Assembly (NCBI GenBank): GCA_027487685.1
Contig: JAIYDC010000144.1
Coordinates: 1-45,117 of the forward strand
Source: Pseudomonadota bacterium
Lineage (GTDB): Bacteria; Bdellovibrionota; Bacteriovoracia; Bacteriovoracales; Bacteriovoracaceae
Length of the DNA stretch: 45,117 bases
Reading direction: 5' to 3'
Positions 1 through 45,117 of the stretch are shown piece after piece. Under the pieces are notes generated by a model, which had not been told where the DNA came from, did no database searches, and saw only the letters and a list, made by a program, of their open reading frames with translations. The translations under genes and the position numbers were made by a program. Every line of letters starts with the position of its first letter. Positions within the stretch are counted from its first letter, which is position 1.

Positions 1-222
1 CTCATGGGCCTCAACATGGATAGAGTTTTTTTTTTTTTTTATGCCTTCCAAATTGAGCTTAAGTTTAAGGTCTGGTCTCAGGGTCTTCGTTGCGTAGAGG
101 TTCCCATAACTTTCTGGGAACGGACTGTAGGAAAGTCAAAAATGAGTCGGAAAATCGTGGTGGAAGCGGTTATAAATGTCTTCCGTCTCCGGCTTAAAAA
201 AATGCTCGGAACACTTCTGTGA
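1..222 (+). CDS. Polyprenol-phosphate mannosyltransferase-like GT2, C-terminal end (partial)
   Basis: Only the last 73 codons lie in the window; the 5' part is off the left edge. The segment AFQIELKFKVWSQGLRCVEVPITF followed by VGKSKMS has the spacing and conserved residues of the C-terminus of dolichol/polyprenol-phosphate mannose synthases, which transfer a sugar from a nucleotide donor to a lipid phosphate at the inner face of the membrane. Just upstream the frame runs through 15 consecutive T (26-40), giving FFFF where the family usually has a polar Gly/Tyr-containing stretch. The frame stays open, but this tract may be slippage-prone or a sequencing error. Its stop overlaps the next gene's GTG start by three bases. 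Confidence 0.75.
   Translation, partial: LMGLNMDRVFFFFYAFQIELKFKVWSQGLRCVEVPITFWERTVGKSKMSRKIVVEAVINVFRLRLKKMLGTLL
26..40 (+). repeat. 15-nt poly-T homopolymer inside a coding region
   Basis: Fifteen consecutive T lie inside the glycosyltransferase reading frame. Tracts of this length are prone to slipped-strand mispairing and to sequencing error. At the length given, the frame is intact. Confidence 0.8.
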
Positions 223-815
223 TTGAGGGCCTCAGCGCCCTGGACCGCGGGCTCTTCCTCGCGCTTAACTCCTACCACGCCACTTGGTTAAACCCACTTA
301 TGCAGGTGCTCTCGGGACAGACCCTTTGGGCGCCATTCATAGGTTACTTTTTCTGGTATTCCTATCGGCGAATCGGAAAAACCGAGACTGTCATTTTTGG
401 GCTTTTTTTAACCCTCACAATTATCGCTAGCGATGTCACATCATCCTACATCATGAAGAATATTTTCCAACGACTTCGTCCCTGCCGAGAACTTGACCTT
501 AAGCCTCTCATTTATAGCTTTGGACAGAAGTGCGGTGGAAAATATGGATTTGTCTCTTCCCACGCTGCGAATTCGGTTGCCCTGGTACTATTCTCAATCC
601 GATGTCTTGGTTTAAATGGACGCTGTATGGGATTCTTTTTGGTCTTACCGGTGCTGGTCGCTTTGAGCCGGATTTACCTGGGGGTTCACTACCCCGGAGA
701 CATTCTAGGTGGGGCAGTTGTCGGTGCAGGTTGGGCGTGGGTGCTCTCAAGCCTCTATCGGTCTCGTCAGGGGGCAACCCTGAAACGATCCCAGGCAAGA
801 CCTTTTCGCTCGTAA
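219..815 (+). CDS. PAP2-family lipid phosphatase (membrane)
   Basis: A 198-aa membrane protein carrying the three PAP2 phosphatase motifs in order: K(x)6RP as KNIFQRLRP, a SxH motif as SSHAAN and SR(x)5HxxxD as SRIYLGVHYPGD. Hydrophobic helices separate them. Members dephosphorylate lipid phosphates such as undecaprenyl diphosphate or phosphatidylglycerophosphate on the periplasmic side; the exact substrate cannot be told. The GTG start overlaps the TGA of the upstream polyprenol-phosphate glycosyltransferase, so both probably form an operon acting on lipid-linked sugars. The basic, low-complexity last ~18 residues overlap pdxH on the other strand by 49 bases. Confidence 0.85.
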   Translation: MIEGLSALDRGLFLALNSYHATWLNPLMQVLSGQTLWAPFIGYFFWYSYRRIGKTETVIFGLFLTLTIIASDVTSSYIMKNIFQRLRPCRELDLKPLIYSFGQKCGGKYGFVSSHAANSVALVLFSIRCLGLNGRCMGFFLVLPVLVALSRIYLGVHYPGDILGGAVVGAGWAWVLSSLYRSRQGATLKRSQARPFRS

Positions 816-1414
816 CAGATCCGATCGTGCATTCTGTTATTGCGTCCCTGCCAGAATTCAAGAAAACTAGCATTTATCATGTACCCACCCCAATTGAAGG
901 GCATCGGCAGAACCTCAGTCTGCTGAAACTTCGCCTCCGTCTCATGAAAAAGTTTTTCTAGTGCATCTCTACTTTCTACTCTTTGGCTCTGAGGTGAGGC
1001 AATAGCTCCTAGCTGACTACCCCGTGGACGTTTGTGGAAATATTGTTCAGATAATTCGCTACTTAACTTTTTTACGCTTCCCTCGATCCGAATCTGACGC
1101 TGGAGCGGAAGCCAAAGAAAAGTCATGGCAACTTGATCGTTACTCGCTAACTCGTTGGCCTTGGCCGACTCATAATTCGTATAGAAGACGAAGTTGTTTT
1201 CATGGATTCCCTTCAGTAGAACAACTCGGGACCGGGGTCGGTTATCACTTGCTGTGGAGAGAATAAACGCATTAGGCTCGTCACACTTGCTGGAGATGGC
1301 CTCCCCTAACCATTTGTCAAACTGAACTACCGGATCGGAGTGGCAGTCATCAATGTCGAGGCTAGAGGCTTGGTAGCTAACGCGTAAGTTTTCGAGGGTT
1401 TCATTGAAATTCAT
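767..1414 (-). CDS. pdxH: Pyridoxamine 5'-phosphate oxidase
   Basis: A 215-aa protein matching PdxH over its length (E. coli PdxH is 218 aa). Recognisable blocks are SRVVLLKG, NYESAKANEL, QIRIEGSV, RPRGSQLGAIASPQS and the C-terminal EFWQGRNNRMHDR...RVAP signature. It oxidises pyridoxine- or pyridoxamine-5'-phosphate to pyridoxal phosphate using FMN, in the cytoplasm. It lies 32 bases downstream of the 70-aa membrane protein gene on the same strand and may be read with it. PLP is the cofactor of the RfbH-type dehydratase encoded further on, but that is a general need, not a specific link. Confidence 0.95.
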   Translation of the reverse strand: MNFNETLENLRVSYQASSLDIDDCHSDPVVQFDKWLGEAISSKCDEPNAFILSTASDNRPRSRVVLLKGIHENNFVFYTNYESAKANELASNDQVAMTFLWLPLQRQIRIEGSVKKLSSELSEQYFHKRPRGSQLGAIASPQSQRVESRDALEKLFHETEAKFQQTEVLPMPFNWGGYMINASFLEFWQGRNNRMHDRICYERKGLAWDRFRVAP

Positions 1415-1446
1415 GGCGCCATAGTACTCAAGTCATCGCTCACCAG

Positions 1447-1659
1447 TCATGAGATATTTTTGAATTTTTCCACAATATCTAGCTTTGTAACAAGGCCAAA
1501 TACGGCTTCAGCTTTTGAAGAAACTGACCCGAGGAAAAGTGCTGTTAAGGCGGCGAGTACTTTGAAAAAATAAGTCCTCTTTTCTTTCGCCTCCATATGC
1601 TTCTCAATTTCGTCCAGAAAATCATCCTGGAGATGAGCGAGTCCTGTTCTCTTCCTCAT
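1447..1659 (-). CDS. Small hypothetical membrane protein (70 aa)
   Basis: A 70-aa product with a charged N-terminal half (DEIEKHMEAKEKR) followed by one hydrophobic segment (residues ~29-46, FFKVLAALTALFLGSV) and a short polar tail. I do not recognise a family. The ATG overlaps the TAA of the 36-aa upstream ORF as TAATG, which indicates translational coupling and supports both being genes. The pair sits downstream of a -24/-12 type promoter that faces away from the NtrC-family regulator gene, so sigma-54 control is likely. Confidence 0.55.
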   Translation of the reverse strand: MRKRTGLAHLQDDFLDEIEKHMEAKEKRTYFFKVLAALTALFLGSVSSKAEAVFGLVTKLDIVEKFKNIS

Positions 1660-1769
1660 TAGGCGTGATCTGATTTTCCGACCTCGGGGAAAATGCGCTC
1701 CAAGCCTCGATGACCAAGGATAAGAACTAGTGTCCCAATATGATAAAAGGCAATTGCGGGTGCTAACAT
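1659..1769 (-). CDS. Very small membrane peptide (36 aa)
   Basis: A 36-codon ORF starting MLAPAIAFYHIGTLVLILGH, with one hydrophobic helix and a short polar tail. Its stop codon shares bases with the start of the 70-aa gene (TAATG), and it is preceded by an AGGA-like ribosome site about seven bases upstream of ATG. The first gene after a -24/-12 promoter, it is probably a regulated membrane microprotein of unknown role. No homologue is recognised; the evidence is arrangement and hydrophobicity only. Confidence 0.45.
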   Translation of the reverse strand: MLAPAIAFYHIGTLVLILGHRGLERIFPEVGKSDHA

Positions 1770-1816
1770 AAAAAATCCTTTTCTTATGTTATGTAGCCAA
1801 TAACGAGTCTAGTTTT

Positions 1817-1833
1817 TGCACTCAGGTTGCCAT
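1817..1833 (-). promoter_or_regulatory. Sigma-54 (-24/-12) promoter for the 36-aa/70-aa operon
   Basis: Reading leftward the site is TGGCAACCTGAGTGC, with the invariant GG and GC separated by exactly ten bases as in the consensus TGGCAC-N5-TTGC. Transcription would start near 1806, about 35 bases before the ATG at 1769. It faces away from the sigma-54 activator gene starting at 1940. Confidence 0.55.
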
Positions 1834-1877
1834 CTCCAAAACCCAATATTTACCAACCCTTAAACCATCGGTAAACC

Positions 1878-1906
1878 TTGTCACTGGGTCTTTTTGCCTC
1901 TATATT
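1878..1906 (+). promoter_or_regulatory. Sigma-70-type promoter of the NtrC-family regulator
   Basis: TTGTCA (1878-1883) and TATATT (1901-1906) are separated by 17 bases, a near-consensus housekeeping promoter 33 bases upstream of the regulator's ATG. Confidence 0.65.
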
Positions 1907-1937
1907 GGGCAAAATTTCACGGTAAAGGATTTTGCCC
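1907..1937 (+). promoter_or_regulatory. Inverted repeat in the regulator's leader
   Basis: GGGCAAAAT (1907-1915) and ATTTTGCCC (1929-1937) form a perfect 9-bp inverted repeat with a 13-base spacer. It begins right after the -10 box and its right arm ends two bases before the ATG, in the ribosome-binding region. It could be an autoregulatory operator or an RNA hairpin that limits translation. Confidence 0.5.
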
Positions 1938-1939
1938 CG

Positions 1940-3334
1940 ATGAAACTTAAAAACAGCCCAAGCATTACTCTGATTGAAGATGATTTAGATCTCTTGGATC
2001 TTCTCTCGAGTTTCTTTAAACAACGAGGTTACAAGATTTCCAGCTTTACCAACGCAGAAGAGGCCCTGATCGAAATCGAGCATAAGCGCCTTGAAACCGA
2101 CGTTGTGATTTCGGACCTCAAGTTACCTGCTATGTCAGGGCTAGATTTTATCAAACGCATCCGACGATCTTCTATAAGCCTTCCGATTATTCTGATGACC
2201 TCAGAGGGAAGTGTCGAAATAGCGGTTGAAGCAATCGAGGCCGGCGCCTATGACTTCGTGCTTAAGCCCCTCCATATCCCACAGCTTCTCATTTCCGTAC
2301 AGCGAGCGCTCTTCCTCAACGAGGTGCAATCTGAAAATAGCAGCTTAAAGAGTTTATTCCAGGAAGATGTTGCTGGCCTTAAGGGTGTGATCGGAAAATC
2401 TCAAGGATTCAAGAAGGCTTTCGAACTCGCTCGTCGCGTTTCCGGGTCCCAGGCCAACGTTCTCATCAGCGGAGAATCTGGATCTGGAAAAGAAGTCATA
2501 GCCCGGGCCGTGCATGAGCTCGGTGATAAAAAGGATGGCCCGTTCGTTGCGATCAATTGTTCTGCGATCCCTGAAAATCTTCTCGAGTCCGAACTTTTTG
2601 GGCACGCCAAGGGCTCTTTTACTGGTGCTCATGATAAAAAGATCGGGCTGTTCGAAGAAGCAAATAAGGGAACGCTCTTTTTAGATGAAATAGGTGACCT
2701 GACCCTTCAGTTGCAGTCGAAAATCTTGCGAGTGCTGCAAGAGCGAAAAGTAAGGAGAATTGGAGAGAACCAGTACCGAGACATTACCGCACGTATTACC
2801 TGCGCCACACACAAAGACTTGCGGCGCGAGGTCTCCGAGGGACGTTTTCGCGAAGACTTGTTTTTCCGCTTGAATGTTATCCCGATCTACATGCCCCCCT
2901 TACGGGAGCGTCGGGAAGACATCCTCCCACTATCAGAGTACTTCCTAAGAAAGTTTTCGTTGATGAATAACTCAGCCGTCAAGGGCATCAGCAAAGAGGC
3001 AATACAGAAGCTTGAGAGTTACAAGTGGAAAGGTAACGTCCGTGAGCTTGAGAACGCAATTGAGCGTGCCGTTGTGCTAACTACCGCCGAGTACATCCTG
3101 CCCGAAGATCTTCCGACCGAGGAGAACTACCTTGAGAGAAAAGAGGATGTGCCGCACTGTTCGCAAGGGATATCTTTTGAAGAAGACAGGCCCGTAACGT
3201 TAGACGAACTTTGCAAAAAATATATTCAGCACATCTTCGACAAGAATGACGGAGCTAAAGAACAGACGGCCAAGGATCTCGGGATTGATCGTAAGACCCT
3301 CTACCGAAAACTTAAGGAAATGAATCTTAATTGA
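1940..3334 (+). CDS. NtrC-family sigma-54-dependent response regulator
   Basis: A 464-aa protein with three domains. The receiver domain (1-~120) has acidic pocket E13-D15, phospho-acceptor D59 and K109. The AAA+ domain (~148-380) has Walker A GESGSGKE at 178-185, the sigma-54 contact loop as GSFTGA at 225-230 (canonical GAFTGA) and Walker B TLFLDE near 245-250. The C-terminus is a Fis-type helix-turn-helix (TAKDLGIDRKTLYRKLKEM). Such proteins activate sigma-54 promoters after phosphorylation. No sensor kinase is adjacent, so its partner is elsewhere. Four -24/-12 sites lie within 3.4 kb, making a local regulon plausible. Its own promoter looks like sigma-70, with an inverted repeat in the leader. 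Confidence 0.93.
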   Translation: MKLKNSPSITLIEDDLDLLDLLSSFFKQRGYKISSFTNAEEALIEIEHKRLETDVVISDLKLPAMSGLDFIKRIRRSSISLPIILMTSEGSVEIAVEAIEAGAYDFVLKPLHIPQLLISVQRALFLNEVQSENSSLKSLFQEDVAGLKGVIGKSQGFKKAFELARRVSGSQANVLISGESGSGKEVIARAVHELGDKKDGPFVAINCSAIPENLLESELFGHAKGSFTGAHDKKIGLFEEANKGTLFLDEIGDLTLQLQSKILRVLQERKVRRIGENQYRDITARITCATHKDLRREVSEGRFREDLFFRLNVIPIYMPPLRERREDILPLSEYFLRKFSLMNNSAVKGISKEAIQKLESYKWKGNVRELENAIERAVVLTTAEYILPEDLPTEENYLERKEDVPHCSQGISFEEDRPVTLDELCKKYIQHIFDKNDGAKEQTAKDLGIDRKTLYRKLKEMNLN

Positions 3335-3540
3335 CGTGTCCCTTTGGCCAGATTGATAAAAGGCTGAGCTCACTGCCCAAGAAATGTAGGTTCCATTCTT
3401 GTACAGCTTTCTCTCAACCTTTTCCGATCTTGCAGATGTCATTAAGGCCAAGAGCAGGGAAAATCACCCCTACCCAACGAGTCAAAAAACCCCGAGTAGA
3501 TCTCCCCTTCTCCCTAAGCTCCCAGAATACGCTCCCAGAC

Positions 3541-3558
3541 CATGGCACCTGGGGTGCT
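3541..3558 (+). promoter_or_regulatory. Sigma-54 (-24/-12) promoter
   Basis: The site reads TGGCACCTGGGGTGCT, with GG at 3544-3545 and GC at 3556-3557 and the required ten-base separation. The predicted start is near 3569. The only elements downstream before the next gene are about 90 bases of leader and an intrinsic terminator. Confidence 0.55.
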
Positions 3559-3568
3559 GACCTTATTA

Positions 3569-3693
3569 CCTAGAGACGTTCTGGTTCGAATGAACTGACG
3601 TACGTAGAAGCTATCGGCGAACACCTAACCTGCACCGTTAGCACGACTTTAAGGCCGAGATACCACTCCGGTTTTCCGGAGTGGTATTCTTTA
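3569..3693 (+). ncRNA. Candidate sigma-54-dependent small RNA
   Basis: The interval from the predicted sigma-54 start to the end of the terminator hairpin is about 125 bases, with no convincing reading frame. A -24/-12 promoter paired with a strong terminator and no gene in between is what an intergenic regulatory RNA looks like. The alternative is an attenuated leader of the methyltransferase gene starting at 3709. There is no family match; this is an inference from the flanking signals. Confidence 0.4.
3660..3692 (+). terminator. Intrinsic terminator hairpin
   Basis: ATACCACTCCGG (3660-3671), loop TTTT, CCGGAGTGGTAT (3676-3687) form a perfect 12-bp stem followed by TCTTT. It lies 325 bases after the regulator's stop, too far to be its natural terminator, and just 21 bases before the next ATG. 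Confidence 0.75.
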
Positions 3694-3708
3694 TGCTACA
3701 CTTTACAA

Positions 3709-4545
3709 ATGAATGCACCACTCATCCCAGAACTACGGCCCGGTCAGTCTATCGAACTCTTGAAAGAGCTTCATATTTTGACCCGCGATGGAAAACTAAA
3801 CCAGGATTCCCGGCGTAAACTTAAACAAGTTTATCACCTTTTCAATTTTATCGAGCCATTGCTCAATGAGTTGGCAAAAGATGAGACGCGCAACCTGACA
3901 CTCGTCGATCACGGGGCAGGCAAGTCTTATTTAGGCTTTATACTCTATGACCTCTTTTATAAAAAAGCGGCTCGAGGTTCGGTGTTTGGAATTGAAACCC
4001 GGGACGACCTTGTTATTAAGTCCCGCGACCTTGCTCAAAGACTAAAGTTCGATCGCATGGAGTTTCTTAACTTCTCCGTGGAAGAGTCTATCTTCTCCTC
4101 CGCGCTGCCACCCTCGGTTGATATGGTTACGGCACTCCACGCCTGCGATACCGCGACGGATGATGCAATACGGTTCGCACTTAAGAGGCAAGCTAAATAC
4201 GTTGTTCTTGTCCCTTGTTGCCAGGCCGAAGTTGCGTCTACTCTGCGCAAGCACAAAGGCCGTAACCTCAGTCGCTCTGTTCTAACCGAAATCTACCGTC
4301 ACCCTCTGCAGACTCGAGAATTCGGGAGTCATCTTACGAATGTTCTCCGCTGCCTTGCTCTCGAAGCAGCAGGGTACCAGGTCACAGTGACGGAGCTGAT
4401 AGGCTGGGAGCACTCGATGAAAAATGAGCTAATTATCGCTCAACAAAAAGAACTCCCTCGGGCCTATCCGCGGCAGCGCCTCGAGGCCCTCATCCAAGAG
4501 TTTAACCTCGAAGATCTAAAGGATCGATTTCTTTGCGATAGCTAA
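3709..4545 (+). CDS. METTL25-like SAM-dependent methyltransferase
   Basis: A 278-aa protein with a class I methyltransferase fold of the Methyltransf_32 (METTL25/RRNAD1-like) type. Motif I is LVDHGAGKSYLGF (residues ~65-77), followed by an acidic motif around GIETRD, ALHACDTATDDA and the VLVPCCQAE block typical of this family. Relatives are rare in bacteria and their substrates mostly unknown. There is no clear Shine-Dalgarno before the ATG; a TATGCT box about 12 bases upstream suggests a very short or absent leader. It converges with the small-gene cluster on the other strand, three bases away. Confidence 0.75.
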   Translation: MNAPLIPELRPGQSIELLKELHILTRDGKLNQDSRRKLKQVYHLFNFIEPLLNELAKDETRNLTLVDHGAGKSYLGFILYDLFYKKAARGSVFGIETRDDLVIKSRDLAQRLKFDRMEFLNFSVEESIFSSALPPSVDMVTALHACDTATDDAIRFALKRQAKYVVLVPCCQAEVASTLRKHKGRNLSRSVLTEIYRHPLQTREFGSHLTNVLRCLALEAAGYQVTVTELIGWEHSMKNELIIAQQKELPRAYPRQRLEALIQEFNLEDLKDRFLCDS

Positions 4546-4548
4546 GCT

Positions 4549-4722
4549 TTACTTCGGACTCAACTCAATATCCAGCAGATGGTTGATCTCATACTCCATA
4601 TCTTGATTCAAAACTTCCCGGTCATTGAAGGGATGACCGGAAAGAGTCACAATCAAAGTGAGGAACAAGAGTGCAAGGCCCGTGATCCAATAATGAAGCT
4701 TACGATCCACGGCTTTGCTCAC
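4549..4722 (-). CDS. Small membrane protein (57 aa) downstream of DUF1328
   Basis: A 57-codon ORF starting VSKAVDRKLHYWITG, with one transmembrane helix (residues ~11-28, WITGLALLFLTLIVTLSG) and an acidic C-terminal tail. Its GTG start overlaps the TGA of the DUF1328 gene by three bases, showing tight translational coupling. I do not recognise the family. By position it is the third gene of the operon that begins at 5161. Confidence 0.55.
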   Translation of the reverse strand: MSKAVDRKLHYWITGLALLFLTLIVTLSGHPFNDREVLNQDMEYEINHLLDIELSPK

Positions 4723-4895
4723 TTAACCATTTTGTTGCCTACAACAAGACTGGCAATGAAACTGATAACTGCCAGGACTAGGAAGATAAAGAGGAGGGTC
4801 TTTCCGATATCAACCGAAAGTCCTCCAATTCCATTCGCTCCCAGAAGAATCGCAACTAGACCCAGGACAAAAAAGGCAATGGCAGCTCTTAACAT
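4719..4895 (-). CDS. DUF1328/YtjA-like small membrane protein
   Basis: A 58-aa product, MLRAAIAFFVLGLVAILLG then a GIGGLSVDIGKTLLFIFLVL block, with two hydrophobic helices. The MLR-A start, Gly-rich linker and KxLLFIFLVL second helix match DUF1328 (YtjA), a widespread small inner-membrane protein found near CsbD and YqjD-type stress genes. AGGAG lies seven bases before the ATG. It lies 38 bases downstream of the 75-aa gene, on the same strand, so it is probably driven by the sigma-54 promoter at 5192-5208. Confidence 0.85.
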   Translation of the reverse strand: MLRAAIAFFVLGLVAILLGANGIGGLSVDIGKTLLFIFLVLAVISFIASLVVGNKMVK

Positions 4896-4933
4896 TTTAT
4901 TCTCCTAGTAGTGATCGTAAGGGGCAATTTTCC

Positions 4934-5161
4934 TCAGCGGGCCCTAAATATTTGACCCAAGAAGCTACGCTTTTCAACTATGCCTCTGGCCATTTCATAG
5001 CCCTTTTGAAGGTCGTCGCGCAGCTTCTGAAGATCCTGTCGTATGATAACGTACTGCTCACGAAGAGATGGATCCGATCTAGCAGAGGAACCGGTTTTTG
5101 AAACGCGGCGGGATATGCTTTTGAGGGTTTTCTCTATGTTCGTGGCCCTTTTCTGACTCAT
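4934..5161 (-). CDS. Small basic, coiled-coil-prone protein (75 aa), stress-cluster member
   Basis: A 75-aa product starting MSQKRATNIEKTLKSISRR, basic and helical, with a heptad-like stretch (EQYVIIRQDLQKLRDDLQKGYEMARG). There is no hydrophobic helix. I chose the ATG at 5161 rather than a longer upstream frame because AAGGAG sits at optimal distance and a -24/-12 promoter lies upstream of it. Position and composition recall YqjD/ElaB-like proteins but I cannot assign a family. First gene of an operon with DUF1328 and a 57-aa membrane protein, divergent from the CsbD-like gene. Confidence 0.65.
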   Translation of the reverse strand: MSQKRATNIEKTLKSISRRVSKTGSSARSDPSLREQYVIIRQDLQKLRDDLQKGYEMARGIVEKRSFLGQIFRAR

Positions 5162-5191
5162 GATTTCTCCTTCGTTGAGTGTAAATTTAGA

Positions 5192-5208
5192 AGCAAACCT
5201 CGTGCCGG
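5192..5208 (-). promoter_or_regulatory. Sigma-54 promoter, leftward, for the 75-aa/DUF1328 operon
   Basis: Reading leftward it is CCGGCACGAGGTTTGCT. GGCACG-N4-TTGCT matches the -24/-12 consensus exactly in both cores with ten bases between GG and GC. The predicted start is near 5181, about 20 bases before the ATG at 5161. Confidence 0.7.
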
Positions 5209-5210
5209 CC

Positions 5211-5227
5211 TTGGCACAGTTCCTGCT
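5211..5227 (+). promoter_or_regulatory. Sigma-54 promoter, rightward, for the CsbD-like gene
   Basis: TTGGCACAGTTCCTGCT matches TTGGCACG-N4-TTGCW with two mismatches and the exact ten-base GG-GC spacing. The predicted start is near 5238, about 20 bases before the ATG at 5258. It starts two bases beyond the leftward sigma-54 site, so the two promoters are back to back. Confidence 0.7.
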
Positions 5228-5257
5228 TGTAATGGACGCGTTGAGTAAGGAGCAATT

Positions 5258-5533
5258 ATGCATAAGCAACTGCCATTTGAAGTAAACTGGAGAGAAATGA
5301 AAGGAGCACTCAGGAACCTCTGGGGCCAGCTATCCGAGGACGAACTCGAGGCAGTTCGTGGCAATATCTACGACATATCAACTATCGTGGAAGACCGTTA
5401 TGGTGAATCAAAAATTGAGATTAGAAATAAGATCCACCAGTTAGTTGCATCGTTCGATAATGATACCGATGCCGGCCTTGATCCCGACATGAGCTCCTAT
5501 CACCGAAATCCCGTAAACTTTCGGCACCAGTAG
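5258..5533 (+). CDS. CsbD-like stress protein
   Basis: A 91-aa hydrophilic protein with the CsbD-like pattern NWREMKGALRNLWGQLSEDEL...RYGESK (residues ~9-55), extended by an Asp-rich tail of ~25 residues. CsbD-family proteins accumulate under general or envelope stress; their biochemical role is unknown. AAGGAG precedes the ATG, and a -24/-12 promoter lies about 30 bases upstream. It diverges from the 75-aa/DUF1328 operon, a frequent genomic neighbourhood for these families. Confidence 0.85.
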   Translation: MHKQLPFEVNWREMKGALRNLWGQLSEDELEAVRGNIYDISTIVEDRYGESKIEIRNKIHQLVASFDNDTDAGLDPDMSSYHRNPVNFRHQ

Positions 5534-5592
5534 TAAAGATAGACCTTCAAACTTCTCTTTAAGATCCGAATATTTCCGGATAATGTCTTCGT

Positions 5593-6180
5593 ATGCTTCA
5601 TCCCCATACAGAACTTCGCTTCGTTTCCGAAGAAATCGGATACGGTATTTTTGCTACTCAGGATATCCCTCTCGGCACCATCACTTGGGTAAGGGATGAG
5701 CTTGACCGCTCTTTCCGTGAGGAAGATGTAAAGCAGCTTTCCGCCGCTAGTTACGAAAATCTTATGAAATACACCTACCGAGATCGGAACGGAGATTACT
5801 TATTCTGCTGGGATTTGACCAGATACGTGAACCATAGCTATTCGCCAAACTCAATGATTACCCCTCTTGGGCTTGAGATCGCTATAAAAAACATCTCTAG
5901 CGGTGACGAGATCACAAACGACTACGGCACCCTGAACATTATCGAGGCTTTCAAGTGCGCCCTGGGTGATCACGAACGGGAGTTTGTACGACCTGATGAT
6001 CTTAGGCGCTTTCATCGTGATTGGGATCTTCTCTTAGACAATGCCTTCACTCGGATCAATTTCGTCGATCAGCCCTTGAATCGCTTCCTTACCAAGCCTC
6101 AATTGGAGAGACTGAAGCGAATCAATGATAGAGATGAGGTCCTACCTTCCATTCTTGAAGTCCTCTACTCAAACAGCTGA
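5593..6180 (+). CDS. SET-domain protein (putative lysine methyltransferase)
   Basis: A 195-aa protein that is essentially one SET domain. GYGIFATQDI (residues ~17-26) is the start motif, YVNHSYSPNS (~77-86) carries the NHS pseudoknot motif and GDEITNDYG (~105-113) the second part of the SAM/lysine site. Stand-alone bacterial SET proteins of this size resemble post-SET-less lysine methyltransferases; the target is unknown. It is followed five bases later by the DUF985 cupin gene, so the two are likely co-transcribed. Confidence 0.8.
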   Translation: MLHPHTELRFVSEEIGYGIFATQDIPLGTITWVRDELDRSFREEDVKQLSAASYENLMKYTYRDRNGDYLFCWDLTRYVNHSYSPNSMITPLGLEIAIKNISSGDEITNDYGTLNIIEAFKCALGDHEREFVRPDDLRRFHRDWDLLLDNAFTRINFVDQPLNRFLTKPQLERLKRINDRDEVLPSILEVLYSNS

Positions 6181-6185
6181 TCAAC

Positions 6186-6683
6186 ATGCTTTCAATAAGT
6201 GAAATCTTAAACTGCTTTCCACTCATCTCCCATCCCGAGGGCGGGGCGTACCTTGAAACCTACAAATCATCAGACTCCGCAACGTTTATGGGATTTAAAG
6301 GTGAGCGTTCACTGGCAACGGGAATCTACTTTCTCTTGAAAGAAGGAGAATTCTCGTCACTTCACCGAATACTCTCAGATGAAATGTGGCATTTCTACGG
6401 CGGGGGACCACTGGAGATTCTGGAAATAACACCCACAGGCGGTGTTCACTCTACGACTCTCGGGACTCGACTATACCAAGGGGAAAAAGTCCAGTATGTC
6501 GTCAAGGCTGGGAATTGGTTCGGTGCGAGGCCATTTCCGAAGAGTGAGTTTTCATTTGTCGGCTGCACCGTCGCGCCGGGCTTCGACTTTCGGGACTTTG
6601 AACTAGGACGGGCAGAGGAGCTCATTCTTCAATTTCCTCAGCACGAAGGGCTCATCCATTCGTTAACACGTCCCATGGGTTAA
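6186..6683 (+). CDS. DUF985-family cupin
   Basis: A 165-aa single-domain cupin. The HPEGGAYLETYKS start, IYFLLKEGEFSSLHRILSDEMWHFYGG core (first cupin motif, with H and E ligands) and VKAGNWFGARP block are typical of the DUF985 (YML079w-like) family. These bind small molecules and possibly metal; no confirmed reaction is general to the family. Five bases after the SET-domain gene, it is the second gene of that operon. Confidence 0.88.
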   Translation: MLSISEILNCFPLISHPEGGAYLETYKSSDSATFMGFKGERSLATGIYFLLKEGEFSSLHRILSDEMWHFYGGGPLEILEITPTGGVHSTTLGTRLYQGEKVQYVVKAGNWFGARPFPKSEFSFVGCTVAPGFDFRDFELGRAEELILQFPQHEGLIHSLTRPMG

Positions 6684-6754
6684 TTTCAACCAGCAGACCG
6701 ACTTAGTCCTAAACCTTTGACCACCAAAGTTCGATTCGGTAACAAAGGTGATTC

Positions 6755-8539
6755 ATGGAGCAAAAGAAATTCGACGATCAGGAAAAAAAGCTAACGATCG
6801 CTGACCTTTCAGAGGCCCTCCTCCAACTCAATCTTATCAATGATGTAGACCACCAAAAGCTGAAAGGACTTAACGAAAAGAGTAAGGAACATCCGCTAAA
6901 TCTGATAGGAAAGCTCAATCTCCCTGACCGCCGTCGTCCTGGCAAATCCATGGCCCACGACGACATCATGTCCCTTCTGGCGAAACATTGGGGCCTTGAA
7001 TACGTCAGAGTTGATCCTCTTAATATCCAGCTCGAGGTCGTCGCAACAGTTCTTCCGCTACCTTACATTAAACGCCTCAACATCGTGCCAATAGAAGTGA
7101 CGAAGGAAAAGGTCATCATTCTTACTAGCGAACCGTATTCCCTGTCATGGATTGACGAGGTCCGAGCACAGGTCAAGCGAGAGATTGAAGTCAAACTCAA
7201 CGCACCTATGCAGATAAGTCACCTCCTTAACGAAATCTTTGTCGTCCAAAAAGCATTCAAGGGAATTGCAAAGGAGCAGGGGTTAGCGGGAGCAGAAAGA
7301 CTCAAGCTCCTTAGACAGGGTAAGATCGAGGAACTCGATCGGCTGCTCGAAAGAAATAAGGGCAAGAAGCTCTCCAATCCAGACGGTTTCGTAACCAACA
7401 TCGTCGACTGGCTGTTGAATTATGCCGCAGTTGAACGGGCAAGTGATATCCATCTTGAGCCGAAGCGGGGCCTTGGCCTCGTCAGATTCCGTGTTGACGG
7501 CGACCTCAGAACAGTCTATCGACTAGACCCCGATGCCATGCAGATGGTGATCACGAGATTCAAAATTCTTGGTGAAATGAAGATCGATGATAAGCGTAAA
7601 CCTCAGGACGGAAGTATAAAGCGAGAGATTGAGAGCGGCCGGATCGTAGAAATGAGACTCTCTACTTTGCCTACGAACTATGGTGAGAAGCTCGTCATTC
7701 GGATTTTCGATAAGAGCGTCGCAGCGGTTGACCTGGACTTTATCGGTTTCGGGCCGGAAGATAAGAAAGTTTGGAATGAACTCATCAATCAACCTCAGGG
7801 GCTGATACTTGTGACCGGCCCAACAGGTTCGGGAAAGACGACCACACTCTATACAACACTTAGTCTTGTTGCTACTCCTGACGTTAATATCTGTACAGCG
7901 GAAGATCCTGTTGAGATGGAAGTCGATGCTTTAAATCAGGTACAGGTTAATCCGCAGATTGGTCTTACATTTGCTGAGTGCATACGCTCATTCCTACGAC
8001 AGGATCCCGACATCATAATGGTAGGGGAGATTCGAGACCTAGAAACAGGTGAAATGGCGATCCAAAGCTCACTCACTGGCCACCTTGTATTCAGCACACT
8101 CCACACCAACGGTGCGCTGGCCACCATCCAACGGCTAATCGACATCGGACTTCCAACCTATCTCTTAAATTCGTCTATCTCTGGTATTCTTGCGCAGCGA
8201 CTCGTAAAGAAATTATGCCCATCCTGTAAAGAGCTCACCCCTGCTGATCGAGACAAGTGGGAATCACTAATCGATGGAGAAAAAATCGAATCTCCAAATG
8301 AGTATTATCGAGCTGTAGGTTGTGAGGATTGTAAGGACACGGGTTATAGAGGTCGCCTCTGCATCTACGAACTAGTGAAGTTCGATGACTGTATAAAAAA
8401 AGTTATCCACGCAAAAATTGAGATTAGTGAGCTCCGAGAAAAAACTAGAGGAATGTTTACTTCTATCCGCGCCAACGGTGCTCGAAAAGTGATCGAGGGT
8501 GAAACGACGATTGAAGAAATTCTCAGGGTCGTCTACTGA
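6755..8539 (+). CDS. GspE/PilB-family secretion or type IV pilus assembly ATPase
   Basis: A 594-aa hexameric ATPase with an N-terminal MshEN/GspE-N-type region (~1-170) and a catalytic domain. Walker A GPTGSGKT lies at 355-362, the Asp box around TAEDPVE, Walker B IIMVGEIRD and the His box STLHTNGA. A tetracysteine zinc motif (C488xxC491...C523xxC526) marks the PilB/GspE extension class. It powers type IV pilus extension or type II secretion at the inner membrane. It stands alone here, with no other pilus genes next to it, so the system cannot be specified. Confidence 0.93.
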   Translation: MEQKKFDDQEKKLTIADLSEALLQLNLINDVDHQKLKGLNEKSKEHPLNLIGKLNLPDRRRPGKSMAHDDIMSLLAKHWGLEYVRVDPLNIQLEVVATVLPLPYIKRLNIVPIEVTKEKVIILTSEPYSLSWIDEVRAQVKREIEVKLNAPMQISHLLNEIFVVQKAFKGIAKEQGLAGAERLKLLRQGKIEELDRLLERNKGKKLSNPDGFVTNIVDWLLNYAAVERASDIHLEPKRGLGLVRFRVDGDLRTVYRLDPDAMQMVITRFKILGEMKIDDKRKPQDGSIKREIESGRIVEMRLSTLPTNYGEKLVIRIFDKSVAAVDLDFIGFGPEDKKVWNELINQPQGLILVTGPTGSGKTTTLYTTLSLVATPDVNICTAEDPVEMEVDALNQVQVNPQIGLTFAECIRSFLRQDPDIIMVGEIRDLETGEMAIQSSLTGHLVFSTLHTNGALATIQRLIDIGLPTYLLNSSISGILAQRLVKKLCPSCKELTPADRDKWESLIDGEKIESPNEYYRAVGCEDCKDTGYRGRLCIYELVKFDDCIKKVIHAKIEISELREKTRGMFTSIRANGARKVIEGETTIEEILRVVY

Positions 8540-8596
8540 CAGATAGGCAACGAAGTTTATAACAAGTGTATTAGGCAAGGTTGTGGAGGTCGATAC

Positions 8597-9574
8597 TTGG
8601 ATTGGGATTATCTTAAAGGCAAATCACTCCTCGTTGTTGGAGGAACCGGCTTCTTTGGGCAATCGCTCCTCGATTATATTTCCAAGTACGGAGAGGTAGA
8701 CTCCGCCAGAGTCATGCTTGTAGGGCGTGGGAAAAAAAAAATTGAGCTAAATGAATGGAATGGAGTACATCCAATGATTCATTACTCAGAAATCGATCAA
8801 TTACGGTTCTCTGACCTTCCCTACACACCTGATTACGTCATACATGCTGCAACAACAACGGACCCCTCTGAAAGTCTCGACTCAGGCTATCTCTATAAAA
8901 CCATCATCCTCGGTACGAAGCGCATTCTGGACGAATGCAAGCGCCATCGGCCGAAAGCCTTCTTATACATGAGCTCAGGTGCTGTATACGGTTTCGGAAA
9001 TCTTACTAGACCGGCAATCGAAATTGATGGCTGCTCACCTCGAATTGGAAGCTATGGCGAGGAGTACGGGCACTTCAAGAGAACAGCAGAAGTTTTGTGC
9101 CGTGCCTTTTACGAAGAGACACGCATCCCTACAACTGTTGCAAGATGCTTCGCCTTCTCTGGGAAGCGACTTCCGTTCGAAGCCCATTTCGCACTCACAG
9201 ACTTTCTGCGAACGACGCTTCGTGGAGAAGAGATCGTTATAAAGAGTTCAGGCAACGCAGTTCGGAGCTACATGAGTGGTTCTGACCTAAGCGAGTGGCT
9301 ATTGACGGTCCTGAGTAGGAATAGCGCCTTCGACCTATTGAACGTAGGTTCAGACATTCCGATTAAAACCCAAGAGCTTGCAGAAATGATTTGCGATATC
9401 GTGGGGGGGAGCTACCGTATAACTAACGAAATCCCTGAGAGAAACCCGTTCTACGTTCCGAGCATCTCCCGCGCACGTGAAACTTATGGCCTCAAACTAC
9501 GGACCAAACTCATTGATGACATTAATGACATGATCGCTCATTACCGAAGAGAGAGGGTTAATCCCGGGGTTTAA
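8597..9574 (+). CDS. NAD-dependent sugar epimerase/reductase (extended SDR)
   Basis: A 325-aa extended short-chain dehydrogenase. The nucleotide-binding GGTGFFG motif is at residues ~15-21, MSSGAVYG carries the catalytic Ser, and YGHFK is the YxxxK pair. I used the TTG start because GGAGGT lies six bases before it and no better start exists. The enzyme probably finishes a CDP-deoxysugar made by RfbFGH, for example reducing a keto group as YerF or RfbJ-type enzymes do, but the exact product cannot be read from sequence. It converges with the membrane protein gene, overlapping by 17 bases. Confidence 0.75.
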   Translation: MDWDYLKGKSLLVVGGTGFFGQSLLDYISKYGEVDSARVMLVGRGKKKIELNEWNGVHPMIHYSEIDQLRFSDLPYTPDYVIHAATTTDPSESLDSGYLYKTIILGTKRILDECKRHRPKAFLYMSSGAVYGFGNLTRPAIEIDGCSPRIGSYGEEYGHFKRTAEVLCRAFYEETRIPTTVARCFAFSGKRLPFEAHFALTDFLRTTLRGEEIVIKSSGNAVRSYMSGSDLSEWLLTVLSRNSAFDLLNVGSDIPIKTQELAEMICDIVGGSYRITNEIPERNPFYVPSISRARETYGLKLRTKLIDDINDMIAHYRRERVNPGV

Positions 9575-10973
9575 GTCGGTACTCTAGGAGCTCGCGAAGT
9601 TCCGGATCCTCAAGAGTCATCTTTTCACATCCACCTTTGATCAAGTAGCATCTCGGATCAAGCATCTTCCCGCGAACGATTTTTGAATGCGGAAAAAGCT
9701 CTAGGTTATACCCAAAAACTGGTTCGTAACAATAGTTCACTCTATTAGTGGACGCCTCATACCCTTGCCTATAAGTGTAAGTTAGTTGCTGATCCTTCTG
9801 ATCGCGAACTAGAAAGGGTAGCATTGCCACATAAATAACGAGCACTGGCACCAATTTTTCTGAAAGTCGGTGATGACGAAAAAAACATAGCGCGACACCG
9901 AGATAAGCGAGTGAAAATGTCATCAGCCATCTTGGGTTGACATGGAAACTTTTCACAACCGGAAGCTCGGCAACGAAATCTCGATAAACCCCGCTGGCGA
10001 CAAATCCCGCAAGCAAGAAGATTCCAATCAAAGAAAAAAATGTTTTATTGTATTCCCGGGGTCGCATCGCCGACAAAATGAAAAGAAGCAAAACCAGTCC
10101 CGGAAAAATGTAGTTAGACGACTCCCAGTCACCATACCACCATCCGGTCATTTTCTTGTAATCGAGAATCGGGGGGAGGAGCTGGGCAGTAACTGAAAAA
10201 GTAAGCCCAGAGAGATATCCTATGTCCAGGAAGCGAGTTTCCCGAGGAAAGTTACGAGTAAAATCATAAATGCTAAGAAACTTGGGAAGAATTGCCAAAG
10301 AGGAGACAAGGAGCGCACAGGTAAAGTTTATAAGAACATTCAAGTAGTGCAGTGGTTCCCGATGAAAGCGAAGAATGGACAAAAAAATTAAAAACCCTGG
10401 CGCAAACATAATGTACACGGGAGTCGCCGCTGCATAAAAATCATGGGCGAGGATCAAGCCTACGGTAATAATAGCGGCGATTCTTCTTGAAGATGATTCA
10501 TGCTTTCGCAGAAGAAGGAACGCAGAAAGTGGCCACAAAACAACTCCGACAAAAGGCAAATGCCCCACAAGCGAGCGCATAAGAATAGATCCCTGAAGGC
10601 ACCAGGCAAAAGCGAGGTAGAGGGACCAGTTTTTAGGTGTCTGGAATAGCTGACATAGCTTAAGAACGCCAAAGAATCCAAGAACCGTATAAAAACTAAG
10701 TTGAACAATGACAGCAATCATATCGGGAAGAAATGCTGAAAGAAGATGAAATAGGCTAAGATTAGCCCCAATAGGATTTGCCCAAACTGGAACACCCAAG
10801 CAACGCTGGGGAGTAAACTGAATATTAAAGACACCAAAGTCTCTCCATGCGGTACGATAATCATTTGCCCAGCTCACGACGAGAGAGTAATCATGGCCCA
10901 TGAGAGGGAAGGATAAAAATACATTTAATAAGATAAGGACAATGGCTACAGAGCAAAGGAGTGTCTTAATCAT
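9558..10973 (-). CDS. Multi-pass membrane protein, GT-C-like (polysaccharide assembly)
   Basis: A 471-aa protein with about ten hydrophobic helices, an N-terminal signal-anchor and an extracytoplasmic-looking acidic first loop (residues ~30-45). The layout is that of GT-C membrane glycosyltransferases or O-antigen assembly proteins that use lipid-linked sugars, but I cannot name a family with certainty. Its start overlaps the rfbG stop by eight bases, and it is the last gene of the leftward rfb operon. A role in transferring or modifying the deoxysugar is likely. Confidence 0.55.
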   Translation of the reverse strand: MIKTLLCSVAIVLILLNVFLSFPLMGHDYSLVVSWANDYRTAWRDFGVFNIQFTPQRCLGVPVWANPIGANLSLFHLLSAFLPDMIAVIVQLSFYTVLGFFGVLKLCQLFQTPKNWSLYLAFAWCLQGSILMRSLVGHLPFVGVVLWPLSAFLLLRKHESSSRRIAAIITVGLILAHDFYAAATPVYIMFAPGFLIFLSILRFHREPLHYLNVLINFTCALLVSSLAILPKFLSIYDFTRNFPRETRFLDIGYLSGLTFSVTAQLLPPILDYKKMTGWWYGDWESSNYIFPGLVLLLFILSAMRPREYNKTFFSLIGIFLLAGFVASGVYRDFVAELPVVKSFHVNPRWLMTFSLAYLGVALCFFRHHRLSEKLVPVLVIYVAMLPFLVRDQKDQQLTYTYRQGYEASTNRVNYCYEPVFGYNLELFPHSKIVRGKMLDPRCYLIKGGCEKMTLEDPELRELLEYRLKPRD

Positions 10974-12021
10974 TTAAATAGCCTTGAAGCTGATTGGCGG
11001 TAAAAGCGTACATATCATTAACCCCTGATTCCTCAGCTAAATACCAGGAAATAGTCTCCTGGATAGCCCTAGCAGCTGACCACTTGGGTACCCATCGAAG
11101 TTGATCATATGCCAATGAACTATCTATCGCTAAAAAACCCATCTCATGAAAAGGGGCGGCAATGTATTCGGTATGAAATTCAAGACTTGGAGATACCCTT
11201 CTAACTATTCCCAGAACGTTTTCAACCGAAATTGACTCAGGTCCAGGTCCAAAATTAAATGTCTTATATTGACCTAATCTTGATTCTGCAAGATTTTGGG
11301 CGAGAAGAAGATACCCCACAAGTGGCTCAAGGACATGTTGCCAAGGCCTAACTGCCTGGGAGTTTCTTATCGCCAGTGGAAGTCCAGATCTACTGGCCCT
11401 AATAAGATCAGGAATCAGGCGACCTAGAGCATAGTCACCTCCACCGATGACATTTCCTGCCCGGGCCGTAGCTACTGCAGCACCACGTGAACTGAAGCCG
11501 AAGGATTGGTAAATACAAGCCGTTACAAGTTCAGCACATGCTTTACTCGTAGAATAAGGATCACTAGAACCAAGCCTGTCTGTTTCTAAAAAAGACTTTC
11601 TCTGATCGAGGTTCTCGTAGACCTTGTCCGTAGTGACACTAACAAATGCACGTAGTCCAACAGTGTCTTTAGCCGCCAGAAGAACGGATACAGTTCCAAG
11701 TACATTAACTCCAAATGTTTCCATGGGATCAGTGTATCCAGCGCCTACAATAGCTTGTGCTGCAAGGTGGATAATAACCTCAGGCCGTGCTTCCTCTATT
11801 CGCTGTCGTAGGATTGCTGTATTCCTGATATCACCTTCAAAATGTGTGATCATTTCCTTAAGCTTAAGCCTATTAAAAAGCTGATTATTTGAAGAGAGAG
11901 GCAAAGAGTAGCCATAAACTTTGGCACCAGCCTCAATTAACATAAGTGTGAGCCAAGCTCCCTTAAATCCCGTATGACCCGTGAGGAATACACGCTTTCC
12001 CGCCCAATAGTCTAGATTCAT
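10966..12021 (-). CDS. rfbG: CDP-glucose 4,6-dehydratase
   Basis: A 351-aa extended SDR. FLTGHTGFKGAWL (~11-23) is the signature Rossmann motif of RfbG, VSVTTDKVYEN carries the catalytic Thr-Asp-Lys, and DPYSTSK is YxxxK. It converts CDP-glucose to CDP-4-keto-6-deoxyglucose. I chose the ATG at 12021 because it overlaps the rfbF stop as TAATG, indicating coupling; an upstream in-frame Met would extend into rfbF. It is second to act in the CDP-dideoxyhexose pathway, between rfbF and the membrane protein gene. Confidence 0.93.
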   Translation of the reverse strand: MNLDYWAGKRVFLTGHTGFKGAWLTLMLIEAGAKVYGYSLPLSSNNQLFNRLKLKEMITHFEGDIRNTAILRQRIEEARPEVIIHLAAQAIVGAGYTDPMETFGVNVLGTVSVLLAAKDTVGLRAFVSVTTDKVYENLDQRKSFLETDRLGSSDPYSTSKACAELVTACIYQSFGFSSRGAAVATARAGNVIGGGDYALGRLIPDLIRASRSGLPLAIRNSQAVRPWQHVLEPLVGYLLLAQNLAESRLGQYKTFNFGPGPESISVENVLGIVRRVSPSLEFHTEYIAAPFHEMGFLAIDSSLAYDQLRWVPKWSAARAIQETISWYLAEESGVNDMYAFTANQLQGYLND

Positions 12022-12785
12022 TACCAAACTTTCCATGGGGGACAACTTCTCCACATCTCTTCGAGAGTCATCCGATCTCTAAGCGTATCCATTGGCTTCC
12101 AAAATCCAGAGTGGCGATAGGCGACAAGTTCATTATCTAGCGCCAAGTTCTGAAGCGGATAATTTTCCAAGATCGTTTTGTCATCTTTTAGATAATTAAA
12201 GACTTCCGGGTTACAAACGAAGTAACCGCCGTTAATCCAGGCACCATCACCTTTAGGCTTTTCGTTGAACTTAATGACCTCCGGTCCATTGAGTGTCAAT
12301 GAACCAAAACGTCCTTCAGGCTGGACAGCAGTAACGGTGACGATTTTTCCATTTTTCCGATGAAAATCAAGCAAGTCAATTATGTTAATGTCCGAAAGTC
12401 CATCCCCGTAAGTCAGGCAAAATGCTTCTCTCTCAAGGTATTTTTGCGCCCGGAGAACACGACCACCTGTCTGAGTATCTAGGCCAGTATCAACTAGCGT
12501 AATTTTCCAAGGTTCGCTATGAGATGAGTGAATTTCAAATGAGTTCTTTGCTAAATCAATCGTCACATCACTTTGATGAATATAATAATCATGAAAGTAC
12601 TGCTTTATCAGGTGGCCCTTGTAGCCAAGAAGGATAACAAAATCATTAATCCCAAAATGGGAATAGGTCTTCATAATATGCCAAAGGATTGGTCTTCCAC
12701 CGATCTCAATCATGGGCTTCGGAATAAGGCTTGTCTCCTCACTGAGACGGGTCCCAAGGCCACCAGCAAGGATCGCGGCTTTCAT
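12021..12785 (-). CDS. rfbF: Glucose-1-phosphate cytidylyltransferase
   Basis: A 254-aa nucleotidyltransferase. ILAGGLGTRLSEET (~5-18) is the nucleotide-binding signature, followed by PKPMIEIGGRPILWHIM and TYGDGLSDIN; length and motifs match RfbF. It makes CDP-glucose from CTP and glucose-1-phosphate, the first step to CDP-3,6-dideoxyhexoses. The ATG overlaps the rfbH stop (ATGA), so rfbH, rfbF and rfbG are one translationally coupled operon. Confidence 0.95.
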   Translation of the reverse strand: MKAAILAGGLGTRLSEETSLIPKPMIEIGGRPILWHIMKTYSHFGINDFVILLGYKGHLIKQYFHDYYIHQSDVTIDLAKNSFEIHSSHSEPWKITLVDTGLDTQTGGRVLRAQKYLEREAFCLTYGDGLSDINIIDLLDFHRKNGKIVTVTAVQPEGRFGSLTLNGPEVIKFNEKPKGDGAWINGGYFVCNPEVFNYLKDDKTILENYPLQNLALDNELVAYRHSGFWKPMDTLRDRMTLEEMWRSCPPWKVW

Positions 12786-14080
12786 CTTCTATTCCTTTCA
12801 ATATAATCCAAGATAACATCAGCAATGTAGTCCATATGCTCATGGTCTAGGGCAGGATAGACACCAACCCAAACCAGATTTTCCATCACATTATCAGTAT
12901 TCACAAGGCTACTCCCTATGCGCTTCGGGACATCTCGATAAAGTGGTTGCTTTAAAAGATTGCCTGCAAAGAGAAGGCGAGTGCCAATTTTTCGCTGTTC
13001 CAAATGCCTTACGAAATCAGCTCTACTTCCCATAAGTGCAGGACGACAAAGAAGCGGAAATCCAAACCAACTCGGCTCTGAGTTACTGGTTGGGGAGGCC
13101 AAGCCCAGAAAATTATCGTGGGCCGAAAGGCGTTGCTTTAGGTAGGCGAAGTTCGAATTGCGTTTTATGATAAAATCAGGCAGCTTTTTTAACTGGGACA
13201 GTCCGAGGGCCGCCTGCATATCAGTTAGCTTGAGATTATATCCGACATGAGAATATATATATTTATGATCATATCCCGGCGGCATCTCTGGAAACTCATG
13301 GTCAAAACGTTTACCACAAGTATTATCTTTACCCGTAGGACACCAGCAATCACGGCCCCAGTCTCGAAAACTCTCTGCGATTTTTTTAAGTCGCCGATCA
13401 CTGGTGAGAACAGCTCCGCCTTCACCCATTGTAATATGATGAGCAGGGTAAAAACTTGCAGTGGCGATATGACCAAATGTACCCACAGACGCGCCATTTA
13501 AACGAGCACCAACAGCATCGCAACAATCTTCCACGAACCAAAGATTCATTTCGTCGCAAACCCTGCGTACCTTCTGGGCGTCAAATGGATTTCCAAGTGT
13601 ATGAGCGATCATTACGGCCTTAGTCTTTGGGCCACATGCGCGCTTAAGGAGGTCAACGTCAACCTGATGTGTTTCTTGATCCACATCAACGAAGACAGGG
13701 ACACATCCGTTCTGAACGATTGGGTTAACAGTCGTTGGAAAGCCGGCTGCGACGGTTAGGACCTCATCTCCAGCGCGAAGTCGTCTTTCACCAAGGGCAG
13801 GTGAAGTAAGTGTCGAGAATGCAACAAGATTGGCAGACGATCCGGAGTTTACAAGGAGACAGTAGTCTTGTTCCATGAACCGTGAAAAGGAAGCTTCGAA
13901 ATCTTTAGCGAAGCGACCTGTTGTGAACCACATGTCAAGTGCAGCATCAACTACGTTCACCAGATCCTCTTCGTCGACAACCTTCCCCGCAGCAGGAATA
14001 TAATCTACCCCAGGTATAATACGCTTGGGCTTGTTGGCCATGAAATAACTACGAACATCAGAAAAAATCTTCTCTCTCAT
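12782..14080 (-). CDS. rfbH: CDP-6-deoxy-4-hexulose-3-dehydrase (RfbH/AscC type)
   Basis: A 432-aa fold-type I PLP enzyme. It has His where aminotransferases have the PLP-binding Lys (PAHHITMGEGG), the hallmark of C-3 dehydrases, and Cys residues around WCPTGKDNTCGKRFDHEF that hold the [2Fe-2S] cluster. It removes the C-3 hydroxyl from CDP-4-keto-6-deoxyglucose with an NADH-dependent reductase partner that is not encoded next to it here. Conserved blocks SGSSANL and WFVEDCCDAVGA are intact. It lies 70 bases downstream of the GT2 gene, probably in the same operon. Confidence 0.95.
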   Translation of the reverse strand: MREKIFSDVRSYFMANKPKRIIPGVDYIPAAGKVVDEEDLVNVVDAALDMWFTTGRFAKDFEASFSRFMEQDYCLLVNSGSSANLVAFSTLTSPALGERRLRAGDEVLTVAAGFPTTVNPIVQNGCVPVFVDVDQETHQVDVDLLKRACGPKTKAVMIAHTLGNPFDAQKVRRVCDEMNLWFVEDCCDAVGARLNGASVGTFGHIATASFYPAHHITMGEGGAVLTSDRRLKKIAESFRDWGRDCWCPTGKDNTCGKRFDHEFPEMPPGYDHKYIYSHVGYNLKLTDMQAALGLSQLKKLPDFIIKRNSNFAYLKQRLSAHDNFLGLASPTSNSEPSWFGFPLLCRPALMGSRADFVRHLEQRKIGTRLLFAGNLLKQPLYRDVPKRIGSSLVNTDNVMENLVWVGVYPALDHEHMDYIADVILDYIERNRR

Positions 14081-14150
14081 CCTATTATCCTACGAGCACG
14101 GTAAACGAATTTCAAACAATCCATAGCCAACTAACGAGGTCGGTAATTTC

Positions 14151-15080
14151 TTAAAAATTAATCCGCTTCTCCTCAAAGACCAGCGGCTTATCCTGTATTC
14201 GTGTAAAAATAAACCCAAGATACTCGCCAATAATCCCGAGAAAAATAAGCTGAATCGACCCAAGGAAAAAGAGACCTATCACAAGTGGAGCAACTCCTAT
14301 CCTGAAGCTTTTCCAATAAACGATCTTGTATGCAAGGTAAAAGATCGCGAGACAAAATGAAGCGAACGCAGTTGCAAAGCCTGAGATTGTAATGATCCTG
14401 AGAGGAATGCGCGAATGGGTGCAGATACCAAGCATCGCCACGTCATAAAGCGTGAGAAAGTTATTCTTAGTTATCCCTCGAGGTCTGCTACGTTGGCTAT
14501 AGAAAACCTCGGAGACTTGAAATCCCACTTCAAAGACAAGGCCTCGGAAGTAGGGATAAGGGTCCTGGATCTTTTTAATTGAATCGACAACTTTGCGTGA
14601 GTAGAGTCCGATACCGATAAAGTTTCGACGTTGTGGAATTTCAGAGAGCCTGTTAATGAGTGAGTAGTAAATTTTCCGAAAAGCAGAAAGGATGAGAGTT
14701 TCCTTGACCTCGTGCTTAATGCCGATTACTAAATCGGCGCCGGCCTCCCATTTTGTGATGAATTCAGTGATGATCTCAGGATCCACCTGTAGATCCGAGA
14801 CCGTAGCAAAGACCGCATCTCCAGGCGCCTCACGGAACGCATGGTAAGGCGAGCGGATGTGGCCAAAATTTCGGGAGTTAAATATCGCAAGAACACGAGA
14901 ATCTTCCCGGCATAATCGCTCAATCTCTTCGCGCGTTCCATCGGTGGATTTGTTGTCTATGACAAGAAGGCGAAAATCATAATCAGGAAGCGCTTCAAAA
15001 ACAGCGCGAAATCTACGGTACAAAACCTCGATGTTTCCACGTTCGTTATAGCAGCCAGCTGAGATGCAGATAGTTTTCAC
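14151..15080 (-). CDS. GT2 glycosyltransferase with C-terminal membrane helices (GtrB/ArnC-like)
   Basis: A 309-aa protein with a cytoplasmic GT-A domain (~1-225). CYNERGNIEVL is the start motif, VIDNKSTDGT the nucleotide contact, and SDLQVDPE the metal-binding region. Two transmembrane helices follow (~231-262 and ~270-300), the layout of polyprenyl-phosphate sugar transferases such as GtrB, ArnC and DPM1. It probably loads a sugar onto undecaprenyl phosphate. First gene of the leftward rfb operon, divergent from the NeuB-like gene. Confidence 0.85.
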   Translation of the reverse strand: MKTICISAGCYNERGNIEVLYRRFRAVFEALPDYDFRLLVIDNKSTDGTREEIERLCREDSRVLAIFNSRNFGHIRSPYHAFREAPGDAVFATVSDLQVDPEIITEFITKWEAGADLVIGIKHEVKETLILSAFRKIYYSLINRLSEIPQRRNFIGIGLYSRKVVDSIKKIQDPYPYFRGLVFEVGFQVSEVFYSQRSRPRGITKNNFLTLYDVAMLGICTHSRIPLRIITISGFATAFASFCLAIFYLAYKIVYWKSFRIGVAPLVIGLFFLGSIQLIFLGIIGEYLGFIFTRIQDKPLVFEEKRINF

Positions 15081-15235
15081 AACGGTCCTTCAGAGATCAT
15101 TTTATCAATCATATTCCAACTAAGAAGCCGACACAACCAAACAGATGTCGAGTAAATCACTCTTCCTCTAAAGTATTCTATACCTCCCTAATCTATGTTA
15201 AATTTCCTCCATCAACTATTATCCAGGAATGAAAA

Positions 15236-16747
15236 ATGACAAAGACGAATGATCAAGGCCCTCTGTTCATTCTAGAGATGGCGAATAACCATATGGGAAA
15301 CATAGAACACGGGGAGAGGATTATTCGAGAATTCGCCGAAGTCTGTAAACGTCATCCAAAACTCCAATTTGCTTTTAAACTTCAATACCGCGACCTAGAT
15401 TCATATATCCACCCCGCGATGAAGGATCGATTAGACGTGAAGTATGTGAAGCGCTTCTCGGAAACGCGCTTAAGCCAATCGGATTTTGATCGACTCGTGA
15501 ACTGCATGAGAACGAATGGATTCCTCACTATGGCGACCCCTTTCGACGAGAAATCAGTCAAGGTTATTGAATCTCAGAAACTGGACTATATTAAGATTGC
15601 AAGCTGCTCCTTTACGGACTGGCCGCTCCTCGAAAGTGTCGTCCAAACTAATATCCCAGTGATCGCCTCTACGGCAGGCGCCAGTGTTTCAGACATCGAT
15701 AAAGTTGTAAGTTTTTTCACCCATCGTAACAAAAGAATTTCAATCCTCCACTGCATCGGTGAGTATCCGACCCCAGATGAGAATTCAGAATTATCGCAGA
15801 TCGAGTTTCTGCGTACACGATACCCAGATCTTCGAATCGGCTACTCCACCCATGAAGCACCGACCAACACTGACAACATTATGATCGCCATCGCCAAAGG
15901 TGCGACGATTTTCGAGAAACATGTAGGAGTTAGAACTTCAGAATTTGGCCTTAACGACTATTCTGCGGATCCCGAACAGGCGGCCAGATGGTTAGCGGCT
16001 GCTGAAAGATCACTGCTTCTTTGTGGCGTAGGCGGAGATCGACATCAGATAAACACCAACGAAGCCGACTCACTCCGTTCTCTACGAAGAGGTGTTTTTT
16101 CGAAAAGGCTCATAGAAGCGGGTGAGGTAATTCGGAATGATGACATTTATTTCGCTTTTCCTCCGAATCCGGACCAGGTCACAGCTAATGATTGGTCAAA
16201 GTATGCCCAGCTCCGGGCGCTTTATGACATTGAACCTGACGCCCCTGTTATGCGCTCAATTGTGCAACTGGTTGATAGTCGGGGACAAGTTTGGGAAATC
16301 GCTCAGAGAGTAAAAGCGTTTCTGAAAGAAAGCAATGTTCAGCTTCCAGGCAGAACCGAAATGGAGATTTCTCACCACTATGGGATAGAGCGTTTCTACG
16401 AAACCGGAATTACTATGTTAACCGTCGTCAACCGTGGTTACTGTAAGAAACTCATCGTTGTCCTTCCTGGGCAACGCCATCCAGAACAATACCACCAGGA
16501 AAAAGATGAAACGTTTCACGTACTTTATGGAGAAATTGAGCTCATCTTAGACGGGGTTCCACGTACACTCTCTCCAGGTGGTTTAGTGACGGTAGAGCCA
16601 GGTACACGCCATGCCTTCACCTCTAAAAACGGCGCAGTCATTGAAGAGCTGTCAACATCCCATAACTCGAGAGACTCTTTCTACACTGACGAATCGATCG
16701 CTAAAAATAAAACTCGAAAAACACTCCTTAGCTACTGGATGGATTAA
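15236..16747 (+). CDS. NeuB-family synthase fused to a C-terminal cupin
   Basis: A 503-aa fusion. Residues ~1-275 are a NeuB TIM barrel (EMANNHMG start, KLQYRD, ATPFDEKS, KIASCSFTDWPLL, HCIGEYPTP, GYSTHE, EKHVG), which condenses phosphoenolpyruvate with a sugar aldehyde to make nonulosonic acids. A SAF-like segment follows (RGVFSKRLIEAGEVI, ~282-296). Residues ~385-490 are a cupin (HPEQYHQEKDETFHVLYGEIEL with H and E ligands, then EPGTRHAF). The cupin may isomerise or bind the sugar substrate. AGGA lies eight bases before the ATG. It starts a four-gene operon with a ThDP enzyme and two methyltransferases. Confidence 0.88.
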   Translation: MTKTNDQGPLFILEMANNHMGNIEHGERIIREFAEVCKRHPKLQFAFKLQYRDLDSYIHPAMKDRLDVKYVKRFSETRLSQSDFDRLVNCMRTNGFLTMATPFDEKSVKVIESQKLDYIKIASCSFTDWPLLESVVQTNIPVIASTAGASVSDIDKVVSFFTHRNKRISILHCIGEYPTPDENSELSQIEFLRTRYPDLRIGYSTHEAPTNTDNIMIAIAKGATIFEKHVGVRTSEFGLNDYSADPEQAARWLAAAERSLLLCGVGGDRHQINTNEADSLRSLRRGVFSKRLIEAGEVIRNDDIYFAFPPNPDQVTANDWSKYAQLRALYDIEPDAPVMRSIVQLVDSRGQVWEIAQRVKAFLKESNVQLPGRTEMEISHHYGIERFYETGITMLTVVNRGYCKKLIVVLPGQRHPEQYHQEKDETFHVLYGEIELILDGVPRTLSPGGLVTVEPGTRHAFTSKNGAVIEELSTSHNSRDSFYTDESIAKNKTRKTLLSYWMD

Positions 16748-16749
16748 TA

Positions 16750-18564
16750 ATGGGAACTTACCGTGTTGCTGACTACATCATGGAATTCATCGCTGACTTA
16801 GGAGTTAAGCACGTCTTCCTCCTCCCCGGCGGCGGTGCCATGTTCTTAAACGATGCTCTCGCCCTTTGTGAGCGACTGACCCCTGTGCCCTGTCAGCATG
16901 AGCAAGCCTGTGCAATAGCTGCTGAAGCGTATTCACGCATCGATGGAAATTACGGCGTTGCAATGGTCACAACTGGGCCTGGCGCAACGAACGCGATAAC
17001 GGGTGTCGCAGGAGCATGGATTGAATCCGTACCGATGCTTGTCATCTCAGGGCAAGTGAAACGTAAAGATCTTCTTGGCACCTCTCCTCTGAGACAAAAG
17101 GGTGTCCAAGAAGTCGACATCGTCTCCCTGATTGGAAACATCACTAAGTATGCAAAAACAATTGAGCGGCCCGAAGACATTCGTCTTGAGCTAGACCGCG
17201 CGGTTCGGCTGAGCCGATCAGGCCGCTGCGGACCTGTCTGGCTCGACGTGCCTCTAGATATTCAAGCTGCAGTTATTGATAAGTCGAAACTTAAAGGGGA
17301 GGAGAGTATGGTTACTCTTTCGCCCGAGATCGCCCCGCTTTTCAGTGACAAGTTAAGGGAACTTCTACGAAACTCACAGCGTCCCCTTATCCTCGCGGGA
17401 CATGGTGTCCGTCTATCTGGTGGCATGGAAGAACTGAAGCGAGCGGCAGAGAAACTGCAGATCCCGGTGGCAACGACCTGGAACGCGCTGGATCTTCTGC
17501 CCCATAACCACCTACTTAACGTGGGCAGACCAGGAGTGGTCGCTCTGCGTGGTCCAAACTTCGCCGTTCAAAACTGCGACCTCCTAATCTCCATCGGCTG
17601 CCGACTCGATAACATTATTACTGCATTTAATCCCCAAGGCTTCGCTCGAGGCGCGAAGAAGGTTATCGTTGACGTGGACCCGAACGAGATCGATAAGCTC
17701 CCTATGTTAATTGACCTTCGCATCGTCTCGAGTGCGAAAACCTTTCTCACTGAACTTTCGAAAATTGAATATGCAGGTCACAGTACGTGGATCGATCGGT
17801 GTCAGAGCTGGAAACTTCGATATGGAGCAGAACACCAGATACAGTATTCAGCGGACGGGAGGATCTCCCACTCAGAGCTGGTTGATTCTTTATCAAGAAT
17901 CATTCCAGAGAGCACCCTAATTTCAACGGGAAGCTCAGGCCTTGCGATTGAATTTTTCTACACTCTTTTTAAAAACAAGGTCGGCCAGCGAGTCTTCCTG
18001 ACATCTGGGCTCGGTTCCATGGGATACGGTCTTCCTGCGGCCATTGGGAGCTGTTTTTCTAACGGGCTCAAGAGAATGGTCGCCATCGAAAGTGACGGTA
18101 GTCTCCAGCTTAATATCCAGGAACTCGCAACACTTAGGGCCTTTAAATTACCGATCATCCTCATTATTATGAACAACGACGGGTATGCATCGATCAGAAA
18201 CACCCAGAGAAACTACTTCTCAAGCAGATTCATTGGTACGGGACCCGAAGCGAATCTTTGGATGCCCGAGCTCCGCGATGTTTCAAAAGCCTACGATATT
18301 CCATACTGCTTAATCGATTCTCCGAAAAATCTCGATGCAAAGCTTGTGGAAGCTCTGGGAAGTCAAGGACCCCTTATCGTTGACGTGAGACTCGAAAGGA
18401 ACGAAACTTTGGCGCCCAAAGTCAGTGCTATCCCTCTTCCTGATGGAAGCATGACTTCGATGCCCCTAGAAGATATGAGTCCGCTCTTGACCCTCGATGA
18501 ACTTGAGGCGGAAATGATAGTACCTTTGCTTCCAGAGTCGCGAGCAGCAAGGAAGAGGGAATGA
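16750..18564 (+). CDS. ThDP-dependent acetolactate-synthase-like enzyme (YerE-like)
   Basis: A 604-aa enzyme with the three ThDP domains. The catalytic Glu sits in PCQHEQACAIAAEAYSR, the middle domain carries a FAD/nucleotide-like region (~200-330), and the ThDP-binding motif is ESDGSLQLNIQELATLR...NND. ALS-like enzymes inside deoxysugar loci include YerE, which adds the acetyl unit of pyruvate to CDP-4-keto-3,6-dideoxyglucose to make yersiniose. With rfbFGH next door that role is attractive, though true acetolactate synthase or another ketoacid enzyme cannot be excluded. It starts two bases after the NeuB-cupin stop and overlaps the next gene by four. Confidence 0.82.
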   Translation: MGTYRVADYIMEFIADLGVKHVFLLPGGGAMFLNDALALCERLTPVPCQHEQACAIAAEAYSRIDGNYGVAMVTTGPGATNAITGVAGAWIESVPMLVISGQVKRKDLLGTSPLRQKGVQEVDIVSLIGNITKYAKTIERPEDIRLELDRAVRLSRSGRCGPVWLDVPLDIQAAVIDKSKLKGEESMVTLSPEIAPLFSDKLRELLRNSQRPLILAGHGVRLSGGMEELKRAAEKLQIPVATTWNALDLLPHNHLLNVGRPGVVALRGPNFAVQNCDLLISIGCRLDNIITAFNPQGFARGAKKVIVDVDPNEIDKLPMLIDLRIVSSAKTFLTELSKIEYAGHSTWIDRCQSWKLRYGAEHQIQYSADGRISHSELVDSLSRIIPESTLISTGSSGLAIEFFYTLFKNKVGQRVFLTSGLGSMGYGLPAAIGSCFSNGLKRMVAIESDGSLQLNIQELATLRAFKLPIILIIMNNDGYASIRNTQRNYFSSRFIGTGPEANLWMPELRDVSKAYDIPYCLIDSPKNLDAKLVEALGSQGPLIVDVRLERNETLAPKVSAIPLPDGSMTSMPLEDMSPLLTLDELEAEMIVPLLPESRAARKRE

Positions 18565-19589
18565 CAAGAACGTCCTCATGCCCATGCTGTCTCGAGGTCG
18601 TCTCTTCTGCCACAAGTGCATTTAGTAAATGTCATCGTTGCGGGCATAAATGGCGGCACTCACCCATCGAGATTGTTTACGAAAACCTCGAGCTTCGAAA
18701 CGCTGGACCTGAACGGCACAAAGAAAGAAAGATCGAAGACCGCTCCAAGCTTGTTCTCTCACTTATTACTCCCTTTACAAGAGTTCTAGAGATTGGCTGT
18801 GCCGAGGGAGATCTTGCAGCAAACATTCGGTCTAAGATGCCTGTTTTCTATGCCGGCCTTGAGGTTTCTCGTGATCGTCATCAGGCACGCTCACGTGTTA
18901 GCGAACTTTTCGAGTCACCGGTCTCTCAGTTATCCGGAACTCAAACCTTCGACCTTATCCTCTCGTTCCATGTATTGGAACATATCCACAATCTCGATTC
19001 TGAACTCAATCATTGGCACCGCCTCCTGACCAACAAGCCTCAATCTCGAATACTCATCGAAGTTCCAAACGGTTCAGGACACCCGTTGGTTGAGGTTGAC
19101 ATGAACAATGAGCACATACACCAATTTGGTCCGGCCTCGCTTACTCATCTTCTACGAAGGAATGGCTTTGACATTCTGCAGCTCACCACCGGAAACTTCG
19201 AGTCACCCTCGTATTCGGACAGTCTTCGCATTCTCGTGGCGCCAACTATGTCCCAAGCTGAAAAAGCAGACATTTTCATCGATTCGGTCACGGGCCTTAT
19301 CCCAATTCCATTCATTATCTGGGGTTGCGGTGGAGATTTTAGAACTTACCTTCTTCCGTACCTGATGAATCTTAAAGTCTATGCTATTTTAGATAGCGCT
19401 CCCATGGAAGCGTCTTTTCTCCATCTCCCGGTTCAAAGCTTCTGCTCAGAACACCTCGCCTATCCCGTTCTAATTGCTAGCATCCGCTACGAGGATGAGA
19501 TTAGAGAACAGCTCATTTCCCTAGGTTTTACTAATCTCCAGATAAGAACCCTCGCGCAACTTCTCGAGGCAAGCCGTTACCATGCGTAG
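18561..19589 (+). CDS. SAM methyltransferase, C-methyltransferase-like (zinc-binding N-terminus)
   Basis: A 342-aa protein with an N-terminal zinc ribbon (CPCC...CHRCGH, residues ~7-31), a class I methyltransferase domain (VLEIGCAEGDLAANI, ~75-89; ILSFHVLEHIHNLDSELNHW) and a C-terminal Rossmann-like domain (IIWGCGGDFRTYL, ~252-264) as in NDP-hexose C-methyltransferases. It probably methylates a nucleotide-linked sugar. The ATGA overlap with the upstream ThDP gene and eight-base overlap with the next methyltransferase show coupling. Confidence 0.8.
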   Translation: MTRTSSCPCCLEVVSSATSAFSKCHRCGHKWRHSPIEIVYENLELRNAGPERHKERKIEDRSKLVLSLITPFTRVLEIGCAEGDLAANIRSKMPVFYAGLEVSRDRHQARSRVSELFESPVSQLSGTQTFDLILSFHVLEHIHNLDSELNHWHRLLTNKPQSRILIEVPNGSGHPLVEVDMNNEHIHQFGPASLTHLLRRNGFDILQLTTGNFESPSYSDSLRILVAPTMSQAEKADIFIDSVTGLIPIPFIIWGCGGDFRTYLLPYLMNLKVYAILDSAPMEASFLHLPVQSFCSEHLAYPVLIASIRYEDEIREQLISLGFTNLQIRTLAQLLEASRYHA

Positions 19590-20733
19590 CTGCCCGGTCT
19601 GTCAATCAATTCAATCCCATGAAATCTTTAAAATGCGATTTGCCGTCCCAGATGATTTTGTCATTGGAAACCTTCAGTCAGTCCGCAGCTGTCAAAATTG
19701 CGGGATGATATTCTCTGATGCTGGTAAGATGCAGGAAGCGTACAACCGGTACTACGCATCCTCGATTAAGTACACTGCTGACCTGGAAGGACCTAGCGAG
19801 ATTGAGACCAAACGGCTCGAACACGTTTATCAGGAGCTAGCTCCATATCTCAATGCCAATACCGTAATCCTCGATTTTGGATGCGGCGGAGGTGGGCTAT
19901 TATCACTCCTCGCGCGGATGGGACAAAAAAATCTGATCGGCGCTGACCCCGGGCCTCGCCCCAAAATCGCTACCCGAGAGTTTGATTTCGCTCACCTTTC
20001 TCTGACCGAATTCGACCTCAGAGAGTTTAAACCCGACATTATTTTGGCGACCGGGGTTTTTGAGCACATCCTTGATCTTCAAAAAACTATGGACCATCTT
20101 CGATCGTCACTAGACCCAGGCAAGCTCCTCTACGTTCAGGTTCCAGACGCTAGTAAGTACGAGTGTGGAGTGATTTCTCCGTTTCAAGATTTCAACCTGG
20201 AACACATCAATCACTTTTCGAGCACTCATTTGATGCAACTTTTTGAGGCGAATGGGTTTGAGATCATAACAGTCATTGAGAGCCGTTCTCCACATACGGC
20301 AAATTACCTCATGCCTGTCATAAGTGTCATTGGAAAACGATCGAAGCAGGTGAGCCCGATTGCGAGGAATTCCAATAGTCTCGAAGGATCTATACTTAGC
20401 TACATCTCTGCTTCAGATCGCCGCCTGGACCAGATACTCGAGGATCTTGAGAAGAAGCTAGGGACTAAATCAGAGGTCTACCTCTGGGGTGGGGGCCAGC
20501 TATCCTTGAAACTTCTTGGTACTCCATTCTTTCAAAAGCTCCGGGTAATGAGGATCATTGACCGATCACCAACCACAAGAACTATAAATGGAATTGAAGT
20601 TTCCGAAAAGTTCACCGATCTCTTGCCTGATGTTCCGATAATCATCGCCTCAACCCTCCACGCTTCCGAAATCCAGCAACACATCCTGGGGCTCGGCCTG
20701 CCGAATCCCCTGTTCCAACTTTTTCAGGGTTAG
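19582..20733 (+). CDS. NDP-hexose C-methyltransferase-like protein
   Basis: A 383-aa protein with the full sugar C-methyltransferase layout. An N-terminal zinc-binding domain has CPVC (~4-7) and CQNCGMIFSD (~36-45). The SAM domain has ILDFGCGGGGLLSLL (~95-109) and GVFEHILDL. A C-terminal domain follows (YLWGGGQLSLKLLG, ~300-313; IIASTLHASEIQQHIL). It resembles the preceding gene in organisation but is longer at the N-terminus, so the pair may act on different positions or sugars. Last gene of the rightward sugar operon. Confidence 0.85.
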   Translation: MRSCPVCQSIQSHEIFKMRFAVPDDFVIGNLQSVRSCQNCGMIFSDAGKMQEAYNRYYASSIKYTADLEGPSEIETKRLEHVYQELAPYLNANTVILDFGCGGGGLLSLLARMGQKNLIGADPGPRPKIATREFDFAHLSLTEFDLREFKPDIILATGVFEHILDLQKTMDHLRSSLDPGKLLYVQVPDASKYECGVISPFQDFNLEHINHFSSTHLMQLFEANGFEIITVIESRSPHTANYLMPVISVIGKRSKQVSPIARNSNSLEGSILSYISASDRRLDQILEDLEKKLGTKSEVYLWGGGQLSLKLLGTPFFQKLRVMRIIDRSPTTRTINGIEVSEKFTDLLPDVPIIIASTLHASEIQQHILGLGLPNPLFQLFQG

Positions 20734-20764
20734 ACTTTTTCGTCTCATGTTGTAAAATTTGAAG

Positions 20765-21283
20765 ATGAAAACTGAACTTAGAGAATTAAATACCGATGAC
20801 GAAGAGGCTTTTATAGTAGGACTAAAAGAGTGGATCGATGAAAGTCCACACTGGTATAGTTTTGCCTGGAAGGATGGAATGACCTTTAAAGAAATGCTAG
20901 AGATTCTATCAAATGAAAGACTTGGCAAGGACCTGGCCCCAGGAAGGGTTCCACACACGATGCTTTACGGTTTTTTAGACGGAGTCATTATTGGTAGAGT
21001 CAGTGTTAGGCACACTCTCAATGAATCTCTTCGATTGCGAGGCGGCCATATCGGATATGCTATTGCGCCTCGGTTCAGAAGAATGGGTTACGCGAAGGAA
21101 ATGGTTGCCCAGGCACTTGTCTATTGTAAGACTATTGGCGTGAAAGATGTGATGGTTACTTGTGGTGACACCAATGTGCCATCTTGGAAAATCATTGAAC
21201 ATTTCAGCGGAAAACTTCAAGACCGGATATGGGACGAGGAGGATCAAGAAACGATTCGAAGGTATTGGATCAATCTAACTTAG
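20765..21283 (+). CDS. GNAT-family N-acetyltransferase
   Basis: A 172-aa GNAT. The acetyl-CoA-binding motif A is HIGYAIAPRFRRMGYAKEMVAQAL (R/Q-x-x-G-x-A in the form RRMGYA), followed by VMVTCGDTNVPSWKIIEHF. The substrate is unknown; the family members with this pattern are annotated as acetyltransferases of small molecules. The ATG at 20765 is preferred over TTG at 20759, but neither has a clear ribosome site. A badly decayed relative lies 2.4 kb downstream (23690-24053). Confidence 0.82.
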   Translation: MKTELRELNTDDEEAFIVGLKEWIDESPHWYSFAWKDGMTFKEMLEILSNERLGKDLAPGRVPHTMLYGFLDGVIIGRVSVRHTLNESLRLRGGHIGYAIAPRFRRMGYAKEMVAQALVYCKTIGVKDVMVTCGDTNVPSWKIIEHFSGKLQDRIWDEEDQETIRRYWINLT

Positions 21284-21291
21284 GCGGAGTG

Positions 21292-22383
21292 CTACTTCTC
21301 AAGGAGCGCGTTTAACTTATTACCATGTGCATCCAAGTCTTCGTACATCGGGTAATGCTTAACTAACTCACAGCCCTTGCAGGCGTCGACGCCCCTCCAG
21401 GATTTCAAAACTTGATTGCGCCGAAACGCATTCAGTGCTTGCCCGTCCCAGATACTCTTGATGCTTTCTTGCTGAACGGATCCAACGGTGGTTTTCCGAT
21501 GCCAGTCGACGCAACAGACAGCGACGTCTCCGTTGCTATGTATCGAGAGGGAATAGAAAGGGGAAGGACAAATACGCCGTTCCTTCGCGAGACTCACTCC
21601 AGTCATTCCCTTTGGATTAGAGCCTATTATTTCTCTTGCCTTTGCCGTTATCCCCACAAGGTTCTCAATAGCTACCGCATCTGCAATCGGCACGAAAGTC
21701 CGGAAAAACTTCCGCCGATCCTCATCGGTCATTCCGGTATCTACAATTTTCACGTAAATAAATGTCTTTTTTCCGTACTTACGAACGGAGCGCTTAAATG
21801 CGATAAGGTTTGAAACTATTTCCTCGAATGACTGATGCACCTTTGTTGTCTCGTAGTAGCCCTCGTCGGAAAGTGCCTCTATCGAAATTCGTACTTTATC
21901 GACTCCGGATTTCGCGAGCTTTTCCAGCCGTTCTCCCTTTAGGAGTGAGGCGTTGGTTATGAGGGTGACCTCTCGGACGGTCCCGGACTCTTTGGCATAG
22001 GCGATCATCTCGCCTACCTGAGGATTTAAAAGAGGCTCTCCATAATTTCCGACCATTAACTCCTGAACTTTATCCGGAAAAGCTTTGAACCCATCGATAA
22101 TTCCACGGTAATGCTCCAAAGACATTGAGGTAAATTTAAAGCCGGCCTCTTTCAGAGACTGAGGGTTTACCTGGGGACAGAAAAAACAACGGAAATTGCA
22201 AGAGCTCGCGGGGTCAATATGAACTTTCAGTGGAGTTGCCAATGGCAGAAACTTTATTAATCCACGACCCCGACCAAAGAGAAAATAGCGCCAGTGCATT
22301 CTCAAAAGACCAAAGATGACCTTACCGGAATTAAAAATTCCAGCGTAGATGGCGAGTTGAAGGAGGTAACGAATAGCGTTCAA
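21292..22383 (-). CDS. Radical SAM/SPASM protein
   Basis: A 363-aa radical SAM enzyme. DPASSCNFRCFFCPQ (~57-71) contains the CX3CX2C cluster motif, GNYGEPLLNP is the GGE-like SAM contact and ITNASLL follows. The C-terminal SPASM half has ICPSPFYSLSIHSNGDVAVCCVDW and CKGCEL cysteines for auxiliary clusters. The product and partner are unknown; no precursor peptide gene is next to it, and related SPASM proteins occur in sugar loci. I used a TTG start because AAGGA lies just before it. It converges with the GNAT gene eight bases away. Confidence 0.85.
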   Translation of the reverse strand: MNAIRYLLQLAIYAGIFNSGKVIFGLLRMHWRYFLFGRGRGLIKFLPLATPLKVHIDPASSCNFRCFFCPQVNPQSLKEAGFKFTSMSLEHYRGIIDGFKAFPDKVQELMVGNYGEPLLNPQVGEMIAYAKESGTVREVTLITNASLLKGERLEKLAKSGVDKVRISIEALSDEGYYETTKVHQSFEEIVSNLIAFKRSVRKYGKKTFIYVKIVDTGMTDEDRRKFFRTFVPIADAVAIENLVGITAKAREIIGSNPKGMTGVSLAKERRICPSPFYSLSIHSNGDVAVCCVDWHRKTTVGSVQQESIKSIWDGQALNAFRRNQVLKSWRGVDACKGCELVKHYPMYEDLDAHGNKLNALLEK

Positions 22384-22591
22384 ACTTTTTCCTTGTTAAC
22401 CCAATTATGAATTAAATTTTGATCGGTTGAAACATTATTCGGAGACTAGACGGCCAGTTATGTACTCGAGTTTCTTAGATCCTAAGCCGGACTTTGGACT
22501 GCGGTCGAATTCCTAGAGGCCTTGTAGCTTAAGTACCCACCTGAGTCGATCAACTTTTGCCCGTTTAGTATACTAAAACGAGGAGTTGATT

Positions 22592-23674
22592 ATGACCAAA
22601 AAGACACAAAAGAAGTACCCCGAAGAAGTGAAGGCAAGGTGGTTGCCGACTATCTCAGCGGTGCTAAGAGCGCTAAGCAGATCGCCCAGGAACTTGGACT
22701 AGAAGTTCACGTCATCTATGGCTGGCGCGAGCTGCAGCCGATGACAAGAAACGCAACCAGGGCCTTCTGGGACTTCAAATGCAGGGGTTCTCACCTGAAG
22801 CCGCTGAAATGCTCACCCGCAAGAACGAAGAATTTGAAGTCTACCAGAAGAAGGTTGCCAAGCTCTCTATCATGGTCGATCTTTTATAAAAACTCCAGAC
22901 GTCGGGGGACTATCAACCAGAGAGCGTATTGAGTGGGTTGATCGCCACCACAAAGAAGTCGGAACGTAAAAGAAGGCGTGCCAAATGATGAATTTGTCTC
23001 TGGCAACGTATTACGCCAATCCGAAGGTTACCATGCCCGACCAGGAGGAGAGGGACGCTGAATTACGTGATGCCATCGAGCGCGTGAGGGTGGAATTTCC
23101 ACGTGCGGGGTATCGTCCGCTCATGCATTACTTAGGGCGCAATGGGATCAAGCAAGTCTGGACGGCGGACATAACTTATATTCGAATCAATAATGAATTC
23201 GCTTATCTCGCTGTCATCCTGAACCTGTTCTCGCGCAAAGTGATTGGGTAAGCGATATCGAAGAGGATTAAGGGACAACTAGCGATGGACGCACTAGAGA
23301 TGGCGATTCTGAAACGCAGACCACCTCGTGGTGTGATTCATCACAGCGATCGTGGTGTTCAATATCTTTGCAATGATTATGTGAAAATCCTCGATGAGAA
23401 CGGACTCCACATCTCCTTCTCAGCGAAGGGAAATTCCTATGACAATGCATGGACAGAATCGTTCATGAAGACGCTGAAATACGAGGAGGTTTACATGCGC
23501 CACTACAAAACGTAGCTGGACGTTATGGCCAACGTGTCCCATTTTTTTGAAGTAGATTATAACAAGAGGAGACTGCATTCGTCTTTGGGCTATGTCCCGC
23601 CGGAAGAGTTTGAAGAATTGAGTCGGATGAATTATAAGGGTGAAGAAGACGCTCGACCGGAGATCATGCTCTAA
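22592..23674 (+). pseudogene. Decayed IS3-family transposase (orfA and orfB remnants)
   Basis: An OrfA-like helix-turn-helix segment (MTKKTQKKYPEEVKARW, then YLSGAKSAKQIAQELGL in another frame) is followed by broken pieces and then OrfB. The OrfB pieces include QVWTADITYIRI, FAYLAVILNLFSRKVIG, HHSDRGVQY, SYDNAWTESFMKTLKYE and YNKRRLHSSLGYVPPEEF, which are IS3-group DDE integrase blocks. Several frameshifts, two stops and an internal deletion (between the HTH_21 region and the rve domain) show it is dead. AGGAG precedes the first ATG. Outer ends are uncertain; GAGTCGAT (22543-22550) and its complement (23680-23687) may be terminal repeats. Confidence 0.85.
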
Positions 23675-23689
23675 GCTACATCGACTCTA

Positions 23690-24053
23690 TTAAAACGACC
23701 GCACTCCAAAGAGGCTTTTTTGAAGGACTAAATGAGTGGGTTAGTGAAAGTCCACAATAGTATCGTTTTATCTGGAAGAGCGGAATGAGCTTTAAAAAGA
23801 TGCTCGAAGTTCTCTCAAAAGAAAGAGCTGGCAAGGACCTTGCGGCGGGAAGGGTTACACGACGGAACTGGTTGCCCAAACACTTGAATATTGCAAGAGC
23901 ATCGGTGTGACCAATGTGATGGTAACATGCGCAGATACTAACGAGCCCTCTTGGAAAATAATTGAGCGCTTCAAGGGAAAACTTCAAGACAAGATTTGGG
24001 ACGAGGAGGATCAGGAAACGGTCCGAAGGTATTGGATCATCCTGGATGAATGA
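23690..24053 (+). pseudogene. Decayed second copy of the GNAT acetyltransferase gene
   Basis: Aligned to the intact gene at 20765, this copy has lost its 5' end where the IS remnant begins. A Trp codon has become TAG at 23758-23760. It also lacks about 139 bases between two GGGTT sequences (20946 and 21085 in the intact copy), which shifts the frame. The end, LQDKIWDEEDQETVRRYWII, still resembles the intact protein closely, so the copies are paralogues. It cannot encode a working protein. Confidence 0.85.
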
Positions 24054-24073
24054 GGATTTGTTGTCCTTTCACC

Positions 24074-24724
24074 TCAATCCTTTTCACCCAAGATTGCTAT
24101 CATGTTTCTAAATTTTTTAGTTTCTTGAATGGCGAGGCCGCTGTTCTGTAACCACTTTAGTATTTCACTGAGCTCATGCAAGTAAAGAACATCTGTCGAA
24201 ATTGAGCCATCTTGAGATTCTCTTTTTCCAACAAATCTCTTTCCTTCAAAATGCACCTCCTTATAGGAGTTCGTCCAAGCTTCATAGGATTCCGGATCGG
24301 CTAGAATTAGTAAAAACTTTCCACTCTCTACCAAAACACGACTAAGTTCCCTCGAAGCCATTTCTTTATCTTCAAGGAGGTGCCAAACTGCAACCGAGAA
24401 GGCCGCATGAACTGAATGGTCATTTAAGGGCAAAGCATATGCATTGCCCAAAATAAAGCTGCGATGATCGTCGTAAAATAGAGATGATGCTCTATGAATC
24501 AGGGCAGGGGAGGGGTCAACACCGATGTAGAAAGCATCCTTGCAGACCTGTAAACAACAGACCCCTTGCCCACAACCTATATCCAGAACAGTTTGCCGAG
24601 GAACATGATCTAACCATTCATTTAGAAGTGGATAAATATCCTGTTCCCTTACACTCGCGGCAGGTGCTTCAATCGTTTGAATCCACTCTTCTGCAATATA
24701 CTTCCCGAAATTGCGGTCATCCAT
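24074..24724 (-). CDS. SAM-dependent methyltransferase (class I)
   Basis: A 216-aa protein with motif I VLDIGCGQGVCCLQV (~55-69), acidic strand-2 GVDPSPALIH and AFSVAVWHLLEDKEMASREL (post-motif region). It resembles small Methyltransf_11-type enzymes; the substrate is not apparent. It lies just outside the left att site of the integrated element and reads leftward, so it is host DNA flanking the insertion. Confidence 0.78.
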   Translation of the reverse strand: MDDRNFGKYIAEEWIQTIEAPAASVREQDIYPLLNEWLDHVPRQTVLDIGCGQGVCCLQVCKDAFYIGVDPSPALIHRASSLFYDDHRSFILGNAYALPLNDHSVHAAFSVAVWHLLEDKEMASRELSRVLVESGKFLLILADPESYEAWTNSYKEVHFEGKRFVGKRESQDGSISTDVLYLHELSEILKWLQNSGLAIQETKKFRNMIAILGEKD

Positions 24725-24762
24725 AATTTGAAGCTAATGAGAGTCTGATTTGGTTTAGAAAG

Positions 24763-24774
24763 TGGCGCAACCGG
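24763..24774 (+). repeat. Distal att site: copy of tRNA-Arg 3' end
   Basis: TGGCGCAACCGG is identical to the last 12 bases (as complement) of the tRNA-Arg gene at 33032-33043, and its flanks are alike (TTTAGAAAG versus TTTTAAAA). This is the duplicated 3' end left by integration into the tRNA. Confidence 0.75.
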
Positions 24775-24785
24775 CGTACCCACCC

Positions 24786-24808
24786 AAAATGCTAACAATT
24801 GCTAACGT
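24786..24808 (+). repeat. Arm-type repeat, left end of the element
   Basis: AAATGCTAACAATTGCTAAC with two GCTAAC units ten bases apart. A near-copy (AAATGCTAAGTTTTGCTAAG) lies just inside the other end at 32977-32996. They are candidate recombinase arm sites. Confidence 0.6.
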
Positions 24809-24818
24809 TTATAAAAGT

Positions 24819-24835
24819 AAGTAGACAGAAGTAGA
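24819..24835 (+). repeat. AAGTAGA heptamer pair, left end
   Basis: AAGTAGA at 24819-24825 and 24829-24835, ten bases apart. The same heptamer occurs three times near the right end (32847-32875). Candidate binding sites for the recombinase or excisionase. Confidence 0.55.
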
Positions 24836-24847
24836 AATAAGCCATTT

Positions 24848-25969
24848 TTAGAAACCAATTTTAATTACATTTCCAGCATTTAGAGTCGGAGCAAGAGCAT
24901 TTAGACAATCAGTGGCACCCTTTTCATTTACCCCTGCCAAACGATTATATTTTTGAACTGTTTTAAGTTCTGCCCAACCTGCGCATTTCATTACTTGGCC
25001 CAAGGAGACACCTTGAGAGAGTAGGTGAGTAGCGAAGCAAGCCCTGAAAGTATGGAAGTTAATCAAGGGTAAGCCAATTTCGGAGCAAAAGCTTTGTACA
25101 CATTTGGCCTGGTGCCCAATATTCCATCTGGGAATTCTTGGGAGTACAAACTCTGATTTTGAATTGTTCTTAAGAACTCCAAAGATTTGAAATAAGAAGT
25201 CATTTATCGGCACGGATCTAAACTGCCCCGATTTTGTAGACTTGAAAATGTTCTTCCTCTTATTAAACGATTCATCAACCAAAATTGTTCTTTTTTCCAA
25301 ATCAACATTTGCCCATTTTAGCGCAAACAGCTCCCCACTTCTCATTCCTGTATGAATCGCAGTAGCCCAAATTTCGTACCATGGATTGTTAAGCTCATAA
25401 GCCTTTTGCAAAAAGTACTGAAGCTGTTCCCAGGAAAGAATTTTTGGAGCCCTCTCTTCTACTTTAGAGACAGTTATTCCTGCTGTGATACTTGGGAGAT
25501 TATTTGGACAAAGACCTTCATCTTTTGCCCACTGATAAACCCTAGCAGTCGTATGTAGAATTTTTGTGAGGTAGCTATTAGACTTCCCGGCTTTCTTTGC
25601 ATTCTCAATCGCAAAACGAACATCTACTCTTGAAATTTCTGAAATTGGCTTTTCCCAAAAATTTACAGTCCAGATTTTTAGCATCGCCACATAGTCATCA
25701 ATGGTATCTTGTTGAACTGTTTCGAAGGTTGCTTTATAAATTTTGTACTTCTCAACAATTTGGCACCATCTATCACCTTTACCAGCAAGTACCTTCACCT
25801 CTTCAATACATTCGAGCAAGAGATCTTTCTCTAACCTTTCAGCTTTACCTTTAGTTTCGATACCTTTTTTTCTTCGTTGGGCCCGTAGACCTGGGTTGTT
25901 TGAAGATCTATGAGAAACATAGACTTCATAAAATGTTTTATTTTCATTTTGATAAGATTTAACTGCCAT
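24848..25969 (-). CDS. Tyrosine recombinase/integrase
   Basis: A 373-aa phage-type integrase. The N-terminal arm-binding part (~1-60) is followed by a core-binding domain (~65-165) and the catalytic domain with R210 (HTGMRSGE), K246, H306-x-x-R309 (HTFR), W332 at the second His/Trp position and the nucleophile Y341 (VQKYNRL). All catalytic residues are present, so it may still work. It sits 75 bases inside the distal att site, next to the excisionase-like gene with which it overlaps by 11 bases. Confidence 0.92.
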   Translation of the reverse strand: MAVKSYQNENKTFYEVYVSHRSSNNPGLRAQRRKKGIETKGKAERLEKDLLLECIEEVKVLAGKGDRWCQIVEKYKIYKATFETVQQDTIDDYVAMLKIWTVNFWEKPISEISRVDVRFAIENAKKAGKSNSYLTKILHTTARVYQWAKDEGLCPNNLPSITAGITVSKVEERAPKILSWEQLQYFLQKAYELNNPWYEIWATAIHTGMRSGELFALKWANVDLEKRTILVDESFNKRKNIFKSTKSGQFRSVPINDFLFQIFGVLKNNSKSEFVLPRIPRWNIGHQAKCVQSFCSEIGLPLINFHTFRACFATHLLSQGVSLGQVMKCAGWAELKTVQKYNRLAGVNEKGATDCLNALAPTLNAGNVIKIGF

Positions 25970-26177
25970 AGAAACCTTCCTTTTTAATGGAAGTTTCGAG
26001 CAATTTATCGAGTTCTGATCTTTTGAATCTGTTCCGGTTTCTTAATTTATAAGGTCTTATATACCCCCTATAAATCATAACTCTAAGGTTCTCGGGGGAG
26101 ATCCTTAAATATTCCGCAGCTTCACATGAATTAAGCCATATTAAGTTTTCAAAGAGCTTATTTGAATTAGATATCAT
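25959..26177 (-). CDS. Excisionase-like helix-turn-helix protein
   Basis: A 72-aa protein with an AlpA/MerR-type winged helix: LNSCEAAEYLRISPENLRVMIYRGYIRPYKLRNRNRFKRSELDKLL is the usual HTH_17 pattern (residues ~14-60). Such proteins bend att DNA and steer the integrase to excision, or regulate int. Its stop overlaps the int start by 11 bases, so both are read together. Confidence 0.8.
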   Translation of the reverse strand: MISNSNKLFENLIWLNSCEAAEYLRISPENLRVMIYRGYIRPYKLRNRNRFKRSELDKLLETSIKKEGFYGS

Positions 26178-26243
26178 GTCCGTACCTCTGAAAAAAGTTA
26201 TTTCAGATATTGGACACTGTTCAGGGGGATTGTTTTAGGTAGG

Positions 26244-26858
26244 TTATTGTTTAACTTCTATGATGCGAGGCCCACCGAAGGCAGAGTTAAGCCTAACACC
26301 CTTTGGAAATCCTTCTAGTGTTCCAGGGATATAGCTTTGTGAATAGTCTGTACGCAAGACCTCATGAATTCTTTTCTTCGAATCTAAGTAATTTTCCTCA
26401 TTCAAATTCAGCAAATCATAATTCTGGGAGTTATCTAGCTGAAGAACCAAAATTAAATTGGCCACAAAATCGAAGGCTTGATAGTGAGAAATATAGGGAG
26501 TTAGCCCCCTAAGTACTGTGCCATTTCCAAAAATTAAATAATCCAACAATTGAAACTTATACTGCGAAACCAGTGAAGTGCTTTTCCCTTTAAGGTCAGG
26601 TAATTCACGCTTTCTTTCTATCAGCCTATCAAATCTTTCTTCAGAGCGCTTTGAAACAGAAAGCATAGAAGAGCTTCGTACCAGCTTTATAACAAGATCT
26701 TCTAAAATAGATAGGTGAAGAGTTCTAGATTCAGCCTTTAATACTGACGGGAAATCTGTTTCAAAGAAAGTTTGAAATTTTGAAATAATGACACGTATAG
26801 ATTCAGAATCTTTATCAAAAGTCGCAAAATCTTCTAGCAATAAATTTATCCTGTCCAA
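26244..26858 (-). CDS. Hypothetical protein of the integrated element
   Basis: About 204 aa from a TTG start at 26858 that has TAGGTAGG just before it. The frame stays open to 27008 but that extension would run through the XRE gene on the other strand. The product is helical and charged (LLEDFATFDKDSESIRVIISKF; SERRFD-type regions), with no membrane segment and no family I recognise. It lies between the excisionase-like gene and the XRE regulator, which is divergent to it. It could be a regulator or cargo. Confidence 0.5.
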   Translation of the reverse strand: MDRINLLLEDFATFDKDSESIRVIISKFQTFFETDFPSVLKAESRTLHLSILEDLVIKLVRSSSMLSVSKRSEERFDRLIERKRELPDLKGKSTSLVSQYKFQLLDYLIFGNGTVLRGLTPYISHYQAFDFVANLILVLQLDNSQNYDLLNLNEENYLDSKKRIHEVLRTDYSQSYIPGTLEGFPKGVRLNSAFGGPRIIEVKQ

Positions 26859-26933
26859 CAATAACCTACCTAAATTTCCCAACTCTCCAAATCTAACCTG
26901 GAAATGTTCAAAAACTTTTTTCAGGAGACTATC

Positions 26934-27149
26934 ATGATGAACAAAAAATTCCAAATTATTGCATTTATGTGGATGAAGGGCATGAATCAAACGACGCTTG
27001 CGAAGCAAGTGGGTTGTAGCGAATCCAGGCTCTCAAGAATACTCAATTCCCATGTACTACCATCTAAGACAGAAACAGAGGCAATTGCGAAAGCCTTAAG
27101 TGTTTGCCCATCCAAGGTAGAAAAAATGATGCTTGGAGGTGGCAAATGA
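26934..27149 (+). CDS. XRE-family HTH regulator (small)
   Basis: A 71-aa protein that is one helix-turn-helix: FMWMKGMNQTTLAKQVGCSESRLSRILNS then PSKTETEAIAKALSV. AGGAG lies six bases before the ATG at 26934, so I prefer that start to the longer frame. It overlaps the primase start (ATGA) and is probably the early-gene switch of the element, controlling primase and the divergent gene. Confidence 0.8.
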   Translation: MMNKKFQIIAFMWMKGMNQTTLAKQVGCSESRLSRILNSHVLPSKTETEAIAKALSVCPSKVEKMMLGGGK

Positions 27150-29410
27150 AAAACCCACTTATCGAAAAAGCTGAAAGTCTACTTGGTATTGAACTCATTA
27201 ACTTCGACTTCAATGGGAAATTTTATCGTTACGGACAAAAAAAAGAATATTGGGCAGTAGGAAAAGAAATCAATCATAGCAAGCAGACATTCACATTTCT
27301 TAATTGTGGCAATTTCATTGAAGGAACTTCGCAAAAATTTAATAACATTGGCGGTCCGATTTCTAAAGTATTTGCAAATAAGCTGGCCCAGCTGCATTCC
27401 GTTGTTAATGAGACTATAGAAGCAGAAAGAGAGAAGGCGTATCGGGAATGTGTCGAGAAATGGCTACCTATTTGGAGCTCATCAAAAAGTGGAGGGCACG
27501 AGTATTTAGCCCATAAAGGTGTTCATCCTCACAATTCACGAATTTCATTATCGGGCGAATTACTAATACCACTTTATGACAAAAATAAAGCATTTTGTGG
27601 CGTTCAAAGAATCTCCAAATATAATGACAAATTTCAAAAGCGCTTTGCACTCGGAACTAAAACGAAAGGTAGCTTCTGCTTTTTGGATAAATTAGCTTCC
27701 AGGGAGGTCATATATATTTCTGAAGGGTTCGCAACTGCGGCTACAGTTCAGGAGGCGATTCCTGAGTATGCAGCCGTTTGTGCTTTCAATTGTGGAAACC
27801 TCAAGTCAGTTCTTTATGAGCTTAAGGAACTATTTCCAGATTCAAAATTCATAATCGCTGCCGACCTCGATAAACATGGTCTTGGGGAGAAAAAAGCAAT
27901 CGAGGCTATCAACGGAATTCCGGGTGCAATTTATGTTTTGCCTCTGTTCAAAGAACAAGGAGAGAATACAGATTTCAATGACCTTTCTAGAATCGAAGGC
28001 ATGGATCAAGTTAGGTCTCAATTACTATTAGACTCAAATGAGTTTAATGAAAAAGACTTTGAACTAGATATACTGAATGGGTTTGTTAAAGAAGTTGGGC
28101 AACGAAAAGTGAAGGACCATGACAGACTCAGGGCCTATTTCGACTTTATATACAAATACAAAGTAGCGATTGATCACAGAGTCTTTGCCTTTGATGGTGT
28201 TATGTACTCTGTTATGGGAGAGCTTAAAATAAAAGAGTTTGCTCAACTTCACTACCGAGCGAGTAACGAGTTTGTTTCAATTAAGGATATTTCCGAGTTC
28301 TATTCACTTGTCCTTCGCTCTAATGTCATTGAGGAGTTTGAAGGGTCAACGGTAGTAGATGGTGGTTACATTAATTTCATGAATGGTGTTCTGGAAGTTA
28401 AGTCTGGAATTCTTTTAAAACATGACCCCAAATATCTTTTTACATATGTCATCCCTCATATTTTTAATTCAAATAGCGTATGTCCGACGTGGGACTTGAT
28501 GTTGGAAAATTTAACTCTTGGTCGAAATGATTTAATTTTAAATATTGAGGAGTTTTTAGGATATGCACTCTCCAATATGGACTATGGACTTGCTCCGAAG
28601 GCCCTAATTCTGGATGGGAGTGGTGCGAATGGTAAAACCACGCTCGTAAATGCTTTCAAAATGGTTCTTGGGAATAAGAATGTAAGCTCTATTCTTGTCT
28701 CGACTATTAATGAAAATCGCTTTGTGTCTTCTACACTTTTCAAATCTTTACTTAACATTGCGGAGGAAGAAAAAATTTCAGTTTTCAAAGAATCAGAAAA
28801 CTTCAAACGACTAACTGGTGGCAGCCCTATGACAGCCGAGAAAAAGGGCAAGGACGCGTTTCAGTTTACAAATCGTGCGAAACTTTTAATGACTTACAAC
28901 AACCTACCCACAATTACGGATCGTTCACATGGCATGTTTAGAAGACTTCTAATTATCCCATGTGATCAAAACTTTACCGAGCGACCAGATCTATTCATTT
29001 CTGATCTAGAAATCAAGATTCAAGAAGAAATTCCGGGAATCATCAATAAGGCCATCGCTGGTTTAAAACGACTAAAGAATCAACGTGGCTTTACAGAATC
29101 TCAAGTCATAAAGCAGAAGATTGAAGAGGCGTATTTTGCATCAGATTACATTGCTTCCTGGTTTAATGAACGAATTCTAATCACTGAGGAATCATCAGAT
29201 AAAGAAACAACTGAATCATTATATTTAGATTTTATTAATGAGATTGCTCCTGTTCCGCAACCAAGCAAATTCAAATTCGGAAAAGAGGTAAAGGCCATTG
29301 TCTCTAAACTCAATAAGCAACACCCTCGACTTGCATATGGACAAGTAAAGATTGGTGGATTCTCAGGAAAAGGAATCACCGGCGGAAAAGTTAGAAGAAC
29401 AAGTTTCTGA
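27146..29410 (+). CDS. P4-type primase-helicase (toprim + D5/SF3 helicase)
   Basis: A 754-aa replication protein. The N-terminal third resembles the primase half of P4-alpha-like proteins, with a toprim-like block (VIYISEGFATAATVQEAI; FIIAADLDKHGLGEKKA). The C-terminal half is a D5-type SF3 helicase, with Walker A GSGANGKT (residues ~491-498), RLTGGSPMTAEKKGKDAFQFTNRAKLLMTYN and a RSHGMFRRLLIIP motif. GGAGGT before the ATG and a four-base overlap with the XRE gene fix the start. It suggests autonomous replication of the element, as in P4-like satellites or phage-plasmids. Confidence 0.88.
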   Translation: MKNPLIEKAESLLGIELINFDFNGKFYRYGQKKEYWAVGKEINHSKQTFTFLNCGNFIEGTSQKFNNIGGPISKVFANKLAQLHSVVNETIEAEREKAYRECVEKWLPIWSSSKSGGHEYLAHKGVHPHNSRISLSGELLIPLYDKNKAFCGVQRISKYNDKFQKRFALGTKTKGSFCFLDKLASREVIYISEGFATAATVQEAIPEYAAVCAFNCGNLKSVLYELKELFPDSKFIIAADLDKHGLGEKKAIEAINGIPGAIYVLPLFKEQGENTDFNDLSRIEGMDQVRSQLLLDSNEFNEKDFELDILNGFVKEVGQRKVKDHDRLRAYFDFIYKYKVAIDHRVFAFDGVMYSVMGELKIKEFAQLHYRASNEFVSIKDISEFYSLVLRSNVIEEFEGSTVVDGGYINFMNGVLEVKSGILLKHDPKYLFTYVIPHIFNSNSVCPTWDLMLENLTLGRNDLILNIEEFLGYALSNMDYGLAPKALILDGSGANGKTTLVNAFKMVLGNKNVSSILVSTINENRFVSSTLFKSLLNIAEEEKISVFKESENFKRLTGGSPMTAEKKGKDAFQFTNRAKLLMTYNNLPTITDRSHGMFRRLLIIPCDQNFTERPDLFISDLEIKIQEEIPGIINKAIAGLKRLKNQRGFTESQVIKQKIEEAYFASDYIASWFNERILITEESSDKETTESLYLDFINEIAPVPQPSKFKFGKEVKAIVSKLNKQHPRLAYGQVKIGGFSGKGITGGKVRRTSF

Positions 29411-29695
29411 GTTTCACTTTTTTAACCATTGCTCGTTGATTGTTCTAAAAATATTTCTAGGTGTTTTTGATGTGATAAATGAAAGTAGATAGAAGATGAA
29501 AAGGTGAAGATCTTAGCAAAACTGATTGGAAGCAGTTCGTTTAACGTATAAGGAGAAAAATAATTTCTCCGCAAGGCTTGAAGAATCGGGCCCTTAACGC
29601 GCCGGGTCCACGGCCCTGCATATTCACGGGCCGGTAAATAAATTCAAGAATTTACCTGAAGATACCGAAATAGGTATCGGCGGAGGAGTTCAGAA
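29411..29695 (+). ncRNA. Highly structured leader/intergenic RNA candidate
   Basis: This 285-base gap has no gene but several inverted repeats in a row. They are GGAGAAA/TTTCTCC (29552-29570), GGGCC/GGCCC/GGGCC blocks (29588, 29612, 29628) that can pair alternatively, AAATTC/GAATTT (29640-29653) and GATACC/GGTATC (29661-29678). Alternative pairings and a terminal RBS (GGAGG) before the 77-aa gene suggest a leader with switching structure or an origin of replication for the adjacent primase. No known RNA family is recognised. Confidence 0.35.
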
Positions 29696-29929
29696 ATGAT
29701 TTACGTTGAGGCATCTTCAGCTGAGTGGTCTCGTAAGCATCAACTACCAATCACGGCCAGAAAATGTCCGTGCTGCCATAGCGAATTTCCTTTAGATGTT
29801 CCAATTGCTATTACAGGTTACAGGGGCTTCATGATGCAAAGACATGACTGCCCGGAAAAAAAATATCCGCGAATCTATAAGCCCGTTGATCAAACTTTAA
29901 AACTGGCCTGGGCCAGGGCTTTGTATTAA
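29696..29929 (+). CDS. Small Cys-rich (zinc-ribbon-like) protein
   Basis: A 77-aa protein with CPCC (residues ~24-27) and, downstream, HDC, a possible zinc-binding pair of knuckles. GGAGG precedes the ATG. Not identified; it resembles the small Zn-finger proteins of phages and satellites. It follows the structured leader and is followed by a GC-rich hairpin (GGCGGTTT...GAAGCCGCC). Confidence 0.5.
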   Translation: MIYVEASSAEWSRKHQLPITARKCPCCHSEFPLDVPIAITGYRGFMMQRHDCPEKKYPRIYKPVDQTLKLAWARALY

Positions 29930-29957
29930 AAGGCGGTTTCCGTCCTAGAAGCCGCCC
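29930..29957 (+). terminator. GC-rich hairpin between convergent genes
   Basis: GGCGG(TTT) and (GAA)GCCGCC flank a short loop in the gap between the rightward 77-aa gene and the leftward 173-aa gene. There is no good T run, so it may be a weak bidirectional terminator. Confidence 0.4.
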
Positions 29958-29966
29958 CGATTTACT

Positions 29967-30488
29967 TTAAGCAATTACCTTCGAACCAAATCCTTGCACA
30001 CGGAAACCCATCCGGCGAATAATGGCCGAAAGTTCCTCGGAGAATACGCCGTCAAGAACAGCCGCCTTAAGATACAGCTCGTTCTTTTGGCTCGGAAGGC
30101 GAGCCTCGACATAGTACCCGTCTTTGTTTCCGCCGCCGCCACCGCTTCCCTGGCGTTGTCTCTTTTCCATTTCAAAACGAATTTCTGTGAGAAATCCCAG
30201 TACAAACTTGAGAGCCTTCTCATCTGAAATGGTTGTCTCATCTCCAAAAACAACTGGAAGATAGCCTTTTGGAGTTGGCGCAAGAGATACGGACACTGTG
30301 TCCAGGGTTTCAAGTTGAGCAGCGATATGAATTTCATCATCGACTGACTTAACAAGTACCTGCTTCAGAATTTCGCCAGCATCGCGCTCGCTAAACTGAA
30401 AAAGTCCGTGGTTGGTGAAAGGGGCCTCTTCGAAAAGTTCGAAGATTCTTGCAGCTTCCTGATGCTGCTTTTGTGTGAGTTGAAGCAC
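29967..30488 (-). CDS. Hypothetical protein of the element (173 aa)
   Basis: A 173-aa soluble protein. I used the GTG at 30488 because AGGAG is seven bases upstream (longer frames start at 30521). The N-terminus (LQLTQKQHQEAARIFELF) is helical, there is a Gly-rich, basic linker (KRQRQGSGGGGGNKDGYY) near residue ~130, and the end is mixed. I recognise no family. The Gly linker suggests two modules. It may be an accessory gene of the element. Confidence 0.5.
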   Translation of the reverse strand: MLQLTQKQHQEAARIFELFEEAPFTNHGLFQFSERDAGEILKQVLVKSVDDEIHIAAQLETLDTVSVSLAPTPKGYLPVVFGDETTISDEKALKFVLGFLTEIRFEMEKRQRQGSGGGGGNKDGYYVEARLPSQKNELYLKAAVLDGVFSEELSAIIRRMGFRVQGFGSKVIA

Positions 30489-30551
30489 AATAGTTCTCCT
30501 TGTTATGCCTGTTGATAACACAGTGGGCCGAAAGGCCGCACAAAAATCTCA

Positions 30552-30581
30552 TTGACAGACAAATACGAGGCCAACTATGAT
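30552..30581 (+). promoter_or_regulatory. Strong sigma-70-type promoter
   Basis: TTGACA (30552-30557) and TATGAT (30576-30581) with an 18-base spacer. It probably drives the 168-aa and 203-aa gene pair, leaving a ~210-base leader (30588-30801) that holds no gene I can see. Confidence 0.6.
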
Positions 30582-30801
30582 CTGTTTACTGAGTAGGCCA
30601 TAGGGGGGCTCGCAAAAGTCTAGATTCGTCTGGGCCGTTAAAAGTCCTCCTTCGCTGAAAATACTCCATTGAATCACTCTAAAGCTTGGCCTTATCAATA
30701 TCTAGTGTCTAGCAAAAAACATCGCCAATTTTTTGACGGTTTTCAGCCGCGGTAATTTCTTCTGCGCCTTTCATCATTTCGATTAATTGCGATCATTATA
30801 A

Positions 30802-31308
30802 GTGAAATTCAATAAAGGAAGGCGTGTGGGAATTATCAACATCTGGTTAGAAGAAACAAAGAAGTACAAAGTCATTATTGATCTTGTCGCGCATATGAAT
30901 TTTGAACAAAACGGAAAGCGGCCAATCGCTCACCTTTATCCCTCTCTAGAGAAGCTTCTGGATGAGTGCCAACTAACAAGTAAGGGAATAGCGCGAGAAC
31001 AACTACCTCCTTTGTGTTCCGGAAGGGCGCTTTTTGAATCAAACCTTTCCTACGAGCAAATCGAACAAGAGGTAAATAAGGCACACGACTTCTTTAATCA
31101 AAATTTGAAATTAATACAGAAGGCCGCGGAAGGAAAAGTTAAGAAGCAGCTTACTTATGTTCAAAGGGTCGAAGTTGAAAATTATTTCATGAAAAGTTTA
31201 AAAGCAATTCCTGCCAAAGATTTCTTATTCGTTGGAGATGAAGCTCATCTTTATGATGATGATATAAATTTATTTAAGAGAATGTGTGAATTTCTCGCCC
31301 GTTATTAA
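30802..31308 (+). CDS. Hypothetical cargo protein (168 aa), first of a pair
   Basis: A 168-aa soluble, helical protein (starting MKFNKGRRVGIINIW; alternative GTG at 30826). It contains a coiled-coil-like central region (YEQIEQEVNKAHDFFNQNLKLIQKAAEG). No family recognised. It is followed by a membrane protein gene one base after its stop, so the two are one operon from the strong promoter at 30552. The pair may form a soluble sensor with a membrane effector, as in many phage-defence operons, but this is only an inference. Confidence 0.5.
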   Translation: MKFNKGRRVGIINIWLEETKKYKVIIDLVAHMNFEQNGKRPIAHLYPSLEKLLDECQLTSKGIAREQLPPLCSGRALFESNLSYEQIEQEVNKAHDFFNQNLKLIQKAAEGKVKKQLTYVQRVEVENYFMKSLKAIPAKDFLFVGDEAHLYDDDINLFKRMCEFLARY

Positions 31309-31309
31309 C

Positions 31310-31897
31310 ATGAGTTCTAATCTACTATCCATTGGACAATATTTTTATTCATCGGCTTCTCAAGTTTGGGCAACGGTAACTATTTTCTCATGTGTTTTGA
31401 TTCGGGAAAGAATGATTAATTCTAACAATGAAATGGATAAGTGCTTTCTTATCTGTCAGCCCAAAGTATTAAAGTTCAAATCAACCCTCAGGAACTTTAA
31501 CCGAATTGCTAATAATGATGAGAAAATATTTGAAAACCGGAATGATTTTTTTGATTTTATAGACCGTTATCCTAATGAAGATGCTTTCTTTGATGTAAGT
31601 AACCAGGGCATTCCTACAATCGGAAACGCAGCAGATGATCAATCAAATTTAAATGATATTTCATCTGTAAAAAGATACGCCTCAATATTCAGGGGACATC
31701 AAAAAAAATTCGATGAGGATAAAGTCTCAATACGGAATTTCTTTTTTTCAGGTTTTGCATTAACCGTTGCAGCACTTCTTTTTTTGTTAATTGTTGAATC
31801 TCTTACTATTTGCCCAAAGCTGTTTTTCTGCATCAGTGCAGTTTACTTAATCGCCAACATTATTTGGATTTACAAACTATATCGCAAGTTTGTTTAA
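31310..31897 (+). CDS. Membrane protein, partner of the 168-aa protein
   Basis: A 195-aa protein with an N-terminal hydrophobic segment (~20-32) and two C-terminal transmembrane helices (~145-166 and ~172-192, CPKLFFCISAVYLIANIIWIY). The middle ~110 residues are polar and probably cytoplasmic. The ATG at 31310 is one base after the previous stop; the longer frame from 31286 would overlap it. Membrane proteins of this shape in islands often act as effectors in abortive infection, but no motif here proves that. Confidence 0.55.
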   Translation: MSSNLLSIGQYFYSSASQVWATVTIFSCVLIRERMINSNNEMDKCFLICQPKVLKFKSTLRNFNRIANNDEKIFENRNDFFDFIDRYPNEDAFFDVSNQGIPTIGNAADDQSNLNDISSVKRYASIFRGHQKKFDEDKVSIRNFFFSGFALTVAALLFLLIVESLTICPKLFFCISAVYLIANIIWIYKLYRKFV

Positions 31898-31899
31898 GT

Positions 31900-32424
31900 T
31901 CATTGGCGCTTATTTTTCAAGTTATTCAGCTGATCTTCTAGTTTAAATGCTTTCGGTCCATCGTGTTTTCGCTGAAGAGATTTTTTGGAAATCCAGCGTA
32001 TATCTTGTGCCCAATAATGGACCGTGGAGTAATCCAAAGTAATTCCCGGCCACTCCACAAATTTTTTATATCTTCCGACATATTCACCTTTGGTTTCTCT
32101 AATATCCTTATCCCATTTGTAATGTTTTTCTAAAACCACAGTACCTTTTCTGTCACTTACCTGAAAAAAAATCGTGTAAGACTTCAGTTCTTGGTCAGGA
32201 AGTCTTTCTGTAGAAGTTTCCCATGTAACGGCACATCTACGAGTCAAATAGTCACAAGTTGTATCTGGTTTTAGTATTTTAAAACCTATTAAGTCCTTAT
32301 CCGACCCCGTAAACTTTTCGCCCACTAAGTTGACCCAAGCCTTAGGTTTTCCACTCTCATACGTTTGTGAAAAAGAAAGCTGGCAAATTAAACCCAGCAC
32401 TGGAACAAGAACTAATTTTTTCAT
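31900..32424 (-). CDS. Secreted hypothetical protein
   Basis: A 174-aa protein with a clear signal peptide (MKKLVLVPVLGLICQLSFS, cleaved near residue 19) and a polar mature part with two Cys (CDYLTRRC) that could form a disulfide. No family recognised. It reads leftward from the XRE gene upstream, nine bases apart, and probably shares its transcript. Confidence 0.6.
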   Translation of the reverse strand: MKKLVLVPVLGLICQLSFSQTYESGKPKAWVNLVGEKFTGSDKDLIGFKILKPDTTCDYLTRRCAVTWETSTERLPDQELKSYTIFFQVSDRKGTVVLEKHYKWDKDIRETKGEYVGRYKKFVEWPGITLDYSTVHYWAQDIRWISKKSLQRKHDGPKAFKLEDQLNNLKNKRQ

Positions 32425-32433
32425 GCGTTAACC

Positions 32434-32721
32434 CTATTGTTTTTTAATTCTTCTAAGAACGACTTCAAAAACCCCTGCATTTATTTCTTGGGTATACTCT
32501 TCAATTGAGTCTCTCGATTTCGTCTTCTCTCCGTAACAAAGCTCTTCAATTGAAAGACCGAACACATTGGCCACTGCTCTTACCTGGTCAAGGCTTTTAG
32601 GCTCGGCTCCACTCAACCAATTATGCAACGTTTGCTTGGGAACCTTGGCCGCTTGAGCCAACTCTACTAAGTTGATCTTTTCCTTGGTCATCAAGGTTTT
32701 TAAATTATTACTTAACTTCAT
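32434..32721 (-). CDS. XRE-family HTH regulator with acidic C-terminus
   Basis: A 95-aa protein. The HTH is LVELAQAAKVPKQTLHNWLSGAEPKSLDQVRAVANVFGLSIEEL (~18-61), and a charged tail follows. I chose the ATG at 32721, which has AGGA at a good distance, over the longer frame. The AAGTAGA repeats upstream (32847-32875) lie about 130 bases before its start and may be its operator. It is a candidate maintenance regulator of the element. Confidence 0.7.
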   Translation of the reverse strand: MKLSNNLKTLMTKEKINLVELAQAAKVPKQTLHNWLSGAEPKSLDQVRAVANVFGLSIEELCYGEKTKSRDSIEEYTQEINAGVFEVVLRRIKKQ

Positions 32722-32846
32722 GTCTTCTATCCTACGGACTGAATCCGTTTCAAAATGAGTTAAATCCCTCACAAGGGACAAGTATCCCTCGTGAGAGACA
32801 AGCTCTTCAGAAACAAAAATATGGCTTAATAAATTTGAAGAACGAC

Positions 32847-32875
32847 AAGTAGACACGAAGTAGACTCAAAGTAGA
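32847..32875 (+). repeat. Three AAGTAGA heptamers spaced 11 bp
   Basis: AAGTAGA at 32847, 32858 and 32869, exactly one helical turn apart. The same heptamer appears twice at the opposite end of the element. Candidate integrase/excisionase arm sites or an operator for the adjacent XRE gene. Confidence 0.6.
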
Positions 32876-32974
32876 TTTCTACAGTCACGATCAGTAATGA
32901 TCTGTAACAATGAGAATTTTGAACTTTGATAAATTACTGAAACTTCTTGTTTGTGATTTAAAAAACTTACGCGA

Positions 32975-32997
32975 AAAATGCTAAGTTTTGCTAAGGT
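32975..32997 (+). repeat. Arm-type repeat, right end of the element
   Basis: AAATGCTAAGTTTTGCTAAGG, with two GCTAAG units ten bases apart, closely matches the left-end repeat (24786-24808) in the same orientation. Confidence 0.6.
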
Positions 32998-33031
32998 CTA
33001 AAAATTGGAATTGAGATCTCGGATTTTAAAA

Positions 33032-33043
33032 TGGCGCAACCGG
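33032..33043 (+). repeat. Proximal att site within tRNA-Arg 3' end
   Basis: TGGCGCAACCGG, identical to the copy at 24763-24774. It is part of the intact tRNA, so the element restores the tRNA and leaves its own duplicate at the far end. Confidence 0.75.
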
Positions 33044-33108
33044 TACGATTCGAACGTACGACCTCTTGATTCGTAGTCAAGTGCTCTATCCAACTAAGCT
33101 ACGGCTGC
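33032..33108 (-). tRNA. tRNA-Arg (anticodon ACG)
   Basis: The complement folds into a cloverleaf: acceptor stem GCAGCCG/CGGTTGC, anticodon stem CTTGA/TCAAG with loop CTACGAA, T-loop GTTCGAATC and encoded CCA. The anticodon ACG reads CGN Arg codons after conversion to ICG. The 3' end serves as the attachment site of the integrated element to its left. Confidence 0.95.
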
Positions 33109-33202
33109 GTAAAGTGAGTTTCTAGTTTTAAATCAAGAATCCCCAGTTATCAAGAATGAATTTGAAAGAAAGCAAGAAAACTAGTTCCGCTTTTTCAAGC
33201 GG

Positions 33203-33538
33203 TTAAAAACCTTGGTCCTCATTATCTTCATAGGTTATCTCCTCCACTTTACGGTCCTGCAAGTAAATGACTTTCCGGATTAGCTTTCCATGTGAGTCAT
33301 AAAAGAGGGATTCTCCATCACGGGTACCTTGCTCATCATAGACGATTTCTGCTTCTAATTGACCATCACGAAAATACTTACGAACAACACCACTGGGTAT
33401 ATCCCAAGACCAACTTTCAAGACTATTAGCATAGAGACCGATTTCAGCAATTTGGCCATTATCGTGATAAACAATTCGTTTTGAAAACGTTCGACCATTT
33501 CTTTCGACGAAAGAAACCTCAGTTTTGGTTTTGGACAT
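33203..33538 (-). CDS. MORN-repeat/YwqK-like protein
   Basis: A 111-aa protein of repeated YxxxGQxxEIxxY units (KRIVYHDNGQIAEIGLY, RKYFRDGQLEAEIVYDE, SLFYDSHGKLIRKVIYL), as in MORN repeats and YwqK antitoxin-like proteins. The function is unclear; they are often found with surface or toxin-antitoxin proteins. I chose ATG 33538 because an extended -10 (TGGTATAAT) lies six bases upstream, which points to a leaderless mRNA; a longer in-frame start exists at 33604. Confidence 0.6.
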   Translation of the reverse strand: MSKTKTEVSFVERNGRTFSKRIVYHDNGQIAEIGLYANSLESWSWDIPSGVVRKYFRDGQLEAEIVYDEQGTRDGESLFYDSHGKLIRKVIYLQDRKVEEITYEDNEDQGF

Positions 33539-33544
33539 GAGAGG

Positions 33545-33553
33545 ATTATACCA
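33545..33553 (-). promoter_or_regulatory. Extended -10 promoter (leaderless start)
   Basis: TGGTATAAT on the minus strand, with the ATG of the MORN-repeat gene only six bases downstream, so the transcript would begin at or next to the start codon. Confidence 0.45.
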
Positions 33554-33770
33554 AAGGAAGTAAGAAGATGGGCCAATGAACATGTTTAAAAAAGAAAACG
33601 CCAAAAAAACAACGCTTCAAGCAATCAGTATAGTAAACAGTATTTATTCATTGCGCGGATAAAAAAACAAAATTTATCGTTACCTTTTTGACGAGTCCCT
33701 TGCTGAGATCCTCGGATAATAGAGCTGAGGGGGCCTTCTCAGGGAGGTAATTGCAAGCGACTTTCACCCT

Positions 33771-35099
33771 CTAGGGACTGGCAAGGAGGGACCTAATTTG
33801 AGTTTGAATACAGCTCGCACCTACTCTGTTCAGTATCAATGGGGTGGTGGTAGCGGGGGCAGAGAGAGTCACTGGCGTCCTTATAGCTTCACTAGCACTC
33901 ATATTGGCCAGGGCCCGCAGAGACCTTATTTCCGCTGGCGCTAATGTGGATAAAAATCTCGCACAATCCGGAATACCTGAGCCCCTTGGGCCATCGCAGA
34001 CCTTGAATTGAATTCTGGCAATCTGTGAGGCAAGACTCTGTCTTGAAGCATTGGAATTCCTTAAAATTTCATTGCGTAATTCTGGATGGGCAGCAATAAG
34101 CTGGTCAAACTCCTCAGCTGCTCTGAGTTTTAGCTCGGCCTGTTCCTGCATCGTGGGATTATTAGTAAGTCTTTCTAGAGCAGGATAACGGCCGGGGGCG
34201 CTCGCAACGAATTCACGGGCCGAATCAGCAACGTAAAATTCCACGTAATCCACAAACCCTATAGGGCTATGAGTTACGCCTCTATCAAAAAAATGATAAC
34301 CGAGAAGTGACCTCCAGGAATCATCTGGGAGGATTCCAATGGGAGTTAGAGTTACTCTCCCTGACGGAGCATTGGAAATTCCTAAACCTTGTGCCAGAGC
34401 ACGAAGATCGGTTTGACTTGCATTTCCTGCAGCTTCTCCGAAATAGCTTTGTCCTAACCTGTTGAGTGTGGGGTTCTGCCAAACACCTTTGCCATCTTGT
34501 AACAAAGCCCTCATCAGTTCTTCAGCTGTAGTGTTAGCAGGAAGCCTTCTTACAACATTTACTTTCGATGGATCTAAATCGAGAGAGTACACAATCCTTC
34601 CATTTTCAAGAACTCGGCCCATCGGTTGAAGAACGTGCTTTGTTTCATCCGGCCAAAGCTCTCCGGCATTTACCATGATATCATAGTGCCTTGCTTGACC
34701 TCTTACTCGATGATGACCGTCAACCGCAATGGCTTGATCAGAACCAATCATAAAAACCGAAGCTCCCTTGCTCCGACCTTGCTGCTGGAGTAATGCTATG
34801 GTCTTGACGAACAATCGTCTATCTTTAGGGGAGTAGTTCATTGACCGCATCATCCTCCTGCCATCCGCGGCGCTACTTAGTAGAAGGTTCTCAATATCTT
34901 TGACCATTCTCTCGGGAACAATGTGGTCTGGAGCAAACCGAGTCGCGAGACCCTGCACTTGCATTTGAGCAACATTGACGACACCCACGGCGTACTGACT
35001 ACCACCAATTTGCTCTGGCCTAATAGCTAAAGCCGTTATTGCAAACAAAGAACTGGTAATCAGAAGAAAAAATTTAACGAGATTAAATACTTTTCTCAT
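33771..35099 (-). CDS. Secreted ParB-like nuclease-domain (ParBc_2-type) protein
   Basis: A 442-aa protein starting at ATG 35099 with an N-terminal signal peptide (MRKVFNLVKFFLLITSSLFA). The mature part holds a VDGHHRVRGQA motif (near residue ~138), characteristic of ParB/sulfiredoxin-like domains of the ParBc_2 type. The rest is Ala-rich. This domain in exported proteins is rare and the substrate unknown, so function is open. An upstream ATG at 35129 is possible. It is a single gene flanked by small kinase and MORN genes. Confidence 0.6.
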   Translation of the reverse strand: MRKVFNLVKFFLLITSSLFAITALAIRPEQIGGSQYAVGVVNVAQMQVQGLATRFAPDHIVPERMVKDIENLLLSSAADGRRMMRSMNYSPKDRRLFVKTIALLQQQGRSKGASVFMIGSDQAIAVDGHHRVRGQARHYDIMVNAGELWPDETKHVLQPMGRVLENGRIVYSLDLDPSKVNVVRRLPANTTAEELMRALLQDGKGVWQNPTLNRLGQSYFGEAAGNASQTDLRALAQGLGISNAPSGRVTLTPIGILPDDSWRSLLGYHFFDRGVTHSPIGFVDYVEFYVADSAREFVASAPGRYPALERLTNNPTMQEQAELKLRAAEEFDQLIAAHPELRNEILRNSNASRQSLASQIARIQFKVCDGPRGSGIPDCARFLSTLAPAEIRSLRALANMSASEAIRTPVTLSAPATTTPLILNRVGASCIQTQIRSLLASP

Positions 35100-35331
35100 C
35101 AAATGATATCGGATTAAAATAGAAAACATTTAAAATCTTAATCCGACGAATCCTATTCAGCAGTAACAGCCGCCGACAACTCATAGTAATTACTGAGTGG
35201 CGAGTCGCAAATAAACAATAATTCCCGTTACTTTTAGCATCCAGCTTGGCCAGCATCAGGTCAATTTCTAATGGGAAGCTTGCGGGTGCTGATCACAGTT
35301 TGGATCTTTGATCTGATCAACGAAACATCCA

Positions 35332-35871
35332 CTAAAACAAGCGTAATGTCTTCACATTTGCAGTTATCATTATCAGCAATTCTTGAAAGCTCTCGGCCAC
35401 AGATTTCCCACTTGTATCCAGGATGATACGATAATCATTCCAGGGCTTATAATCACGATCCAGAACTTCCTCCCAGGTTGGCAGTACATGACCTGGGATT
35501 GTGGCCATCCTACTTTCCACACGTCTTTTATGCTCTACTCTGTCTGAGCATATTATTTCCACATTCAGAAATGGAGCATTCGCTTTTTTTGCGACGTCAT
35601 TCCATTCATTTCTCGTAATGGGCCAACCATTCACAGATTCTGCTAAAACAATATTACCCACTCTAAGATTTTCTTCTGCTATCCAATAAGACAAGCGATA
35701 GCCCATTCCATCAATTTGAGTAATTCCACAGACATCTTTAAGGCCTTGCTCTATAGTATCTATCCTTACATATGTTGCTGAGAGGTGTTCTGCGAGTTTA
35801 AAAGATAGGGTAGATTTTCCTGAACCTGGTAAACCCGAGAATATAATGAGCAGTCCTTTATTCGTGCTCAT
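35332..35871 (-). CDS. P-loop kinase (AAA_33/zeta-type small kinase)
   Basis: A 179-aa P-loop protein with Walker A GLPGSGKST (~14-22), RIDTIEQGL near residue ~38 and the usual RVEHKRRVESR lid region (~112-122). Proteins of this kind phosphorylate small molecules, including antibiotics. The ATG at 35871 shares bases with the TAA of the upstream GNAT gene (TAATG), so the two are translationally coupled; this supports the start over the longer frame. Confidence 0.75.
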   Translation of the reverse strand: MSTNKGLLIIFSGLPGSGKSTLSFKLAEHLSATYVRIDTIEQGLKDVCGITQIDGMGYRLSYWIAEENLRVGNIVLAESVNGWPITRNEWNDVAKKANAPFLNVEIICSDRVEHKRRVESRMATIPGHVLPTWEEVLDRDYKPWNDYRIILDTSGKSVAESFQELLIMITANVKTLRLF

Positions 35872-36356
35872 TATAAAAAAAGCTCCATTTCTAAACAATC
35901 AAAACACCGTTCATTCAACTTACGATAATGCTTAATGATTCCGATTTCAGTAAAACCAAGTTTTTTGTAAAGCTTAATCGCAGCTACATTATCCGTATAA
36001 ACTGAGAGTTCAACTTTCTCTAAACCGATATCTTTTGCATGCTTTAAAGCTCGGCTAAGTAACTGATTCCCTAAACCTTTACCCCGAAATTCCTCGATCA
36101 ATCCCATCCCAAGGAAACCACGGTGTGCCAATCTTGGATTACCTGCGGGTGTGATATCGGCCCAACCAACGACGATGCCATTTTCAACGGCATAAAAGAC
36201 GGGCGAATTATTAGAAATAAGCTTTAATTGAAAATTGGTGGTCTCTTCTAGCGACTTTGCTTCAATCATTTCAATGTAAATGTGTTCTCTTGCAACTCGG
36301 TCAAGGGCTTCGTGAAAACTTTTTAAAAGAGGCTCTGCTGGATAAACGATTTCCAT
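35871..36356 (-). CDS. GNAT-family N-acetyltransferase
   Basis: A 161-aa GNAT with acetyl-CoA motif EEFRGKGLGNQLLSRALKHA (Q/R-x-x-G-x-G/A form) and AIKLYKKLGFTEIG. The substrate is unknown; a small amine or an antibiotic is possible. It is coupled with the small kinase gene downstream by a TAATG overlap, so the pair may act on one compound. Confidence 0.82.
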   Translation of the reverse strand: MEIVYPAEPLLKSFHEALDRVAREHIYIEMIEAKSLEETTNFQLKLISNNSPVFYAVENGIVVGWADITPAGNPRLAHRGFLGMGLIEEFRGKGLGNQLLSRALKHAKDIGLEKVELSVYTDNVAAIKLYKKLGFTEIGIIKHYRKLNERCFDCLEMELFL

Positions 36357-36418
36357 CTAAAAATGCTACTTCCATAAAAGCTGGCATGGCCAATTAAACT
36401 GAGATTGAACTTTTGAAA

Positions 36419-36444
36419 TAAAAAAGCCCAGAATAAATCCGGGC
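36419..36444 (-). terminator. Intrinsic terminator after tRNA-Ser(GCU)
   Basis: Reading leftward, GCCC GGATTTATTCT GGGC is followed by TTTTTTT. It is about 40 bases beyond the tRNA-Ser 3' end and fits as the terminator of the tRNA transcript. Confidence 0.7.
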
Positions 36445-36482
36445 AATTTCAATAATCAAAATGAGATTACGGTTTCAAAAAG

Positions 36483-36572
36483 TGGCGGAGACGATGAGAT
36501 TTGAACTCATGGAAGGAATTACCCTTCGCACCCTTAGCAAGGGTGTGGTTTAAGCCACTCACCCACGTCTCC
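36483..36572 (-). tRNA. tRNA-Ser (anticodon GCU)
   Basis: The complement is a long-variable-arm tRNA: acceptor GGAGACG/CGTCTCC, anticodon stem CACCC/GGGTG with loop TTGCTAA, a hairpin variable arm (GAAGGGTAATTCCTTC), T arm and encoded CCA. Reads AGC and AGU codons. Confidence 0.95.
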
Positions 36573-36604
36573 GCATATTGGCTTAAAGAACACTACAAAA
36601 AATA

Positions 36605-36694
36605 TGGCGGAGGACTAGGGATTCGAACCCCAGGTAGGCGTTAACCCACGACAGTTTTCAAAACTGTTGCCTTAAACCACTCGGCCAGTCCTCC
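36605..36694 (-). tRNA. tRNA-Ser (anticodon UGA)
   Basis: The complement has acceptor GGAGGAC/GTCCTCC, anticodon stem ACAGT/ACTGT with loop TTTGAAA, a long variable arm and encoded CCA. Reads UCN codons. It lies 32 bases upstream of the tRNA-Ser(GCU) gene and is probably co-transcribed with it. Confidence 0.95.
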
Positions 36695-36878
36695 AACGAG
36701 TGTTTAAATATAATTAAAGATGAGAAAAAAGACAATGATATCTTTACTGAAGTCCCTAGAAGCCTATTGGTAAGCAAATCAATTTCAACTCTTTTTATTT
36801 GAAACACATCGCAAAACAATTTGATAAAAAGGACATTCAGAGAGACGCTTTCTCTAGTAAAAAGCCATAGGAGAATCA

Positions 36879-38528
36879 TTGGCCAGTCTTAAACTCCACA
36901 TTTGCAGAGACAATAAAACAGACCGCGTCATGAGTCAGCATGTCTTTGAGGCAGCACTGATATCTTTCGTTGAGGCAATGAACCATCTTGGCTTAACTGA
37001 AACCACGGTTTCTATCTATAGCTCTGAAATTCTTGCTCACCAGGAACTTGCCTTCAAGGGAATTGGGCGCTTCGGCATTATTTTCCAAGGGGTGAAGCTT
37101 AAGTGGGAGTTACATACCAAAGTTTGCCATCTCAGATCGGAAGACCTCGAGCTCTTAAATCGGTTCCAGGTTGAATACCATATAGAGCTCGACGAAAAAG
37201 CAGTTGCGGCCCATTCCGAAGAAGATGCGCCAGGCAGCATTTCCTCTCGGGGGCCAAGACTTCCTTGGAAACTACTTAGAGATCATAAGATACCGACCCA
37301 TATCAACTCCATGATGATCTTTGGAAACAATCAGTACATAAAAGATATTGTAGAGGTCGCAAAAAACTACAGCATTAAGACCATCCACCTCAATCCCATT
37401 GATGACCTTGTTACAATACCTCCAAAGCTGGCTCTAGAGTATTATCGAAAGGCCTATTACTATGCTTTAGACCGGGGAGTTGAGGTCACAGGACCCTGGA
37501 GCAAAGTCCTTCAGAACTACCGGGGCCAAAAGACAAAGGTGTTAAACCTTCCGGAGCACCTAACCCTCGACGTCAATAGCGACGGCTCTTGCTACATTAG
37601 TCTCGATAGGTCCGGTACCCAGAAGCTCAACCTCCATATCGATGGCCTTATGATGTTCTTCTACAGTGGCGGCTGGAAGCAACTCTGCGATGAAGTTGTA
37701 TCAAAAAATGACCTGGCTTGTAATGGCTGTAAAATTAAAGAGTACTGCTTCGGAGAGGCCATCGAGCAGGCCCGTGAAGATCTTGGTGAATATGCTCATA
37801 CTACTTCATACTGTGAATTCTACCGTGACTGGATTAGCTTTTTGACGCGGCCGATATTCCTTCGGAGGAGTAGGGAGGTGGAACTATTAAGTGTTATACC
37901 CGAAAAACACCTTGGAGCGTTTAGCATAAAACTCGAGGAGGCGATTGCATTTCTATCAATACGCCTTTGGCCTTTGGACAAACCGGTTAAGGTTCTGATT
38001 AGCGAATATCATGAGGAATTACTTTCGTCCTCGCGGCAGTACTTCTTACCGGAATGGACCAAAGCAACAACCGGAAAGGGAACACTCTTTCACAAAGGAC
38101 CAAGACCGACGCCCCACATGATCCATGAACTTACCCATGTCTTTCTCTATCTCAAGGGAATCTCTCTACCGGTCTGGTTTGAGGAAGGTGTTTGTGAATG
38201 GCTGCAAAATCCGGAATTTGACAGGACACTACTCATAGATTCGGTTCGGAAAATGCCGTTGAGTAACTTGCCAGACCTGCTAGCTGGAAAAACGAATATG
38301 ATCTCCCTCGATCAGAGCAAGCCCGGTAGTAACTCACTTTATATTCAGGCACAGGCCTTTGTCGGAGACCTCATTTCATCACGAATGCATATGGACCTAA
38401 GCCAGCTGCTGCTTGAATGCTTGGTGAATCCCTTGGACACAGTCCTGAGGAGGAAAACTGGCCTCGACGCTATTGAACTCCTAGTCCGATTTGAAGCGAG
38501 AATCAGTGAGCAAGGTTCTTTAAAGTAA
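36879..38528 (+). CDS. Degenerate radical SAM/SPASM-like protein fused to an HELTH metallopeptidase
   Basis: A 549-aa protein starting at a TTG with AGGAG six bases upstream. Residues 1-~330 look like a SPASM-type radical SAM scaffold: the start LKLHICRDNK and the VMSQHVFEAALISFV helix match the usual first strand and post-motif helix, but the CX3CX2C cluster motif between them is absent. SPASM-like cysteines remain (C281xxC284, C290, C312). Residues ~330-549 form a zinc peptidase domain: HELTH (416-420) and WFEEG (E435/E436). So it may bind or trim a peptide rather than cleave SAM. It is the first gene of the putative RiPP cluster and ends four bases from the oxygenase. Confidence 0.7.
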   Translation: MASLKLHICRDNKTDRVMSQHVFEAALISFVEAMNHLGLTETTVSIYSSEILAHQELAFKGIGRFGIIFQGVKLKWELHTKVCHLRSEDLELLNRFQVEYHIELDEKAVAAHSEEDAPGSISSRGPRLPWKLLRDHKIPTHINSMMIFGNNQYIKDIVEVAKNYSIKTIHLNPIDDLVTIPPKLALEYYRKAYYYALDRGVEVTGPWSKVLQNYRGQKTKVLNLPEHLTLDVNSDGSCYISLDRSGTQKLNLHIDGLMMFFYSGGWKQLCDEVVSKNDLACNGCKIKEYCFGEAIEQAREDLGEYAHTTSYCEFYRDWISFLTRPIFLRRSREVELLSVIPEKHLGAFSIKLEEAIAFLSIRLWPLDKPVKVLISEYHEELLSSSRQYFLPEWTKATTGKGTLFHKGPRPTPHMIHELTHVFLYLKGISLPVWFEEGVCEWLQNPEFDRTLLIDSVRKMPLSNLPDLLAGKTNMISLDQSKPGSNSLYIQAQAFVGDLISSRMHMDLSQLLLECLVNPLDTVLRRKTGLDAIELLVRFEARISEQGSLK

Positions 38529-38532
38529 ATGG

Positions 38533-39114
38533 TTAGGTACCTACAAGATCCATCATCAGGTGGTACCGATTTTCCATCGAAAGATTCAAAACTCGGTGGG
38601 GCCTTCCCACATCAATAATATAGGCCGATCCATCTGCGGGGAGGTGCTCACGTCGATCTTTATACTCAAACAAGCAACCCTCGTTGGTAATAATGGGAAT
38701 ATGGAGTCGGAGCCGAAAAAAATTGCGAGGGGGGGAAGCGTCTTGATGCCAGTATGCCTGACTTTCTGAGTGCGGAACTAGAATGACAAGTCGAATACGT
38801 TCGATCAGTAAGTGCAAACGAGAAAGGTCTTCTTTAATCAGATCAATGTATTCATCGTAAATCGCAGTTTTAATTGTAAACCGCTTATCCTGAAAATCTC
38901 TAAGCAAACGAAGTCGTACCTCGTCGGAGACGGTCTCGTTAAAGATCTTTTCTCCGCTTTCCCAACCATCGTACACCTCTCCATTGCTAGAGGTGAGGGA
39001 CCACCCTCCCCAAAAACCTTTATTCTTAAGCCAAGGGGCGCCGTAGGCCTCAGCTTTATTGACAAGCTGAGTGAGCCTAGAGATGTCATAGTTTCTATGC
39101 AATTTAAGAATCAT
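38533..39114 (-). CDS. Aspartyl/asparaginyl beta-hydroxylase-like 2-oxoglutarate oxygenase
   Basis: A 193-aa protein. The double-stranded beta-helix iron site is H123-x-D125 (WHQDASPPRNFFRLRLHIPI) and H173 (RPHRVLNLS), with R183 to bind 2-oxoglutarate. This is the Asp/Asn beta-hydroxylase family, which hydroxylates protein or free amino acid side chains. All iron ligands are present. Convergent with the SPASM-peptidase gene and adjacent to the PhnD-like gene, it may hydroxylate the Cys-rich peptide; that link is inferred from the neighbourhood. Confidence 0.8.
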   Translation of the reverse strand: MILKLHRNYDISRLTQLVNKAEAYGAPWLKNKGFWGGWSLTSSNGEVYDGWESGEKIFNETVSDEVRLRLLRDFQDKRFTIKTAIYDEYIDLIKEDLSRLHLLIERIRLVILVPHSESQAYWHQDASPPRNFFRLRLHIPIITNEGCLFEYKDRREHLPADGSAYIIDVGRPHRVLNLSMENRYHLMMDLVGT

Positions 39115-39206
39115 TAAAATATCTGGCTTTTTTTAAATTTAAGCATAACTATAATTCATTTAAAATAAACATACATCGTAAAAATAAATTGCAGGATGAC
39201 TCGATT

Positions 39207-40268
39207 ATGACGTTTTTTATACTTATCCTACTCGTGCATTTCGAGATTAATCCAAGTCTGGCCCAAACGTCATCTAACGGTCCACAAATGAATGCTCCCA
39301 CAGCAGTAAAGCTGAGTGAGTCTACAGTGGTTCGATCTGCTCAAGATAAAGCTGATGTATCCCCAAAGGCCGGAAGGGAAGTTGAAGCTGCAGCTGAGAA
39401 AAAACTCCCACTCCTTGAATACAAAATCTTCGGAGAGCTCTATCCAGGCTTTAACAAAGTATCAGAGCCGCCTCCAACCACAGATGAGAACGCGGTTAAT
39501 GAATTAAAAAAAATTGGCCTCAAAATCAATGTCACCCACGGGATAGTTAATGATCCAGTTTTTACCCGGGAAATGCTTTCGAAGTACGACGGCTTTATAA
39601 TGGTCTCTCATAAGATGCACCTTATGTCAGATGACTTTGTAATGGTATCAGGGCTAGATGTTGATTTTAAAGGTACGAGAAAGGGTCAGAATTGCAATAA
39701 CGAAGTCCAAGTCGTTACCAAGGAATCAAGTAAGATCACATCGCTTCGCGACCTCAAAGATAAAGATGTTGTCATGGAAGCACTGCCTATGACGCTAAAT
39801 TTCCTGCTTCGCTCACCAGTTAAATTCAAAAAAATCCACATCGCGCGAACACCCGAGCAGGCACTCCAGGAGCTAGTTAGCGGAAAGGTTCAGGCCCTAA
39901 TTGAAAGAGCTAACTTTTATGATAGCGGGACGACATTTTCTTACAGCCTCGGAAAAACACATAAAAACAAGTCGGTAGATAAGCCTGGCTATCTCGTCGT
40001 AGGTACTTCAAAGTCAAAGGTTCAGATCCCCTGCTACGGACTTGTGGTTAAAAAAACAAGTAACCTTGATATTGGTAAGAGATTACTCATGTTGGCGAAC
40101 AATCAAAAATTGATCGCCCCAAGTATATTCTTTAAACTAGGGCGCTTTGAACGGATTCGCGGAATTCCATATGAAGATTGGACTCTCATGAAAAAAATCA
40201 GGAACCAGCAGGTCATCATAGATTATAACAATGGGAAATTGCCCTTCGTCTTTAAGAAGCTACCTTAA
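39207..40268 (+). CDS. PhnD-like periplasmic substrate-binding protein
   Basis: A 353-aa exported protein. The ATG at 39207 gives a signal peptide (MTFFILILLVHFEINPSLAQ). The mature part has the two-lobe pattern of phosphate/phosphonate-type binding proteins: EYKIFGELYPGF (strand 1), KYDGFIMVSHKMHL, SKITSLRDLKDKDVVM (the PhnD 'linker' block) and PEQALQELVSGKVQALIERANFYDSG. No ABC permease or ATPase is encoded next to it, so it may act as a sensor or ligand carrier. First of a rightward operon with the glycosyltransferase and the unknown 278-aa gene. Confidence 0.7.
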   Translation: MTFFILILLVHFEINPSLAQTSSNGPQMNAPTAVKLSESTVVRSAQDKADVSPKAGREVEAAAEKKLPLLEYKIFGELYPGFNKVSEPPPTTDENAVNELKKIGLKINVTHGIVNDPVFTREMLSKYDGFIMVSHKMHLMSDDFVMVSGLDVDFKGTRKGQNCNNEVQVVTKESSKITSLRDLKDKDVVMEALPMTLNFLLRSPVKFKKIHIARTPEQALQELVSGKVQALIERANFYDSGTTFSYSLGKTHKNKSVDKPGYLVVGTSKSKVQIPCYGLVVKKTSNLDIGKRLLMLANNQKLIAPSIFFKLGRFERIRGIPYEDWTLMKKIRNQQVIIDYNNGKLPFVFKKLP

Positions 40269-40319
40269 CAGACAGCACTTTCATGTACAAAAGTTTAGCG
40301 TTCCAAAGCGGAGTGAGGG

Positions 40320-41558
40320 ATGGGTAAAATTTCCGGTCTTGTGCTTACTGCGGGTATTGGCGACATCGCGAGCGTAAACTCTATCACCTTGTCGTTAGAA
40401 AAACTTTATTGTCAGCTCAGCAAGAATAACAAACTCCGCATCTATGACATAAAAGAAACTGAGAAAAGGCCTCCTTTACAATACAGACACACTGAAATCT
40501 TCGAAGAAGTGATAAGATCTCCACCTGAATATTTAATTATTATTCACCCCTTGGTTCCCCAGACTTTTTTCTTTCGTACATTGCTTGCTTTAACAGTCCA
40601 TACAAAGACTAAAATTGTTTTCCATATCTTTGGTGACTTCCTCCGCCGAGCAGACTCATGGCTTAGTCTCGAGGTAAAACTGCTCAGGAGGAATGTCTTA
40701 TTCCTAGCGCCCTCTCAATGCTACGCCTTATTTGTCGAACAATTCTTAGCAAAAGATTCAGTCATTAAGTCATTACCGTTTCCCGTTCAACGTGAAGACT
40801 TAGAGGTGAACCTTTCCTCCGCTTTTAGTAAGGATCCAGGTTCTATGTACTTTCTGTACACAGGAAGAATCACACCTCAAAAAAATCTATCTGCAGTTAT
40901 CGATTTTCTCGAAACCGTACAGAAAGGGAATCACTTTAAAATTGTCCTTCTTGTAGCGGGGGAATTCGAGTACTTCGAGAATCAAACGATCGGGATATCA
41001 GAAGATCTGGGAAGTGAATATTTTAAGCTTACTGCTAGGACTAAAGCTATTGAAGTACGTTTCTTGGGCCAAAGATCCAGGGGGAGCCTGGGGCAACTTT
41101 ATAGGGACAGTGATTACTATATTAGCTTCTCAACCCATCATGATGATGATTTTTGCCAATCAGCGATCGAAGCTCTTCTGAACGGCACCCCTATAATTGT
41201 CACAAGCTGGGGAGGCCACAGAGATCTAATAAATTTATTTCCGGACCAATCCATGGCCATCAAAGTCACTCCCGTTGAAGAGGGCCTTGATCTTAGTTGG
41301 GATCAAGACCTCCACAAAAAATTATTCCCTCGACATTCAGATTCAAAACCAGACCTCGAGAAAGTCGCTCGTTATTTTTCAATACCTGAAATTCTTTGTC
41401 GTCTAGAAGGTGAGCTCTTGAGTTTTCACGACCAAAAATTTAATGGGTTCTCTGAGCTTATGCATGAATTTGATAGCACTAAAAAAGGTCGCTCTGAGAA
41501 TGTGCTTTCCTTGACCAAGTATGAATCACTTTATCATGAATTTTGGGGCGACCCATGA
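40320..41558 (+). CDS. GT4-like glycosyltransferase
   Basis: A 412-aa GT-B enzyme. The donor-binding half has FLYTGRITPQKNLSAVIDF (~178-196) and the EALLNGTPIIVTSWGGHRDLI motif (~280-300), where the first Glu contacts the nucleotide sugar. The N-terminal half is diverged (the LTAGIGDIASVNSI start). The GT4 fold is clear; donor and acceptor are unknown. In this setting it could glycosylate the Cys-rich peptide or a cell-surface molecule. Its TGA overlaps the next ATG (ATGA). Confidence 0.75.
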   Translation: MGKISGLVLTAGIGDIASVNSITLSLEKLYCQLSKNNKLRIYDIKETEKRPPLQYRHTEIFEEVIRSPPEYLIIIHPLVPQTFFFRTLLALTVHTKTKIVFHIFGDFLRRADSWLSLEVKLLRRNVLFLAPSQCYALFVEQFLAKDSVIKSLPFPVQREDLEVNLSSAFSKDPGSMYFLYTGRITPQKNLSAVIDFLETVQKGNHFKIVLLVAGEFEYFENQTIGISEDLGSEYFKLTARTKAIEVRFLGQRSRGSLGQLYRDSDYYISFSTHHDDDFCQSAIEALLNGTPIIVTSWGGHRDLINLFPDQSMAIKVTPVEEGLDLSWDQDLHKKLFPRHSDSKPDLEKVARYFSIPEILCRLEGELLSFHDQKFNGFSELMHEFDSTKKGRSENVLSLTKYESLYHEFWGDP

Positions 41559-42391
41559 AACTAACGTTGAAACATAAGCGTGCAATAGAACTTCAAGATG
41601 AGGGCCCGGATCCTCTTTTTGGTCGCTGTGACATTCACAATAGGATACCGCTTCGACGCGAAGGTTTATATATGAGGCTTTGGGGGTTGTCAGTTGGACT
41701 AGAGCACAAAGAGTCAGGAATTGACCCGTTGTGGCTACGACAGTGGCTTCCCTGGCGTGAGGATCAACTATTTTATCGTTTAACCGAAGTCGCGACTGGT
41801 CCATCTGCTCCCAAGCGCATTCTTATAGTTCTTTACCTAGACCCAAATCTTATTCCTGTCTTTGTTATTGAAGATTATCTGAAGAAGATGATTGAAATAA
41901 TCGACCTTTCAACAACTGTTCTCGAATGCCTTCCAATTGTGGGCAGCTTCGACCAGTCGCGCAACTTACAATACATTCATAACGTGTACCATGCGTTGGC
42001 GAATTTACTTGGATCTGTGCCTAAATTTGTCTCTATGAAATCGATTATTAAATCAATATCCCTAAAGGACTGCCACTTCACCACATTGGGCCTAGAATGG
42101 ATCTGTAGCGACAGTTTCGTCGTAAATTTGCTTTGTTCTAAGGGGGCAGTGAATGTGAAGCTCTCGCCCTCAGGCAAGAACACCTGCATACTCCAAAAAA
42201 TTAATCTCTCTCCGTATCACGCTCTTGAGATATTTCAAGACACGGAGAATGAAAGGATACCGAGAACTATTCCTGGATCACAATTCTTCAAAACAAATTT
42301 CGGCCATGGAGGAGAGAGTATTAACATTGGGAATATCCCAAAGCCATTCTTTAACCTCTCCTATATCGAGGTCGAGGAGCTAGAGGCTTAA
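41555..42391 (+). CDS. Unknown protein coupled to the glycosyltransferase
   Basis: A 278-aa soluble protein, not recognised. I chose the ATG at 41555, which overlaps the glycosyltransferase stop (ATGA), over the TTG four codons upstream. It has a polar N-terminus with GRCDIHNRIPLRREGLYMRLWG, two mixed alpha/beta parts and no signal peptide or membrane helix. It has several Cys but no clear metal motif. It ends two bases from the stop of the Cys-rich peptide gene on the other strand, so tight packing points to a role in the same pathway. Confidence 0.6.
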   Translation: MKLTLKHKRAIELQDEGPDPLFGRCDIHNRIPLRREGLYMRLWGLSVGLEHKESGIDPLWLRQWLPWREDQLFYRLTEVATGPSAPKRILIVLYLDPNLIPVFVIEDYLKKMIEIIDLSTTVLECLPIVGSFDQSRNLQYIHNVYHALANLLGSVPKFVSMKSIIKSISLKDCHFTTLGLEWICSDSFVVNLLCSKGAVNVKLSPSGKNTCILQKINLSPYHALEIFQDTENERIPRTIPGSQFFKTNFGHGGESINIGNIPKPFFNLSYIEVEELEA

Positions 42392-42393
42392 AC

Positions 42394-42603
42394 CTAATAA
42401 CAAGGGGTACCACACGCACAAGGACCACCACATGGCCCACATGCACATGGAGCACCCAAAGCGTCTCCCGTGAATAGAGCAGCTATAATTTGGGCGGCAG
42501 TTAAGGCCTTAATGCCCCCGAAGGAAGTCGGTATCAAAGATTTAGTTGATTCATTTGTAACTGCTGAAAGAACTATATCGTCTTTCTTCTTATTATCCGT
42601 CAT
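42394..42603 (-). CDS. Putative RiPP precursor peptide with a six-Cys duplicated tail
   Basis: A 69-aa peptide. Residues 1-~50 are a leader-like region (acidic/basic start, then IKALTAAQIIAALFTGDALG). The C-terminal 18 residues are PCACGPCGGPCACGTPCY, with Cys at 53, 55, 58, 62, 64 and 68: two copies of PCACG followed by a short Pro/Cys or Gly piece. CGGAG lies four bases before the ATG. Upstream lie an 18-bp palindrome and the PqqD-like gene, which reads in the same direction. Precursor peptides of this form, next to a PqqD-like recognition protein, are typical of RiPPs. The class is unknown; thioether, thiazole or metal-binding products are all possible. Confidence 0.7.
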   Translation of the reverse strand: MTDNKKKDDIVLSAVTNESTKSLIPTSFGGIKALTAAQIIAALFTGDALGAPCACGPCGGPCACGTPCY

Positions 42604-42673
42604 AGGACTCCGAGCAAATTGCCAAAAGTTGTAAACAATATAACTTTAACACAACACTCCAAGAGACATCAAT

Positions 42674-42691
42674 GATCTCAACATTGAGATC
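42674..42691. promoter_or_regulatory. 18-bp perfect palindrome upstream of the precursor gene
   Basis: GATCTCAACATTGAGATC: 8-bp arms around a 2-base spacer, 71 bases upstream of the precursor's ATG and 83 bases after the PqqD-like stop. It has no T run, so an operator is more likely than a terminator. Confidence 0.5.
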
Positions 42692-42773
42692 CAAGAAATT
42701 ACCCAAGACATTAAAATCCCACGTAAAACAAGAGTGCTAATGAGCCTCCCCATTGCCTCTCACCAAATCATGT

Positions 42774-43103
42774 TTACGGCGCTGTCTTCATCTTGAGCTT
42801 ATAATCATCAGAAAATGCCGTTGGTGAAGTCACAATAAGCTCATCTTTATCTAGCTCATCGATGAAGTCTATGACCTCTTTGCGATACTGGCCTGGCGCT
42901 AATTCATACTGAACTTCCAGCTGAGTTATGACTTCCTCGAGTGTTGATTTTCCATCGAGAAATTTAAGAACAAGCTTTGCGAATCCGTAAACAGCGAAGC
43001 CACGGTTGGTTGTAGGATTAAAAAGAAGTACTTCTTCTACGTTAAGGTTAGCGGAGTTCAAAAACTCTGCACTCAGAAAGACATACTGATTAAGATAACT
43101 CAT
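42774..43103 (-). CDS. PqqD-like RiPP recognition element protein
   Basis: A 109-aa protein with the PqqD/RRE fold pattern: a beta start (YVFLSAEFLNSANLNVEEVLLFNPTTNRGFAVYG), then helices FAKLVLKFLDGKSTLEEVITQLEVQYELAPGQYRKEVIDFIDELDKDELIV. The LDG and 'xxxxLxxxxxxxPGxxRxEVxxFIxELxxxELI' pattern is that of free-standing RRE proteins, which hold a precursor leader for modification enzymes. AGGAAGG precedes the ATG. It lies 170 bases upstream of the precursor gene, on the same strand, and diverges from the sulfatase-like gene. Confidence 0.8.
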   Translation of the reverse strand: MSYLNQYVFLSAEFLNSANLNVEEVLLFNPTTNRGFAVYGFAKLVLKFLDGKSTLEEVITQLEVQYELAPGQYRKEVIDFIDELDKDELIVTSPTAFSDDYKLKMKTAP

Positions 43104-43184
43104 GCTTGTTCCTTCCTAAACATTCATTTAACTTACCTAAAATAATACAGCGTGAAAAGCCAGGACTCGAGGGACAATGTAACG

Positions 43185-45117
<1,933 letters not shown>

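Follow-up and report, generated by a model that had tools for sequence, protein, structure and literature searches.

PqqD-assisted radical SAM (rSAM) RiPPs, as a broad class, start from a short precursor with a conserved leader and a variable core, encoded next to an RRE or PqqD-type protein. The precursor residues used are Val-Tyr in mycofactocin and Glu-Tyr in PQQ. Among the closest described systems, the mycofactocin locus (mftA-F) combines a short Tyr-ended precursor, a separate PqqD-like protein, a SPASM rSAM enzyme, a peptidase and a glycosyltransferase (PMC3023750). The ChlBH type is that of fused rSAM/alpha-KG-HExxH enzymes (cited in PMC12636437).

In a stretch of 45,117 nucleotides of Bacteriovoracaceae DNA (the window), we identified a 69-aa ORF and neighbouring genes that have these general features of the class: a short precursor, a conserved leader, a variable core and an adjacent PqqD-type gene. 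We put at about 75% the probability that this ORF encodes a RiPP precursor with the division of parts given below. Read from sequence, its leader is conserved, its tail varies and ends in Cys-Tyr, a PqqD-like gene lies upstream, the cassette context is conserved and there are signs of purifying selection.

The candidate precursor gene and its cassette

The features of the window cassette are as follows.

42394 to 42603, minus strand: precursor peptide gene, 69 aa (ATG at 42603, stop codon at 42394-42396; ORF call, homologues and alignments)
42451 to 42603, minus strand: leader, residues 1-51, no Cys, motif FGGIKALTAAQII, with ALGA at its end (alignment of 12 precursors)
42397 to 42450, minus strand: core, residues 52-69, terminal Cys-Tyr (ORF translation; a CY or CW end in 9/9 members from rSAM1-holding genomes)
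42774 to 43103, minus strand: PqqD-like protein, 109 aa, probable leader-binding RRE, directly upstream of the precursor on the same strand (PF05402, E 1.2e-9)
41543 to 42391, plus strand: P282, of no known family, partner of the adjacent glycosyltransferase (Pfam/NCBIfam, alignment, hhalign)
40320 to 41558, plus strand: GT4-type glycosyltransferase, 412 aa (PF00534, E 3e-14)
39189 to 40268, plus strand: solitary substrate-binding-protein-like protein, 359 aa (weak Phosphonate-bd and NMT1 matches)
38533 to 39114, minus strand: Fe/2OG-type oxygenase of the Asp/Asn beta-hydroxylase family, 193 aa, WHxD...H conserved (PF05118, 31.1 bits against 22.6)
36879 to 38528, plus strand: degenerate rSAM/SPASM domain fused to a gluzincin-like zinc peptidase, 549 aa (motifs, segment identities, AF2 model)

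A preliminary description of this DNA had claimed a 69-aa ORF with a Cys-poor leader, six Cys in its last 18 residues in two halves that both hold PCACG, and a PqqD-like gene beside it. Translation of the minus-strand ORF bears this out: it gives MTDNKKKDDIVLSAVTNESTKSLIPTSFGGIKALTAAQIIAALFTGDALGA followed by PCACGPCGG PCACGTPCY, with all six Cys in the tail, and the neighbouring gene scores 38.8 bits with Pfam PqqD (cut-off 23.4). GGAG lies a few bases upstream of the ATG. At least six Cys in the last 18 codons occur in one of 474 frames of the window, versus one of 57,371 frames in 100 Markov-shuffled windows. Stronger evidence than this composition comes from homologues and gene order: since a paralogue and relatives have a common leader, and the paralogue and a congeneric relative also the same gene order and a PqqD-like neighbour, the ORF is real rather than a chance frame. 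Codon changes between the closely homologous precursors of contig C1 (same genome) and of the congeneric genome G006 are 26 synonymous versus 9 non-synonymous, indicating at the codon level that the precursor is under purifying selection between close homologues. The plus-strand translation of the locus was rejected as not coding. We also dismissed a weak MitoNEET_N match of the precursor (E 0.23) as chance, and a lipobox reading of GAC, where the Cys is followed by Tyr and the stop and no signal peptide precedes it.

From rSAM1 to rSAM2, the window gene order is that of the C1 and G006 cassettes minus rSAM1. In those cassettes an rSAM gene (rSAM1), PqqD and the precursor face P273, GT4 and a second rSAM gene (rSAM2) fused to an HExxH domain; a 297-aa protein and a DUF1513 protein come after rSAM2, with substrate-binding proteins also in G006. 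In the window, a sulfatase-superfamily protein (43152-44711) takes the place that rSAM1 holds in complete cassettes. Sulfatase-like genes were also seen near the G065 cassette, and a beta-lactamase-fold serine hydrolase (PF00144) lies directly before rSAM1 in both C1 (L005:7627-8847) and G006 (L006:6740-8113). Complete cassettes encode two rSAM/SPASM maturases, one of them fused to a gluzincin-like zinc-peptidase domain. They also encode Fe/2OG-type oxygenases, a leader binder of PqqD type, and a glycosyltransferase whose partner is of no known family. ABC-2 exporters adjoin some cassettes.

The 297-aa protein is probably an Fe/2OG oxygenase, because it shows a WHxDE...H pattern and a profile comparison links it (E 4e-8) to the 193-aa Asp/Arg-hydroxylase-type protein of the window, which three other cassettes conserve. 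Of the 11 precursor genomes, 10 have the 297-aa protein, with no match in G355, and it is otherwise found weakly in one more genome; it is absent from the window gene set. The P297-like protein of G085 was seen to have no precursor-like ORF beside it. P282 is homologous to P340, a second such glycosyltransferase partner found elsewhere in the cassettes (hhalign E 1.3e-10), and P282/P273 and P340 each adjoin a GT4-type glycosyltransferase. The AF2 core of P282 (68-231) has only weak Rossmann/GT-B-like similarity (Z under 7), and neither NCBIfam nor Pfam has a model that covers the precursors, P282/P340 or the 297-aa protein. The window PqqD-like protein matches PDB PqqD 3g2b (E 1.8e-5, with profile) and is divergent (35-38% identity). 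In the tree of glycosyltransferases, the window copy groups with the C1 and G006 cassette copies (support 97/94) on a long end branch (1.33), which indicates that the cassette duplication is old. Proteins similar to the 359-aa substrate-binding-like protein are encoded at L006, L056 and L057.

Elsewhere in the window, a tyrosine-recombinase-like integrase (24848-25969, by eye), a primase/helicase-like 768-aa protein (27104-29410, by eye) and a tRNA-Arg (33032-33108) suggest that the region from 24848 to 36694 holds an integrated element. Two tRNA-Ser genes (36483-36694) come just before the cassette. A polysaccharide/sugar-nucleotide cluster with methyltransferase-like proteins (8597-20733) includes a NeuB-like synthase (15236-16747) whose C-terminal part is cupin-like; these names too were assigned by eye.

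Leader, tails and distribution of the precursor family

The window precursor has a paralogue on contig C1 of the same genome (G000:C1:22729-22893; 53% identity, E 9e-10) and a homologue in G006 (G006:C15, E 1e-8); of 58 close relatives, only 2 have one. When 369 genomes of the phylum were searched with a profile, 12 true precursors were obtained from 11 genomes; the window paralogue aside, the relatives come from ten other genomes. Precursor-like matches in G290, G198, G262 and G062:C119 were rejected as homologues, having the wrong frame context or being parts of other proteins.

It had been proposed that leaders and cores be aligned, and among the 12 precursors the leader is indeed conserved and the Cys core variable. 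All 12 have the leader motif FG(G/S/T)(L/I)xP(L/M)TxxQ(I/V) with small deviations (A for P in the window, S for T in G355); F, G and Q are invariant and P/L/T/I/L nearly so. The C-terminal residue is aromatic throughout (11 Tyr, 1 Trp). The nine precursors from rSAM1-bearing genomes end in Cys-Tyr (eight) or Cys-Trp (one) and have one to seven tail Cys. Four members, the window one among them, carry four to seven. The tails read PCACGPCGGPCACGTPCY in the window, CACACGGPCY in C1, CACACACGGPCY in G006 and CGGPCGPCAGGAGTACGSGGTGYPCTTSPCW in G355. A single tail Cys is found in five relatives (G072 and G061, GACY; G066, GPCY; G064, TACY; G073, SNCY), and the tails of a sister clade (G065, G069, G062) are SSYGG(G)Y, with no Cys. 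Thus, judged by the alignment, the constants of the family are the leader and the C-terminal aromatic residue, with a Cys beside the aromatic in all except this one side branch.

The preliminary description had made the duplicated PCACG the defining element, and in this it does not hold: the duplication is specific to the window copy. The C1 and G006 relatives do lie beside a PqqD-like gene; the duplication is not a family trait. In most rSAM-associated members a stretch of small residues (ALGA, NSAG, VSAG, AGAG) precedes the Cys tail, consistent with a predicted cleavage site there. Size and Cys spacing alone would fit an unmodified small Cys-rich structural or zinc-binding protein; however, homologues exist with one Cys or none, and together with the leader motif, the neighbouring PqqD gene and the co-occurrence with maturases they make this very improbable.

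The family is narrowly distributed. Across 84,980 species scanned, high-identity matches to rSAM1 were confined to metagenome genomes of Bacteriovoracaceae type, a single Proteobacteria-labelled genome (G006) and a single Oligoflexia metagenome genome, and two Sutterellaceae have distant relatives (28-30% identity). Gut Sutterellaceae metagenome contigs (L027:4592-11242 and L028:304-4612) carry rSAM1-like genes in tandem, three to five per array, and no precursor was identified there. In the open-access literature we found nothing specific on RiPPs in Bacteriovorax/Bdellovibrio or on a C-terminal Cys-Tyr RiPP. The family appears to be rare and undescribed, and a few bacteria related to bacterial predators apparently make its modified peptide.

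The rSAM genes, the 549-aa protein and a proposed route of maturation

All eight genomes with CY/CW precursors encode rSAM1, as do none of the three with Cys-less precursors (Fisher value 1/165, hand-computed, which overstates the link because the genomes are few and related and the three Cys-less precursors are one clade). rSAM2 is also absent from the latter three. G209 has a distant rSAM1 homologue and no precursor, and G073 (89% complete) has rSAM1 and a CY precursor, with rSAM2 not detected. Because rSAM1 tracks the CY/CW precursors, it is suggestive that Cys is the likely rSAM target; CY tails with rSAM versus SSYGGY tails without it form a natural experiment that points this way. Cys-less members keep the oxygenase, the glycosyltransferase and PqqD, and the pattern is suggestive of PqqD, the 297-aa oxygenase and the glycosyltransferase pair acting on both types of precursor. 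In the sister cassettes L055, L056 and L057 (G065, G069, G062), which have no rSAM genes, a different gene lies beside each precursor (a cupin, or 461- and 425-aa proteins with no Pfam match).

These tails also bear on whether the peptide is a metallophore or metal buffer, with a CxC-rich tail that holds copper, zinc or iron and is taken up or sensed via the solitary substrate-binding protein. The CACAC and PCACG runs would suit such a role, as would the substrate-binding-like proteins in several cassettes and the DUF1513 protein beside the C1 and G006 cassettes, a family that occurs in iron-uptake operons. However, the oxygenase, glycosyltransferase and PqqD are kept although the tail has a single Cys in five members and no Cys in three; the binding proteins have no cognate permeases at these loci, and we identified no cassette gene of the MNIO or YcaO type. 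By sequence, the tail would suit either the metal ligand or the multiply crosslinked product that the preliminary description suggested. The multi-Cys tails could bind metal, but this does not readily explain the single-Cys members, and as an account of the family we regard it as rather unlikely.

Unlike the C1 cassette of the same genome and loci of other genomes, which encode intact rSAM1 and rSAM2, the window cassette has no rSAM1, and its rSAM2 homologue, the 549-aa protein, has lost CxxxCxxC, with GGE changed to SSE and NTNGS to HTKVC. It keeps the SPASM Cys and HELTH...EGVCEW, and H416, E417, H420 and E436 are invariant in seven homologues. We checked three frames for an intact N-terminus concealed by a frameshift or a misplaced start and rejected this, as no CxxxCxxC is encoded upstream; the loss of GGE and NTNGS inside the frame also argues against sequencing error. 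The rSAM barrel is 34% identical to that of C1, versus 64-68% in four other genomes, and the peptidase domain 56% identical, versus 36-46% in other genomes; a single genome holds the degenerate copy. From these identities (34% versus 56%), constraint is relaxed on the radical domain and retained on the peptidase domain. The protein is thus a candidate pseudo-enzyme that dropped one of its two functions.

In the AF2 model of the 549-aa protein (mean pLDDT 74), the N-terminal part resembles the RiPP rSAM enzymes TigE, ChlB and CteB (Z 18-24), and the similarity of residues 326-548 is to M1 aminopeptidases and collagenases (Z about 11-12). With HExxH, a downstream Glu ligand and a predicted thermolysin/M1-like fold, the domain has the features of a gluzincin peptidase (clan MA); Pfam matches of the homologues' peptidase domain to BSP and Peptidase_MA_2 are weak and below cut-off. 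We rejected an alpha-KG hydroxylase (TIGR04267/IPR026337) as the identity of the HExxH domain, given this predicted fold and the failure of TIGR04267 to match the six HExxH domains up to E 5 or the loci up to E 10, although it does find true members in other parts of these genomes at E about 1e-18. One separate TIGR04267-matching gene, of about 430-510 codons (G000:C67:7573-7905, L076), is present in 34 of 58 relatives and 25 of 26 of the genus, and looks like a core gene unrelated to the cassette.

The losses could mean that the window cassette is a decaying duplicate whose precursor is no longer matured: rSAM1 is gone, the rSAM2 homologue has none of CxxxCxxC, GGE and NTNGS, and the 297-aa oxygenase is missing. 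We consider this improbable, since all remaining genes are open, the 549-codon frame included, deep divergence has left conserved positions in the precursor, the peptidase and SPASM, and the glycosyltransferase end branch (1.33) implies long residence without stop codons.

We favour a working precursor, for which the following route may be proposed. PqqD would bind the leader around its conserved motif and present the tail to the maturases. The rSAM enzymes would then modify the tail Cys, most likely into thioethers linking a Cys sulphur to a neighbouring carbon beside the C-terminal Tyr. Among rSAM chemistries we rank thioether formation as likeliest, since PapB, CteB and other RiPP maturases are among the nearest characterised relatives and since Cys and rSAM1 are tightly linked; taken alone, we rate it somewhat short of even odds. 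As the window has no rSAM1 and its own rSAM2 homologue is without the AdoMet [4Fe-4S] motif, maturation in trans would be needed, probably by rSAM1 and rSAM2 from contig C1, where the paralogous cassette has both intact. We infer this step from the co-residence of the two cassettes in one genome, and the divergent window PqqD may not share partners with C1. The 549-aa protein, kept for its zinc-peptidase domain, would cut near ALGA and free a tail of roughly 18 residues, which the Fe/2OG oxygenase could hydroxylate and the GT4/P282 pair glycosylate. Such a route would yield a small peptide rich in thiols or thioethers.

The main alternative to thioether formation is a mycofactocin-like conversion of the terminal Cys-Tyr. 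Here a small cofactor or signal would be cut from the last residues, with the rSAM acting on Cys-Tyr, the peptidase releasing the product and the glycosyltransferase decorating it, by the logic of mycofactocin and PQQ. In five precursors the leader is followed by nothing more than a single Cys and the final Tyr, and every precursor has a C-terminal aromatic. Mycofactocin loci likewise contain PqqD, rSAM, peptidase and glycosyltransferase, and there MftC decarboxylates the C-terminal Tyr and joins Tyr to Val. We nevertheless hold it unlikely: a dipeptide product has no need of the four to seven tail Cys in four members, including the window's, the Cys-less sister clade retains the Tyr without rSAM, and GT4 and the gluzincin peptidase belong to other families than their mycofactocin counterparts.

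We tentatively propose, at less than an even chance, an undescribed RiPP family in which two rSAM enzymes convert a C-terminal Cys-Tyr or Cys-Trp and a peptidase fused to one of them releases it. The window would be a satellite cassette, in which a maturase without radical chemistry survives as a dedicated peptidase and an expanded six-Cys precursor is matured by the enzymes of a distant cassette. The rSAM-gluzincin fusion would join maturation and leader removal in one protein and, if confirmed, the family would be a tractable system for learning what a C-terminal Cys-aromatic unit becomes.

Comparison with known systems

The cassette proteins have no mycofactocin model (TIGR03969, TIGR03962, TIGR03967) among the matches listed for them. 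Like mycofactocin, the family unites in one locus a short Tyr-ended precursor, a separate PqqD-like protein, a SPASM rSAM, a peptidase and a glycosyltransferase. In contrast to mycofactocin, its precursors end in Cys-Tyr/Trp rather than Val-Tyr, it has two rSAM enzymes and Fe/2OG oxygenases, its peptidase is gluzincin-like rather than creatininase-type, and its glycosyltransferase is GT4 rather than group 2. With PQQ biosynthesis (PqqA, PqqD, PqqE) it has in common a PqqD-type chaperone, a SPASM rSAM and a Tyr-containing precursor; the core differs, no PqqB/C/F was seen in the cassettes, and the window PqqD scores 29.6 bits with the PQQ equivalog model TIGR03859, below the cut-off of 46.

Both rSAM1 and rSAM2 match RiPP rSAM families and are near CteB, ChlB and TigE by structure or profile. 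The nearest by NCBIfam is PapB (83.2 bits for rSAM2 and 55.1 for rSAM1, against a cut-off of 340), and the SCIFF maturase model gives 58.2 and 20.8 bits, respectively, against 425. The family thus resembles the ranthipeptides and sactipeptides (PapB/freyrasin, CteB/SCIFF) in its related rSAM enzymes and Cys-rich cores, and departs from PapB and SCIFF in that its rSAM enzymes score far below the curated cut-offs, its RRE is separate where theirs is fused, and its cores have one to seven Cys with a fixed C-terminal aromatic. As with ChlBH, an rSAM/SPASM domain with a ChlB-like rSAM part is fused to an HExxH domain in a RiPP locus; unlike in the ChlBH enzymes, the HExxH domain is not matched by TIGR04267 and has a predicted gluzincin peptidase fold. 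By its sequences, the family is best placed among the PqqD-assisted rSAM RiPPs, outside the mycofactocin, SCIFF/PapB, ChlBH and PQQ systems.
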